From: Amphibalanus amphitrite
Lineage: Eukaryota; Arthropoda; Thecostraca; Balanomorpha; Balanidae
Direction of reading: 5' to 3'
DNA length: 64,000 nt
Assembly: GCF_019059575.1 (NCBI RefSeq)
Contig: NW_024881786.1
Coordinates: 1-64,000 of the forward strand
Part shown: piece after piece, positions 1 to 64,000 of the stretch
Numbering within the stretch: position 1 is the first letter of the stretch
Layout of the letters: each line of letters opens with the position of its first letter
Made by a program: the position numbers and the translations under genes
Notes under the pieces: generated by a model
The model's input: only the letters and a program-made list of their open reading frames with translations
Databases searched by the model: none
Told to the model about the DNA's origin: nothing

Positions 1-96
1 CCATCCCCCCCCCCCACAACGCACAATACTACATGCACGAAGTCATTATGAGTGAAGAGGGACATTCTGCTGCTGCGCCATCATGAGACAAACCGT

Positions 97-745
97 GAGG
101 TCATCAGTGACAGGACAAACAGGGCACAAACAGTGACAATATACAAACAGGGGACAAACAGTGACAATATACAAACAGGGGAGCGTGAGGCCAACAGCGA
201 CAGGACAAATAGGGGACAAACAGTGACGAGGCAAACAGGGGACACACAGTGACAATTAAACAGGGGACAAACAGTGACAATATAAACAGGGGACAAACAG
301 TGACAATATACAAACAGGGGACAAACAGTGACAATATACAAACAGGGGACAAACAGTGACAATATACAAACAGGGGACAAACAGTGACAATAGGTATACA
401 AACAGGGGAGCGTGAGGCCAACAGCGACAGGACAAATAGGGGACAAACAGTGACGAAGCAAACAGGGGACACACAGTGACAATACAAACGGGACAAACAG
501 TGACAGGAGAAACAGGGGATAAAAGTGACAATACAAACAGGGGACGAACAGTGACAATACAAACAGGGGATACACAGTGACAAGACTAGCAGGGGACCGT
601 AAGACTAACAGTGACACAGGGCAAATACCTAGTACCTATAGGTACCCCGTACCAAAAGGCCAACAGTGACAAAACAAACAGGGGACAAACAGTGACAGGA
701 AAAACAGGGGGCAAACAGTGACAAGACGAACCAGGGGCAGTGTCT
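97..745. repeat. GGGGACAAACAGTGACAA minisatellite
   Basis: Tandem array whose core is GGGGACAAACAGTGACAA with a variable spacer such as TATACAAACA. Units are roughly 18-30 bp and there are about 20 copies, decaying toward the right edge. A longer higher-order segment containing GGGGAGCGTGAGGCCAACAG appears twice (about 178 and 405). The long open frames on the minus strand here are low-complexity translations of the repeat and are not genes. Confidence 0.9.
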
Positions 746-889
746 AAATGAACAGCGGAGAAACAATGGGGCAAGAGTGACGGACTAACGAGAAAAAAAA
801 ACAGTGAAACTAACAGAGGTCTTAAGGAGGCAAACATGATGCAAATAGTAAGGCTAGCGCCCAATAATAACTAACAAACGGTAATGGGA

Positions 890-1830
890 CCGTTCAGACT
901 ATTTGTGCATGACGCAGTGTGTCGAGGGCGATCGGTAGGTATAGGTGCTAAGCACCGAGCAGTTTCGGTGCTGAGGCGGCCGGAAGCGGCCGTTATGAGC
1001 GAAATGAGCTGAATCTTCACTGGAGACAGCACATCCGGATTCCAGGGATCCAACCGACAATCGGCGGTCGACGCAGCCACGGGCCAGACGCCGCCGGCAT
1101 ACCGGAACCCGGGCAGACGACAACAAAGAGCCTCCGCTCGCCCGTCGGTCCTCCGGGCCGGACCGGATCGGCCGGCGCCCAGTGCCAGGCGTCCACCGCG
1201 CTCCTATGAATGGGTCGCGGCTGCACCTGGCCCCCGCCCGGCCCGCTGGCAGCGGCCGCGCCGCAGCTGCCCTCACCTTGTGCTGTGGGTCCCGCTGAGT
1301 CAGCGAGCTGGAGCTTCCGGCGCGGGTATCCGGCCAGCAACTGACACTCCGCGATCGCCCGAGCCGCTCTGACACCACCGACCCGCCGGCCGGGCTCCAC
1401 CGTACCGCTCAGACACACACAGGGCCGGATTTTAACCACACACACCGGTCAGAGCTCCCCGCAGTCACACCGCGCGGACAGAGCACACATCCACCCCACT
1501 ACTGCCGCTCGCGACTGAGCGCAGGCCGCCGGCCGCCGCCGGTCGCCGGCTTCTCGGAGTAGGGGGCGCCACCGTACCGACCTCTCGGCCGCGCGAGCTT
1601 CGAATGAGTGGCGCCGCGGGCGGTTCCCGGTGCGGTTCAACCACCGACGTCCCCGGGCGGGCGCCGTTGCCGCCGTGTTCCGCGGTGGAGACGACTCCTA
1701 CGGGCCCGGCGCGGCCGGGGGTAGGTACTGGACCGAGCGCCCCCTCTCTAGAGCGGCCGGGAGGTGCTGGGACTGGGCCGAGGGCTCCTGAACTTGTGCC
1801 GTAAGCTGGGGCTATTTCAGACAGTGGGGC
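890..1830. promoter_or_regulatory. CpG-rich block, possible promoter or first exon
   Basis: About 0.9 kb of strongly GC- and CpG-rich sequence between AT-rich repeats, the kind of sequence seen at the other promoter-like regions in this window. A plus-strand ATG at 1,604 opens a frame that reaches a good donor-like GTAGGTACT at about 1,720. The frame is Ala/Pro/Gly rich and I recognise no domain. It could be an untranslated or first exon of an unseen neighbour, or simply unmethylated intergenic DNA. The block 1,831-2,083 after it is AT-rich and I see nothing in it. Confidence 0.3.
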
Positions 1831-2083
1831 TATTTGAGACGGCACTGCAGCGATCTCGGGAAATTGATATGATAAATAAAATGAGAACCATTCGATATTT
1901 CTTTGTCATTTTTGTACGAGGTGGTTTACAATTGAACAGTGTTGTGGATAGGTAATCTTTCTTAAGTAAAGAAAAAAAACTTTTGAAATTAATTTAGCCA
2001 AGTCACAAATATGAAATATAGAAAGACGCGCATTTAATGTTCATCAAAAGGGTTATCTACTAAGAACTTGAAATAGAGGAAAT

Positions 2084-3720
2084 TTTAAAAAGAGAGATAT
2101 TAACCTTACTCTCATTTTAGCCAACAGATATAGAAATTCAAAAAGACAAAATACAGTTTCGGGAGCTTTCGGCTTTGCGCCTTTATCAACCGTTATTACC
2201 AGCGAGCGAGCGCAGCGAGCGAAGCGAGTCTTTTCAATATAACGGAAAAATCTCAGTATGAGCGGCCCGGCCCGGCCCGGCCCGGCCTGTAACGCTTTTG
2301 AGAGGCTTACATCTCAGCAACCGCTGGACCGATTGGCCTACGGTCTTTTTTGCTGGGTAGCCCCATCCCTTCTACCCCGTAATTGACTACTTTTGATACA
2401 CCTCAGTGACTGTCGTGGCACGTGCCACGTGAAAAGTCAAGGGTGTTCAAGCTGTTTTGCAAAAGTAGTGATTTTGAGAGGTTCATATCTCAGCAGCCGC
2501 TTGGGCGATTGACTTGCGGTAATTTTTGTAGGGTAGCAGCATCCCTTCTACCAAAAATAGGATACTGCCGATACATGTGGGTCACCCCCAGTGCACGTGC
2601 AAAATACAACAATGAGAGGTGTCAAATTTGTTCCCATTTTAATAACTCGGTAATTACTGGGGCGATTTCGCTGAAACTTGGCATACAGGTAGGCACCCAC
2701 CAGGCAATGTATTCCCATGTGTTGCGGTTAAGGTGCTACTGCACGTGCGCACGTGCAGGGGGCGCTTCCAGATCTCGAGAACGGCTGGGCCGATTGCGCT
2801 CAAATTTGGTACACGGTTGGGGACCGGTTAGTAGGGTGCCGTGCAAAAGTCATTTTGGACCCCGTTTGCACGTGCGCACGTGCAGAATGCCGCTTTCAGA
2901 TCTCAGGAACGGCTGGGCCGATTGCGTTCAAATTTGGCACACCGCTAGCGACCGGTTAGAAGGGTGCTTTGCACAAGCCCATTGGAAGTACCCTCTCGCC
3001 CTTCCGCACGTGCAGGGCTCACTATCTCACTCCCTCGTTCTTCGCCTAAAAGGCGTTTTGGTTCTTATTTCTGTCGCTCGTTGTACCTTTACCGCCTTGA
3101 TTGTGCTTACCTCTCCCAAATTTGTCCAGTTTCCTCCAGATTTTGTGTAAGGTTCTTTTCTCACGGCCACCTCTCTGAAGCTGGTCATCGTGCGCCAAAC
3201 CGTGTCCTCTGGGATTGTAGCTGTTCCAGATGCTAGCTCTGTGTTCATTGTTCTCCGGTTCATGATGCTTGTGTATTATTTAGATCATTTTCGTCACAAA
3301 CTTGCATGGAACAGAAAATTCGAATTGGTCTCCATATTTTTAATGTTGGTCGCGGGGGGGGGGGGTCGGGACCCATTATTGATGATGTACCCACGATAGA
3401 TTACTATCTCCGCTGAACGTATGACTCATGTTTTCGACATGACTATCTTGTTCTGCACTTCATGATAAATCTTTTATGTCTCTGTAAGTTTTGCATAGAT
3501 GCGTTTTTAAAGAGTAGCTGGGAAGTGCGTGTGTGATTTCTGCATGTTCGTACCAATTCGAATTTTCTGTTCCATGCAAGTTTGTGACGAAAATGATCTA
3601 AATAATACATAACGGTTGATAACGGCGCAAAGCCGAAAGCTCCCGAAACTGTATTTTGTCTTTTTGAATTTTTATATCTTTTGGCTAATATGAGAGTAAG
3701 GTTAATATCTCTTTTTACGG
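2084..3720. repeat. Inverted repeat pair about 110 bp, arms 1.4 kb apart
   Basis: The left arm (about 2,084-2,200) and right arm (about 3,608-3,720) are near-perfect reverse complements. Both contain the segment around CTCCCGAAACTGTATTTTG and the segment reading TTAATATCTCTTTTT on the right. A GAGCGAGCGAAGCGAGC tract touches the inner edge of one arm and the outer edge of the other. This looks like the termini of a transposable element whose interior is the satellite-like sequence described in the next entry. I found no transposase. Confidence 0.6.
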
Positions 3721-5640
3721 AGCGAGCGAAGCGAGCGTAGTCTTTCCTTAGATTAACGGAAATTTCTGAGTATGAGCGGCCGGCCGGCCGGCCGGCCGGC
3801 CGTGCGGACGCTTTTGCGAGGCTTATATCTCAGCAACCACTTGACCGATTTACACGCGGTAATTTTTGTAGGGTAGCTTCATTCCTTCTATCAAGTATTG
3901 GACTATTCCCGATGCATGTGGATGACCCCTTATGCACGTGCCACGTGCAAAACGAAGAGGTGTCAGTTTTGTAATTGTTGCAATATCTCGGTAACTCCAG
4001 GGCCTCCTCTAAGGAATTTTCACTGGGGGGGCCAGAGGCTCAGAAGCCAAACCTAGGGCACCCCCAAATCCGGTTTTCTCATCGGATTTAGGCCACTTAT
4101 TTTTCGTCACAGCCCTGATGCCATAATTTTTATTTTCATTTTGAAAAAAAATAAAGAAATAGTAGGCCACCTGACCCTATACCGGTGGATCCAATTCCAG
4201 ACCGGCACGGGCAGGGTGACATTTGGGGTTCCCCCGCAGCGTCCGATTTCCGAAATCGACGAAAATTTTCGGTTTTCCGAAAATGAAACAAAATGCCTTT
4301 ATTAAAGAAGTATTAAACGGCACAGCAGCACAAAAGGAATCTAACCGACCGCAGAAAGTGTGAGGGCTTAGGTATCGATTTCCCGAACGCTGGAAACAAA
4401 CAGCTACCCACCTGAAAACAGCTCACCATCCTAAAAAGCTACTTGCCTGAAAATGACTCAAGAAACAGGCCACAGGTCAATGAGAATGAGGGTGAGGAAA
4501 AGGGTAATTACATTAAGGAAATGTGGAGAATTGAAGTAATCACGAGAATACCTACTAAAACTTTTGCCACGCTGGACCACTTTTTATGCGAGTTATTCGC
4601 AAAAAAAACCTAGGGGTGGGGTCTATCATACCCCTCAATAAGTGAGAGGGCTTATCGCTGCTAGTCCCAAACACTGGAAAAAAATTATATCGTGCTATAA
4701 AGCTCAGCCGCACTCCTATTTGACCGTAGAAAAATTTCCTCTTCAAGAATAAACCCGTCTCCCGAAAAAAACAATACTTCTCCGTGTTGAACCGTGAGCG
4801 CTTGACTGAGACTATAGAGGGCGACCGTTCGGGCTGCTTTCTTCTCAAAGTGATGCCCCGTTCGGGCTTCAGTCGGCGCTCGATTATAAAATCTGCAATG
4901 TCTGACCTCATTCCGTGGCTCATCCTAGGCGGATCTGTAAAAAAAAAACCTGTAGATAAGAAACAAACGATATAAGGAAACTAAAATTAGTAGGTAACGT
5001 GGTGATCGTGGAGATAGTCTGGATTGTTTGTTTGGTTGAAATTTCCTCGTTTTTCTACGTGATTTGCTTATCTGCGTGGCCCCCCAGTGACGCGATTTCA
5101 GCTCCACTGGGGGGGGGGGGGGGCAGCGGCATCACTGGGGGGGCCGCGGCCCCCCCAGTTAACATGTTAGAGGAGGCCCTGTACTTGGCCGATTGCGCTG
5201 AAAGTTGGCATGCAGGTAGGCACCCACTAGGCACTGCATATCCATTTGCCAGAGTTGGGGTGCTGCTGCACGTGCGCACGTGCAGGGGTCGTTTCCAGAT
5301 CTCGAGAACGGCTGGACCGATAGCGCTCAAATTTGGTACACGGTTAGGGACCAGTTAGTAGGGTGCCGTGCACAAGTCAGTTGGGACCCATTTTGCACGT
5401 GCGCACGTGCAGGGTGCCGCTTCCAGATCTCGAGAACGGCTGGGCCGATTGTGCTCAAATTTTGCACATCGCTAGAGACCAATTAGTAGGGTGCCGTGCA
5501 CAAGTCAGTTGGAGGTACCCCTTGCAATTTCGCACGTGTAAGGCCCACCCTCTCGCTCGCTCCATTAGTCGCCCCTCAAGGCGTTATACTGGTTATATTC
5601 ATAATGTCTCTCAAAACTGTGCTAAAAACCATTCAGGATA
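2200..5640. repeat. Satellite-like repeat with CACGTGCGCACGTG motifs
   Basis: Two diverged copies (about 2,200-3,150 and 3,740-5,640, the second interrupted) share the same order of modules: a GGCCGG or GGCCCGG tract, then repeated 'atatctcagcaaccgct..gaccgatt' modules, then about 110-bp tandem units. Each tandem unit starts with the 14-bp palindrome CACGTGCGCACGTG (or its half CACGTG) and continues with AGATCTCGAGAACGGCTGG. The short frames on the plus strand come from these units and show no protein signature beyond the repetition. Confidence 0.75.
3998..5181. mobile_element. Insertion with CAGGGCCTCCTCTAA termini
   Basis: The ends are inverted: CAGGGCCTCCTCTAA at 3,998 and its complement ending at 5,181. 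Each is followed internally by ACTGGGGGGGCC. The flanking satellite module reads continuously across the insertion when compared with the uninterrupted copy near 2,640. The CAGGG start resembles hAT ends, but I could not match an 8-bp target duplication. The interior (about 1.2 kb) has no credible coding frame, so it is probably non-autonomous. Confidence 0.6.
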
Positions 5641-6206
5641 ATGAACACAATGTTAACCATAGAGGAATTTTTTATAATTTTCCCACCAATTCAACCCTCA
5701 CCCGGCGGGGGGGTGATGCACCCCCCCCCCCAGGTTTTTCACAAATAATGTTAAAAACGGCGGCGCCACCAAATTTGGCATAGGCCGTACTTGCCCGGCG
5801 GAGAGCCGGACAGATCACCGCCAGCCGACACGGCCTATCCTATAGGGCAACCTTTTGGCACCTATCCTGAATATATCAGGTCTCAGTCTTTTCAGGTCAG
5901 GTCACCAGGTCACAAAAACCGGTACAAGGTCAGGGGAAAATCGGACTAGTTAGTTTAGCGGCAACTGAATGCCAGAGCATAAGTAGGGTAAGGAGAGGTA
6001 ACTTCGTGAAATCCTCAACTTCGTGATGCGCAATTTCCCAGAAATCTGAAAGCTTGGAGCGCTGTCAACCACCTCATCCTGTGGGGCTCGGGTAGTAGGC
6101 GGAGTGACGTACCTAAGCAGTTGTCCCTCCTTCGGTTTATATGGTATAACCTAAAATGTATTTTTCCTACCATTTTACTCATAAACTAAGCACTTTGACG
6201 TAACAA
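5641..6206. other. Intergenic, degenerate piggyBac-like end
   Basis: No gene is visible. At 5,694 the sequence TCAACCCTCACCCGGCGGGG followed by a poly-G/poly-C hairpin around TGATGCA resembles a mutated left end of the TTAACCCGCGC family found elsewhere in the window. AGGTCA half-sites follow (about 5,877-5,935). No matching right end was found. Confidence 0.35.
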
Positions 6207-7843
6207 TAGCCGCGTTTACATAGGGCTAGTTGCCAGATAGTGGTATTCCGATACCGAGACATTTATTCCACTAACGAGACTTCTCAGGCACATTCCGCTA
6301 GTTCTGACGACCTATCGGGCCTTCTGGCGGGTGCAGTTATTTTTTTACATCTTAGTTTTTGTTTACGCGTTTTTAGACGTTTTTCGGCGCACTGTTGTTG
6401 AAGTTACACAGGTCTATTTTACAGCTATTTTTTATTCACAAAACTGCTGCAATTTTTAGAACTTTTTTTTGCATATCGACATTTTGATGGAATTGGAATG
6501 CATTAAAAGATGTTTATTCTTAAATCTTGAATGCCAATATAATAACAATGTGAATCGAGCCACGCTGGTAGCGAAATATTACGAATCAATGATAATAACA
6601 GTAACCGGCAGAAAATATGTAGTTACCGCCATTGTATAGATAATACTATATATTCCGCGTGAAATTGACAGGAGATACCACAATAGTAATAGCCTAAACA
6701 AATATTGAAATAACTGAAAGCTCATAATACCCGCCTAGCACTGCTAACGCTGACCATTTTCTTCGGACATTAAATGCTTACCATACCATAACATCTGAAG
6801 ATAATGAACCTGAACCTCGAAAAGCGAGTTGTCCAGTTTCAGTCTCAGTTTGTGCGGTACTGGGATACATTCATTATCAGTGAATCAAATAAAAATGGTC
6901 CGGGGCATCATGCTGTGATTATATGAACCAGTTAATATGTATAAAATCTAGTTATTGGCCAAACGTAACGGCCATGGACCGTAGGTTGACGACCCCGAAA
7001 TTTAGCGAAATGAAGTATAGGTTCAAGCACTTTAAATAATGCTGGTGCGTGGAGCTGAATAGTGATGTAAATGTGGCCACAGTCTACAAACACGATAACA
7101 AATATCGATTGCGCTTCCGCTTCGCTCAACGAGAGCCATGCTCGTTCTTGCTCATGAAACAGTGCATCCCCATAAAATGAAAAGTCTGAACGAATGCATT
7201 CAGGTTCCTATACCTCTGAATCACCTTATATTGAGATCCGTTTCTTAACAGGAACACAAACGCGGCCCATCAATTTGTCAGTACTAAGGCAACAGCGTCT
7301 GACAAGTGACAACGCATCAAATGGCCAACTTCTGACACTATCTACCAATACGGTTACGGCAATAAAATTGCATTGCAAAATGCAAATAATATTGCACCAT
7401 TTCCAAGCGCAGCTTGAAACCAAGTGCGACCAGCTAGTGTCATTTTCACAACCAAGTGCGACCAGTTAGTGTCTCGAGAATCGAGATACATTCCAACTGC
7501 ATAGGTACCGCAGTAACCCATTAGGGGCGAAAGGAAACACATGACTTGTGTACGACCAGCGTTCTGTCAGCGTACGACGCATAAAGCATACTGCTCAAAC
7601 AACTGCGATCCCGAACAACACAACACAGAGCTCCGAAACGAATGGTTTACAAAAGTCTACGACTGACGACGTCGAAACAGTACGTTCATCGGGACTAGTC
7701 ACATGACACGGTCAACCCAGCTGGGTTATGGGTACTAATTGCGCTTCAAATTGACCTCTGACAGCCATTTACTTACGCTAGTTTGATGCATAAAACTGTA
7801 CATTGAAACTCAAGCGGCAGCACATAGGTCTCCATCAAGGTGG

Positions 7844-8185
7844 TTATATACAACAGAGCACCTCGCTAAAACGAGCGCGAGCCGCACTGTCACACTGACA
7901 GTTAACACTGAGCCGCGAGTCGTGACAGTCGCACTGCGTCATATGCACGCAGATGTCGCACTCACGGCACCGTTGCTGGCACTGCACTGCGGGTGGACAC
8001 GCGCGGTGCAGTAGCTCCACGGTGTGCGGCTCACCGGAGGGATTATCAGTCTCCGACCGGACAGTCCAGGCGGGAAATGCGGTGTCTTCAATCATGACCG
8101 CCGTCCCCGTCTCCGCGGAGTGCCGCACGGCGGCGACGCGGCGGCGTCGGATCTTGAGCTGGTGGACACTGGACTCATGCCAGAG
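7844..8185 (-). pseudogene. SWIM-type zinc-finger transposase fragment
   Basis: A minus-strand frame is open from 8,185 down to 7,844. It contains a cysteine cluster of the form C-x6-C-x3-C-x2-C-x2-C-x-H-x4-C-x-C-H followed by C-x-C. This is the layout expected near the C-terminus of transposon proteins that carry a SWIM-like zinc finger. It is preceded by a segment ending in a W-T-V-R-S-E stretch. The usual final CKH part is replaced by NCQC, and the frame starts after a stop with no start codon, so this is a decayed fragment rather than a working gene. The assignment rests on the cysteine/histidine pattern only. Confidence 0.4.
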
Positions 8186-8517
8186 CTACCAGCTTCAGCC
8201 CTTCAGCATCCTGTCATCAGCAAACTCCAGCAGAGCTCCAATGCAACTGGGAAAATAAAATTTATGCTGTTAAGCTAAATCATGCAAAACATTTCCTTGC
8301 ACAGGATTCTCTTGCGCAGTTCAGCAAAATCTTCTGTGATATCCATGGCCGTGACAAGAGGACTTGATGCCATTGTAAAAAATATAGGTTCATTGGTTCT
8401 CATTTACCCACATCGAGCCTCTATAGGTAACATTCATTTGTATATCATGAAGTATGTTAACTACACCATATTTATTGCAACAGACTGACATGAAATATGT
8501 AGGAATGGCAAGGGAGA

Positions 8518-11281
8518 CAGGCGCGGATCCAGGGGGGGGGGCGACGGGGGCGGCCGCCCCCCCCCCGCCATCAGAAAAAGGCGCCCATATCCCGCGGCAG
8601 AGAGGGCGCCCCGAGCAGAAGAGCGGCGACACAGCAAAGGTTCAGCAGAAATAGGGCGCCTCCAGCAGAAGTTGGGCTCACCAAGCAGGAGAGTGACGCC
8701 CAATTGCCTATTCACAGCAGATGAGAGTCGCCCCAGCAGCAGATGGGCGCCCCCAGCAGAAGAGGGCGTCTCGTTACAAGAATGTAAAATACCTTCTGTT
8801 CAAGAGGGGCGCCCCTGGCAGCGGAAGGGCACCCTTAGCAGGAGACGTGTCCGGTGTCCCCCTGAAGAGGAGCGACGCCCCAGCAAAAGGAGAGAGGCGC
8901 CCCCATTCCGAGAAGAGGGGCGCCCTGACAGCAGCTGGGCGCCCCAGCAAAAAAGGAGCCCCATAATAAGAAAATGGGTGCCACTGGCAGAAGAGGGGCG
9001 CCCCAGCAGAAGAGAGGGGTCTCCAGCAGGAGACGGGCGCCCCAAGCAGAAGAGGGGCGCCCCAGCAGAAGAGAGGCGCCACAGCAAAAGCTAATCAGAA
9101 ATGGGGAGCCTCCAGCAGAGTTTGGGCCCGCCAAACAGGATATGGGTGCCCCATTGACAATATCCGGCAGAAGACAGACGCCCCAGCAGCAGATGGGCGC
9201 CCCCGGTAGAAGAGGGGCGCCCCATTACAAAAAGAAAAGGAGTATATTCTACCAAGAGGGGCGCCCGTGACGACAGCGGAAGGGCAACCTCAGCAGAGGG
9301 GCGGTGCCCCAGTAAAAGGAGAGGCGTGCCCCGTTCCGAGCAGCAGAGGGTCGCCTCGCCCCAGAAAAAAACAGGAGCCCCATAAGAAGAAAAGGGGTGC
9401 CTCTGGCAGAAGAGAGACGTTCCCCGCAGTGGAAGGGCGTCCCCACAAGAGTGGCGTCTCCAGCAAAAGAGAAGTGCCCCCTGCAAGAGAGGGGCACCCC
9501 ACCAAAAGTTGGGCAGAAATGGGGCGCCTCCAGCAGAATTTGGGGTCGCCCAACAGGAGAGGGCCGCCCTATTCACAGTAGAAAAAAGACTCCTCAGCAG
9601 CAAAGGGGCGCCCTAACAGAAAAGGTGCACTCGTAGTAGAAGTGGGACGCATCAGGAAGAAGAGGGGCACTTCTAGCAGAAGATGGGCGTCCCAGATAAG
9701 TGGGCCGCCTACAGCAAATTGGTCGTTCTTAGAAGGAAGAAATGAGGCGACTTAAGCAAAGTGGGTCTCTCCATAATGGATTAGGCGATCCAAGCAGAGG
9801 TTGGGCGCCCCCGGGAAGTGAGGCATACCAGCATAAGTGAGACGCTTCCAGAAAAAGGAGGGGGCATCACCGGGAGAAGAAGGACTGCACCAGTAAATGG
9901 AGGCCACCTTTTTGCTAATATCTTTTGCTAGGGTAGCGGTGCCCATCTACGACTTTTAACCCGTGCCGTGCTGGTGGTCTGAGTTTTCCGTGTCCTGCTG
10001 GGGAGGGGGGAGGGCACACTCCCTCGTCTAACTCGGCTCCTGGGCCGCGTAGTGACACGCGATAAGCGGCATTCGAAAGATCGCCAAAAAAAAAAAAAAA
10101 ACAGGACGAAAACAAAACGGTCATTTTTTTAGGTCAGGTCGAATGTCAGGTCACCAGAGGTCATCAAAGGTAAAATGTTGCCTGTTTCAAAAATTTTTCC
10201 GTTTTCGAAGCAGCGGCACATAACTCGGAAACCAATAGAGCTATAGCGCCGCAGAAAAGCGCATTCGATAGCCCTTTTAAAGGTGTTTCTGCAAGCTGCG
10301 CTCAGATTTGACCTCAGGTCAACGGTTTAGCCTTCAGAGGGCAAAAGACTCTAAAAATAGCCTTTTTACGAACAATGTTTTCCTGCAATAACTTTTGACT
10401 CAAGAGAGTCTCGACATTATGTTTGCTAGCATTGCGTTTCTGTCGTCGAGACACGTCGAACAAACTAAAGGTTGACCTTATGAAAGGTAATTTTGAGAAT
10501 TTGACCTCAGGTCAAGGTCATGACCTGACCGGGAAAGGTCATGCTGCATAGCAGTCGATGCGTATCGTCGAGCTGAACACAGCTGAGGTGTTTTTATCTC
10601 TCTAGCTTGAATCTATCAAAAGTTATTTAAAAAAAAACTGCTGCGCACATTTCATGACATGGGATGACCTCTGGGATATAATGAGTGGTCACACTAGGCG
10701 CAATGTTCTTATTCAGTGTGTTAATTTTATATGTATCCCAATGCTTGATATTGTCTAGAATGGCGCTCGTCCAAAAGAGATGCCTTTCAGTTTTCTCCCA
10801 AAGACTTAATTATACCTACCTACCTAATGGAGACGTCGCACAACTGACCTGACCTTAAGATATCGAAATTCCGAGATATACGTTTCATGAATAGTGTTGC
10901 TTTCATCAATCGCTGAAAGGTTCAAAGCAATCATTCATTCGGTATAGCAATGGTAAGCATTTGAACTTTTTCTTAGGCTAGGTCACTTGGCATAACCTGG
11001 TGACCTGACCTTCCATCACCCGCGTCAGAAACTTTTACAACATGTGCAAAAAAGATGCATGATAAGGTATGCTGAAAATGGCGGCGCTGCGCGCAGCCGT
11101 TTTTCAGATATTTGCGAAAACCTGAGGGGGAGCGCGATAACGCCCCCTAGCACGGCGCGGGCTTTTAGCTCCCGATTTTGACGGTTTGGCGCCCCCTTTG
11201 TATGGAGCGCCCCCGGAATGCCAGGTCGCCCCTATTTCGACTTGCCGCCCCCCCTCCCGAAAATTCCTGGATCCGCCCCTG
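8518..11281. mobile_element. hAT-like element, 8-bp target duplication AAGGGAGA
   Basis: The ends are CAGGCGCGGATCCAGG on the left and the complement of CAGGGGCGGATCCAGG on the right, with G-rich tracts just inside. Both sides are flanked by the identical octamer AAGGGAGA (8,510-8,517 and 11,282-11,289). The terminal CAGG(G) and the 8-bp duplication are hAT hallmarks. Roughly half the interior is a minisatellite. The rest (9,900-11,200) is non-coding and rich in AGGTCA motifs, so the element is non-autonomous. Confidence 0.85.
8577..9900. repeat. GGGGCGCCCCAGCAGAAGA minisatellite inside the hAT element
   Basis: Units of about 17-25 bp are built around GGGGCGCC or GGGCGCCCC plus AGCAGAAGA, with more than 50 copies and growing divergence to the right. 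The core GGGGCGCCCC is itself palindromic. Long frames on both strands are low-complexity translations of the repeat. Confidence 0.9.
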
Positions 11282-13360
11282 AAGGGAGATGGGTAAATAA
11301 GCTAAATAGGTTGCAGGATTTATTGGCACCAAACAGGTCAGAAAGTAGAAGTTCAAACAATCTTACAAACTACACCAGAGAAAGTCTTTGAATTAGGCAC
11401 AAAATTATACCACAGAAATAAAAACAATGTAGTTTTGTAGAGCATTTCCCAAAAGATAATTGTGATTCAGCCTTGCTCCCATCTGAGATTGAATAAATAC
11501 AAATTATGAGGTGAAAGTTACTGAAAAGCAGTTTTTTTTAGAAAACAGCTTCAATCCATGTTTGCCTGATTTCAAACTCAAGGCAACATCTCATAGCTTT
11601 GACAGCATGAAATTTCATTATTGAGGTTACAATTTCCATAATCTTGTCATTGTCACATTTCACAAACAGTGCACTTAATATGGATAACTAACACCAAATC
11701 AGCCAACCTTGTATCTTTATCTGGTGAAACTCAAGAAACCAATAAAGCAAACAATTTCTGAGCAAAACATTTAGGTATTTGACAAGCTCGACTACTGCCA
11801 TGCAGCCTAATGCTCGTTGTTACAGATTAAATACCTACTTTTCAAATATAAATTTGGTAGTTCAATATATAATGCACTGTAAAAAATATTGACGAGCTAT
11901 GTGTCAAAACAAGGGTCTCGAAACAGTCACCAGGTTGTCAATGCTTCCGGTACCTACCACTTGACTAGTTACCGCTTAGTTAGCTTACAGGCTGAGAACT
12001 ATCCAGATCGTTATGATCCGGTATTGTAATGATACCCTAGGTGTACCTTTGTTTTGAAGTGCTGAATTAACTATCAAGGTTGTTTGACGTCTGTTTTCGC
12101 CTCAATCCGAAACGAGGAAGACCCTCATCAAATTATTAGGTGAAAGCCAGCCTCAGGATGATCAAAATACTAGGGGTAGTTTTGTCATAGTAATCTGTGA
12201 AGGGTGCGGAACAAGTCGTAGCAATGCACTCGTCACTAAACCAGCCTGAGATTATTCGCCAGGTAGCTGCTGCGTTTCCCTACTTGCTGAATCATGTTTG
12301 CAACTTTCCATTTCCAGACACTTTTTACGGCAAATAAATTGTTGGGGTATTTGGAAGGTGAATGACAATTTTATTTCTATAAGTCAATACATTTGTATTT
12401 CCGATTGCCCTAAAACTTTTTTTTAATCGTTTGCGGTAGGTTTTTATTGTTCGCAATAAAGTTGCGCACCTGTGAATCCTTCACTTAATGCGTTCCCGGC
12501 TTACCCGGCGCCGGTTGCGCCGTGTGCCGTGCCGCGTTCGGTCGGGGGTGCGTGCGTCTGTGAAGTGCGAGTGTTTATCACTGGGCAAGCCTGTATCGTT
12601 TCCATTTGTGCAGTGTCTAGTTATGAAGAATTACTTCCCGATATATGACCTGCAGTGATCGACGTTCTGATTCAATAACTTGCCATAAGCCATTATTCTC
12701 AACTAAATCGCGCAGAGACGTTTGCAAAGTTGTCGGGGGGGGGGGGGGGGGGGAACAAGAGCGATTTTAAATGAATTGCTCTCCATGCAGTGCAATAGGA
12801 CTTAGGTTTAATTTTTCAAAAGTTGTGGAGCCGCCCCCGGTGTCCGGCCTGGCCAACTCTCTCAAGAACCGACAGCTAACGGAACACTGAAGTTTCACTA
12901 CGACGATTTCCGCCAAAGTTATGAAGAAAAGGCAAGTGCAAGAAGTACAAAACTTCTCTTGGTAATCAAAACTTAGGTTTGGCAAATTCCAAACCCTAAG
13001 TCACTACAACTGTGGATATAAATAAGCTGGTTATTGACTGCCAAGCTCTGGCCAATCTGAGGTTCAGACCTATCATCAAGTTCATGAGGCAGCTGCGGTT
13101 GGGCGGCTCACGGGCTCCACTGCATAGGCTCAGACAGGTACTCTACAAAATGTCTTCTGTGTTCTTAGGTTCAGATCTATCGATATGTGCATGCTTCTGA
13201 TTCGGTTGATAACTGTAAACGGGCGCTGGAAGTGAAAGGTTCGCTTGATATACGAAAGGTGCATTGCAAGAAAGCACATTATTTCAGAAATACACTTTCA
13301 TTTTATCTTGAGCGTTTTTGGAATGGGCCGGATGAATTCGTCATCAAACCGGTAAGGGAT

Positions 13361-13409
13361 TTCGTTTGAAGACCACCGATATTTAAGAATATGATGGTCT
13401 TCAAACGAA
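13361..13409. repeat. 15-bp hairpin
   Basis: TTCGTTTGAAGACCA (13,361-13,375) and its perfect complement (13,395-13,409) are separated by 19 nt. It sits just left of the hAT insertion that follows. The function is unknown. Confidence 0.7.
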
Positions 13410-14299
13410 TTCGCTGGCAAATTCGATGACTGGCCAGGCGCGCACACAGGATTTTTGAATGGGGGGGGGCACGACCTTCGAACTGGGCCCCCCATGCCGA
13501 AGGGCCCCCCCCAAAAAAAAAAATACGGCTCACGGGGCTATATTTAGGTTGGTTTGAAGCTTGAGCAATTGGTTTGTCAATGCATGGTAAAACAATTATT
13601 TCGGTACTAGCTTAATTTTCAAAACATATATATATTTTTACGCTAGCATGTTTTTTTCTCAAATGCGACTCAGAGCCGGTACATATACCTAATCATCTAA
13701 TTTATTACGTAAAACATTTCATTAATAAACATTTTTACAAGTCCCTCAGAAATCAGCCCCGGGCAGCGACTGACTGCCGGCCGGCCGACCGGCCCCGGGT
13801 GGCTAGAAGCAGGGGCCTGTCACTGTTTGGCCCGGATGTGTAGGAGCGGGAGCAGCACTCCTTCTTTACGTATATTCGCATATTTTTTTAGGCACATCGA
13901 CATGAAATGTCATTATATCTGATACGATGCGGGATCACAGACTAGAGAATAGAGATCCAGCTTATAACTTATATTTAATGTTTAACCAATGAATCAAATC
14001 AACAGGACTATGTACGATGCATGTCGGACACGTACCCAGAATTTCGCCCAAGAGGGGGTCACCTGCTGGTCACCTGACCCCGGGCCCGCGAGTCACCCGG
14101 GGGCCCGGGGTCAGCTCAGGCATTATGTATCCAGGACCTTTCGATGGGAGGAGGGAGGCACGGTGGGTCCAGTCTCACTGGCAGACGGGTCTCTTTAAAA
14201 CGGTCTTTGCATGAGAAAATGTGGAAAATGGGCAAGCAAAAGTATCATTTATGCCCGAGGAGTGTGCCTAATGTACACTAATGCCTAATTTACATGGTA

Positions 14300-14830
14300 T
14301 TTTACGAGCGAGCGAAGCGAACGAGCTCCTCGAGTCACCGGTGTGTGGCGCGCTCAGAGGTGCCAGTGAAAGGCCGTCAGATGCGCTGGTGTTGGGTCCT
14401 CACAGGCGCCGTTGCGGGGTCTTAGGGCTTAGAGACACTGGTGAGTGGTGGGGCCATCATTGGCATGTGTGTGGCCCTGCAAAATGGCCTGCAAGTGGAA
14501 AGTGGCCCGTCATAGGCTGGCAATGACACTCAGAGGCTGGTAAGAGGCCCTCAGAGTCACTGGTACGTGGCCCGCAGAGGCGTCGGTGGGGGACTCTCAG
14601 AGCCGCCGATGTAGGCCCTTAAGATGCGCTGGTGGGGGTCCCTTGGAGGTGGGGCGAGGGGCCTCGCAGTTGCCGTTGTGGGTGCCTTTAGAAACACTGG
14701 TGTGGACCGTGTGTCTATCACAGACGGATGTGGAGCCATAGCAGCCAATCCCTCATTGGCCGTTACTAGGGCCCTGAGCGGCCGGTGAGGTCTCTCAGAA
14801 ACCGGCATTGGGCCTTTATGAAGATAATTG
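14300..14830. repeat. Diverged minisatellite, GCCGGTG..GGCCCTCAGAG units
   Basis: Tandem degenerate units of about 30-40 bp contain CACTGGTG or GCCGGTG followed by GGCCCTCAGAGG-type sequence. The array lies inside the hAT-like element and was probably once continuous with the array that starts near 15,020. Confidence 0.65.
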
Positions 14831-15019
14831 TGGCTACATAGGAGCCAATAACGTCCCCCCACAAGCCCTGTGGTGTCCTTCCGAGTTGAAGTGCGGCCAG
14901 CGCGAACCCTCTGCTACCAACTGGCGCTGCAGCGCCCCTCGGTTTCGAAGGAACCCTAAACCCGAGAACGGGCACGTACCCCCTCGCTCCCTTGCTATGT
15001 CACTGAATCCAAGTGATTA

Positions 15020-16165
15020 GGGACCCTTTAGGTAATCAGGGGCGTTTCAGATGACCAGGGGTTTTCAATTGATCAGGGGCCCACCAGGTGACCATGGGCC
15101 CCTCTGGTAACCAGGCGCCCCTCAAGTAACCAGGGACCCCATCAATAACCAGGGCCCCTCAGTAAACGGGGGCCACTCAGGTAAGTGTAGGAGTCCCGCA
15201 GATAACCAGGGCCGGCAAGGCTTCTCAGGTCCGTTTTTGACAAGGCTCTTATTGACTCAGGTGCGAGCCCTTTGCCATCAGCAGATGGTCCTTTCAAGCC
15301 TTTTGAGGGCCGTTTAACGTCTCTTGAGTTTCCATTGAGGCCTTCTAAGGGCCCTTTGAGCAGTCGAGGGGCCTTTGAGGCCTTTTGAGGGCCTCTTGAC
15401 GTCAGCTGAGGACCGTTGGACGCCAGCTGAGGATCGTTTTTGGGCCTTCTGATGGCCATAAGACGCCAATAGATGACCCTCTGAAACCAACTGGGGCCCT
15501 CTGACACCAGCTAAGGGCACTTTAAGTTTGACGCTAGCTCAGGGCCCTCTGACCCTAGCTCAAGGTCCTTTGACGCTCTTTAAGGCCTTCTGAGGGCCCA
15601 TTGAGGTCTTCTAGTTCTAAGGGCCCCTTGAGGCTTTCTAAGGGCCCTTTGAGGCTTTTTAAGGGCCGCTTGACGCCAGCTGAGGACCGTTGGACTCCAG
15701 CTGAGGACCGTTTGAGGCCTTCTGATGGCCATTTGGCGCCAGCTGTGGGCCATCTGGCACCAGCTGGGGGCCCTCTGACACCAGCTAAGGACCCTTTAGA
15801 GCCTTCGGAGAGCCGTTTGACGCAAGGACATGGCCCTCTGACGCCAGCTCAGGGACCTTTGACACCCTTTAAGGCCTTCTGACGTCCGTTTGACGTTAGC
15901 TGAGGGCCCTTTGAGGCCATCTGAGGGCCCTTTAAGGCCATCTGAGAGCCCTGTGAGGTCATCTGAGGGCCCCTTAAGGCCATCTGATGGCCCTTTGACA
16001 CCATCTAAGGGCCCTTTGACACCAGATGAGGGCCCTATGACGCTGAGGGCCCTTTGAGGTCATCTGAGGGCCCTTCGAGGCCAACTGAGGGCCTTTTGAG
16101 ACCATCTGAGGGCCCTTTAAGGCCATTTGAGGGCCCTTTGTACACGGTCTTCGGTGGTCTAAGGA
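15020..16165. repeat. TCTGAGGGCCCTTTGAGGCCA minisatellite
   Basis: About 1.1 kb of tandem units near 20-25 bp, centred on the palindrome GGGCCC and including CAGCTGAGGGCC and GAGGGCCCTTTGAGG variants. Homogeneity is highest near 15,900-16,140 and fades leftwards, suggesting expansion from the right side of the element. Confidence 0.9.
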
Positions 16166-16174
16166 TTAGTTAGA

Positions 16175-16213
16175 GGCCCATTTGAGGCGGCCTTCGGCCG
16201 CCTCAAATGGGCC
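16175..16213. repeat. Perfect hairpin, 18-bp arms and 3-nt loop
   Basis: GGCCCATTTGAGGCGGCC, loop TTC, then the exact complement. It lies at the border of the minisatellite and the G-rich right end of the hAT-like element. Such a short loop would allow efficient extrusion. Confidence 0.85.
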
Positions 16214-16424
16214 CCTATTCCTTCGAGGTGGGCCCCCCAACTCGAATGGGGGGGGCACGGGCCCGTGTGCCCCCCCCTTGTGTGCGCCCTTGATGACTGG
16301 ATTGTGCGGCGTAGGATCTGCTGGTCATCTGACTATGGGTTGATTAGGGCCTAGTTGGGGGGTTCGTCGTGGGGTTCAAATGTATAGCAATACGTTAGTT
16401 TTGACCTAGTTTGAGCTTCATTCG

Positions 16425-17445
16425 TTAACCCGCGCACCGACGGGGGGGCGGATATCCGCCCCCCTGAGGTTTTTCGCGAATAGCGGGAAAACCGCGGCGC
16501 GTAGCGCCGCGAAATTTGGTATGACTATTTGCTCATCAATTTTACACATGGTGCGCAAGTTTGAACCTCCTACCTTTAAAGGTCAGGTCACCAGGTCACT
16601 TTGAATGACCCAACCTCAAGTCACTTTTTTGCAACTTTGTCACCGTGCCAGAGCTACAGTAGATGTCGGAGGCCTTTGAAAGTCGCAGGATGTTATAAGG
16701 TCATTAGTAGCTACAAGTTGTATATCTCGGAATTTTGATATCGGTGACCTAAGGTCAGGTCAATTTCGCGACCTCCCCATTATAAGTCAATGGGGGAAAA
16801 ATCAACTCCCTATTTTTACCACTAAAACGGGTCGGAATGGCCCCATATACCATACATGACTTCATATACGATCAACCTTCACTACCTTGAGGTCTGTTTT
16901 GCTGTTGGGCAGCTATGAGGTCATGTGACGTCATCAAAGGTCACCAAAGGTTTTTGGCCAATAACTCCGTACAGGAACAAGATACAGCCGCGTAGATGGT
17001 CTCATTGTGTTCAGCTCGTCAAGACGCATCTAGACGCATCAAGACGAATGATATACATGATGACCTCGAGGTCACGTGACCTGAGGTCAACCTTTGACCT
17101 TGACCTTTCGAGGTCAACATATATATCATTCGATGCGGATTGACGAGAGGATCACGATGATGCCCTTAGTTTGCTCCTATCTTGACTAATTCGAAAGTTA
17201 TTCGAGAAAAACTCTCTCCATATCTAGCGCCGCCATTTTGAATTTTTCGACCCCTGTGACGTCATCTTTGACCTGACCTGAAAATGACCTTAGTAAAAAT
17301 TGTAGATCTTGACCGTGCGTATCCGATGCCGTTTACCGCTTGTCGCTATCTTGCTTCGTTCTCGAGATCTCAGGGGGGGGGGCGGTCATCCGCCCCCCCC
17401 CGTCGGTGCGAAGTTGGCGCAGACCCCCGTCGGTGCGCGGGTTAA
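16425..17445. mobile_element. piggyBac-like element A (TTAACCCGCGCACCGACGG)
   Basis: It is bounded by TTAA on both sides, with inverted ends TTAACCCGCGCACCGACGG; TTAA duplications and a CCC start are piggyBac traits. Just inside each end a poly-G/poly-C hairpin encloses CGGATATCCG (left) or CGGTCATCCG (right). The right end repeats its tip core GTCGGTGCG about 36 nt inward. The interior is 1 kb, non-coding and full of AGGTCA/TGACCT motifs. It is nested in the CACTG-ended element. Confidence 0.75.
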
Positions 17446-18576
17446 GTAGGAACAAGACGATGCTTCTTTTGAACATCGTCACTAAACAAGCCGCCCTCGT
17501 TTTGACATTGTTTTTCGTTATTATTGTTACTAGGTACTTTGTTATCACACACAGCATTAACGAGGACCTGCTTCCAAAACAAGGCAGAAACGCTCCAGCT
17601 ATTTTTGGGACGTGGTAAAAACTAACCGACACCTGGTAACTGTCATCTGACGAACACAAAACAAGCCAGGGGCTCGCAGCGTGTGTCAAAAGTAGGATGC
17701 AAAACTAGTCTGTACCCCCGACATTTAGCGTTGAGAATCATTTGACGAGGGGCTAGTCAATATTTTTTACAGTGTGAAACACCCAGCTCAATAGAGGCAA
17801 TTATGATAATGACAGCAGGTAAGCAAAGCAAAAACAAAATCAAATATTTCTTCTACAGAAAAAAGCACTTGTACCCACTCAACTTAATTTTACTAAATCA
17901 CTGATTTGAATTATCAGTCATCACCAGACTTGCAAAAAACTTTCTATGATATTATGCCACAAAAAAACAAAGTATCTGAAATTGCACAATATAAGCACCA
18001 GCCACTGGAGCGGTATGATGGGGTCTCGTAACTTGAATGTTCGGTCTGTAAGAGCATGCCTGACTTGACTTAACGGCTTTGAGACATCACCTTTGCAGCA
18101 GCTCCTCCTATTCTTTTTTAACATTAACTTAAACTATCATTACCATGCTATGATGATGAGGTGGCTGGTTTCGGGCGCATGAAAAGTAGCAGTCCTTCTT
18201 TCATTCTATTTCCTTGTTTTCACATGCTGCACAAAATGTTTTTTCTTCCACGTTCCTTCTGTCATTATAAAAAATAATAGGTATCATAATTGCTTCACTT
18301 CTTCTTTATATTCCAAGTATTGCTGCTGCAATTCATCACATCTCCCGTTTGTAAACCATTGCCCTATGGCCGCTAAAGTAAATAAGTGGAATGCGCCAGA
18401 AATTGTCAAAATCGCGCCAAAATAGCAAACTAAGATGAGAAAAAATAACCGCACCCCTTCTGGCCGGATAGGTCGTCAGAACTAGCGGAATGTGCCTGAA
18501 ATGTCTCGTTAGTGGAATAAATGTCTCGGTATCGGAATTCCACTATCTGGCAACTAGCCCCATGTAAACGCGGCTA

Positions 18577-19199
18577 ATATTACATGTCGTTAACCGTAGT
18601 ACCGATTGTTTCACTCATTGTCCCTACCTCGTCAAGCTTCCTTTTAGCTAGCCTCACAGCTTTATTAATCCGCGCCGGGCCGGGACTTCCGCGCCGTCTT
18701 AAAGAAACCTCGGAATAATGCAAGAAGTTGCAGCTTTGCAGTGCCCCCAGTGTAAGGGAACCTTTTGCAGGAGATGAAACAAGTAACGCGGCATATGGTA
18801 ACGGGCAACGGCTCTTGAGAGTTCACAACATCCATTCCTCCAACTTCCCTAAATGTTCGCCCAAGGTCAAGCTGATCACGTGACTTCACTAATATAAGTC
18901 AATGGGAAATATTGAAACATTGAAGCTGTTATTTTGATGCCGAAAATGATCCAAGCCCATCTCAAACGTCTGTAATCGTCTGCAACGATTACATCGTCTG
19001 CATGTACACTTCTGCAAGGAGCGATTCTTAGGTTTGCACTGGGGACCTTGCATGGCGTCGTATATGCTGGTACTTTGTATGGTCGTGTGAAGTCATCGTT
19101 TTTTTCCAATGACTTTGAATGGAATAATATATCGAGTTGAATAATCCACCATGGTGAACTCAGGGAACCCCCCTGCTGAACCGAATAATATGCTTACGA
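18577..19199. other. Intergenic, nothing recognised
   Basis: Unique-looking mixed-composition sequence. No credible frame, RNA gene or repeat was found. Confidence 0.5.
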
Positions 19200-19462
19200 T
19201 AGTCGTTTTCACGAAGGTTATCTAACACACATTTACTGATACCTATTTGATGGGATTTCGTCAAATTGGGTTCATAGTTGATTCTTAATTGTTTTTAGCT
19301 TGGGTTGCGCAGGCGCTAATTCCCTATTGACCTTATTTGTCAAATTATTAGTCATTACTTTTTACTCAAACATTGGAATAAAATTGCATTATGAAAATAG
19401 CTGTAGTAAAAGATATTTGGCTAGATTCGTTCGTCTGATACCTATCCGTCGTGAAAACGGCT
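19200..19462. mobile_element. MITE, GCCGTTTTCACGACGG ends (copy 1)
   Basis: About 260 bp with inverted ends related to TAGCCGTTTTCACGACGG and an AT-rich interior containing TCAAATTGGGTTCA. It shares ends and interior phrases with copies at 22,444, 23,067 and 52,672. Possible TA target sites suggest a Tc1/mariner-type MITE. Confidence 0.55.
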
Positions 19463-19589
19463 GAAATGGCCGTTTTTATGTCACTGTTCGTTTTTTATGT
19501 CACTGACCTGAGGTCAGTTAGAGGTCATTACGTCGTAATGTTAAGCCTATGCGCCACTGAAAGCATTTTTACACTCACATCGCCGTATT

Positions 19590-21170
19590 AACACCACCTA
19601 AAGGTGTACCTAAATAGCAGACTGAGCACTATACGCAGGTCTATAACACGGCAATTACGCTTAGAAACTGATCAAAGCGAAATTACACCTCGTTGGTGTG
19701 CAAATCACACTCATACAACACCTTATGGAAGTGCAATTCTGAACTTAAACACCTAGCTTTTGTTCATTTACGAACAACACCTTCCTGTAGTGTAGCTGAT
19801 CGCGCTTCATGTGTGCTGTGTTATTGACAAAGGATCCTTGATCTGCGATTGCCGCATTTTTGTCTTGGCTCAACACTGCTCTGAAGTGTAATGTACCGGA
19901 CGGCAAAGGCGCATGCGCGTGATGCCGTTCGCAGTTCGCACCCACGCGGCTTTCAGTGCGCCATTGTGCTTCAACGAACGTGGTTGTTAGTGTGCTGAGC
20001 TGGTGTGACTATTGAGCATTGAGGAAGACCCACCTGCTCCGGAACGGGTAAGTAGATGACAGCATTTTCGAGATTATACTTTTTCTCGAAAAATTAGGAC
20101 GTGCGTGATTTCCAAAGCTAATTTGTAATGCAGGGATGGGAAAAATGAGGCGCGCCGTGGTGCTGACTCTGCTCTGCTTCTCTTGATGGTACTTATGGCA
20201 CTAGGATTATTGGTTTTTGCTTCATCCTTGTTTAATACTAGAACTTCGTGAAATATTTACGTTTGGAGACCTCCAGTGACCTCAGCAATGACCTGATCAA
20301 AAAATGACCTGAATGATTCTGAACGATCTATAACGAGCTATCTGTTGCTTTTGTCTGCGTCCTAGCTATACTTTCTTAGATAACCTGGTGTGCCCCCCTC
20401 CCCCCCATGGCGAAGTTGGCTGAGAGGCCCACCCGGGCGCGGGTTAAACTTTCTGGCAGCGGCAAGTATGAGTAATTTCGCTTCCCATGTGTGTTTCAGA
20501 GAAGGAACTCGAACACCTTCTACTCGAGATGCGTGAGGAGCAGGTCGTTTTTGGCCCTGCGACAACGAACGGACCGTCCACCATCGCAGATGGCGCACTT
20601 TGGGTCGAAAGGGAGAAGATCATCAAATTCCAAACAATGGCGAACATGCAGAACGAGCTGCATACATCACGAACATCGCTATCTTTTTCGAGCGCGCTCG
20701 AAGGCGCTGGACTCGAACGCCTAGCCCCGGTTCATATCTGCAGAGGACTCGCCGTTTCATGTACTTGTTTCATGGATCAACGTCCAATAAACGTTAAAAT
20801 ATTCTGACATTATACTGGTGTGTATTCTTCGTAAAGAGCGTGAGCGCGACTGGTGCATGGGGGAAAGGGGGGAGGAAAGGGGAAGAGGATCTGGAATCAA
20901 CAACACCCGAAATCGGATCGATACATACACTCGGAAGGCGTGCTCTGCTCTATAGGTGTAACACTACAGTAAAAGGTCAATCACGAGTGTACCCGCCTTT
21001 TTCATCCGCCTGGAGAGTGTAAACGTGCAAAGTCAACGCCCCGGGCGAGTGTCTTGTTACACTTTATTTGAGTGTAAATATTACACCTCAGACGAGGGTA
21101 AAAAACGCAGGATTTCAGCTACACCCTCCTGAGGTGTTTACACCCGAGGAAGGTGTAAAAAAGTTTTCAG
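19590..21170. repeat. Region bounded by AGGTGTA/ACACCT repeat blocks
   Basis: Blocks near 19,590-19,760 and 20,940-21,170 contain many AGGTGTAAA and TTACACCT motifs in both orientations and look like the two ends of one element. Between them lie a GC-rich promoter-like stretch, a strong donor GTAAGT at 20,048 and a candidate terminal exon at 20,500. A truncated right end of the TTAACCCGCGC family (about 20,380-20,447) is also inside. Confidence 0.4.
20529..20807 (+). CDS. Candidate terminal exon, small unknown protein
   Basis: A possible 3' exon begins after the acceptor GTGTTTCAG (exon from 20,500). Its frame is open to 20,807 and the first internal ATG is at 20,529, giving 92 residues. The N-terminal half is acidic and polar, with MREEQ and WVEREK stretches that look helical. 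A polyadenylation signal AATAAA overlaps the 3' end (20,786-20,791). The upstream partner could be the sequence ending at the donor at 20,048. I do not recognise the protein. It may be a gene of the surrounding transposable element or a chance frame. Confidence 0.3.
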   Translation: MREEQVVFGPATTNGPSTIADGALWVEREKIIKFQTMANMQNELHTSRTSLSFSSALEGAGLERLAPVHICRGLAVSCTCFMDQRPINVKIF

Positions 21171-22127
21171 TGGGAAAATATTCAATTCGGAAAATACTGG
21201 AGATATCCGCTTTGTTTTATCACTTTTGTGCTTTGAAACCACAGTACATAACAGCATGTCGCTTGGTGCTTCTTTATTTGGTGTACTTATCCAAGGGTCA
21301 GGTCAAATGAGGTCAACTGAGGTCAAATGACATTTTTGCCAATAACTTGGCACACAATGACGCTAGAGCTTAAAAATAGTGTCATTGTGTTCCTGGTGAT
21401 CAGCCGAAGCGAATGATATGCGATATGATGCAATTTGGTTAACTTGAACTTAATTAATTACCTAATTAAAGTTTACTTAATAATAAGAAAATTTTAAGTA
21501 CACTTAAGCAAGCAAAACAGTATATCATTCGACGCACCTTGACGTGCTGAGTTCACTGGTGCTTTTCTTTTTGCTCTATCTTAATTAGATCAAAAGTTAG
21601 AAGCGAAAAACTTTTGACCTGTTTTTAGCGAAATTTTTACATTACAAATTTTTACCCCCTAAACCTCCCTAAATATTGACTGACCTAGAGCAACCAAATT
21701 TGCACAGGGGCGAGAACTCCAGGGTGCCCATCTACCAAATTTGGTGTTTCTAGGTGCCATAGGAGCCAATCGCGAGGGGGGTCGCATCAACCCCCCTCCC
21801 CCTGCCAGGCCGTGTTATGAAAAATCCCCTGCCATGACAAGAGTTAAGTTGCTTGGGGCAATATCTCTCAAAGTATTGGACGGATAAGATTGAAAATGTC
21901 ACAACACGAATCGCCGGGCAAGATAGCCCCAGAGGCGAAATTCCATCAAAGTGTGAGAGGTATGGTGTTATTTAGCGATTTTTTGGTCGATCTGGTGTGG
22001 AACACTCCAACTGCGCTGGAGATGGTGGAGATGGTTGAGGTTAAAAATTAGTTTCGAATCGAATCACATAACGTTGAAAAAATATCCCTAGCGTGACCGA
22101 CTTTCTTCAATTTCTTTGCAACTAAAA
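21171..22127. other. Non-coding, AGGTCA-rich, poly-G hairpin
   Basis: No gene is seen. It contains several AGGTCA repeats (about 21,296-21,330) and a poly-G/poly-C hairpin around TCGCATCAA at about 21,776-21,805. It is probably decayed transposon sequence of the same kind as the TTAACCCGCGC elements. Confidence 0.4.
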
Positions 22128-22168
22128 CTGTCTCAAATAGCCACACCCTGTGGGACTATTTGAGACAG
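22128..22168. repeat. 13-bp hairpin CTGTCTCAAATAG
   Basis: CTGTCTCAAATAG and its perfect complement are separated by 15 nt. A related GGGGCTATTTGAGAC phrase occurs at 1,824-1,840, so this is a dispersed element end rather than a local accident. Confidence 0.6.
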
Positions 22169-22210
22169 GATTCAACAAAAACATAACTTTCATCATTACA
22201 TACCAGCTGC

Positions 22211-22359
22211 CAGTGGCATCGGAACATTCTAAATTAAGGGGGGGGGGGCACCACCGACTTTTGGTCCCATTCTTTCCATGCAACGTCCATAGCAGCGTCA
22301 ATGTTACCATGCCAAAATTAAGGGGGGGGGCCGGTGCCCCCCGCGTTCCGCCGCCTATG
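22211..22359. mobile_element. Short hAT-like MITE with poly-G tracts (copy 1)
   Basis: About 150 bp between CAGTGGCATCGGAAC and CGTTCCGCCGCCTATG. The flanking octamers CCAGCTGC and CTTGCTGC match at 6 of 8 positions. The interior contains two poly-G runs separated by GACTTTTGGTCCCATTC. A close relative lies at 53,404. Confidence 0.55.
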
Positions 22360-22443
22360 CTTGCTGCACCGAAATGCGCCTATCTGAAAGAGGTCACAAC
22401 CCACAGAGAAGCACATTATTTGTAATTTACATGTGATAGGAAA

Positions 22444-22722
22444 TAGCCGTTTTCACGACGGGCTATCCGTCGAATGCACCTGATTTGACCAAAAATTAGG
22501 CTAATTTCTTTTACAGCAAATATCTTCGTTTTATGAATTTGTTTCAGTGTTTTAATCGATGATGCTCTCTGATAATATGACAGAGCAGGCATATAAGCAA
22601 TTAGTGCAACTCTAGCTGATAGCTGCTAAGAGACACACTGAACCTGATTTGACCAAATATGCACCTAATCTGTACCAGATGTGCACCAAATGTGTACCAG
22701 ATGGCCGTCTTGAAAACGGCTA
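22444..22722. mobile_element. MITE, TAGCCGTTTTCACGACGG ends (copy 2)
   Basis: About 280 bp, with left end TAGCCGTTTTCACGACGG and right end CCGTCTTGAAAACGGCTA. The AT-rich interior contains TGATTTGACCAAA phrases. No coding capacity. Confidence 0.65.
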
Positions 22723-23066
22723 ATATGAACCATTTTTAAAGGAAAGGCAAACAAAACTGTAAGTCCCGTCTCAAAACCTTACGGTACCAAGTTAGGTTAA
22801 ATAAGTAAAGTAACCATACGATGATCCTGTCCTCACTTCAACTTTTCTCCTAGAAGCTTGAAACTCTCTGTGCTTCATAAAGGCACGAGCGCCAATAGTC
22901 TGGAGGTAGGTAAGTTTAAGATTTAACCCTATTACTGGCGGTATCGGCGCCAAAGGGACTATGGGGCATGTCCCAGTGCCCCTGTCTACGCCCCTGCTTT
23001 TTGGCACACATTTTGGTTCATATGTGGTGTAGATTTGGTGCATATTTGGTAAATTAGGTTCATTGC

Positions 23067-23371
23067 AGCCGTTTTCACGACGGCTATCTGATACACATTT
23101 GGTTCACGTTTGGTGCAGATTTGGTCAAATTAGGTTCGTCGTATTTTCTTATATAGTAGTTATCAGCTTGGGTTACACATGGTACTTCTAATGTACCTTG
23201 TTTTTTTTTAATTATCAGGCATTATTTTCTATCAAAACACTTAAATGAATTCATGATATGAGGATCTTTGTTGTAAAAGATGTTTGGTGCAGATTGTGTC
23301 AAATTACCAGATTGGGTAGATTGGGTAGTGGTAGGTGCTTTCGCCAGATAACCCGTCATGAAAATGGTTTA
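23067..23371. mobile_element. MITE, AGCCGTTTTCACGACGG ends (copy 3)
   Basis: About 300 bp with ends AGCCGTTTTCACGACGG and CCGTCATGAAAATGGTTTA. The interior shares CACATTTGGT, GGTGCAGATT and TCAAATTAGGTTC phrases with the other copies. Confidence 0.65.
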
Positions 23372-24880
23372 TACAATGGTATGTAGGCACATTGCCATGA
23401 CTTGTCTAAGGTATTCTACGATGAAGTTTTAAGCACAAATCGACCAAAGCATGGTAATTAACAGAATTCTCTCGAAATCAAGTATCAACAACCGTTTTCT
23501 CTGCCCTAACGACCACCCATGACCCAACCCATTCTAATTTTGGATCACACTGTCGCTGTCCCTGGCTGGTGACCTCCGTGGGTGGCCTGTCCCACCGCGC
23601 GGTGCACGCTCCCGTCCTGCAGTGGGACATGGGGTCGGCCGCCGCTCCGCAGCCGCAGCGGACCTACCGATTGGTCGTCGGAGATCAAACCAGCCCAAGC
23701 CCGAACATTGGCCGATCCAGAAAGGCGGTCTTGGACGCTGCGTGCCGGCATACCCCCCCCCCCCAAAAAAAAAGATTCTCCAAATTACAAAAACTCAATG
23801 GATTACGATTCCATATGGCCTACGCAATACGCGCTGCTGCGCAGTTTTAGCAACAAACTTTTCCTAATATCTTCAAGTTGTTAAGTTTTCTAAAAAAAAA
23901 ATCAGCAAGTACGGGCGCTGCGGGTTATTTACCCCAAATGCCCATCCCCCAGGGGGTCCCCTGGATCTGCCAGTGAGCCCAAACCAATCCATCAGCCCTT
24001 GGTCCTGACTTGGTCTGCAGATCAGCCGTCGTCGTCTGGCTCCGGACGGTCGCGAGTCGCGACATCTATGTATACCCACAAAAGTCAGCCCATGAGTGCG
24101 CTGGCCGAGTGTCGAGTGAGGAAGGTAGCTATGTGGGGGAATGTGGGGTAAGACGGCCAAGGAAGGTCAAACGGCCACCCCTTCCGGTCTCTGCAGACCT
24201 AAGCAGTACCTAACACTACGAGCGAGATATTTTAGGACCAGAGCTGCCTTGCCCACCACAAGCCACCATTGAAGCCAGGTGGGTTTGTGGTCAGCCGACG
24301 ATTCGCTATTTTGATATATTTAAAAACGCCCATTTCATTGAAAACATTGGTGGTGTATTGTGTATTGTGTAAGCTTTCGTGTGCAGCTCCCTGGAGTTAA
24401 GAAATCGCAATGCCCTGTGGTATATTTATATGCTACCAGTGTTCATTTACCGTGCTTTGCTCTACCTGCATTGAACTATCCTATGGAGAAATGACGCTGA
24501 ATTTCTGGCGCTGAGTTTGGGGTCAGACGGCGGCCAAGTAGGATCCAATGGGTCTTTCTATGGTAAAAATATTAGGGTTTGCTGTAGGAGCAAACAAAAA
24601 GGTATTTCTGGTGCTAATATGTTCGACTTCGATGCTTACAGACAAATATAAGGTACATATTTTTCGTCGTAGAATAACCGTATGCTCACTATCTTTAAAC
24701 AGTCCGAAATTAGCCTCAATGAGTGAATATTTTTCGTAAACGTTCCTTCTTCAGTTCGAAAATTGACTATACAATGCACAAAAAAGTACAAAATTGTTAA
24801 ACGTCACAAAGCGCCGCATTGACTGATCCAATTAACGAATATTAGTGACATTATCGTGCCATATAAGGAGCACGGCCTCT
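23372..24880. other. Intergenic, nothing recognised
   Basis: Mixed composition, with a short GC-rich patch near 23,570-23,740 and 23,930-24,180. The frames there are short and show no domain. I see no repeat structure. Confidence 0.45.
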
Positions 24881-26929
24881 TTAACCCGCGCCCCGCTGGG
24901 GGGGGGGGGGGGGCAGAATCTGCCCCCCTTCCGTTTTTTGCCAATAACTTCTAAACGCGTTATGCCAGCAAAGTCAAACTTTCAGTACCTAATCATACAT
25001 CAATTTGACACGTTCCCTGAAAATGTGAGCGAAATCCGTCGGAAAATTTTTGAGAAAATGACGTTTTAGTGACGTCATGTTCGCCATTTTCGCCTAAAAA
25101 CGGCAAAATTTCAAACGCCGCTAACATCTTCATTTTTAAAGGAGTCAAGACGTAACAAAAAGTTATACGTGATTTTACTTTGTCTATCAAATGGCTATCT
25201 CGGTTTTTGGAAAATTTTGGATTTTGGTCCAATTTTTTTTCTTAAAAAACTGACTTTTTTTGGAAAATAATCATACAATCCAAAAATTTGAGTGTATCGA
25301 AAAACCAGAATATATGTCAGAGAAGTGGTCTATGTGCACCTACCTACCAATTTTTAGAAGAATCGGCTCAAAAATGTAGGGAGTTATTCAAAATTTTATG
25401 ACGTTACGACACACAAAATTAAAAAAAAATATTTTTTTTTGGAAATTCTAGACCTCGTACGGGAACAAAAATAGCACCATTCGATTCGCCGTGAAAAACT
25501 GCATCAGATAGACACCTTTTTAGGCCTTAACAACCAACTTCAAAATTTGACTTCACTTGACCTGACCTTGACCTGACCTCGACCTGAAATTCATCCAGAT
25601 GTGGTCCATATCACTTATTGAGTGTGCCTATTGAATTCTATGAATAAAATGACCAATAAAACATGTGTCGCACATGCCCTTTTCTATATTTTGTTTTTGG
25701 TGACCTGACCTGACCTGACCTGACCTTGACCTTGACCTTTGAATGATATTTCATGCAACGAATATGGTCTTGGTAGCCTAAGAACACGTTTTGGGCAATC
25801 AGTCTCCGTCAATTCTTCGGCAACTACGGTGCAAGGCCGATACTGTAGAAACTTGCATTTTGTACCCTTGACCTGACCTTGACCTGACCTCTGACCTACT
25901 TAAGCAAAAAACTTTGGGCTTTTAAGATCCGCCTTGTTGAGAGCTTTCGATTGCCGTTTTCCCCGTCTTTCTACGACCATCGGTTCGGAAGTTAGACGGG
26001 GGGGGGGGGGGGGCAGAATCTGCCGCTCCCCACACTGAGAAACACTCAAGCCTATCCATGGTTCTCGGAGACCATGCAGGGGTCGTTCTGGTCTTGTATG
26101 AGAGCCTCAATTGGGGAGAACTTTGTTTACAGTTGTTGGTCTCCAGTTTGGTAAAGTTCTCAGGTTTTTCCCGTAACGTTCTCGAGTGAGAATGGTGTGC
26201 TATCTTGAACGAGAGCTTTGCCCGGATAAGGTACTCTTATACTGCGGGATGATCTCCCATGAGAACCTTTACCAGGTCATGAGATCATAAACGAACACAA
26301 TTCCCGCTCATAATATGATCCTGTATGGTCTCCGAGAACTTTACAACTTAAGAGCGCCGGCTTTCCTGGCACGGCATTCGCGCTCACGACCCATTCCCCC
26401 CCTCTCCCCTCCCTGTAGAGCGCCAGCTTTTCATGGCACAGCATCCGCGTTCTCGATCCTTCCCATTCCCTCCATGCACAAACAAGGTAAAGAACAGGCA
26501 TGTATATTTATTGTGTCAGATGTCAAAAAACTCACTCTGGAACAGAACATGCGATGCAGTCATTCGAACATTTTGAACATTTTGTTTCAAAAGCTGCCCA
26601 AACCCTTTCGCTTGCCGCCCCAGTCAAAACTGACCAGCGTGCTGAGTTTCAACTGTGTCGTTTAGCAAGAGACCATAATATCTCCCGGTGCACGACAGCT
26701 CAGTCCCTTTACTTTACTTTTAACACGGAATGCAGGTAAGTGCAAAAATGCATGTCAAGCGGTGTTCCCCACGGTCCACAGACTGTGCGAACGATGTACA
26801 ATTCAAACACTGTTAAGTACAGGCACGTACAATGAGTTACACAGGCACAGACATTAAAAAGTTAATACAGGTAAAATGTATGGGCTGGCATGTGAACACT
26901 ACCGACGGCAGTCCATGTGAGACCGAAGT

Positions 26930-27094
26930 CTAGCCATAGGAGCGGCGGAGGCGACGACAGCCGGTTGGCCGCTCTAGACAGTTTGCGCAGCTGGTAGCTG
27001 CATCTGGCTGGGGAGGAGCTACTCCAGCATGGCAGCCTGCTGACTGCTGAACCATGAGCGCCATCAGACGCTCCAGCTGCTCGTTGTCTCCCAT
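26930..27094 (-). CDS. Small ORF, unknown, inside the CACTG-ended element
   Basis: 54 codons starting MGDNEQLERLMALMVQQ, an amphipathic N-terminus of a kind often seen at the start of transposon or gag-like proteins, then a Cys-containing Pro/Ala-rich tail. It is preceded on the minus strand by CpG-rich sequence (27,220-27,420) that could be a promoter. I recognise no family and it may be a remnant first exon. Confidence 0.25.
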   Translation of the reverse strand: MGDNEQLERLMALMVQQSAGCHAGVAPPQPDAATSCANCLERPTGCRRLRRSYG

Positions 27095-28047
27095 CACCGG
27101 TACGAGCGATCCGACACGACGGTGTTAACTTATGTGCGTCTCTGAATCGGTGTCGCGCACAGGGTCAATCTCACTCGCGTACTGGCCACGCATATTATCG
27201 ATTACACCACTATTTCACTATTTCACTGTGGCCGGACCGTCTCGGCGAACACGCCTCACCTCACCTCGCGGCACTCAGCTGTGTTGACACCAGCGCCGCT
27301 CGGACGATACTGACCCTCGGCCGCTCGGCCCGGCCCGGCCGGTCAAGGTCGTTCAAGGTCACGGCTGTCAAGGCGCGACACGCGTGACCCAGGGCCGGGA
27401 CACAACAGGGACATTTTGGCGTTGTGCCCGATGAGTTGCCTCACTTCGGTGTCCAACATTGAGAGCATCGTCTCTACGGCTTCTTGCTCTGAAAGGGAGA
27501 GTAAGACAAATATTAGAGAAACGGCAGAAACGCTTAATTTCTAAGCCATATCCTCAAAGCACACGAATTGGTATTTAAGCAGATTTTGCTAACACACACA
27601 GATGGCAATCGCAACCTGTCCTATATCCCAAAAATGGGCAATGGCACACAGATTTTGCCACCTCCCAGAGTAAGTAATTACCTTTGCTGTGGTTACTTTC
27701 AAGCTGTTAAGTGCACACAAAGAATACAGAAAACAAACTCACCATGAGACGTTCGCGCTGTGCGCCAGACACCAACTCGCGAAAGGAACAACCACGCTGC
27801 CGGCAGCCTTCGCAGTGCTTTCGAGAAAGGAAGGACCGGAAGCACTGAGGCATTATAGAGGTGTTCCTTAGGGATATCCATTTGAATTGGTTTGAACTGT
27901 TAAAATCGATAAACATCGTGTCATATAGTAAGGCTCTTTTTCATTAAAAATTATTTCTTCTACTGAAAAATACATGTTTTATTTTTATCAATAATTGCTA
28001 TTTTCCTAAGCGAAAATGGAATCGCAGCACTTCAAACTGCTCTACTC

Positions 28048-29222
28048 TTAACCCGCGCCCCGTAGGGCTACCGGCGGACCCTACCACCCGTAGGGGGGGG
28101 GGGGGGGCCGTTTCGGCCCCCCCTAAGATCTCGGAAAGTTACCGGCCGATTTTCAAAATTCAAACGGCGTTCGATAGCCCCACCCGGGAACTACCTTGTG
28201 ACCAAATTTCATTGACCTAGGTCAAACCGATGACGTCACAGGTCAGGTCAAAGGTCAGATTTTCACCGTTCACAGGCAATTCAAGAAATGTGCTGTGAAA
28301 GCGAGTAAATTGGTAATTTATTGAAAACCATCGATGGTACATTGTTCGTCAAACACATACTTTGCTATCTGAGGTCACTGATACCAGGTCAGGTCACAGC
28401 GAGGTCAGGTCACCGGGGGTCACAATATGAATGTGTCGTGTGATACATGTTTTATAGTCCATTTTACATGACAAATGCGATTATGTGGGTTAGGCAGCCT
28501 TTGGGGCCAGCCTAGGTCACGTTTTGGTGAAGGTCAGGTCAAGGTCAGGTCAAATTAGGTCAAATTTCAAAGTTGATATTTTTGCATAAAATGGGTATCG
28601 ATTCGATGCAGCTCGTCACGGGGAGTCTAATGGTGGTCTTCGTTTTGCTCTACGAGTTCTAGAATTGCCAAAAATTGAGTTTGAAAATTTGACGTCATCA
28701 TTTTTGAACAGTTTTTTTGCTATAACTTGGCCAAAAAACGAGGTATCGATATGAAATTTGGCATGTAGATAGAAGACGGTAGGCACTATCACATATATTC
28801 TGTTTTTTTTGAAACTCAAAAAACTTTTTGGATTTTTTGGCGAATATATAAAAAAAATGCTTTTTTGATTTTTGGGGGTCAAAACTCAAAAATTTCAAAA
28901 ACTCGAGATGGCAGTTTTGTAGCCCTGTCAATTCTACACCTTTTATGTCTGGATCATTTTTCTGTATCTTCAAAGCTGTAGTCCTGACAGGTCTTCTCGC
29001 GAAGGTCTTTTTTCGGTCGAAAATGACAGAACATGACGTCACTCTGACGTCATTTGTGGCCAACCTATCATAGCCTCTGGTAAAATTTTTGGTCACAATG
29101 TGTAAAATTGATGCCCGGAGGGGTCCTGAAAGTTTGGTGGCGATATCTCCAGCCGTTTAGGAGATATCGACCGAAAAGGACAGGGGGGCCGTTTCGGCCC
29201 CCCCCTACGGGGCGCGGGTTAA
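28048..29222. mobile_element. piggyBac-like element B (TTAACCCGCGCCCCGTAGGG)
   Basis: TTAA-bounded, inverted ends TTAACCCGCGCCCCGTAGGG, 1.17 kb. Both ends carry a G-run/C-run hairpin with the identical core CCGTTTCGG. Here the tip core is duplicated at the left end (CCCGTAGGG again about 35 nt inward). The interior is non-coding with AGGTCAGGTCA repeats. It is nested inside the CACTG-ended element. Confidence 0.8.
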
Positions 29223-29616
29223 CACAGCGCCACCTACGCCTTTAGTTTCCTTCTGTGCTGACATCTGTCGTCAAAACACGTCAGCTGCGAGAACTATAAG
29301 GAAAAAAGTGAGAAGTTTACCATCCTTTCTGACCGAATGACTGCTGGTTCGAATCTCACCGCAGACCGACTGTTTGCGTTACACGGGTAGCTAGACAACT
29401 TCCAGTACTAAACTATCTCGGTCAAGACCAAATCCACTCCTGAAACCGAAGTGGAGACCATGCACAGTTCTCGGGAAAGACCAATTCCTCAAAGCGGCAA
29501 AATGGAAACCATCGAAGGTACTCAGGTGAGTACTATCAGTATAAGTTCCAAAATGTGTTTCTCAGTGCAGCAGGGCGCGTATGTATGGCTGAATAGCCCA
29601 GCGGGGCGCGGGTTAA

Positions 29617-30098
29617 ACCAACGCAAGACTAAAATGACAAAAGAAAACATAAGGTCGCTTAACCAAGTACAACATGAGGTCACTTATAACCTAACGGAAC
29701 AAAACAGATTATTCAATCATGAATAAGACGATATTCAATCATGTTGCTGATTTTAGTACTTCGCCACCTTAATGCATATTTTTCGGTTTAATTTACCTAT
29801 TTTTTTAAAATTAAAAGAGAGACAGCTTTGCAAGAGTTCCAAACAACTGACTCCAAACAATTGACTCCGAATCCTGCCACCATTGCGCGATCGGATGGTA
29901 GAGAGCAGGGTCAACGCAACAAGCTTCGCTTCGCTGGGGATCTGTCCTTGTAAATCCTTCCATTCAAAAAGGTTCGCGGACTAAATTGAAGAAAAAAAAA
30001 ACTATGAACGTAACTGATGAACGATGTGGTCATAGGCAATGATCCTGATTTAAAATCAAATTAATTCCAATGATTTTAATGACATGTAAAAAATTGCA
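29617..30098. other. Intergenic, nothing recognised
   Basis: AT-rich sequence with no credible frame or repeat. Confidence 0.4.
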
Positions 30099-30544
30099 TA
30101 GATTAGGTGCAAACAGCCTACCTATAGCAGAGATAAAGCTTTACAAAAACACGAATAGTAAACTAGACTAAGATATAAAATATCAAAATGACACATTCTA
30201 TAAATGAACTTTTTAACGGCAGAAACGGCGAATAATGGGAAGCCACCTGTCTTGCAGCAGGGCACCAGAGTTGCGGTGCCCTGCTCTGGTGCCCTCATTC
30301 TTTGGGCTTCCCCAAAGTGGGCCACCTGTCTTGCAGCAGGGCACCAGAGTTGCGGTGCCCTGCTCTGGTGCCCTCATTCTTTGGGCTTCCCCAAAGTGGG
30401 CTTCCCATTATTCGCCGTTTCTGCCGTTAAAAAGTTCATTTATAGAATGTATCATTTTGATATTTTATATCTTAGTCTAGTTTACTATTCGTGTTTTTGT
30501 AAAGCTTTATCTCTGCTATAGATACTGTTTGCACCTAATCTATC
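30099..30544. mobile_element. Fold-back element with 145-bp arms
   Basis: The arms (about 30,099-30,243 and 30,400-30,544) are nearly perfect inverted copies; I see very few mismatches, one of them ACAC against ATAC. Between them is an 80-bp unit present twice in tandem, itself containing the inverted phrase GCAGGGCACCAGAG / CTCTGGTGCCC. The direct repeat CCAATGATTTT occurs close to each side (30,066 and 30,544), but the left copy is about 22 nt from the arm. The translated frames are symmetrical artefacts. Confidence 0.75.
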
Positions 30545-30699
30545 CAATGATTTTGGTACGTACGATGAATTATAGGTACCTGGGGGATTATCAGCACACA
30601 ATCTAATGGAATATAACATTTTTTTCGAGTAGTCTTTTTAGCCGATTTCGAATTTGGCACTCTTTTGAGCGCTTAATAGGTAGTTTTGGTGGTTGACAC

Positions 30700-31108
30700 T
30701 TCGGCACTATGGATAGCCGGCGGGACGCCTACTGGTTGACCTGACTTGACCTGACCCAACCTAGTTACCTTACCTACTCCAAATCCACGAATGCATCACA
30801 TCGGATCAAAACTAATATGAAATTCGAAATCAGGATCCCGAACTAACCATCACAGCCTGAATTTGAAAAGTTCAAGCAGGTCCCGCTTTTCAACACTTTG
30901 GCCTGACCTGGAAGGTCAACCAATGACCCAGGAACTTAAAACTGGGCATCATCGACTTCTCCTGGTCACGGGCAGCACGCTTGTTTTTATTTTTATCTTT
31001 ATTTTTATTTTTTGACGAAGCTCTTGCTCGATCAGGGGCCCAGGACCCCAGACTCCCCCCCCCCCCGTAGGTCAGCGGCGGACAAAGCGCCAATACGGGC
31101 GAGGGTTA
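30700..31108. mobile_element. Truncated piggyBac-like right end
   Basis: It ends in CCAATACGGGCGAGGGTTAA, preceded by a poly-C tract and a second related motif, with TGACCTGACC motifs further left (about 30,738-30,760). No matching left end was found, so this is a fragment. Confidence 0.4.
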
Positions 31109-31119
31109 AACACTTTTAT

Positions 31120-31963
31120 CTATCCTAAAATTGTTGAGCATTCTAGCTACGCGAGGAAAACTGCGAATTTCCGTCGCTGTGGGAGGCACCGTTAATGCCT
31201 GAAATGTGAACCTGTCAGAGGCTAGCCAATACTGACTCGGTCCGTCGGCGGCGGCCATCCTCCAGCAGTGGCCGATTAGACCCGTGCACATGCAAAACAG
31301 GATCAGTGACCTTGAGTGGCGACCAGGTACCCCAGCAGCCGGCAGTGACGTCAGCCGACGCAGCGCTCCCGATTGGTCGAGAACTCAGGTATGAGTGAGC
31401 CACTCCGCTTGGTCTGCCGTGCAGCAGAGGTGCGGGCCGCCGGCAGAGCCCCGCGATCGGCGGCTGGGTGCAGGGATTCGGTTTCGGGACGAGCTTTGCT
31501 GACACTGCCAGCCCCGTCCAAACACCGATTATCTCCCCGCGTCGGCTCGACAGCGACTGTTTGCGAGTGTCGCGCGGCCAGTCTTTACGCCACAGACCCG
31601 CACGGTGACGTCACGCATTTTCCCGGCGGACGCGTGCGTTCGTTTGTGACGTCAGCGCGGGCCGCGCGGCGGCGGCGGCGGCGGCGCGGCGGCCGTTGAT
31701 TCAGACTCCGGTGAGCTGCAGTCGGTGACGGTGCCTCCGCCGGTGTGCCGCGGACCTGTGACGGTGTGAGACTCCCTGTCGAACGCGGGGCATGGGAGCA
31801 GCGCGGTCGGCGGGCGATACCGTTTTCCCAGCTGCAGTCTCCCAGTCTGAGGCGGAGGGTGGGTTTTGTGGCGCCCTCCCACCGGAGAAAGTGAGGTGGT
31901 TGGCGGTTGGACGGCGGCTCGCGGTGTGACAGAGCCTGGGGCGTGGCAGCAGTCCCCCGGAGG
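31120..31963 (+). promoter_or_regulatory. CpG-rich promoter region upstream of exon 1a
   Basis: CpG density rises sharply from about 31,200 and peaks near 31,540-31,960, where a (GGC)n tract is present. TGACGTCA-like CRE half-sites occur (for example GTGACGTCACGC near 31,604 and GTGACGTCAGCG near 31,645). No TATA box is obvious. The region ends at the ATG of the signal-peptide exon at 31,964, so it is best read as promoter plus 5' untranslated region. Confidence 0.5.
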
Positions 31964-32027
31964 ATGGAGCTGAACGCGAGGACCGTGCTGGGGGCCGTGC
32001 TGCTGCTGGCTGCCTGCGCGACACCAG
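31964..32027 (+). CDS. Pvr: Receptor exon 1a: alternative signal peptide
   Basis: The ATG at 31,964 opens a 21-codon frame: short polar N-terminus (MELNAR), hydrophobic core TVLGAVLLLAACA, then TP and the first base of a Gly codon. The donor is GTTAGA (weak but usable), phase 1. Exon 1b at 46,810 has the same design and the same phase and also ends Pro-Gly, so both can be spliced to exon 2 at 47,271. With this exon, intron 1 would be 15.2 kb. It could instead belong to another secreted protein whose later exons are not visible, but no other phase-compatible exon was found in between. Confidence 0.6.
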
Positions 32028-33039
32028 GTTAGACGGGCCGCGCGCCCAGTGTGTGTGTAGGTATGTGTGTGTGTGTGTGGGGGGGGGGGGTAAACCCCAG
32101 GAGGACAGGTAGGTACTCAGTACTCAGTGATAGGCTGGCGCTGTCTACCGCAGGGGAATTGATCGTCTCAGTGTCGTCTGGCGTGCTTAGCCGTCGCACT
32201 ATTGTTTAACTGACACTGGACGTGGTTGTGGTGTGACAGATTTTGGTTACACCTGTCTATGGAGCTGCAGACGTTGTTTGGAGCCTGCATAAGCCGTTTC
32301 TTCTGGCATTCTGCCCGTTTGTGTGTTGAATCCTGGATGCCAGACTGCATGTGTCATGTGGACCTATTGTGTGCTTTATACCTATACCGGAGATTGGCTG
32401 AAAGCCTGAAACGGCCCAGCGGCCGCACACAATGTGTGTGGGAAACTGTCCGGTGTTTCCCTACCGGCCATTACCCTGTTCGGACGGAAACGGCCCGGTT
32501 CCGCCGCCCCGCGCCCCCCCCCCCCAGTCCTTAGTCCGTTATACCCTGTCCCATTGGCCACGGCCCAGTTCCGCCGCGCCCCGCGGGTCGCTTTCGCCTC
32601 TCAGCCGCCCATGGTGCCACGGCCGGGCCTTCAGGCACACGCGGTGGGGGCGAGACCACCTTTCTTCGTCTGCCCCACCGGACCACCTCTCATGTATCCA
32701 TGGTATTTTATTTCCATCCTCGTAAACGGTCATTGTTACCTAATGGGCGCGTCCCATCTCTATTACGCGTTGTGTGAGGTGCTGATGGCCTAATCTGTTC
32801 ACAATAAACCTAAGGCCGCCTCCAGGCCTCACCGCAAGTGATCGGCAACACAGGCGGTCGTGTAGGCCGCGCCCTATTTTAGGTCTGGTCACTGCATGGT
32901 TCGGTCGCTCGGACAGACGATTGCAGGTCGGTGAGTACCTTCACCCGGGCGTTCGGCGGCGGGCGGGCGTCCGCGGGTCGTCCGCGGGCGGGCCGTCCGC
33001 CGTATGGCTGTGAGCCGTCCGCGGGCCGTCCGCGGGCCG
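32028..33039 (+). other. Pvr: Intron 1a, proximal part
   Basis: A GT-rich microsatellite (32,050-32,090) is followed by moderately GC-rich sequence without recognisable exons. CpG density rises again from 32,930. Confidence 0.4.
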
Positions 33040-33915
33040 TCCTGGCCAGGGTCGCCGGGGCAGCCTCTGAGCCTCTCTGCGCGCCGCGGTCGCAGCTACG
33101 GGTCGGTCGGCGCCCCGTCCTACCTGCGGGCCGTCCGTCCGGGGGCGGGCCGTCCGCCGTATGACTGTCAACGGTGCTCAGTGTCCACCTGTTGATCGGC
33201 TTCCGGTCCGCCTCCCTGGCCCGTCAGCCGCGGTCGGTCGGTCCTGGTCCGTCGCGTCGGTCGGTCCTGGTCCGTCAGCCGCGGTCGGTCAGTCCTGGTC
33301 GGTCGTCCCTGGTCCGTCAGCCGCGGTCTGTCGGTCCTGGTCCGTCGGTCCTGGTCCCCCAGCCGCGGCCGGTCGGTCCTGGCCCGTCGCGTCGGTCCTG
33401 TTCCGTCGGTCCTGGTTCAGCCACCTGCCCACGGACAGTCGCCGAGGACTGCAGTCCCGGCCGACAGACGGTTCTAGGCCGCGGCCACGTCCAGCTCATG
33501 TTTAATTAATCAGCGCGGCTCGCAGTGCCCTGATCACGCGCCCGGTACGGCCTGTCTCAGGTGCCGAGGAATGCGGGACCTTTTCCTCACCAACACGGCG
33601 CCGGCTGAGCTGCGAGCGTGCCGGCCGGCCGGTCCGGTATACCGGCTCAGAGGGGGGGGGGGGGGGAGGACAGACCGGTCCCGCCGGGGGGCCGCGCAGC
33701 GCCCCCTCCCCTCCCTCCTCCACGCTCGTGACTGAACAATGGTGCCCTGCAGAGGGCTCGCTCTCTTCCTGAGTCGGGGTCGACCAAGGCCGCCGCGGCC
33801 GCCGGCGGCGCCTGGCCAGGGCCGGGTCGCCGGGGCAGCCTCTGAGCCTCTCTGCGCGGCGCGGTCGCAGCTACGGGTCGGTCGGCGGCGCCGTCCTACC
33901 TGGCGCCGCGCGGTC
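33040..33915. repeat. Duplicated CpG segment (about 100 bp, two copies)
   Basis: The segment around 33,040-33,140 recurs at about 33,812-33,915, both including GCAGCCTCTGAGCCTCTCTG and CGGTCGCAGCTACGGGTCGG. The spacing is about 775 bp. It looks like a local duplication of a regulatory or untranslated segment. I see no coding constraint, since the reading frames differ by indels. Confidence 0.7.
33190..33430. repeat. GGTCGGTCCTGGTCCGTCAGCC minisatellite
   Basis: Tandem units of 15-30 bp made of CGGTCGGTCCTGGTCCGTC and CAGCCGCGGTC. The array sits between the two copies of the duplicated CpG segment. Confidence 0.85.
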
Positions 33916-34742
33916 CGTCCCTATCTGGACCGTATCAGCGCGGTGACGCTGACCGGCCGGCCGGCCCGACCGCCACTCACAACTGCTGCGGCGGGTATAC
34001 CCGGCCCGTGTCCAGTGAGACAAACAGCCTGCAACTCGCCGGGACCAGCCGCCCGACACCAGCAGTCCGGGGCTGCTCGGTACCGCCCGTGCCGCGGGCC
34101 GGGCCCATTGAGCCCGCCGCTCGACCGGGCAGCCCGGCGCACCGGTATACACCGGCGGCGGAAACTGAGCTGCCTTTGCCGGGTCCTGTGACGGACTCGG
34201 GGTCGCCATGGCTGCCCGGAGCGGGCCCGGACCGTGCCCGGAGCGGCGCGTGGCAAACCGAGAGTGAGTCAGGAAAGGCACGCCAGCAGGCGGGCCGCGC
34301 CAGTGATTTACCTGCCCGCTAGTACCGGCTAGTATGGTACAGAGTACAGTGCATATTGTGCTGAGTGTGCAGCATATATGTAGTACACGCTTGCTGCAAA
34401 ATATATAGAACCTGCTACACAGGCGCCCTCAGCAGCAGACTGAATGGGGGCGGTTGGTATGAGCGGAATGTGAAGCAAAATTATGATGTTTGCAGTTATG
34501 CTTCGCTTCAGAGGATTTCTAGTCGACTGCTCAGTGGTTACCTTAGCTTGGTTATGTAAACACTGCATTAGTCTGACTGAATTACTTAGTTGAGGGACAT
34601 TCGGTCGTTTTACATCGCCTAATTGTCGTCTAATAAAGTGGACGTTTAGATAGAGTTAATGATTTCAAGTCAGGCTGTTCTCAGATTCGAGTGACTTAAA
34701 GATGCCGTGACATTTTATTCTTCACATCGTAGCACAGGCCTC
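33916..34742. other. GC-rich then unique intronic sequence
   Basis: GC-rich to about 34,330, then AT-rich. The frames on both strands in the GC-rich part have no domain signature and look like composition artefacts. Confidence 0.4.
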
Positions 34743-36429
34743 TTAAAGGAACTATCCCACCTTCTAAAATGTTGTTAAAACCAGTTAAATTGTGCCCGAC
34801 TTTATAGATTGGATGACCAGGAACACGGTTCTGGCATTTATTTTTCATTAAACATCTTAGGCTTCCCATATTCCAAACACAAACTTTCAAATATGTGACG
34901 TCACAGCCCAAAATTACCTCCTTCCCCAGGCCACATTACTGTCATAAAGCTGATTCTTTTTACTCTGTAGGCACCACAACAAAGTTCAGACCAAGTTTTA
35001 AGCGATTTTTCAACGAACAAAGCCATTTAAATCAGAATGACTAAACGAGGTGACGTCACACTAACGGTCGCTCCATGTTGAAGATAGGGCCTTGCGCAAG
35101 GCCCATTTTCAAATGAAGGGAACGAATTTCTTCAACACCAAGAGGCCGCGGGGGTTGCAACCTAGATAGATAGTGGTTTCTGAACCTCGCCGCAAACTTG
35201 GCTATCTCAACTCAAACCCCATGTTAACCCGCGCATGACTGGGGGGGGGGCTCTACAGAGCTCCCTCCCGTTTTTCAGCAATATCTTCTAAACCGTTTGA
35301 CGGATCAACACGAAACTTGCAGTACCTTCGAAGGCATCAATTTGACACCTTTTGTCAAAATTTCAACTTTCTAGCTACCATAGTTTGACCGGAAATGACG
35401 TCAGAGTGACGTCATGTCGGCCGACTTTCATGCAAAATACTGAATTACGGCAAACGCTCTCAAGAGTTCAGTTTTAAAGCTAGATCCATTTTCTTTGCAT
35501 GAATGGATTACAAATACACGTAGCTATCAAACTGCCATCTCGAATTTTCGATATTTTGAAAATTTTGAAAAATATGTATTTACAATTACAAAAAGTATAT
35601 CTTTTATTTTTTTCCAAAAGTTTTTGATTTTTCGCAAAAACCGGAATATATGTGATAGAAAACACACTGATGAACTACATTTGCAAGTTTTAGCCCAATA
35701 TCTTCAAAAATAGCCAAGTTATTCGCATTATTGTCAAAATTTTACAATTTTATGTTTTTTCAAATCCATTTTTTAGTACGTTTTTGACGCCGTACAGCAA
35801 TATAAATGGCACCATCGTGTTCCTGAGCTCAAACTGCATCTGATAGGCGCCTTTTTGTTGAAAATTTTCATTTTCAAAATTTGACCTTTTCTGACCTGAA
35901 AGTGACCTGACCTCCGGTAAATTCAGCTGACAATAACCTCAAATGACACAGACGACACTATTTTCGAAATCTACGAGTAAAATGGACCATAAAACATGCG
36001 TCACGTGACCGATACATGATATACAATTTTCGTGACCTAGGATGACCTGGCCTTGACCTTAAAAATTCGAAGTAAAAGTTAGGTACCCTCAGGGTATCTA
36101 AGGCATCCTTCAAGGAGTGCGTACACCAAAAATGAGCCTGATCGGACCGGCTGTCCGGTGGTCAGAGCCTAAATTGTGAACTAGCAAAAATGTCGATAAT
36201 TTTTACTTTGACCTGACCTGTGACGTCATCGGTGACCTCGAGGTCAATGAAAATAGGTTTCGCTCGACAGTTTTTACAGGGCTATCAGACGCCGTTTGAA
36301 TTTTGACGATCGGCTCAGTAGTTTCGGAGATAGGAGGGGGGCTCTGGAGAGCCCCCCCCCCCCCCAGTCACTCGCGTTATAGATAATACCCCAGTCATGC
36401 GCGGGTTAAAGGTGGGATAGTCCCTTTAA
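34743..36429. mobile_element. TTAA-flanked element with AAAGGRACTATCCCACCTT ends
   Basis: Inverted ends TTAAAGGAACTATCCCACCT (34,743) and the complement of TTAAAGGGACTATCCCACCT (ending 36,429). TTAA targets fit piggyBac or Kolobok types. Without the nested element C it is about 500 bp, non-coding. Confidence 0.65.
35224..36409. mobile_element. piggyBac-like element C (TTAACCCGCGCATGACTGGG)
   Basis: TTAA-bounded with inverted ends TTAACCCGCGCATGACTGGG, 1.19 kb. The poly-G/poly-C hairpins have cores CTCTACAGAG (left) and CTCTGGAGAG (right). The right end repeats the CAGTCA(T/C) tip core about 32 nt inward. The interior contains TGACCTGACC motifs and no gene. It is inserted into the right terminal repeat of the TTAA element at 34,743. 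Confidence 0.8.
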
Positions 36430-36525
36430 CAAGGTGAGCAACACATTGTCTAGGCAATGGAAGGGTGATCTCACTAATGGAAAAGGTGAACCGTTTCACC
36501 GCCCTGCCCAGTGCCCAACACCAGG

Positions 36526-37266
36526 TGTTGCGAATCCAAGTTAAAGAACGTATAAATACACCAGGCGGATGTATTTTTGATCGTCAGCAAAATGAACAAC
36601 CATTGCAGGGCAGGGCTCCGACTCGGCCCAGTACAAATTCTGCACCAAGATAAGCCTACTCTATGAAATGAGAGCCTCGTTCATGGCTCCCCAACCCGTG
36701 AATATCCTCCCTGAATAGGCGCGTTGCCGTATGAAATAGCGACCTTGCAAGGCACGCTCAAATGATACGAACAGCTCCGCGAATATGCTCACCGAACAGG
36801 CCGCTCAGACTAGTAAGGCTAACATATTCACGGCGCTGTGCTATCGGTGGTTGGGTCCAAAAAGCGTATGTGAAACGAGCCGGACAGACTCAGTCCCAGA
36901 TTTAGACCCTCGAATGTATATGCGTCGCCGAGTAAGCCGACAGCAAGCCTCTCAGACGAGTCTGCCGACGTCCCCAGCAAACGCATATAACATTCGAGGT
37001 CCCAACGCACCAGCCGCGACAACAGACATTGCCCGACTGCCCTCCGCCGGCGCGCCCTCACCCGACCTCGCCTCACAATCACGTGGTCAGCAGCCGACCA
37101 ATCACTGCACGAGTCCGCGCCGCACAGCCCCGCTCCAGCGAGTGATGCTGTGCCGCAATACAGCGGCCGCGCGTCGGCCGGGAAGCTCAGCCGGCGGCCG
37201 GGCGAAATCACTGAACACAGTAAGATACAAATATTACCTAAAACCACTCATGACTGAATTTCAACA
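36526..37266 (-). repeat. 3' LTR of the BEL/Pao-type element
   Basis: 741 bp, starting TGTTGAAATTCAGTC and ending GATTCGCAACA in element sense (minus strand), so it carries the canonical TG..CA ends. The plus-strand frame crossing it is a composition artefact shared with the other LTR. Confidence 0.9.
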
Positions 37267-37278
37267 TTCTCCCCACCA
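37267..37278 (-). other. Polypurine tract
   Basis: In element sense TGGTGGGGAGAA lies directly against the TG start of the 3' LTR, the expected position of the plus-strand primer. Confidence 0.6.
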
Positions 37279-38026
37279 AAAAATGGGGTTCACCACATTT
37301 TTTCACACATCACTCGGGAGAGAACCGCTTCACACGCGTGGTCCTCTTAGTTGCGCCGAAATATCACTGTCCGTGACATCGCGATCGAGCTTTCTGGAGC
37401 GCCAGCGTCGCTCGAGCACCTTCGGGCGGAGGAGCAGTCACTCCGACGCGCCGAAAACGCGGCACGTTCAGGTGCAGCACCGGCGCATCTTGGCACGGTG
37501 CGGCAGCTTTGTCGATTTAGCAGCACCGGGCGCATGGTCGCATCCCTCGGGCGGAGAGGTGGTCCTTCCGACGCGCCGAAAAACGCGGCACGCCCAGCTG
37601 CAGCACCGGTGGGTCCCAGCACGGCGCGGCAGCCACGGTGGTCCAGCAGCGCTGGACGCACGGTCGGTGGGAAACACTGAAAATAAGAAAGAAACAAACA
37701 CTCCGTAAATAAAGGGGAAACAAAGTCACTAAGCAAGGCAATCATGGCAACAGGGCCACTGCCAAATGGCCACAGATTCAGCCGCCAGACTGAATTTGCC
37801 CTCACAAATTGTCCCTTTTTACCCAACCTTAACCTAACTTAACTAATAATACACTAGCCTCGTGGGCTCACTTTGGCTGCCTCAGGGCATCGCCTTCTGG
37901 TTAATCAGTCTTTTCAGCCCCACGAAACTCCCCCAAAAGCCTCCCCACCATGGGGCAGCCTCGGGGATGAACCTCCATTTGACATATCTGGGAAGGTCAA
38001 ATGTAAAAGGGCGCGTTGCGGTGGAT

Positions 38027-39576
38027 CTACCGTCGACGGCGCCACCGATGCCACCGCCAGATCCCGCCGGGGTGCTTCCTCTGCACCGACGGGATGGGTC
38101 GGGGGCCGACGATCAAGGGCGGCGCCGCACGGCACCATGACGGCCGGGAGCGGCGGCCATATGTCGGCCTCTCATCAGAGCCCCAGATCGGGGGCGGCTC
38201 GTGGAGCTTCTCACTCCACATTAGTTGTGAGTTGGAGCGAGAGTCGTTCAGCTCGGTATCACCGATGCCAGTTGGGCTCGCGTCCAGGTCGGCAGCATCG
38301 TGCCGACTTGGAACGCACTGGCTCATGTGGGGACCACCATTGTCTCCACCTTTACAACCGTGGATCGTCTCGACGGCTCTCGGCCCGTCAGCAACCTCCA
38401 ACTGATCCCGTGGGACGACCTGATACACGTTATCAGCCTCCACAAGGACGTCAACCTCACCGCCCCGGAAATCATCAGCCGTCTGGATCTCAGACGGCAA
38501 CCGAGGCGGCTGAGCAGTTGGGGGTGATGAGCACAGCACGTCTGTGCTCTTCATGTCAAGTTTGACTGACGGGCTTTCGAAACGACTTTCAATATCAACC
38601 TCATTTCGATCGTTGGTACAAGGCTGCTCGGTTCTCTCATGGAACCCGATACAGGCAAATGCGTCGGAGCCCTTCTCAGGTAGCTCCAGCTCCTGAGCCA
38701 GGGAGCTCCTGACATAGGAGGAGTCACATCCTCCATCAAGAAGATCACGTGCCGGCGTGCGGCCATTGGGACCTGCTGCCACAACAGCAGCGGTTTGCAA
38801 GAAGCTCTTTCCTGTAGAGCTGACATTGTATCGGTGACGACTGGGCAGCTCAACACCGTGCGTCTCAGCCTCTGCACAAGTACCCGGAGCAGGAGGCTCA
38901 GGAGGCTGGAGTGGTTCAGCATCAGGGCTCAACTCAGAAACTGCTGAGGGTGAACGCTGCGTTCCAAGCTCCGCATCATGCAGCAGCGAGTGATGCTGGC
39001 GGCCACGCTCAGCACACGGACTGCCCAGACATTCCCTGGCCAGGTGTTCAGAGTCGAGGTCTCTGGTGGTCACCGAGAACGTTGCTGGTGGGTCAACAGC
39101 AGAGCATTCACCATTCGGGCCCCTAGCAAGCTCTCTGACCCGAATTTCTTCCTTCAAAAACACCAGGAAGTCATCAAAGTGGTGACTCGATCGCCGGGCC
39201 CACTCCAGACGCCAGTCTTCGGGGATATTGCCCTTCACCATGGGCAGCAGCAGGCTGGATAGGCTCTCTGAGGAGACACCCAGAGTGCTGAGAGCTCTCG
39301 TGTGCGCAGACAGGTGATCTATGAAGGATCGCATGGCCTTCAAGTCACCGTAGCGGACTGATGACATGTTCATCAGCTCCTTCAAGAGAGTCTCCCGTCG
39401 CACATTCTCGAGGTCAAATCGCGCTTTCAGAGCTGACACCGCCTGCACATACCCGTCACCCGTGACTGGGATGCCCTGGATGGCCCTCAATGCCGCTCCG
39501 GCAAGATGCGACTTTAAGACCACGAATTTCTGCACGTTGGCATAGCACTGGTTGTCGTGCACAGCAATCGAAAACA
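38027..39576 (-). pseudogene. Gag (C-terminal part) and protease-like region of the BEL/Pao-type element
   Basis: The open minus-strand frame starts within gag just after the nested insertion. The first about 150 residues match the BEL/Pao gag layout: a VQKFVVLKSHLAGAALRAI segment, a block ending RRETLLKELMN, and LSTLGVSSE. A degenerate zinc-knuckle follows (HLARECLGSPCAE..HHSLLH, with an Arg where a Cys is expected). The protease-like domain has LLDGGCDSSYV, that is DGG rather than the usual D(S/T)G, and a later VDVLVEADNVYQVV strand. The frame ends shortly after, where RT would normally begin. It is likely inactive. Confidence 0.7.
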
Positions 39577-39893
39577 GTTCCCAGCAGGGCTGCGGAGTCG
39601 GAGTCGGAGTCGGAGTCGGAGTCGGTCGGAGTCGACAGTTGTGACCGGAGTCGGAGTCGGAGTCGGAGTCGATTTTAGAAACCCGAGCCGGAGTCGGAGT
39701 CGGAGTCGCCGAAAATCTGTCGACTCCGCAGCCCTGCTAGGTCTGCGGAGTCGGAGTCGGGAGTTGGAGTCGGTCGGAGTCGACAATTCTGCCCGGAGTC
39801 GGAGTCGGAGTCGGAGCTGGTTTTTGAAAGCCGGAGTCGGAGTCGGAGTCGGAGTCGCCGAAAATCCATCGACTCCGCAGCCCTGGTTCCCAG
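39577..39893. mobile_element. hAT-type MITE built of GGAGTC hexamers, inside gag
   Basis: The element proper is 39,585-39,885 (301 bp), with perfect 15-bp inverted ends CAGGGCTGCGGAGTC. The 8-bp target duplication GTTCCCAG lies at 39,577-39,584 and 39,886-39,893, all hAT-like. The interior is two similar halves of about 150 bp (junction near 39,737), each consisting of GGAGTC hexamer runs plus a CGCCGAAAATC..GACTCCGCAG tail. It interrupts the gag frame after a WPEFWE motif. Confidence 0.85.
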
Positions 39894-40282
39894 AACTCGG
39901 GCCATCTCATCACATCACCATCGAATGTGGGAATCGCCACGGTGAGAGATGATTTCAAATCGGCGCTACCAGCTGCCTTCATCGACTCTGCCCTGAGCTG
40001 GGCCTCCTCTGCCTTCTCGAGGCGAGTCAAAAGGCGAGAACCGAGGAAAGCCTCATCCTCCAGAGTCTGAACATGATTTGTCTCATCTGCTTGACCCTGT
40101 CTGTCCAGCTGGACCTGAACAGCCTGTAGTTCAGCATGGATCTTCTCCACATGATGGAGTTTGAGGGCAAGCTGATCCGAGTCTAGCGCTTTCCGATCTC
40201 CCTCCCTGTAGGCTCGGAGATCGTTGCACGCTTTAGTAGCCTTTGTGCGGAGACGCGACCTAGCAGCCAGTAGCTCCTCCAT
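39894..40282 (-). pseudogene. Gag N-terminal part of the BEL/Pao-type element
   Basis: The ATG at 40,282 is followed by about 125 residues of a Glu/Gln-rich helical region and then the hallmark P-x-F-x-G-D-x4-WPEFWE segment typical of BEL/Pao gag proteins. The frame is then interrupted by the hAT-type insertion, so the protein is truncated with a low-complexity tail. Confidence 0.75.
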
Positions 40283-40420
40283 GCTTGAGTGAAATGGGAA
40301 CTAAATCAAAGTACAAAGTGGACTGTATGTATGTTCAAAACAAACCATCAATTTACCCAGTGGACTCAGCAAATTAAATGTCCGGTAGCCATGGGGACTG
40401 TGTCCTCCACTGAATAAATG

Positions 40421-40438
40421 ATCCGGCCCGGAGGACTA
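40421..40438 (-). other. Candidate primer-binding site
   Basis: In element sense TAGTCCTCCGGGCCGGAT directly follows the 5' LTR, where a tRNA 3' end would anneal. I cannot name the tRNA with certainty. Confidence 0.5.
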
Positions 40439-41179
40439 TGTTGCGAATCCAAGTTAAAGAACGTATAAATACACCAGGCGGATGTATTTTTGATCGTCAG
40501 CAAAATGAACAACCATTGCAGGGCAGGGCTCCGACTCGGCCCAGTACAAATTCTGCACCAAGATAAGCCTACTCTATGAAATGAGAGCCTCGTTCATGGC
40601 TCCCCAACCCGTGAATATCCTCCCTGAATAGGCGCGTTGCCGTATGAAATAGCGACCTTGCAAGGCACGCTCAAATGATACGAACAGCTCCGCGAATATG
40701 CTCACCGAACAGGCCGCTCAGACTAGTAAGGCTAACATATTCACGGCGCTGTGCTATCGGTGGTTGGGTCCAAAAAGCGTATGTGAAACGAGCCGGACAG
40801 ACTCAGTCCCAGATTTAGACCCTCGAATGTATATGCGTCGCCGAGTAAGCCGACAGCAAGCCTCTCAGACGAGTCTGCCGACGTCCCCAGCAAACGCATA
40901 TAACATTCGAGGTCCCAACGCACCAGCCGCGACAACAGACATTGCCCGACTGCCCTCCGCCGGCGCGCCCTCACCCGACCTCGCCTCACAATCACGTGGT
41001 CAGCAGCCGACCAATCACTGCACGAGTCCGCGCCGCACAGCCCCGCTCCAGCGAGTGATGCTGTGCCGCAATACAGCGGCCGCGCGTCGGCCGGGAAGCT
41101 CAGCCGGCGGCCGGGCGAAATCACTGAACACAGTAAGATGCAAATATTACCTAAAACCACTCATGACTGAATTTCAACA
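40439..41179 (-). repeat. 5' LTR of the BEL/Pao-type element
   Basis: 741 bp and co-linear with the copy at 36,526-37,266. The only difference I see is one base (G here, A at 37,227). It carries the promoter for the element in its own sense, but I do not see a decisive TATA box. Confidence 0.9.
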
Positions 41180-41358
41180 CCAGGCGCCACTCCATTTACT
41201 AATTAAATTGGGCTCGGTGCCACAATCCCCGGCCACCCACGTCCCACAGTCCCAAATATTAGCGCCGACGGCTCCTCCTGGTCCCCTTTGGTGACCCGTT
41301 CCCAGACGGTGGTCCGAGGGGCAGCGACCGACGTCTGCGCGGGGTACCTACTACCTAC

Positions 41359-41968
41359 TAGAGATGTCAATCGGGTACCTACCAACAGCTTGGTATACCG
41401 ATACCAAACCGATACCAACTTGGTATTTGGTATTTCAATCCTCCTATATTTTTTTTTTATAAATTTAGTTCGAATGTCTGAATGGACGGATTGACAGAGC
41501 CGGAGCCCACGCTAAGCAGAGCTTGTTGCGTAGACCCCGACCCCTACCGTCCGATCGCGCAATTCCGGGTAACGGGAGAATTTAGATGCCAAAGTTTAAC
41601 GTGCCCTTCCAAGCCGGACACGGCCTGTCCCACTCAACTGACTTCAACTGGCTGCGGCTGCTCCCACCAACCGCAGACCATCCCCGTCAGGAGTCTCAAA
41701 TATCGAGCGCCGGAGCGTCTCGAACCCGGGCTCTCACTACCGGGAGTCCAATGCTCTACCAACTGAGCTACGGGACAGGCCAATATTTGGTATGTTGTCG
41801 GTATTATGAACCCTCACTAATATATAAGAGGGCAGAGGCTTATAAATTGGTATAGATTTGGTATTTGCCTAAGGTTCCTAGGTTGGTTCGGTTTCGGCAT
41901 TTCCTCACCGTTTTGGTTGGTATTTGGTTTGGTATCGGTATTCCGATTTTCTGTAATTGACATCACTA
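41359..41968. mobile_element. hAT-like element with TAGAGATGTCAA ends
   Basis: The ends are TAGAGATGTCAAT and the complement of TAGTGATGTCAAT. The flanking octamers CTACCTAC (41,351) and GTACCTAC (41,969) match at 7 of 8 positions. Near both ends there are repeated GGTATTTGGTA and GGTATCGGTA phrases. The centre contains a tRNA-like segment. 610 bp, no coding capacity. Confidence 0.6.
41709..41778 (-). tRNA. tRNA-like segment (degenerate, SINE-type head)
   Basis: On the minus strand there is a perfect-looking A box TAGCTCAGTTGGTAGAGC and a B box GGTTCGAGAC at tRNA spacing. The anticodon arm TTGGA..TAGTG and the T and acceptor stems do not pair well. If the loop is read as CTCCCGG the anticodon would be CCC, but this is uncertain. 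It is more likely a tRNA pseudogene or tRNA-derived SINE head caught in the hAT-like element than a functional tRNA. Confidence 0.55.
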
Positions 41969-42449
41969 GTACCTACCGATCGACCGGAGGACCCTGGTTT
42001 GGGTAACCGCAGTGTCTCAACAACAGCCGTCCTTCCGATAGGGGTAACTGCTCTCCGCTCACCGCTGGTCGCCGAAAGAGGATGGCGTTGGGGGCCTGGG
42101 TTAGGCTGACACTTTAGCCAATTTGTGTGCTATGCTGTGGTGAAGGGAAAGCGTCATGCCCGGATGACGTCGTCACCCTCGGTTACCAAGAAGTGTCCGA
42201 TGGGAGTGAAAAGACGCCCGATCCCCATTTTGGCCGATGCTGCTCCACTCCCTCTCGCAGTCGCTCCACAATAATTACGTTACGCAATCGATTACGACCC
42301 GCTTACCCTGACGTGGTTCCTCCGTTTCTGCTATCGACAATGCTCTGCGCAGTTAGGGGCAGAGTGCCCGTGATGTTTCCTCTGGGTGAGGCACTGCACC
42401 GGTCCGGCACGTTACCCTATCGAAGTCGGGTCGCGGGCTTTGGTGATTT

Positions 42450-42678
42450 TGGTATACCGATACCAAAACGATACGAACTCGGTATTTGGTATTTAAAACC
42501 AAATGCACTTGGTATTTTGTTGGTATTTTGAGGCTCAACTGATGTAAAAGATGCTCTGAAGCTGGTAAAAAGTTGGTTTTCCTATCACGTTTACAAGTTG
42601 GTTTAGCTCTATGTATTTTCCCATTGTTAGGTATTTGATTTGCTATTGATGTCCAAATTGTCTGTGCTTGACATCACT
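42450..42678. mobile_element. Partial copy related to the TAGAGATGTCAA element
   Basis: It contains the same GGTATACCGATACCAAA and GGTATTTGGTATTT phrases and ends in TTGACATCACTA (42,668-42,679), the right terminus of the element at 41,359. No left terminus is present. Confidence 0.5.
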
Positions 42679-43019
42679 ACAGTGGTGCCACTACCACGCC
42701 ACTGAAATATCACACGAGGATGACCAATCCCGAGATGAAATGAGCTCAATAGCCCACCGGCTCAGCGGTCGTATTTAGTGGATAGCACATTCTGATTTCT
42801 GACGTTAAACTGTCTACCTATGCGAGAAATTGTCATATACCTATGTAGGTACGACACCTATACCCAGCAGGAGTCGATGTGCCATCGTGAGCCTATAGTC
42901 TGGCATCCTGCAGGTCCTGCACTCTCGACACCAGACCACAACTAAAACGTATATGCTATGTCATCGAGCGGCCGGAGGGAACTGCTGCCATACAGCCATC
43001 AAAGTCGGTGGACGTGGCT

Positions 43020-43605
43020 GGACAACGGCTGCCTCCCTGTATATGGGACAACGGCTGTCTCCCTGTAAATGGGACAAAGGCTGTCTCCCTGTATATGGGA
43101 CAACGGCTGTCTCCCTGTAGCGGAGGCAGCGGCTGTCTCCCTGTAGCTGAGGCAGCGCGGCTGCCTCCATGGGACTTAGGTAGCGGCTGTCTTTAACGGC
43201 AGCTGAGACAACGGCTGGTTCTCTGTAGCTGAATAGGCGGCTGTCTCCCTGAGACTGAGGCAGACGCTTTCTTTCTGTAGCCGAGACAACATCTGTCGCC
43301 CTGTTGCTGAGACAGCGGCTGTCTCCATGGGAGGCAGCGGTTGTCTCAGTGGGACTTAACCAGCGGCTGTCTCCCTGAGGCCTGAGACTGAGGCAGCGGC
43401 TGTCTCCGTGGCCGGTACGCAGCGGCTGTCTCCCTGAGGCCTGAGACTGAGGAAGCGGCTGGCTCCCTGAGACTGAGGCAGCGGCTGTCTCCGTGGCCGG
43501 TACGCAGCGGCTGTCTCGCGGCTGTCTCTGTAGGGCTGAGGCAACGGCCGTCAAATCCAGAGGCGGAGACGTCTTTCTCCCTGTAGCTGAGGCAGTGGCT
43601 GTCTC
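43020..43605. repeat. CGGCTGTCTCCCTGTAGCTGAGG minisatellite
   Basis: Tandem units of about 25-40 bp with core GGCTGTCTCCCTG and a spacer TAGCTGAGGCAGC or TATATGGGACAAC, about 18 copies. It lies in intron 1a. The long minus-strand frames come from the repeat. Confidence 0.9.
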
Positions 43606-43679
43606 TCTGCATGGCTATTCGGCACTCGGAATGATACACCTCACCAGCTTATTGAGGTGCAAATGATTTAGAAAAGTGG

Positions 43680-46299
43680 CTGCAGCATGGCTCGGTGACT
43701 CAGGCGAGCTGTGGTAGCGACATATCCCGACTGCCGAGCCACAGTATTGTGTCGCGCGGCGGCGCCCCGTCTGAATCAGTGCCCTGTGTGTGTGAGCTGT
43801 CGGCCGGCCGTGCGCGGTCTCTCGTTAGCCCGCGGCGGCGCCCCAGTGAGTCACCGCCTCCCATTGAGGCGCCTCCAACGACAGCGCGGTGGCCTCCGTG
43901 CTTCGCGTGCGCGGGTGAGGGGCGGCAGAACCGGTTACCGGACTGACGAGCTCGCATCACATGGAGCGCCCGGCCAACGTGACGCTGCCGGTCGTGGCTT
44001 GATGAAAGAGACTTAGGTAGTTGAACACCGGCAGGCTGGAAGGGGCAGCTTCGTCCAGACTCGTTATAAAAGATTCTGAGAAAAGATTATCGGTGATGCC
44101 GAAGATTTCTGATGGCAGCCTTGGCCTGCTAAGAATACCAAGGGCATGTGAAACTAACAATGTGGTGATATTATTTGGCATGTGCTATACATTTTCATTA
44201 AGCCTGGTAACTTCATGCAGGCGGATTGCACGGAGCGAAGCAGTGCGGCCCTATCAGATAGTGTGCACTGTGCAGGGTGCTGAGCGCAGAGCACAGTCTG
44301 TGTGTCTGCTCTGCCCTTCCAGCCCGTCTCTCTGTGCTCACACCTCTGAGTGAATCAGCCATGGCTGCCATGAACCGCGGTCAGGCGATCAGAGGGCGGC
44401 GGTCAGACGGCGATCAGAGGGCGGCGATCAGAGGGCGGCGATCAGAGGGCGGTCAGAGGCGATCAGAGGGCGGTCAGACGGCTCCTTCCCATCCGGACTA
44501 TTCCGCATGCTGCATGCATCATCATTCATCACCATCAGTAGCTATCCCGACTTCTGTAATCTACAGCTGTATGCACATTGCACAGGAGCGAGCTATAGAC
44601 CACCGTATGTCGTCTGGTCCTCCTGTGTGTCCCGGGGGACCACCTGTCCCTCTGGATCCGACACTCCGGAGCTGGGGGGTGACCCTGGACCAGCAGCGCC
44701 GGACGGCCGGCCCGGTACACGCGGAGCTCCTGCAGTCCTCCTGGGACGAAGCCCCGAGATAAGGACCGACTGACACTGCAGTTCCTCGACAGGAAGGAAA
44801 TGAGCAACAGACCAGTGTCCACGACGCGGGCCGCAATGAATGGTCAATGAGGCTGCGCTTTGTATCCGGATTTTGGCCACGGATTTCCTCGGCGTGACTT
44901 ATTCTCTGACTTACTGTGACGGGTCATCTGCACTCAGCGACGCGTCACTTATGGACAAAGGAGCATCTTTCTGCACATATGATACCATGAATCTGTATGC
45001 AGTTCATGATGCATTGGTGTTTCGGGCTATACGATTGTCGAGTGCCTACTCTCATTTATCAGCATGCAATTGTTTGATGTAGTAAGCCGCAAAGAAAAAT
45101 ATTATTTCCCCTGGACTTTTGCAATACCCTTAGCCTGATAACTGGGCCCCATTCCCTGACATGGCACCCTAATTCCCTTTTCGACAAAATAAGTCCTTCC
45201 ACAAAACAACTCTGTTTCGATAAATTTATTTGTTTTCCTATATAACGGTTTAAATAACTCCTCATAATATGTGCATTGTGCAATAGTCAATACATTAGCT
45301 TTTAATGATATATATTTGTTCAAGCTCCCTTTTAAATCTCAAGGAATTCAAGGAGGTGAAGAGCTTAAAAAGGTAAGGCATAAACCGTGATTGTCATTTG
45401 AAATAGATATATAAGGTCTGGTTCACTTATGAAGACCATAGGTAGGTAGGTATACCAAAGGCCGTGCCGGCGCTGGAGTCGTTTCGCCTCACAGTCACAA
45501 GAATGTAGACAAAAGCGGATACAGATAACCTGCTTGGATTTTCGGAGACACAACCACAGATTCTCCTCTCGTATGTGCCCGTTCGCTAATCGCCAAATAA
45601 CTTGGAAAACTCATACCCAAACTGCCTCCACCCGATGAGTGGTGCCGATGTGCAGTTTGTGCACAGTGAACAGCGGTGCTGTGTGGGTAGACAAATCAGC
45701 ATGGCAGCTCCGTATTTCCAAATAAAGCGTGTCATGCAGTGACGTGTGGTGTGATCGTCCGGTGGTGTCACCGTCCCGGGTCCCATCAGTGCGGCGTTTC
45801 CGGCGCACCTGGTGGGACCGGCGGGACTCGCTGTGCACCGGCGGGACTCGCGGTGGGACGGGCGGGACTCGCGGTGCACCGACGGGCCGTCCTGCCGCGC
45901 CGCGCGCGCCGCTATCGGGGCTCGGAGGGGGGCGTGTTTGCACTTCTCCGGTACAGAGTCCAACAGGTCGCTGTGGTGCCATCTTTCACTTCCGTCCGCG
46001 CGCCGTCTGATATGGCCAAGAGAGAGCCGCCAGTCAGAAAACGTCTCACTCCCTGGGGCGCTGTCATTTGCTGGCTATCCTCAGTAACTTCAGTATCCTC
46101 CGCTGCGTCAAAGATACCTACCGCTGTGGCATAATTATGAAGCGGGCAAGGTTGTTTCTTCCTATTCTTTTTGTCAGTGAACTGAACCGAGCATTACACT
46201 ACCCAACTTTACCGATTGAAATATTTAAGATATTGCTCGTGGTAGAGACCTCTGCCATCGAGGCTACACCACTTATGTAACCACCATCCCAGGAAGCCG
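43680..46299. other. Pvr: Intron 1a, distal part with scattered CpG-rich patches
   Basis: GC-rich patches occur at 43,740-43,950, 44,370-44,760 (with a short GATCAGAGGGCGGC tandem repeat) and 45,770-46,010. I found no signal-peptide-like or domain-bearing exon here. The remainder is unique sequence. Confidence 0.4.
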
Positions 46300-46809
46300 A
46301 TAAGAGCACCGTTAGCGCTACTTCTGCCCGAGTGTCGCGCCCGTGACAAGGTCGGATGTGCGCCGGGGTCGGCCGCGCGGCCCACGCAGTTCCTCCGGAC
46401 CAGCGCTGACGTCACGGACAGTTCTTCCGGGCGATATTGCGCACCGGAAACGGTCTGATAGAGGGCGGCCACGGCCACTCACTCCGGGACAGTCGGGGTG
46501 CCGCGGGAGGGCGGCCACGGTCACACACCCCGCGGGTCGGACGAGGTGGTGCCGACACAGCCGCGGCGGGTCGGAGCGCTGCTGCGGTGTGATTTGGTCC
46601 GCTGAGTGTTGTGGTCGGGTGCGCTGAGGCGCCGCGCGATCTTGCTTCATCACGCTGTTTGTGAGCACAGCGGAGGTGGTATATACGAGTGACTGTTGAC
46701 TGCGCCGGACTGGTGAGGTCTGATAGCCGCCCGAGTGAGGCTCGCTGCACGGGTGCCCATTCCGAGCGCCGGCTGCCGACCGAGTTGTCTCAGACGTCAG
46801 GGCGCCGCC
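46300..46809 (+). promoter_or_regulatory. Pvr: CpG-rich promoter region of exon 1b
   Basis: Strong CpG enrichment runs directly up to the ATG at 46,810, with GC-rich tracts and no clear TATA box. The sequence GCGCCGCCATGT provides a favourable initiation context. This is the promoter closest to the receptor exons. Confidence 0.5.
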
Positions 46810-46870
46810 ATGTGGTCGAGACTGCCTGTGCGCGTGCTCTCCGGCCTAGTGCTGGTGGCTATCCTGCCAG
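46810..46870 (+). CDS. Pvr: Receptor exon 1b: signal peptide
   Basis: MWSRLPVR followed by the hydrophobic core [12 protein letters not shown] and the first base of Gly. Donor GTAGGT, phase 1. The start is chosen because it is the only ATG before a typical signal peptide, with a good GCCGCC context. Confidence 0.85.
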
Positions 46871-49800
46871 GTAGGTAACAGGGTTCCAGCCCATGAAGGC
46901 TGCTCCCATCTCCCTGCTGCTTGTCCTTCCGGCCCTCGACCCTTTTTCTAACGTTCTGTTGGGCCTCGCATGGCTAACAGTTTCCTGTTTCCTGGTCGTT
47001 GACCTCTGTGGTCAGGCAGACAGCACCTCCATCAGGTGCAGTCCCTGCTGTCCTTTACAGGCAGATGGTGCCTGGTTAAATATCCCGTTACAGGCAGCTG
47101 GTGACTTATTCTACGTCCCGTTACAGGCAGCTGGTGATTGGTTCTACGTCCCGTTACAGGCAGCTGGTGATTGGTTCTATGTCCCGTTACAGGCAGCTGG
47201 TAACTGCAGTTCTATGTCCCGTTACAGGCAGCTGGTGACTGGTTATGACTGGTTCTGTGTGCTGTTGCAGGCTCGCTGCAGCTGGTGCGTTACCAGCCGC
47301 CCCGACTGATGCCCGCTGACCGGGACATCGTCATCGAGCCGGGCGGCACGCTGAGAGTGCGCTGCGAGGGCAACCACCCCGTCACCTGGAACTACTCGTC
47401 ACTGGCCAGGGTAGGTTGCCGTCCGTCACCCATCAGGGTAGGTCCGCGTCCGGTCCCCCACCCACCAGGGTATAGGATATAGGTCCGCCGCCCGATAGGG
47501 TAGGTCCGCCGCCCACCAGGGATAGGTCCGCCGCCCACCAGGGATAGGTCCGCCGCCCGACAGGGTGGGGCTGCCGCCCGACAGGGTAGGTCCGCCGCCC
47601 GACAGGGTGGGGCTGCCGCCCGACAGGGTGGGGCTGCCGCCCGAGGGTATAGGACAGCCAGAGGAGGCCCGGCTGGTAGGGTATATGTAGGTCCGCCGCC
47701 CGACAGGGAGTGTCTGAAAAAGTGAATCGGTGTGTCGTCCACCAGGCAGGGTCCAGGGAAGTGTTAATGCATGGACGATTTCCTACCGATACATTTTAGC
47801 AAAAATCAGAAGATTGCAGCTCAAAGCTGTGCATAATGTGATTTTCCTGTTTTATCCTCTTTAAGGCTAAAACTCTTGAAACAGCCGATCCTAGCAATAT
47901 TGTATAACTCACTCGAGACACATCCGATCCATGGCGCGGTGTACCGCTGCCCTGGCGTTTCAGCTATCCGTGTAGTAGTGCTGTACCTCGCTGATCCGGG
48001 GAACAGCGCTGTACCTATACCTTGCTTACCAATTTAGGCACCCTTTGGGTCGTTGTTTCTCTCAGTTCTGCAGAGCTGCGGCCTGCGCAGAGAGGTAGGC
48101 CTTGGCCCGATGGACGTCCAGCCAACGGGACGCGTGCATGTGAAGCGGGCATGGAGTATGTTCCACACTCCACAGTATAGTGTAGTTTATAGTTTATACA
48201 TAACTAAATGAGTTGACAGTTTAAGGCCACATTAATTTTGCTGCGACACCCTCAAGCGATCTGCAAGAAGTCGACAAGGTTACTGAATGGCTGACCGGGA
48301 AGTGATACTTCAGTTTATTTTTAGTTTGCGCCTTGCATTTTTATTTGTTTAATGCGGTAGAAAAGTAAGTAAAAATAGTTAGCTGGTGAAGGCGCAATAA
48401 CGAATGAGGTTATCGGGTAATGGCTGCCGGGGCCGGGAGCCGTATTTAGAGCATGCTGTTAAAAGTCTGTGAAGTAGGGGAGAGCGGGGTCAAATGTAAC
48501 ACGGGGCAATTATAACAGTGTTAATAATTCATAAACTTACCAATAGAATGAGCTGATGTTAAGACCGAAAATGCGTAATTCTATGCTGCCATTCCCAACG
48601 GAGTTTGAAGCGAAAGTGCCGGGTATGTCGATGGCTGTGCACAGTAATGCGTTTTTGAGGGCATTTTGTAAATTTTATGCCGATATATTTGATTAGCTCA
48701 TTCCCGCCATTGAAAAGCTATCGACTTCAGACTTTGTGTAAGCGTTGACAGGGTTGTTGTCCATAAATTGAAAGCATTAAATGCTGTATATGCAACATCT
48801 TTTTGCGCCAGTTTCGTCTAATAGCCGCGACGGGGACAATTGTAACATTTTTGCAGGGGTCAAATGTAACAGGTTATAGGTCAGTGGCCATTAGGTCAAG
48901 GTCGTCAAATTTTCAAGGGAGATGAAACATTGCTAGAAATAAGAGAACTGTAGATTTTGTCTCAATCGGCAGCTTTTTACGCGATTTATTTGCGAAAAAC
49001 CGAGGGAGAAGAGGTCCATCCAACCCCTCTAAAAGTGCGAGGTTTTAAGCCTTTTTCCTGAGAAGAACCGTACCTACCAAGTCTGGGAAGATGAACAAGT
49101 GTTCAATACTTTTATTAAATCAAAGTTTTGGAAAGAAATTGTGTTGCTGTAGCCTGCAAGTTAGCATGTTACAATTACCCCGGGTGGTGTTGCTTTTGAT
49201 CCCGCATCTGGGGTGAATTGTAACAGCTGAACTGACTTTTTCGGACAACAATTTTGACCCGAAAAAGATGTTATTTCGGAAATGTTTTAACTGCATTTTA
49301 AAGACAAAACATCATAGTTTCTGAAAATAAAAGAAAGAGGTTTATAACTGCAAACATGTTTGCACCAGATGATGAAATGCAAAAAATGTTACCATTGACC
49401 CCGTTCTCCCCTAGCACCCATTAAAACATTTGTGTTTACTAACACACGAACGACAGAGTGCGATTAGAGTCCTTCATTGGTCAAATTTTATCTCCTTTTC
49501 CTAACGCCTCTCTCTCTCTCTCTCCCTCTCTCTCTCTCTCGTGTCTACGCCTGGTGTTCCTGGTTCTGGCCGTGCGTCTATCCGCGGCGCTCGGACGTAG
49601 ACTAATCGGTGACCTGACATGACCTCCCTCAGAGCCAGCCGGAAGGACGGTCTGCGCTCGCTCGTATGCCGCATCAGACCGATTTCGTGGTAAGCCGAGC
49701 TGGCCAGGACTGTAGATAATGACGTCAAAGCTGGGCGCCCGAAGGAGCCTGCCTGCCACTGTCCGTCCATTGTCCGCCTGCCGTGCACACATAATTCGGG

Positions 49801-52800
49801 AGCTGCATGCGGTAACCGGTAGTCCAGTCTCGGCAAACTCGACGCTAACATCACGCCAAATGTATTTTGCGGAGCTAATAACGCTGTCGCCGGCTACAGT
49901 TGGCCGGGTGGTGCGCTCCACTTCGTGTACAGATAAGTGCGATAGCTGCATGGTGACATTACATGCTGCTTAGTGTCGACATTGCGATACCTCAACACGA
50001 TGGGACTCGTAGATTCTTAGGCATGCTTATAGAGTTACACCCACAACGCTCTAATATCTGTCACTTCAATGTTTTAACGTTACAATCTTCATTTGGTGTT
50101 TCTCCTCAAAACATGATTTTTAGACAATGCGGGCATATGCATGATGACTAATGAGTTATGACCTTGGAAAACATCTTTTGTTATATTTGTTTACAGCTGT
50201 TTGTACTTACGCTGTATGCCTGCAATTAATATGCATCTGGTGCAATACATAGTTGCATTTTTATCGTCCAGACACCAGTTGCATGTCGGCCTACTCAGCA
50301 GTTTTGAGTTTAACGCTATTAAAGCATGTGCTATTATTTCATTTACTTATGTTTTGCGAAAATCGCGACTTTTATGGATGGCTGTTCGGCTAAAATAAGC
50401 AAAACGTGTGGTTTGTCACGGTTCTTTTATCAAAGGACGATAACATCCGGCCGCAAGTCCGTTAAGAATTTGAACTTTACTTGATAAGAGTGAAATAAAT
50501 AGCCGTGTATACTGCGCGGTACGACTGCCACATCGTTAGAACTTAGAACACACCTTGAATGACCACAGTAAGGTTGATATGTAGGCCTGTATGCATTGTG
50601 TATGATGTATTATGCTGTGTATTTGTAGTTACCAATGAACAATAATGCTAGGCTCACTTTTGCTGTGATTTAGCACAAGTCTTTACGCTTGTGCTAATTC
50701 GGTGCTGATATTAGGACTGTTAGGCCGTATACATTTGGCATGTGGGCTGTAGCCTACGCATCGCAGTGTGCCATTACTGGCTCGCTCCGTCATGGAACAC
50801 CTACACCGTCATACCGCCGCGGCTGAGGCCCAGGTATATCGTGTGTCCGCGGTTTTGTGGCAGTTTCGCTGCACCCTCTGGCCTCTACACGCTGGCATAG
50901 ATGATACCCATTTATCGCCACTCTCCGGCTTCACGCTCGGCTTATGTGGTTTCATGTTCTACCCATGGCACAGCACACACCAGTTCACCCAACCCGCCAC
51001 AGTGCGCGGCTGTAGTGCGGATAAGTGGGCGGGCGCTGAGGGTCTCCTCCCTACTCCAGCTATAGGTGTCCTGGTGCGACCGGCCTCTGCTGTATCCCGA
51101 GGGTTTTCAACTGGTGACCACTGACCGGGCAGCGAGCTGCAGGCGCAAGCCGTGAATCACTGGAGACTGTAGAGGACCTATGAGGCATCGGACATACGCT
51201 GTCTGCTAAACGCTGAAAATGGGAAACTCGGCACCCTTATTGTTCAGCCGTCGCAGGGATTTACTAGCCTCGGTAATCAGTCCGCCGTGTGCCTTTCGCG
51301 ATCCGCCGAAACGGCGACGAGCTGCCATGTGTAATATGAGGCGAGGGGCTGGCTGGCTGACTGGTGTTGGCAGGTATGCGCCCGTGTCAGGTTCGCTCGC
51401 TGTGTGACCTCAGCTGCCTGCACTGCGGTGATGACGTCACCTGGGAGTGGGGGGGGGGGCGGGTATACGGTGACCCGCCGCCGTGGGACCCTACCCTATG
51501 CGACTGCTCCCAGCCCGCGCCGCGGAGCAGCTCTGGGGGCGATGGAGACGGAGAGCCAGATGAACAGATGGCTACCCAGGATCCCACCGTGCAGGAATGC
51601 CAAACATCTGTGATCGAGCGGCTTACGGGCAGTGCCTGCCGCGATAGGCGACTGGCGTGCGATCGTCTGTCCGTCCAGTTCTCACGGTCCTGGGCGAGTA
51701 AAGTAGGTCTTCCGCCGAGGCCGAGGGTTCAGTGGCTTTACCCAGTACTGGTCGTGGTCAGGATGAAAGTGTTCACCAGTGAACCCACAGCGGCGCACGG
51801 CAGTTACTGGAACGAGCGATTCCGCAGGCGTATCGCACGTATCTGCATACAACGCTGGCATATTGGCACGCACCGCGCCTCCGTCAGGAGCGCAGGCCGT
51901 GCGTTTGCAGTCTGAGATCGACAGGGCATGCCATGGATCCGTACCGGCAGTGGGTGCATAGGCCGTACGAATACTGGAAACTGGGCAATGCAAATGTCCA
52001 TAATTCACTGACGGTATATTGGTGTAATGCAGCTGGTGCCGTATGTACGGGCCTACCGTACACAGTTTGGCACTCTCATTAACGGACGGCTCATAACTCA
52101 CCGATCCAATGGATCGTTTGCGGATTAAGTCACAGATGATCTATTACCTGTGATAGCCTGGCGCCACTGCCGTGTACAAATGGCAGGCATAACGGCCTTG
52201 TGCGGGGTTCACAGTGTAGATTCATCTATGGAATATCGGCAATAACACTCGCTGTCGCTCTGAGACACGACTAATAACATCTCCGACGTTCTCCACCGTG
52301 TGGGCTCTGGCGGCTATTTGTAGCTACAAATACAAATACAGGGCTACAAATAGCCCTGCAGGCCGACCGCGCGCGAGGGGCTGGGGGAGGCCGGAGGGGC
52401 CTGGAATTGAGACTTGTTGACGCTGCCTCTGAGCTGCGAGGGCTCCGAGCTCAGTGCAGTTACTGACGTCATGTGATAGCACCCGGTCGCGCCTCAGGCG
52501 GCGGCATTGGTGGAGCATGACTGGGCGCTCTGACCTCAATAACCTCCGGCAGGGCATCCTGACCTCGGGGGAGAGGTGTGAGAGCGATAGAGGTGAGCAG
52601 CGCCCGGCGGCCACCGTGGTCCGGCGGGTAGGTCCTCGTTGAGCCACCCACGGATCGCTCCGATAGGCCGGTAACCATTTTCACGATGCTTTAGTCACAT
52701 TTGGTGCGATTTGGTCAAATCAAGCTCATATTTGATTCTCAGTAGTTTCCAGCACTACTGGCACGCTTGGCACTAGTTGCTTATCTATCTGATTTATCGA

Positions 52801-55710
52801 TATTTCAGATATTATTTTCGATTGAAACATTGAAACAAATTCATGATATGAACATATTTAGGTACTGTTTTTAAAAGAGGTTTGGTTAGATTTGGTCCAG
52901 TTCGGTCCATTTGCTAGATAACCCTTGAAAACGGCTTTAAGCCGCGTGGTGGATAGAGACCGTGACCTCAATGTCAAGGGCAGACACAGTGGCAGGCTGA
53001 TCAGGGCCATTAAGGGCAATGGCACGCTTTAGATCATCATAGTTCATACTGTGTCTGGCGCAAAGAAAGGTCTTTAAAAATTAATCACATCTTGTGGTGA
53101 CCAAACAGTTCACGTGCTTCTACGTTCATTTTGAAATAGCTGCAGCCCTCTAATCACGTTACAATTAATAAGCAAAGTTATAGAAAAGGTAAGATAAGAT
53201 TCAATAACATGAATGGTCAGATTGTGCATAGGTAACCTGGGCGTACCGTTAATGTAAAAAGAAAAAAATACGACCGTTAACTGTTATAATGCAAGCGTTC
53301 AATGGTTTGTAATGCGGTTCTAATTTGCTGAACATGCGATCACTATGCCATTTTTTGTTGCAGTTTATGGGCCCTCGTTGTTGTTTTTTTGCGTTGCAGC
53401 CACCAGTAGCGGCGGAACACCTTCAATCAGGGGGGGGGGGGGCACTGCCGACTTTTGGTCCCATTCTTTCCATGCAACGCCCATAGGGCTTAGGGCTAAT
53501 GTTAAAATGCCAAAATCAAAGGGGGGGTACGGTGCCCCGGTGCCCTCCCCGTTCCGCCGCCTATGGAGCCACATGTCCGCGGCCGGCCGTGTGTCTGGCG
53601 ACAAGCCGAATCACTATTGCACCCGCTCGGCCGTCCGGCCACCCGCTCCTCTCTCCCCCCCCCCCCCGCAGTGAACCGAGCGACATCACCCCCGGCCACC
53701 CACTCCCCCCCCCCCGCTCTGGAGACGGCTGTGGGTCCCCGACATGAAACCGGCGTGCCAGTGCACAAGATGTGAAAACAGCCGCAATCTGCGAGCGTTT
53801 ACTGCTATGAACTGCAACGCATTAGATGACTACCATTCTCGCCGAAGTATCTGACTCCATTTCGTAAAACGCTGCTCTGATTCATATCGCTATCGCTCTT
53901 TCCTGTCATGTGTCGCAGCTTTTTTTACGACGTTTACCTACCTTTGATTGCGCGTTGCGCAATGTGTGTCTAAATAGCGCCACATCACGATACACAGAAT
54001 AGGTATACATGCCTACCGATCTACCTACATACGTGTACCTACTGCATGATATAGCTAACAAAACATTAGGCATTCGGCCAGCTTAGTTTATCTCCAGAAT
54101 CAGTCGTATGTGTTAGCTAGTACATAGGCCTATACAATTTCACTGGGTTAGGTATACCTAATGTATTATAGCATTGTACATACAAGATGACTACAATATC
54201 TGAAGCCTTCAATGTGAAAAACGACGGTTCACATGCCTACCTAGCGTGCTAAAACTGATATAGGAGTTAGGAATGCTCATCTTAGTCTGTAGTCAGCAGT
54301 CCGTCCTACACGGTTTTACAAATACCTATAGCTATAACGGTTAACAGCTAGTAATTAGGTAGATAAGTAAATCCCTGAATCATGCTGTGTTGAAGGGCGG
54401 CTATTCCCACGCCGCCTTCCCTCGATCTGGAATCACTCTGCACGCCGCCTCTCCGTGGAGCTCGGAAAACTGGAACCCTGATCTGACCGGGGCCATTCCC
54501 GAACCGGATACTCAGGCAGACACCTCCCCGTCCCCACTGCCGGGCGGTAAAACCTCTGAACATCTCTGTACGCCGGGCGTGACCCTCGTATAGTCAGCGG
54601 CGCAATGGACCCCGTGAGTCGGCCGCTCGCCGGCTCGCCGGCTCCCGGCTCCCGGCTCCCGGCTCCGGGCTGGTGGCGGGGACGGGCGCTCCTCTGGTGA
54701 CCTGACTGACACCCACCGGGCTCTCTGCAGGACATCGCTGACCGAGTAACCATCACGGACGGCACCAAGCAGGACAACCCCGAGTTCCCCTACGTCTCCC
54801 ACATCGAGGTGAGCGTGCCGCCCAGCCTGCACGCAGCTTTAGGATGCGGTCGAAAGTGGACAAAAGCGCTTCATCAGTTTTAATTACACGATCGGTTTTA
54901 ATTACGTTTTCTAAGGGTAAGTCAAAATTATAGATACTTTTAACAACCACTTTGGAATGAAGTTGCAAAGTATATTATTTAAAAGTCTATACTCTATAGA
55001 TACTTCATGCGCTGCTTCTAATGTTTTCGAATGTCGTCACATCGGAAGATGACGTCTATCCCTCGCTGTATAGATGCTGCCGTGTAGTGCCCCCACACTG
55101 GCTGTGGCGACCGTTGACGTTGGTTGCTGTCGCGCCGGCAGATTCGAGACGTGACGTTTCTGGACGTGGGCTACCAGAGCTGCCACTTCGTGGGCACCAC
55201 GTCCATGGAGGCGCGTCAGAACGTCACCCAGGTGTACCTCTTCGTCAACGGTGAGCGACGGCCGGCCGTCAATCATGTGATGAATAAAGTGGAATAGTCT
55301 CATGCAAAAGTGGAAACAATTATAAGGGCCTGTTTGCGTCGCATTGATGGAGATAGGTGATGATATTAAAGGAAAACATCACTCTGAATTGTGATAATTT
55401 CGAGGATTTATGGATCATCGTAACTACTATTGATGGATTTGTACTTTGTGCTTTCTTATTCCCGGCGGATGTACTAAGTCGGTTGTCACGCCACTACATA
55501 CTCGTAATGTAATTCGTTGGCTACCGCTGTATGATATGGTGGTGTGAAGTGTGACGCCGGGGTACCGGGGCGTCCGCAGACCCCGCCAACCTGCTGGTGA
55601 AGACCAGTGACATGGAGTTCATCACGGTGACGCAGAACCAGGAGGCCGTGCTGGCGTGTCGTCCCACCCACCCGGACGTGGCCGTCACCCTCTTCAAGGA
55701 CGGCAGAGAG

Positions 55711-55795
<85 letters not shown>

Positions 55796-58700
55796 AGAGA
55801 GAGAGAGGGAGGGAGAGAGAGAGAGGGAGGGAGAGAGAGAGAGAGGGGAGAGAGGGAGAGAGAGATAGAGAGGGCGGGGTCCGGTCACAGAGCGACGAGA
55901 CCCAGAGATGGATGGAACATTCAGGCTGCGCAAAAAAAAAGTTTTGAGAAGTTTAGAGTTACTATGAGAAGTCAGGCCTTCTGGCATATAAAATCGTTCG
56001 GCACGACCAAGCAATACCTTCATCCCGAGCTTTTTTTTTTGGTAAATTCGGTAAAAGTTTGGTCTTTGTCTATGCCCGGGTACAAATAATAATTAAAGGT
56101 AGTGTGCCAGCTTTCCTGGACCGTATGGAGTTAATGGCCCAGATAAGGAGAACCGGATTTTTAGAACTTATCCATACCTTCAAAACTCATGGAAACGTCT
56201 TAAATTCTTCAAATTTTGAGTACCCCAGTGCGAAATTCGCCCCGACGGGTTGTCGGTCGTACCCCAACCACATTTCACACCACTATGAACAATAAATGCA
56301 CACACTGAAATCGCTATTACCGATATGCTCATCCAATCAAGTTTCGATAAACCCGTTCATCATCATCTCCTGCGGTTTCGAACACGCCTGTTAGGTGGTG
56401 CGGTAGACCGCGCCCAAAGCCAGGGCCCCGGTAACGTGAGGTAGCCGAGTCGGGGCAGCGTGCGCTGACCCAAGCCGGGGCCGCGCGTCCTCCCGGTGTC
56501 ATGTGATAGCCCGGGGCTGCCCGCGGGGATGCGGTAGACCGCGCCCAAAGCTGCGGCCCCGGCTTGGGTCAGCGCACGCTGCCCCGACTCGGCTACCTCA
56601 CGTTACCGGGGCCCTGGCTCTGGGCGTGGCTTCTGCTCATACTTTGTGGTGCGGTGGTGGTGCGTCGGGCCGCGCGCTCTGACTTCGGCCAAGAAAAATG
56701 CGTCAGCTGATCATTGTCATTTCTGCCACTTGCGTGTGGTGAAATGGGGTCATAACTTAAGAGACGGCTTTTTCATATCAATTATTTTACATAAAATCAT
56801 ATTTCAAACCATAAATAATGTTCGACAGCCAAATAAAAGAAACAATACCAATACAGGCTTACAGTTTAAGGCTCGACATTGTGTTGTCTACGATTAGACA
56901 GCTGATAACTCATTCCCGTACGTCGTAACTCTATAATGACCTTTGCTTATTGTCACATGTGCGCCGCATTCGCGATTGTTGCCGACGCCTGTTTGCAGGT
57001 CAGCCCACTACAGTTGTTATACATATAGAAAAACCGATAAACTTTTAGGCGAAAAAGGCACTATTCCAGGCCCATTTTTGATTTTCTTTGCGATATTAGG
57101 TAAAAACAGAAGCTTCTTATTCTAGGAAAAATAAAATGGGAAATCTTTCAAAGGTGGCACACTACCTTTAATATTTACTGTAGAAACGCGTACTGATGAA
57201 GTCAGAGAACGGGAAACTGCTGCACCTTTCCTGTGAATTCCTTGGGTTGTCCCTGTATGAGTACACCCTCATGCGTATGACCTGACCGTTGGCCCGATGA
57301 CCCGGTGGCAGGTCACGGACCTGGCGGCCCGCTACATGAACTACAAGCAGCGCGAGGGCTTCGTCATCTACTCGCCCGTGCTGACGTTCCATAACGGCAT
57401 CTTCGAGTGTCGCGCCAGCAGGGACGGCGCCAGGGACAAGATGCAGATCTTCGTCCACTTCAACCGTGAGTGCCCCGACAGAGACGCGCGGGGCGGGCGC
57501 CACTGTGTGGGCTGGTCGTATGTGCTGTGAGCCGTGTGTCAGGTGCCTGCTATCCTGAACCTCCCATTTCGGGTAGATTCAGGCGATCGTGTATCCTACT
57601 TATACACGCTATCACCCTGGGTGGGCTACAGTCCTTTTTACCGACATATAATTTTGAGCTGTACCAGACCAGTATGTCCCTGTGTGTACTAATGTGTGAC
57701 CCGGTGTGTATGTATTTGCACATAAGTAACCCGATGTGCGCGCCGCAGCCGCGTCGGACACGGTGCAGCAGCCGTGGATAAACGCTGAGGGCGCGCAGCA
57801 CGCCTACCTGGGCGGCAACTTCACCCTCGAGTGTCGCGTCCACCACATGGCCGGCATCTTCCACACGCTGACCTGGAGCGTGCCCGGCACCAGCACCGGG
57901 CTCAAGGTGAGGCGGGACTCCAGCACCGGACTCAAGGTGAGGCGGGACTCCAGCACCGGACTAAGGTGAGGCGGGAGTCCGGCCGGACCCGGCACCAGCA
58001 CCGGACTCAGGGTGAGGCGGGACTCCGGACCCGGCACCAGCACCGGACACAAGGTGAGGCGGGACTCCGGCACCGGACTCAAGGGGAGGCGGGAGTCTGG
58101 GCCAGGCACCGGCACCGGACACAAGGTGAGGCGGGACTCCGGCACCGGACTCGAGGTAATATGGGACATGTAAGTACGGCACCGTACTCAAGGTTGAAAG
58201 TACCAGGTTGAGGTAAAGTACTCAAGGTTGAAAGCTGAAATTAAGATGGAACTGTGACAGTTTCAGGGTAAGCTGGTGGAAGTCCGTGCCCAGCACTGGA
58301 CTCAAGCAAAGGGTGGGGCCGTGTCCTCCAGCAATACAAGGCGCTTGCCTTGATCCAACCCAAAGCTTCTGTCAAACTTGCTACTCATTGTTACCTGATA
58401 ATCTTGGCGCGCTGACAGATAACAGCCTGCCCTTATCTATTAACAACTCACAGTGTATGTGCATATAGACAGATACTTCAACCACTCGGTGTGTGTACCG
58501 CACCTATGTGATCTACCTGGCGCCGGCCTGAATCTGTGAGCCCTGTCACGCTCCTCCCCTCTATGACCCCCGCCTGTGACCCGTCTGTGACCCTCCCTGT
58601 GTCTGTGACCCCCTGTGACCCGTCTGTGACCCTCCTCTGTCTGTGACCCTCCCTCTGTCTGTGACCCTCCCTCTGTCTGTGACCCTCCCTCTGTCTGTGA

Positions 58701-61700
58701 CCCTCCCTCTGTGACCCCTGTGACCCGTCTGTGGCCCCCTGTGACCCGTCTGTGGCCCCCTGTGACCCGTCTGTGACCCTCCCTCTGTCTGTGACCCCCT
58801 GTGACCCGTCTGTGACCCTCCCTCTGTGACCCGCCTGTGACCCGTCTGTGACCCTCCCTCTGTCTGTGACCCTCCCTCTGTCTGTGACCCTCCCTCTGTG
58901 ACCCCCTGTGACCCGTCTGTGACCCTCCCTGCCCTCAGACGGGCCGTATCGTCCAGCTGGAGCAGCAGGTGGAGCAGAACTCTGTGGTGCCGGGCGGCCA
59001 GGACCCGACCGCGGCCTCGCACGACCTGCGCCGCCTGCTGGTCACCGACACACGGGTCGAGGACGAGGGCTACTACACGTGCCACGTGCGCGACCAGAAC
59101 GGACACGAGAACTCGCGCCAGGAGTTCGTGCCCATCCAGGGTGAGCACTGAGCGCCCGGCCGCGCCGCCGCGGGGAGGGCGCAGCGGGGTGTGGGCAGCC
59201 ACAGCGGTGTAACTATAGACTGGGGCTGCAGTCGTGCTTCCAATATATCGCCCGGCGTTGACATGCCTTGGTACCTCGCCGCTGCGTGCCCATGTGCCTC
59301 CGCTGCCGTCCTGCGCTGCTCACGCGTTGTGCCCCGGTCCTTTCAGATCGGACCGGCGCCAGCGTGCAGCTGCAGACGGACACCACCAAGTTCGTCACCA
59401 GGACCGGCGAGCTGTTGAAGATCGTGGTGTCGATCAGCGCTAGCCCACTGCCAGAGGTCATCTGGTACGACCCCGAGGGAGAGGAGATCGTCAACCAGGG
59501 TAAGGCTCGTCAATTTGCAAATCCCTGTGGAGGAAAACGTGACTTGAAAAGAGCCCCAGGTAGATTTTCGTTGGAAAGCAGTAACTTTTGACGAGGTAGT
59601 CGCAGTAGCTGTAAGTAAACTGTAACGAAGTAAGTTATCAGTTAGGTGATGGGTTAATACGATTATGAACGGGAAAGGCAACTGAGCTGCGAATGTTAGA
59701 TCTCGTGCACGGTGCATACTCGTCAATATGGACGATACATGTTGGATCGTTTCAGCCTTTTATGTGGCAGCATTGCTGTATGTGTCTGACCCTCTGTCTG
59801 TCAGTGTGTCAGTGTGTTTGTTTGTCAGTGGTCTGACCCTCTGTCTGTCAGTGTGTCAGTGTGTCTGTTTGTCAGTGGTCTGACCGTCTGTCTGTCGCTC
59901 TGTGGCAGCTCTGAAGTACTCTGTGTTGGTGCGGACCGATGACCCTCTGTCTGTCAGTGTGTCTGTTGGTCAGTGGTCTGACCCTCTGTCTGTCATTGTG
60001 TCAGTGTGTCTGTTTGTCAGTGGTCTGACCGTCTGACCGTCTCTCTGTGGCAGCTCTGAAGTCTCTGTTGTGGTGCGGCCCGATGACCCTCTGTCTGTCA
60101 GTGTGTCTGTTTGTCAGTGGTCTGACCCTCTGTCTGTCATTGTGTCAGTGTGTCTGTTTGTCAGTGGTCTGACCGTCTGACCGTCTCTCTGTGGCAGCTC
60201 TGAAGTCTCTGTTGTGGTGCGGCCCGATGACCCTCTGTCTGTCAGTGTGTCTGTTTGTCAGTGGTCTGACCCTCTGTCTGTCAGTGTGTCAGTGTGTCTG
60301 TTGGTCAGTGGCCTGACCGTCTGTCTGTCGCTCTGTGGCAGCTCTGAAGTACTCTGTGGTGGTGCGGCCCGATGACACGATCCTGCAGATCTTCGACCTC
60401 TCCCTGGAGGACATGGGAGAGTACCGAGTGGTGGCCACCAGTCCCGACGGAAACGCCACCGACTCGCTGGTGTTCGACGTCACCGTGCAAGGTCAGTGAC
60501 CGGTCACCGGCCGGGCGGCGCTGGAGGTCGACTAGCAGCGGGCTCAAGGAATCCCTCCGGTCTCTGAGATGTTTGTTGTGTGACTTATTGAGTTCATTGT
60601 GGTGTATAAGCATCAATCGTGTTATTTGTGACAGAGGTCATGAAGTCCCCATCTCTTGCTCTGACGTGCGGGTCCTCATATCCTATCCTGACCTGCTTCC
60701 ACGTGGCCCTGACCTTACTCTGATCTGCGTTGGCCCACTGCGACGCGCCCTGCCACTACCCTCAACTGACTGGCCTGCCGTGCTCCCACCCTGACCTTGC
60801 TGTGCCCTGTCCCAAGTGGCGCTGCCGCTGTCACTGTCGGCCTTATCCTGCCCTGCCCTGACGCACACTAACCTGTTGTTCTCTGCCCCCAGCGGCGCCG
60901 TCGGTCAGTGTCGGCTCGAACCAGCTGTTCTTCCCGGTCGGCGAGGAGGTGTCGTTACTGTGCTCGGCCACCGGCTGGCCGGCGCCCGTCGTCGGCTGGG
61001 AATTTGCCGCCTGCGCCACCCGGCACCAGTGCCAGGTCGTCCAGGACTTTGACGACGTCAGGGTACGTCCGTGAACATACATGAGGAGTGGTGGCGAGAG
61101 AGCCAAAGACGCTACACAGGGGCGCTGCCGTGGGGGGGGGGGGGTGCTGTTCGGTGACTCCCTATAGCTTTGGCCGCTGTCCGGGGCTGACGACTAGTGT
61201 TGCCGACTGTTGTGTCACTGTAACTGCTGTGTCGTTGTGACCACGTCCCGCTGTGCTCCTACAGTACATCCAGACCAACGAGGAGCGGGAGAACCACAGC
61301 ACCTCGCCGCAGCACAAGTGGCGCATCAAGAGCACGCTCTCACTCAAAGCCAAACAGTCGGGCATCTACCGGTGCCACGCCACCAACAAGTTCCCCACGT
61401 CGGCTGATGCGGACGCGCCATTCTTTGTCTCAGGTAAGCCACCGGACCAAAGCGAGGGCAGCCCGAACCCGAGTGAGGACCACTCGAATCAAAGTAAGGA
61501 CCCAGAGAACCGATCGCCTGAGCACAGCTGCACATCGCCCTGTGCCGGTGGCCCTGCACGGTCGGTCGCGGCCGTCCGACCCTGACCGCTCTGCTGTCCC
61601 CCGCGGCCCGCACCCTGACCTCCCGCTCGGCTGTGTGCGGCAGACGTGGCGGGCGGGTTCGGCGTCCTGCCGAGCGCCTCTCAGCGTCAGGTGGTGGTCG

Positions 61701-63553
61701 GCGACAACGTCAACATCACCTGCGCCGGCAGCCGGTTCGCCTTCGACGGCCTGGAGACCATCAGCTGGCTGCGCGAGATGGAGGGCGGCCTGCTGCTGCC
61801 CGTCACAGACGCAAAAGGTCGGTGGACGGTAGGAAGGACAGACAGACAGGGGACGGACTGTGGAGTGACAGCCACGGTCAGTAGACGGACAGAGACCGAT
61901 GGTCAGTGGACAGGGAACGGACAGAGAACGGACTGGAGGCGGACTGGGACGGACAGAGACCGATGGTCAGTGGACCGACAGGGACGGGCTGGGGCAGTGA
62001 CAGGGGTGACATTTACCAACAGTCGTCTTATTTCACACGACCCTGGTGTAACCGCTGATGAACCGCTATCAGCTGTGTAACTGGTGCGCTGCGCCCGTTT
62101 CTGTTCTTGTGAGTAGGTATCCGTGTAGCGGTCGACCAGACGATGTATTCCTACCAGAAGACCCTGGTGCTCACCGACATCCAGGCAGACAAGTCGGGCC
62201 GCTACGTCTGCTCCGGCACCAACGTCTCGGGCGGCAAGAACACCACCGACAGACTGGTGACCGTCAAAGGTGGGTGTATTGATCGGCTGGTGACCGTCAA
62301 AGGTGGGTCCACCGGTTGGTGACTGTCAAAGGTGGTCTTTCTATGTCAATGGCGAGTCCACGCTCCACCGTCCGGCCTTACCGACCGTCATATTGTCATG
62401 TGAAGCATTTCTGTCCCTGATGTGGTCCCGCTGCTGTCGTCTACTGACCTGTCCTTTGGACTATCTTCTGCAGCGAGCGCCAGTCCGCGGTTCCTGTCCG
62501 ACTCGAACATGGACAAGTCAGCGACTCTGACGTTCGAGGAGGGGACGCGGGGAGAGCTGAACTGCACCGTCTCCGGTCTGCCGCCGCCCACAGTCGTCTG
62601 GAGCAAGGTGAGACCGCGGGACCAGCGGGACCAACGGGACCGCAGACTGCGGACCAGCGGGACCACATACCGCGGACCAGCAACCCCAGAAAGAGCGGAA
62701 CCAGCGAGTTGTGGGATCAGGGGAAGACACGATATAAGAACTGAGGACTGTTGAGCCGAGTTAACGTGACCGGGTCTCTTCGCGCTCTCCTCATATCCGA
62801 GCGATCTGCCTATCCTTTCTAAGCAGCAGCTGAGCGGTCAATCTCTCCCAGAATGTTGTTACATGACGTGATCGCCCCGCAGGACGGCGAGCGTCTGCCG
62901 GTGGCTGAGGCCGGCCGGGTGCGCGTCAGCGAGGACGGCCAGCGGCTGCTGATCACGGCCGCCATCTCGGACGACGCCGGCACCTACCAGTGCCGGGCAC
63001 AGAACCGGGTGGGCGCCGTGACCGGGTCAGCCACCGTCGACGTGCCCGGCGGCGGCGCCAACGTCGGACTGATCGCCGGCATCACCGGCTTCATGCTGCT
63101 GCTGCTCATCGCGCTGGCCGCCTGCCTCGTCTGGAAGACCAAACAGCAGAAGGTCAGCGGCCGATCTCTGCTCGGGGCATCGCTGGTGTGTGTGTTTCGG
63201 GTGAAGGACGGCTGGTTTCTGAGCTCGCTATGTGCAGAGTATGTATGACTATGTGTATTATCAGAAGCTTCCGTGGCGGTTACACAGACTAATCATATAC
63301 ACAGGTTATCATAAACCGCAGTTAGTATAAACCTCTAGCGTTGACCTTGTATAGGTACCGGTGCGCTGACCCTGAGGCTGACCGTGTTTCCGCGGGCGAC
63401 AGAACCTGCAGCAGCGGCTGACCAAGACGGAGCTGGAGGCCTTCACCAACGGGCGGATGGCTCAGTTCAACCCGAACATGCCGATCGACGAGCAGGCCGA
63501 GCTGCTGCCCTACGACGCCGAGTGGGAGTTCCCCAAGGAGAAACTCATCCTAG
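46810..63553 (+). CDS. Pvr: PDGF/VEGF-type receptor tyrosine kinase, ectodomain to juxtamembrane (partial)
   Basis: Seventeen exons (1b, 2-17) join in frame to 852 residues plus one base. The layout is: signal peptide 1-21; Ig1 (C52/C107, W60); Ig2 (C157/C206); Ig3 (C253/C325); Ig4 about 345-445 without cysteines; Ig5 (C469/C539 plus extra C486, C492); Ig6 (C585/C648); Ig7 (C698/C749); transmembrane about 773-796; juxtamembrane to 852. Seven Ig domains and the [15 protein letters not shown] motif just before the kinase are hallmarks of VEGFR/Pvr receptors, and a disulfide-free fourth Ig domain is known in this family. Such receptors bind PVF/VEGF-like ligands at the cell surface. The kinase exons lie beyond the window. 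Seven introns at domain borders are phase 1. The alternative is another class III/V receptor, but the Ig number favours Pvr. Confidence 0.88.
47085..47262. repeat. Intron 1 minisatellite resembling the exon 2 acceptor
   Basis: About six units of CCCGTTACAGGCAGCTGGTGA plus TTGGTTCTACGT. Each carries a pyrimidine-ACAG followed by GCAGCTGGTG, similar to the true acceptor GTTGCAG and the exon start, which contains GCAGCTGGTGCG. It stops just before the real acceptor. Confidence 0.8.
47271..47410 (+). CDS. Pvr: Receptor exon 2: start of Ig1
   Basis: Acceptor GCTGTTGCAG, enters in phase 1. Encodes the mature N-terminus and the first half of Ig1 ([13 protein letters not shown], giving C52 and W60, with an N-glycosylation site at N61). 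Donor GTAGGT, phase 0. Confidence 0.88.
47411..47715. repeat. Intron 2 minisatellite grown from the exon 2 donor
   Basis: About a dozen units of CAGGGTAGGTCCGCCGCCCGA and variants begin at the exon 2 donor CCAGG/GTAGGT itself. Several units retain AGGGTAGGT and are therefore donor-like. Confidence 0.8.
47716..48474. other. Pvr: Intron 2, unique sequence
   Basis: No exon or repeat was recognised. Confidence 0.4.
48475..49413. mobile_element. MITE-like element with GGGGAGARCGGGGTCAA ends
   Basis: Inverted ends GGGGAGAGCGGGGTCAA (left) and GGGGAGAACGGGGTCAA (right, complement), each next to TA, suggesting a TA-targeting (Tc1/mariner-type) element. The interior repeats the phrase GGGGTCAAATGTAACA and related GGGACAATTGTAACA several times. 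No frame. Confidence 0.65.
49414..51370. other. Pvr: Intron 2, mostly unique sequence
   Basis: Contains a CT microsatellite (49,508-49,541) and a GC-rich patch around 49,540-49,930. No exon with domain or splice support was seen. Confidence 0.4.
51364..51915 (+). other. Long open frame in intron 2, doubtful exon
   Basis: A 183-codon open frame begins at a GTG after GGCTGACTG. It includes a Cys-rich start (C-x4-C-x2-C) followed by VTWEW, vaguely like the Cys/Trp spacing of an Ig domain, then Pro/Ser-rich sequence. A donor-like CGG/GTATAC occurs at about 51,461. No matching acceptor in the required phase 0 was convincing. Most likely it is a GC-rich chance frame. Confidence 0.15.
51916..52671. 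other. Pvr: Intron 2, nothing recognised
   Basis: Mixed sequence with a short inverted phrase around CTACAAATACAAATACAGGGC (52,323-52,360). No exon. Confidence 0.4.
52672..52937. mobile_element. MITE, diverged TAGCCGTTTTCACG family (copy 4)
   Basis: Ends TAACCATTTTCACGATG and CCCTTGAAAACGGCTTTA. The interior has CACATTTGGTGCGATTTGG and GAAACAAATTCATGATATGA, closely matching the copy at 23,067. Confidence 0.6.
52937..53047 (-). CDS. Short unknown frame, possible gene fragment
   Basis: 36 codons from ATG at 53,047 to a stop at 52,937; the frame is open about 30 nt further upstream. Composition ([14 protein letters not shown]... ending IHHAA) looks protein-like rather than repeat-derived. It borders the MITE. 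It could be the C-terminal remnant of a transposase or retrocopy. No family recognised. Confidence 0.2.
   Translation of the reverse strand: MNYDDLKRAIALNGPDQPATVSALDIEVTVSIHHAA
53404..53565. mobile_element. Short hAT-like MITE with poly-G tracts (copy 2)
   Basis: About 160 bp between CAGTAGCGGCGGAAC and GTTCCGCCGCCTATG. The interior is nearly the same as the copy at 22,211 (GACTTTTGGTCCCATTCTTT shared). The flanks GCAGCCAC and GAGCCAC suggest an eroded 8-bp duplication. Confidence 0.6.
53566..54730. other. Pvr: Intron 2, distal end
   Basis: Unique sequence with poly-C patches (53,655 and 53,707) and a short GGCTCCC tandem repeat just before exon 3 (54,628-54,668). No exon. Confidence 0.4.
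54731..54808 (+). CDS. Pvr: Receptor exon 3: middle of Ig1
   Basis: Acceptor CTCTCTGCAG, donor GTGAGC, phase 0 at both ends, 26 codons ([17 protein letters not shown]). Supplies the central strands of Ig1. Confidence 0.85.
55142..55250 (+). CDS. Pvr: Receptor exon 4: end of Ig1
   Basis: Acceptor GCCGGCAG, donor GTGAGC, phase 1 exit. Contains the second Ig1 cysteine in GYQSCHF (C107) and a glycosylation site NVT (N120). Confidence 0.88.
55580..55710 (+). CDS. Pvr: Receptor exon 5: first half of Ig2
   Basis: Acceptor GCGTCCGCAG, phase 1 entry. Contains [19 protein letters not shown] (C157). Donor GTCAGA, phase 0. The donor is directly followed by a GA microsatellite. Confidence 0.88.
55711..55880. 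repeat. GA microsatellite abutting the exon 5 donor
   Basis: (GA)n of about 80 nt with GAGGGAGG interruptions continues directly from AGAGAG/GTCAGAGAGAG at the exon-intron border. The array appears to have grown from the splice site. Confidence 0.9.
56419..56618. repeat. Perfect 66-bp inverted repeat in intron 5
   Basis: Arms 56,419-56,484 and 56,553-56,618 are exact complements over 66 bp with a 68-nt spacer. A 22-nt phrase GCGGTAGACCGCGCCCAAAGC precedes both arms as a direct repeat. Very GC-rich. It could form a cruciform in DNA or a very stable hairpin in the pre-mRNA. Confidence 0.9.
57312..57465 (+). CDS. Pvr: Receptor exon 6: second half of Ig2
   Basis: Acceptor CCGGTGGCAG, phase 0 entry. 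Contains [17 protein letters not shown] (C206). Donor GTGAGT, phase 1. Confidence 0.9.
57749..57906 (+). CDS. Pvr: Receptor exon 7: first half of Ig3
   Basis: Acceptor GCGCCGCAG, phase 1 entry. Contains [10 protein letters not shown] (C253) and HTLTWSV (the Ig tryptophan). Donor GTGAGG, phase 0. The last about 20 nt plus donor are tandemly repeated into the intron. Confidence 0.88.
57890..58160. repeat. Intron 7 array copying the exon 7 end and its donor
   Basis: About eight units of CACCGGACTCAAG/GTGAGGCGGGACTC with the first period exactly 30 bp, beginning in the exon itself (CACCGGGCTCAAG). At least four units keep a complete AAG/GTGAGG donor. Use of the first decoy (exon end 57,936) would add ten in-frame residues. 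Confidence 0.9.
58560..58936. repeat. CTGTGACCCTCCCTCTGT minisatellite before exon 8
   Basis: About 20 units of 14-18 bp form an extended pyrimidine-rich tract that runs into the true acceptor CTGCCCTCAG. It is apparently an expansion of the polypyrimidine tract. Confidence 0.9.
58939..59140 (+). CDS. Pvr: Receptor exon 8: second half of Ig3
   Basis: Acceptor CTGCCCTCAG, phase 0 entry. Contains the Ig signature [11 protein letters not shown] (C325). Donor GTGAGC, phase 1. Confidence 0.9.
59347..59499 (+). CDS. Pvr: Receptor exon 9: first half of Ig4
   Basis: Acceptor GGTCCTTTCAG, phase 1 entry. Contains [20 protein letters not shown]. The position where Cys is expected is Val, while the Trp is kept. 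Donor GTAAGG, phase 1. Confidence 0.88.
59780..60380. repeat. 144-bp tandem array copying the exon 10 acceptor
   Basis: Four units with acceptor-like TGTGGCAG/CTCTGAAG junctions after 59,908, 60,053, 60,197 and 60,341 (the real one), spaced 145, 144 and 144 bp. Each unit contains about 40 bp of exon 10 start (through CGATGACC) and about 100 bp of CTGTCTGTCAGTGTGTC-type intron. The upstream three are decoy acceptors. Confidence 0.9.
60342..60491 (+). CDS. Pvr: Receptor exon 10: second half of Ig4
   Basis: Acceptor CTGTGGCAG, phase 1 entry. Contains [21 protein letters not shown], with Val at the second expected cysteine, so Ig4 lacks its disulfide. Donor GTCAGT, phase 1. Confidence 0.9.
60893..61062 (+). 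CDS. Pvr: Receptor exon 11: first half of Ig5
   Basis: Acceptor CTCTGCCCCCAG, phase 1 entry. Contains [21 protein letters not shown] (C469), then [10 protein letters not shown], which adds two further cysteines (C486, C492). Donor GTACGT, phase 0. Confidence 0.88.
61265..61433 (+). CDS. Pvr: Receptor exon 12: second half of Ig5
   Basis: Acceptor GCTCCTACAG, phase 0 entry. Contains [20 protein letters not shown] (C539). Donor GTAAGC, phase 1. Confidence 0.9.
61644..61817 (+). CDS. Pvr: Receptor exon 13: first half of Ig6
   Basis: Acceptor GTGCGGCAG, phase 1 entry. Contains [17 protein letters not shown] (C585) and ISWLRE. Donor GTCGGT, phase 1. Confidence 0.88.
62117..62269 (+). CDS. Pvr: Receptor exon 14: second half of Ig6
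   Basis: Acceptor TTGTGAGTAG, phase 1 entry. Contains [18 protein letters not shown] (C648). Donor GTGGGT, phase 1. Confidence 0.87.
62240..62345. repeat. Duplicated exon 14 end with donor sites
   Basis: The exon end CTGGTGACCGTCAAAG/GTGGGT recurs twice in the intron, giving decoy exon ends at 62,302 (33 nt downstream, in frame) and 62,331 (29 nt further, out of frame). The second copy is nearly perfect. Confidence 0.9.
62474..62607 (+). CDS. Pvr: Receptor exon 15: first half of Ig7
   Basis: Acceptor TCTTCTGCAG, phase 1 entry. Contains [22 protein letters not shown] (C698, W). Donor GTGAGA, phase 0, followed by a GGGACCAGC tandem repeat. Confidence 0.9.
62883..63152 (+). CDS. Pvr: Receptor exon 16: end of Ig7 and transmembrane helix
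   Basis: Acceptor GCCCCGCAG, phase 0 entry, 90 codons. Contains [16 protein letters not shown] (C749), a Gly-rich linker, then the membrane span [20 protein letters not shown] plus CLVW and the stop-transfer KTKQQK. Donor GTCAGC, phase 0. Confidence 0.92.
63403..63553 (+). CDS. Pvr: Receptor exon 17: juxtamembrane segment
   Basis: Acceptor GGGCGACAG, phase 0 entry. Encodes [17 protein letters not shown]... ending [17 protein letters not shown] and the first base of Gly. Tyr842 of LLPYD is the conserved juxtamembrane tyrosine position. Donor GTGAGT, phase 1. The glycine-rich loop must start in the next exon, outside the window. Confidence 0.92.
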
Positions 63554-64000
63554 GTGAGTTCGAGCGCCGCGCAGTTCGGCCCGGGACGCTGCACAATCAG
63601 GGCACACCCCGTGTGAGTGTACCGGCCCAACTTTCCTACCGGCTTGTTTTCCTTCCCAGGTGCGTTTTGCTCCCATTGGAATGAGCTGCATGCTGTCGAG
63701 GTGTATGTGTTTTCATCTGAGGAAACTTCCTCTGCCCAGTGTCTGCCTCTGAGAACGACACACGCGCCGTATCGTACGATCTTTTGCGATCTTGTTCTCT
63801 CGTTTTGTCCTGTTCCTTGTTCCGTTCTGTCGGACTGATCTATGTTTACCTGATAATGTCCTGCCGTCTTCTGTCTTGACATTTGACGGTTTTCTGTCCT
63901 GACTCCTGACCCGGTAGTACCAGCGCACAGGTCGTCAGATTGGCTCGGGCCGGCCTCTGACGATTCCCCGACCTGACCCACCCGTCCGCGGCCCGCCGCA
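63554..64000 (+). other. Pvr: Intron 17, incomplete
   Basis: No kinase exon is visible before the window ends. Confidence 0.6.

Follow-up and report, generated by a model that had tools for sequence, protein, structure and literature searches.

In Trichoplusia ni piggyBac, which targets TTAA, the ends are asymmetric, one of them carrying a sequence duplication and an insertion, and a palindromic internal repeat lies behind the tip (PMC7351741; structures 6x67 and 6x68); the portion of that source used here describes the arrangement as puzzling. Coral CMITE families I–VI are, in the portions of PMC2872659 on which we draw, piggyBac-type MITEs with the same target, a conserved interior across families and TIRs that differ between families (matched in families I–III), one family being linked by its TIR to an autonomous element. 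They are ~100 bp long, 75 bp of which form a conserved internal region, and have an estimated ~1,600 copies in A. millepora, and MITEs are given there as usually <500 bp.

The elements that we describe from Amphibalanus amphitrite (host genome 808 Mb) share with T. ni piggyBac the TTAA target, the asymmetric ends, the palindromic repeat behind the tip and a homologous transposase. They differ in their tip, CCCGCGC (or CCCTCGC, CCTTCGC), in a palindrome set between G and C runs, in being non-coding, and in having a variable word and a palindrome that differ among many families of one genome. The coral CMITEs are a published precedent for conserved interiors with differing ends; compared with the families in those portions of the source, the present elements are longer (~1 kb) and have 46,791 exact tips, a third, internal copy of their variable word, G/C-run palindromes, and arms traceable to transposase-bearing elements. 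A literature search on the tip sequence returned only unrelated papers. We consider it likely that these are many discrete families of non-autonomous piggyBac elements in which the variable word and the palindrome are inherited transposase binding sites, kept matched.

End architecture and the window elements

Each end reads inward as a near-universal tip CCCGCGC (bp 1–7), a family word that we call X (bp 8–15), a G-run, a palindrome and a C-run. One end is short, while the long end carries a second X ~27 bp further in; taking the inner copy as the best match inside a 22-bp range, the X-to-X spacing among 52 paired elements is 27 bp in 41, 26 in 8, 28 in 2, and 31 in the broken element D. The window, the whole 64,000-nt stretch analysed (positions 1 to 64,000 of contig NW_024881786.1), contains nine exact TTAACCCGCGC sequences compared to 0.02 expected, a number reached in none of 100 shuffles.

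Element A (16425..17445, + strand, 1021 bp, intact) has its short end at left and long end at right. Its X, ACCGACGG, stands at 16436..16443 (+) in the short end, followed by palindrome core CGGATATCCG (16449..16458, +), and recurs in the long end as a tip copy (17427..17434, −) and an internal copy 27 bp from it (17400..17407, −). Element C (35224..36409, +, 1186 bp, intact) has the same orientation, X ATGACTGG and internal copy GTGACTGG. Element B (28048..29222, −, 1175 bp, intact) is reversed, with X CCCGTAGG, its long end at left and an internal X copy 28 bp in at that end. Element D (24881..29616, +, X CCCGCTGG) retains both ends and is interrupted: within its right end lies a second transposable element (26033..29567, no strand assigned; its tips are CACTGAGAAACAC, position 26033, and GTGTTTCTCAGTG, position 29555), which encloses B and cuts the internal X copy of D, CCTGCTG. 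An uninterrupted relative of D is L032_302_1485. The first-pass annotation had counted all four as full-length, which holds for A, B and C but not for D; it was right that the four have different tip words, and each word is identical at both tips of its copy. The hairpin cores that it gave are present at one end, but the other end can differ: in A the two ends carry CGGATATCCG and CGGATGACCG, and in C CTCTACAGAG and CTCTCCAGAG. Read inward, B's two cores are mutual reverse complements, and so are D's.

Further remnants are a right tip with X CCGGGTGG (20437..20447, −), for which a convincing left end was sought and not found; a degraded long end, TTAACCCGTGC CGTGCTGG ... CCTGCTGG (9956..10065, +), whose long-arm sequence is as in the CCTGCTGG and CGTGCTGG families; and a degraded TTAACCCTCGC-type long end with X CCGTATTG (31000..31109, −). 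Rfam gave nothing at gathering score within the window. The longest stop-to-stop frames of A, B and C are 74, 152 and 89 codons, and tblastn with a PF13843 protein (C44, below; E up to 1) revealed no such transposase inside A–D themselves.

The placement among piggyBac elements draws on several features. A 4-bp TTAA target duplication flanks 43 of the 52 elements, including A, B, C and D; three others have a different but identical 4 bp on both sides (CTAG in two, ATAG in one), and in six one flanking side is altered. The elements have CCC tips and inverted ends, and the ends are asymmetric as in the portion of the T. ni account used here, with a palindromic internal repeat and, at one end, a duplication of the tip repeat with a spacer. 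A PF13843 DDE transposase lies between two such ends in one element at contig C33 and occurs with the long end only in a family at C44. As with MITEs, the elements are non-coding, homogeneous in length and of high copy number, though longer than the usual <500 bp, and, as with CMITEs, their interiors are more conserved between families than their TIRs. We therefore classify the window elements as non-autonomous piggyBac elements, with the transposase as their putative mobilising enzyme. Left–right homology of the arms inside the hairpins, by which a foldback origin might have been traced, was not seen (0.724 versus 0.703 shuffled).

Families, copy numbers and transposase-bearing relatives

All 52 elements lie either within the initial 1.27 Mb of contig C1 or in the window. 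Mechanical pairing of ends gave 42, of which two were dropped as mispaired; the 12 added by hand, with a nested or abutting element between their ends, had tips known beforehand. X is identical at the two ends in 26 of the 40 mechanical and 8 of the 12 hand-added pairs, and the close agreement of ends within copies noted earlier is borne out: the tip words differ at a mean of 0.48 of 8 positions, compared to 3.37 after random reassignment of right ends across elements (minimum over 20,000 shuffles, 2.52). Palindrome cores were parsed at both ends in 45 elements; in the other seven, parsing failed for a core.

Short-end X sorts the 52 into 19 types, and the three commonest count 13, 6 and 6 copies. 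The tips are thus not the copy-specific barcodes that had been proposed; A–D do represent four families, but many families are multi-copy, and such discrete families are what the first-pass annotation had itself named as counter-evidence. Five copies of A's family have interiors 91.4–99.8% alike, and in the GGGGCTGG family the range is 94.2–97.2% (interior grouping covered 41 of the 45 elements of that stage, four of >1.5 kb being left out). Related families have homologous arms and interiors with a different X and often a different palindrome. Genome-wide, exact matches to the long-end pattern of the CCTGCTGG family, in which one letter is free, number 4,394, and those to the short-end pattern common to this family and D's number 4,344. 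Uninterrupted copies are mostly 0.9–1.2 kb (median 1,199 bp among 58 paired copies of the CCTGCTGG family). In the CCATGTAG family the tips match poorly, with 4 of 8 positions different in each of its two copies (L011_2991 and L043_2501). We do not claim an excess of head-to-tail elements sharing one TTAA, the sample being enriched for element ends.

The C33 element (C33:447032-451754, 4.7 kb), at which stretches were chosen by homology to the small elements, has a 666-aa PF13843 (piggyBac-type) frame, short-end X CCTGGTGG and long end CCTGGTGT with internal CCTGGTGG. C44, C527 and C171 have the long end ACGACCAG...ACGACCAG. In C44 and C33 the gene is followed on its 3' side by the long end, as it is in T. 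ni piggyBac. The C44 protein matches the T. ni transposase (6x67) at E 1.4e-73; as a tblastn query (E up to 1) it matches nothing in the window or in any of the 52 elements. This copy looks broken, with a CRD-like stretch in another frame. Ends of the present type occur at two of the ten PF13843 loci whose flanks were first examined, C44 and, with wider flank, C33. C1201, C103, C1 and C875 were rejected as partners, having other TTAACCC tips with ends agreeing in 16–18 of 18 letters. No tip of the present kind was found in the flanks first examined at C264, C53, C531, C72 and C33, nor in further stretches at C42, C778 and C702; at C702 the stretch opens within a C-run that leads into long-arm sequence, so the tip is probably a short way beyond its boundary. 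Among the transposase loci examined, no autonomous element was found to bear the X of any of the four window elements A–D.

Joint change of the family word at both ends

Among copies whose arms are at least 0.95 identical (112 pairs), X is almost constant, with 0.07 differences per pair at the short end and 0.46 at the long end. Between sister families (arms 4–20% diverged), X differs at 36–39% of positions compared to ~10% for the arms. All 20 short-end X changes are accompanied by a change at the long end, 18 of them identical, and 2 of 22 long-end changes are confined to one end. The sister-family pairs were chosen by arms alone, another set of seven pairs being hand-picked; hypergeometric figures on these changes take positions as independent and are descriptive only. 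The first-pass reading is partly supported as a whole, and the pattern that survives is one between families: X changes at both ends jointly, and faster than its flanks.

Some end-specific differences are common to many copies. In the CCTGCTGG family, the long-end X has G and the short-end X has T at position 3 in 36 of 58 paired copies, and no copy has G in both (copies paired from the first 100 listed places per end pattern, exact matches on contigs C1–C7). The cores CGGATATCCG/CGGATGACCG differ by end in five of six copies of A's family. The tips CCTTCGC/CCCGCGC do so in all three copies from the CCCAGTGG family as well as in L021_1596 and the autonomous element at C33, even though X, separated from the mismatch by three bases, is matched or nearly so. 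With end-specific mismatches thus shared across copies, and this 2-bp one (bp 3–4) common to families with different X, the repeated homogenisation of ends suggested earlier is unsupported.

In a table of 20 family rows (two for the CCTGCTGG family and one for the C33 element, without the L022 family, whose internal copy is degraded, and C44, with one end only), mismatches among the three X copies occupy 7 of 240 cells at positions 2, 4, 5 and 6 and 39 of 240 at positions 1, 3, 7 and 8, a grouping made after looking. Despite their few mismatches within elements, positions 4 and 5 are highly variable from family to family. Core TGTTTGAACA is found with X CCTGCTGG, CGGGCCGG and CCAAGTGT; palindrome and X therefore do not change as one unit, and a simple code of one transposase to one pair is not supported.

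Probable inherited binding sites and alternative explanations

The apparent barcodes are family-wide words and, by analogy with characterised piggyBac, probably binding sites of the mobilising enzyme. Judging from published piggyBac structures, the catalytic domain would grip bp 2–6, the DNA-binding domain DDBD would bind X, and the C-terminal zinc domain CRD, as a dimer, would bind the palindrome. The near-universality of bp 2–6 would then follow from their being held by the catalytic domain, and end agreement within a copy from the need for one transposase to bind both ends, together with few masters per family. Between families, X may shift stepwise via tolerated one-end mismatches, presumably tracking transposase specificity; by this route, we infer, both ends would come to change jointly.

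Gene conversion or template switching between inverted ends would instead homogenise each copy. The mirrored X changes of sister families fit such a process, and the portion of PMC3004938 used here records TIR-to-TIR conversion for bacterial ISWpi1, but against it stand the G/T difference of the CCTGCTGG family, the end-specific cores of A's family, the end-specific tips beside a matched or nearly matched X in the CCCAGTGG family, L021_1596 and C33, and the lack of left–right homology in the arms inside the hairpins. We regard this explanation as improbable: copy-level homogenisation is not needed, and conversion as a frequent process is not supported, although rare tracts of <10 bp may act over longer time scales. 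Equally doubtful is pure descent, with X drifting neutrally in masters and matching only through family youth. It would account for the near-constancy of X among close copies and for the CCATGTAG family, whose tips look drifted; against it, X outpaces the arms between families with both ends in step, and independent drift would give mostly one-ended changes rather than the two seen. That every copy bears its own tag, the same at both ends, fits the differences among the four window copies but is refuted by the recurrence of all four tips in a small sample: A's in at least five further copies, D's in three (one reading CCCGCTAG), B's in one and C's in one degraded copy.

With inherited binding sites as the preferred reading, the puzzling matched barcodes are accounted for by a known architecture, and the asymmetric T. 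ni-like arrangement is retained here even as the sequence that fills it is replaced. With its many end families built on homologous scaffolds and its same-clade transposases, this one genome offers a large natural data set for asking which bases are read by piggyBac and how the specificity of the ends evolves. More tentatively, X may be a readable code of DDBD specificity, turning over several-fold faster than its flanks and in step at three sites, with the CRD palindrome slower, in a contest or partnership of non-coding families with diverging transposases. If so, one genome would hold a natural library of matched transposase–end pairs that would allow the code to be deciphered.

Elements in the window and anatomy of their ends

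The exact sequence TTAACCCGCGC occurs nine times in the window, compared to 0.02 expected. Of the four piggyBac-like elements with differing tip words, three are intact: A (16425-17445), B (28048-29222) and C (35224-36409). The fourth, D (24881-29616), is interrupted close to its right end by a second transposable element (26033-29567), which has 13-bp inverted tips (CACTGAGAAACAC) and contains B. A long minisatellite of 21-bp units (15260-16182) adjoins A on the left. Elsewhere, two identical 79-bp tandem units are flanked by a 126-bp inverted repeat that is 98% complementary (30119-30524), and a 511-aa frame on the minus strand (38030-39562) matches Pfam DUF1759, a domain known from retrotransposon polyproteins.

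A typical end consists, reading inward, of TTAA, a 7-bp tip and an 8-bp family word (X), followed by a G-run and a C-run with a short palindromic core between them; numbering from the C after TTAA, the tip is bp 1-7 and X is bp 8-15. The tip is nearly universal (CCCGCGC, more rarely CCCTCGC or CCTTCGC). Each element has one short end, with the G-run directly after X, and one long end, with X, ∼19 bp and a second X before the G-run. Spacing from X to X at the long end is 27 bp in 41 of 52 sampled elements, 26 in 8 and 28 in 2; in D, a broken copy, it is 31. Asymmetric ends are likewise described for the Trichoplusia ni piggyBac, in the portion of the source available. Going by position and the known structure, X is a putative site for the DNA-binding domain (DDBD) of the transposase and the palindrome a putative site for its C-terminal zinc domain (CRD). 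X and palindrome are separate layers, since the core TGTTTGAACA is found with three different X words.

The assembly containing the window (807,550,619 bases, 2,644 contigs) contains 23,341 exact tips on the forward strand and 23,450 on the reverse, compared to 75 and 67 for a reversed control pattern; the tip thus marks a very large element group.

Families and the two ends of a copy

We fetched 40 stretches (L handles below) around tips of contig C1 and paired the ends; 42 adjacent facing pairs, less 2 mispaired, plus 12 added by hand for nested or abutting neighbours, gave the 52 elements. The two tips carry the same X in 34 of these (26 of 40 mechanical pairs), and they differ on average at 0.48 of 8 positions, as compared to 3.37 when right ends are shuffled. 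The first-pass annotation had regarded the tips as copy-specific, yet 19 short-end X types occur among the 52 elements, and they recur in discrete families, the largest with 13, 6 and 6 copies. This outcome is the one that annotation had itself set down as its refutation. Grouping by interior, done for 41 elements out of a set of 45, gave identities of 91.4-99.8% within A's family, 94.2-97.2% within the GGGGCTGG family and 93.5-95.8% within the CCCAGTGG family. The sample holds at least 5 further copies of A, 3 of D, 1 of B and 1, degraded, of C.

The other reading offered, that the two ends of a copy are repeatedly homogenised, is as a frequent process contradicted by end-specific mismatches that recur from copy to copy. 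For the CCTGCTGG family, the genome has 4,394 exact matches to the long-end pattern, any letter being allowed at X position 3, and 4,344 to the short-end pattern (C, fitting D's family and not CCTGCTGG, in 22 of 100 short-end matches among those listed). In 58 copies paired from the long- and short-end matches listed, the letters at X position 3 (long/short) are G/T in 36, T/T in 20, A/T in 2 and G/G in none. In A's family, five of six copies have the palindrome CGGATATCCG at the short end but CGGATGACCG at the long end, the sixth being decayed; in the CCCAGTGG family, all three copies have a short-end tip CCTTCGC and a long-end tip CCCGCGC. This mismatch at bp 3 and 4 also occurs in element L021_1596 (X CCCGTTGG) and in an autonomous element on contig C33 (X CCTGGTGG); being common to elements whose X, three bases away, differs at both ends, it argues against a conversion tract across the tip. 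Beyond the hairpins, left and right arms are unrelated (identity 0.724; shuffled arms, 0.703).

The same non-TTAA 4 bp (CTAG twice, ATAG once) lies on both sides of L011 2991-3900, L035 2460-5599 and L012 3472-4638, as if these had inserted at off-target sites. Abutting elements share a single TTAA between right and left end at six places among 144 ends (L017 4349-4352, L018 1482-1485, L029 299-302, L037 1489-1492, L040 7566-7569 and L043 304-307), a number not clearly above chance in a sample enriched for ends. Two facing tips form a short palindrome, TTAACCCTCGCCCC...GGGGCGAGGGTTAA, at L031 4899-4930, which may be left over from a joining of two ends.

Change of X between families

We compared arms and X across the 52 elements in all 1,326 pairwise combinations; these are not independent of one another, and even unrelated arms reach ∼0.70 with the aligner used, such that lower identity bins mean little. 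With arms at least 0.95 identical (112 pairs), X differs at 0.07 positions at the short end and 0.46 at the long end. At 0.90-0.95 (25 pairs) the difference is 2.56 at either end, 1.92 being identical at both ends and 0 one-ended; at 0.85-0.90 (34 pairs) it is 2.24 short and 2.32 long (1.91 identical, 0.50 one-ended), and at 0.80-0.85 (42 pairs) 3.07 and 3.12 (2.62 identical, 0.10 one-ended). In the seven closest non-overlapping family pairs, picked from arms alone (arm identity 0.80-0.96), X changed in 20 of 56 short-end cells and in 22 long-end cells in all; every one of the 20 short-end changes is accompanied by a long-end change, 18 of them identical. The CCATGTAG family runs counter to this: in both of its sampled copies, the two tips are mismatched at 4 of the 8 X positions. 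Because the CCTGCTGG family multiplied despite its G/T mismatch, one-end intermediates are viable and stepwise change of X is possible.

Position 3, then 5 and 4, varies most between families. When the three X copies are compared across 20 family rows, positions 2, 4, 5 and 6 have mismatches in 7 of 240 cells and positions 1, 3, 7 and 8 in 39 of 240, a grouping chosen after the data were seen; such a pattern would be expected of a recognised sequence.

Transposase-bearing relatives and the probable source of matched ends

The piggyBac-type DDE transposase model PF13843 has 116 scored genome matches, many with long open frames. Among the ten loci whose flanks were read first, four carry different TTAACCC tips, matched between their two ends, and the locus on contig C44 carries a long end like those described above (TTAACCCTCGC-ACGACCAG-spacer-ACGACCAG-G-run-palindrome), which C527 and C171 have in common with it. 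The C44 protein matches the T. ni transposase structure 6x67 (E 1.4e-73) and PF13843 (4.9e-70); its longer genome matches are at least 40% or at most 31% identical, and shorter fragments range from 35% up. This copy (L059 with L069) looks broken, a cysteine-rich CRD-like stretch being in another frame than the rest. In C44-type elements, the 3' arms share 85-92% identity with the small elements L043_2501 and L011_2991, whose X differs. C33 has a 666-aa frame, 40% identical to C44, and a 3' region 70-75% identical to small-element interiors; stretches picked on this basis contained the element's two ends (C33:447032-451754; long end TTAACCCGCGC-CCTGGTGT...CCTGGTGG, short end TTAACCTTCGC-CCTGGTGG), and no tip was found in those picked likewise for C778 and C702. 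Ends of another family, with X CCGCCTGG and the perfect palindrome core TCGGATCCGA, lie at L053 from 456 and L020 5669 (minus strand); the former adjoins the C103 transposase element, whose tips are different.

The elements are interpreted as non-autonomous piggyBac families, the C44 protein having no match in any of the 52. Interiors more conserved than terminal inverted repeats are described for the coral CMITEs, piggyBac MITE families (PMC2872659, in the part available), so that this pattern as such is already published; literature searches on the tip sequence and on barnacle piggyBac gave nothing useful, and the literature searched yielded no account of matched X copies that change together at three sites. 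Matched ends would follow from descent together with the need of a single transposase to bind both ends, and divergence of the transposase is the likeliest driver of the rapid and coordinated turnover of X.
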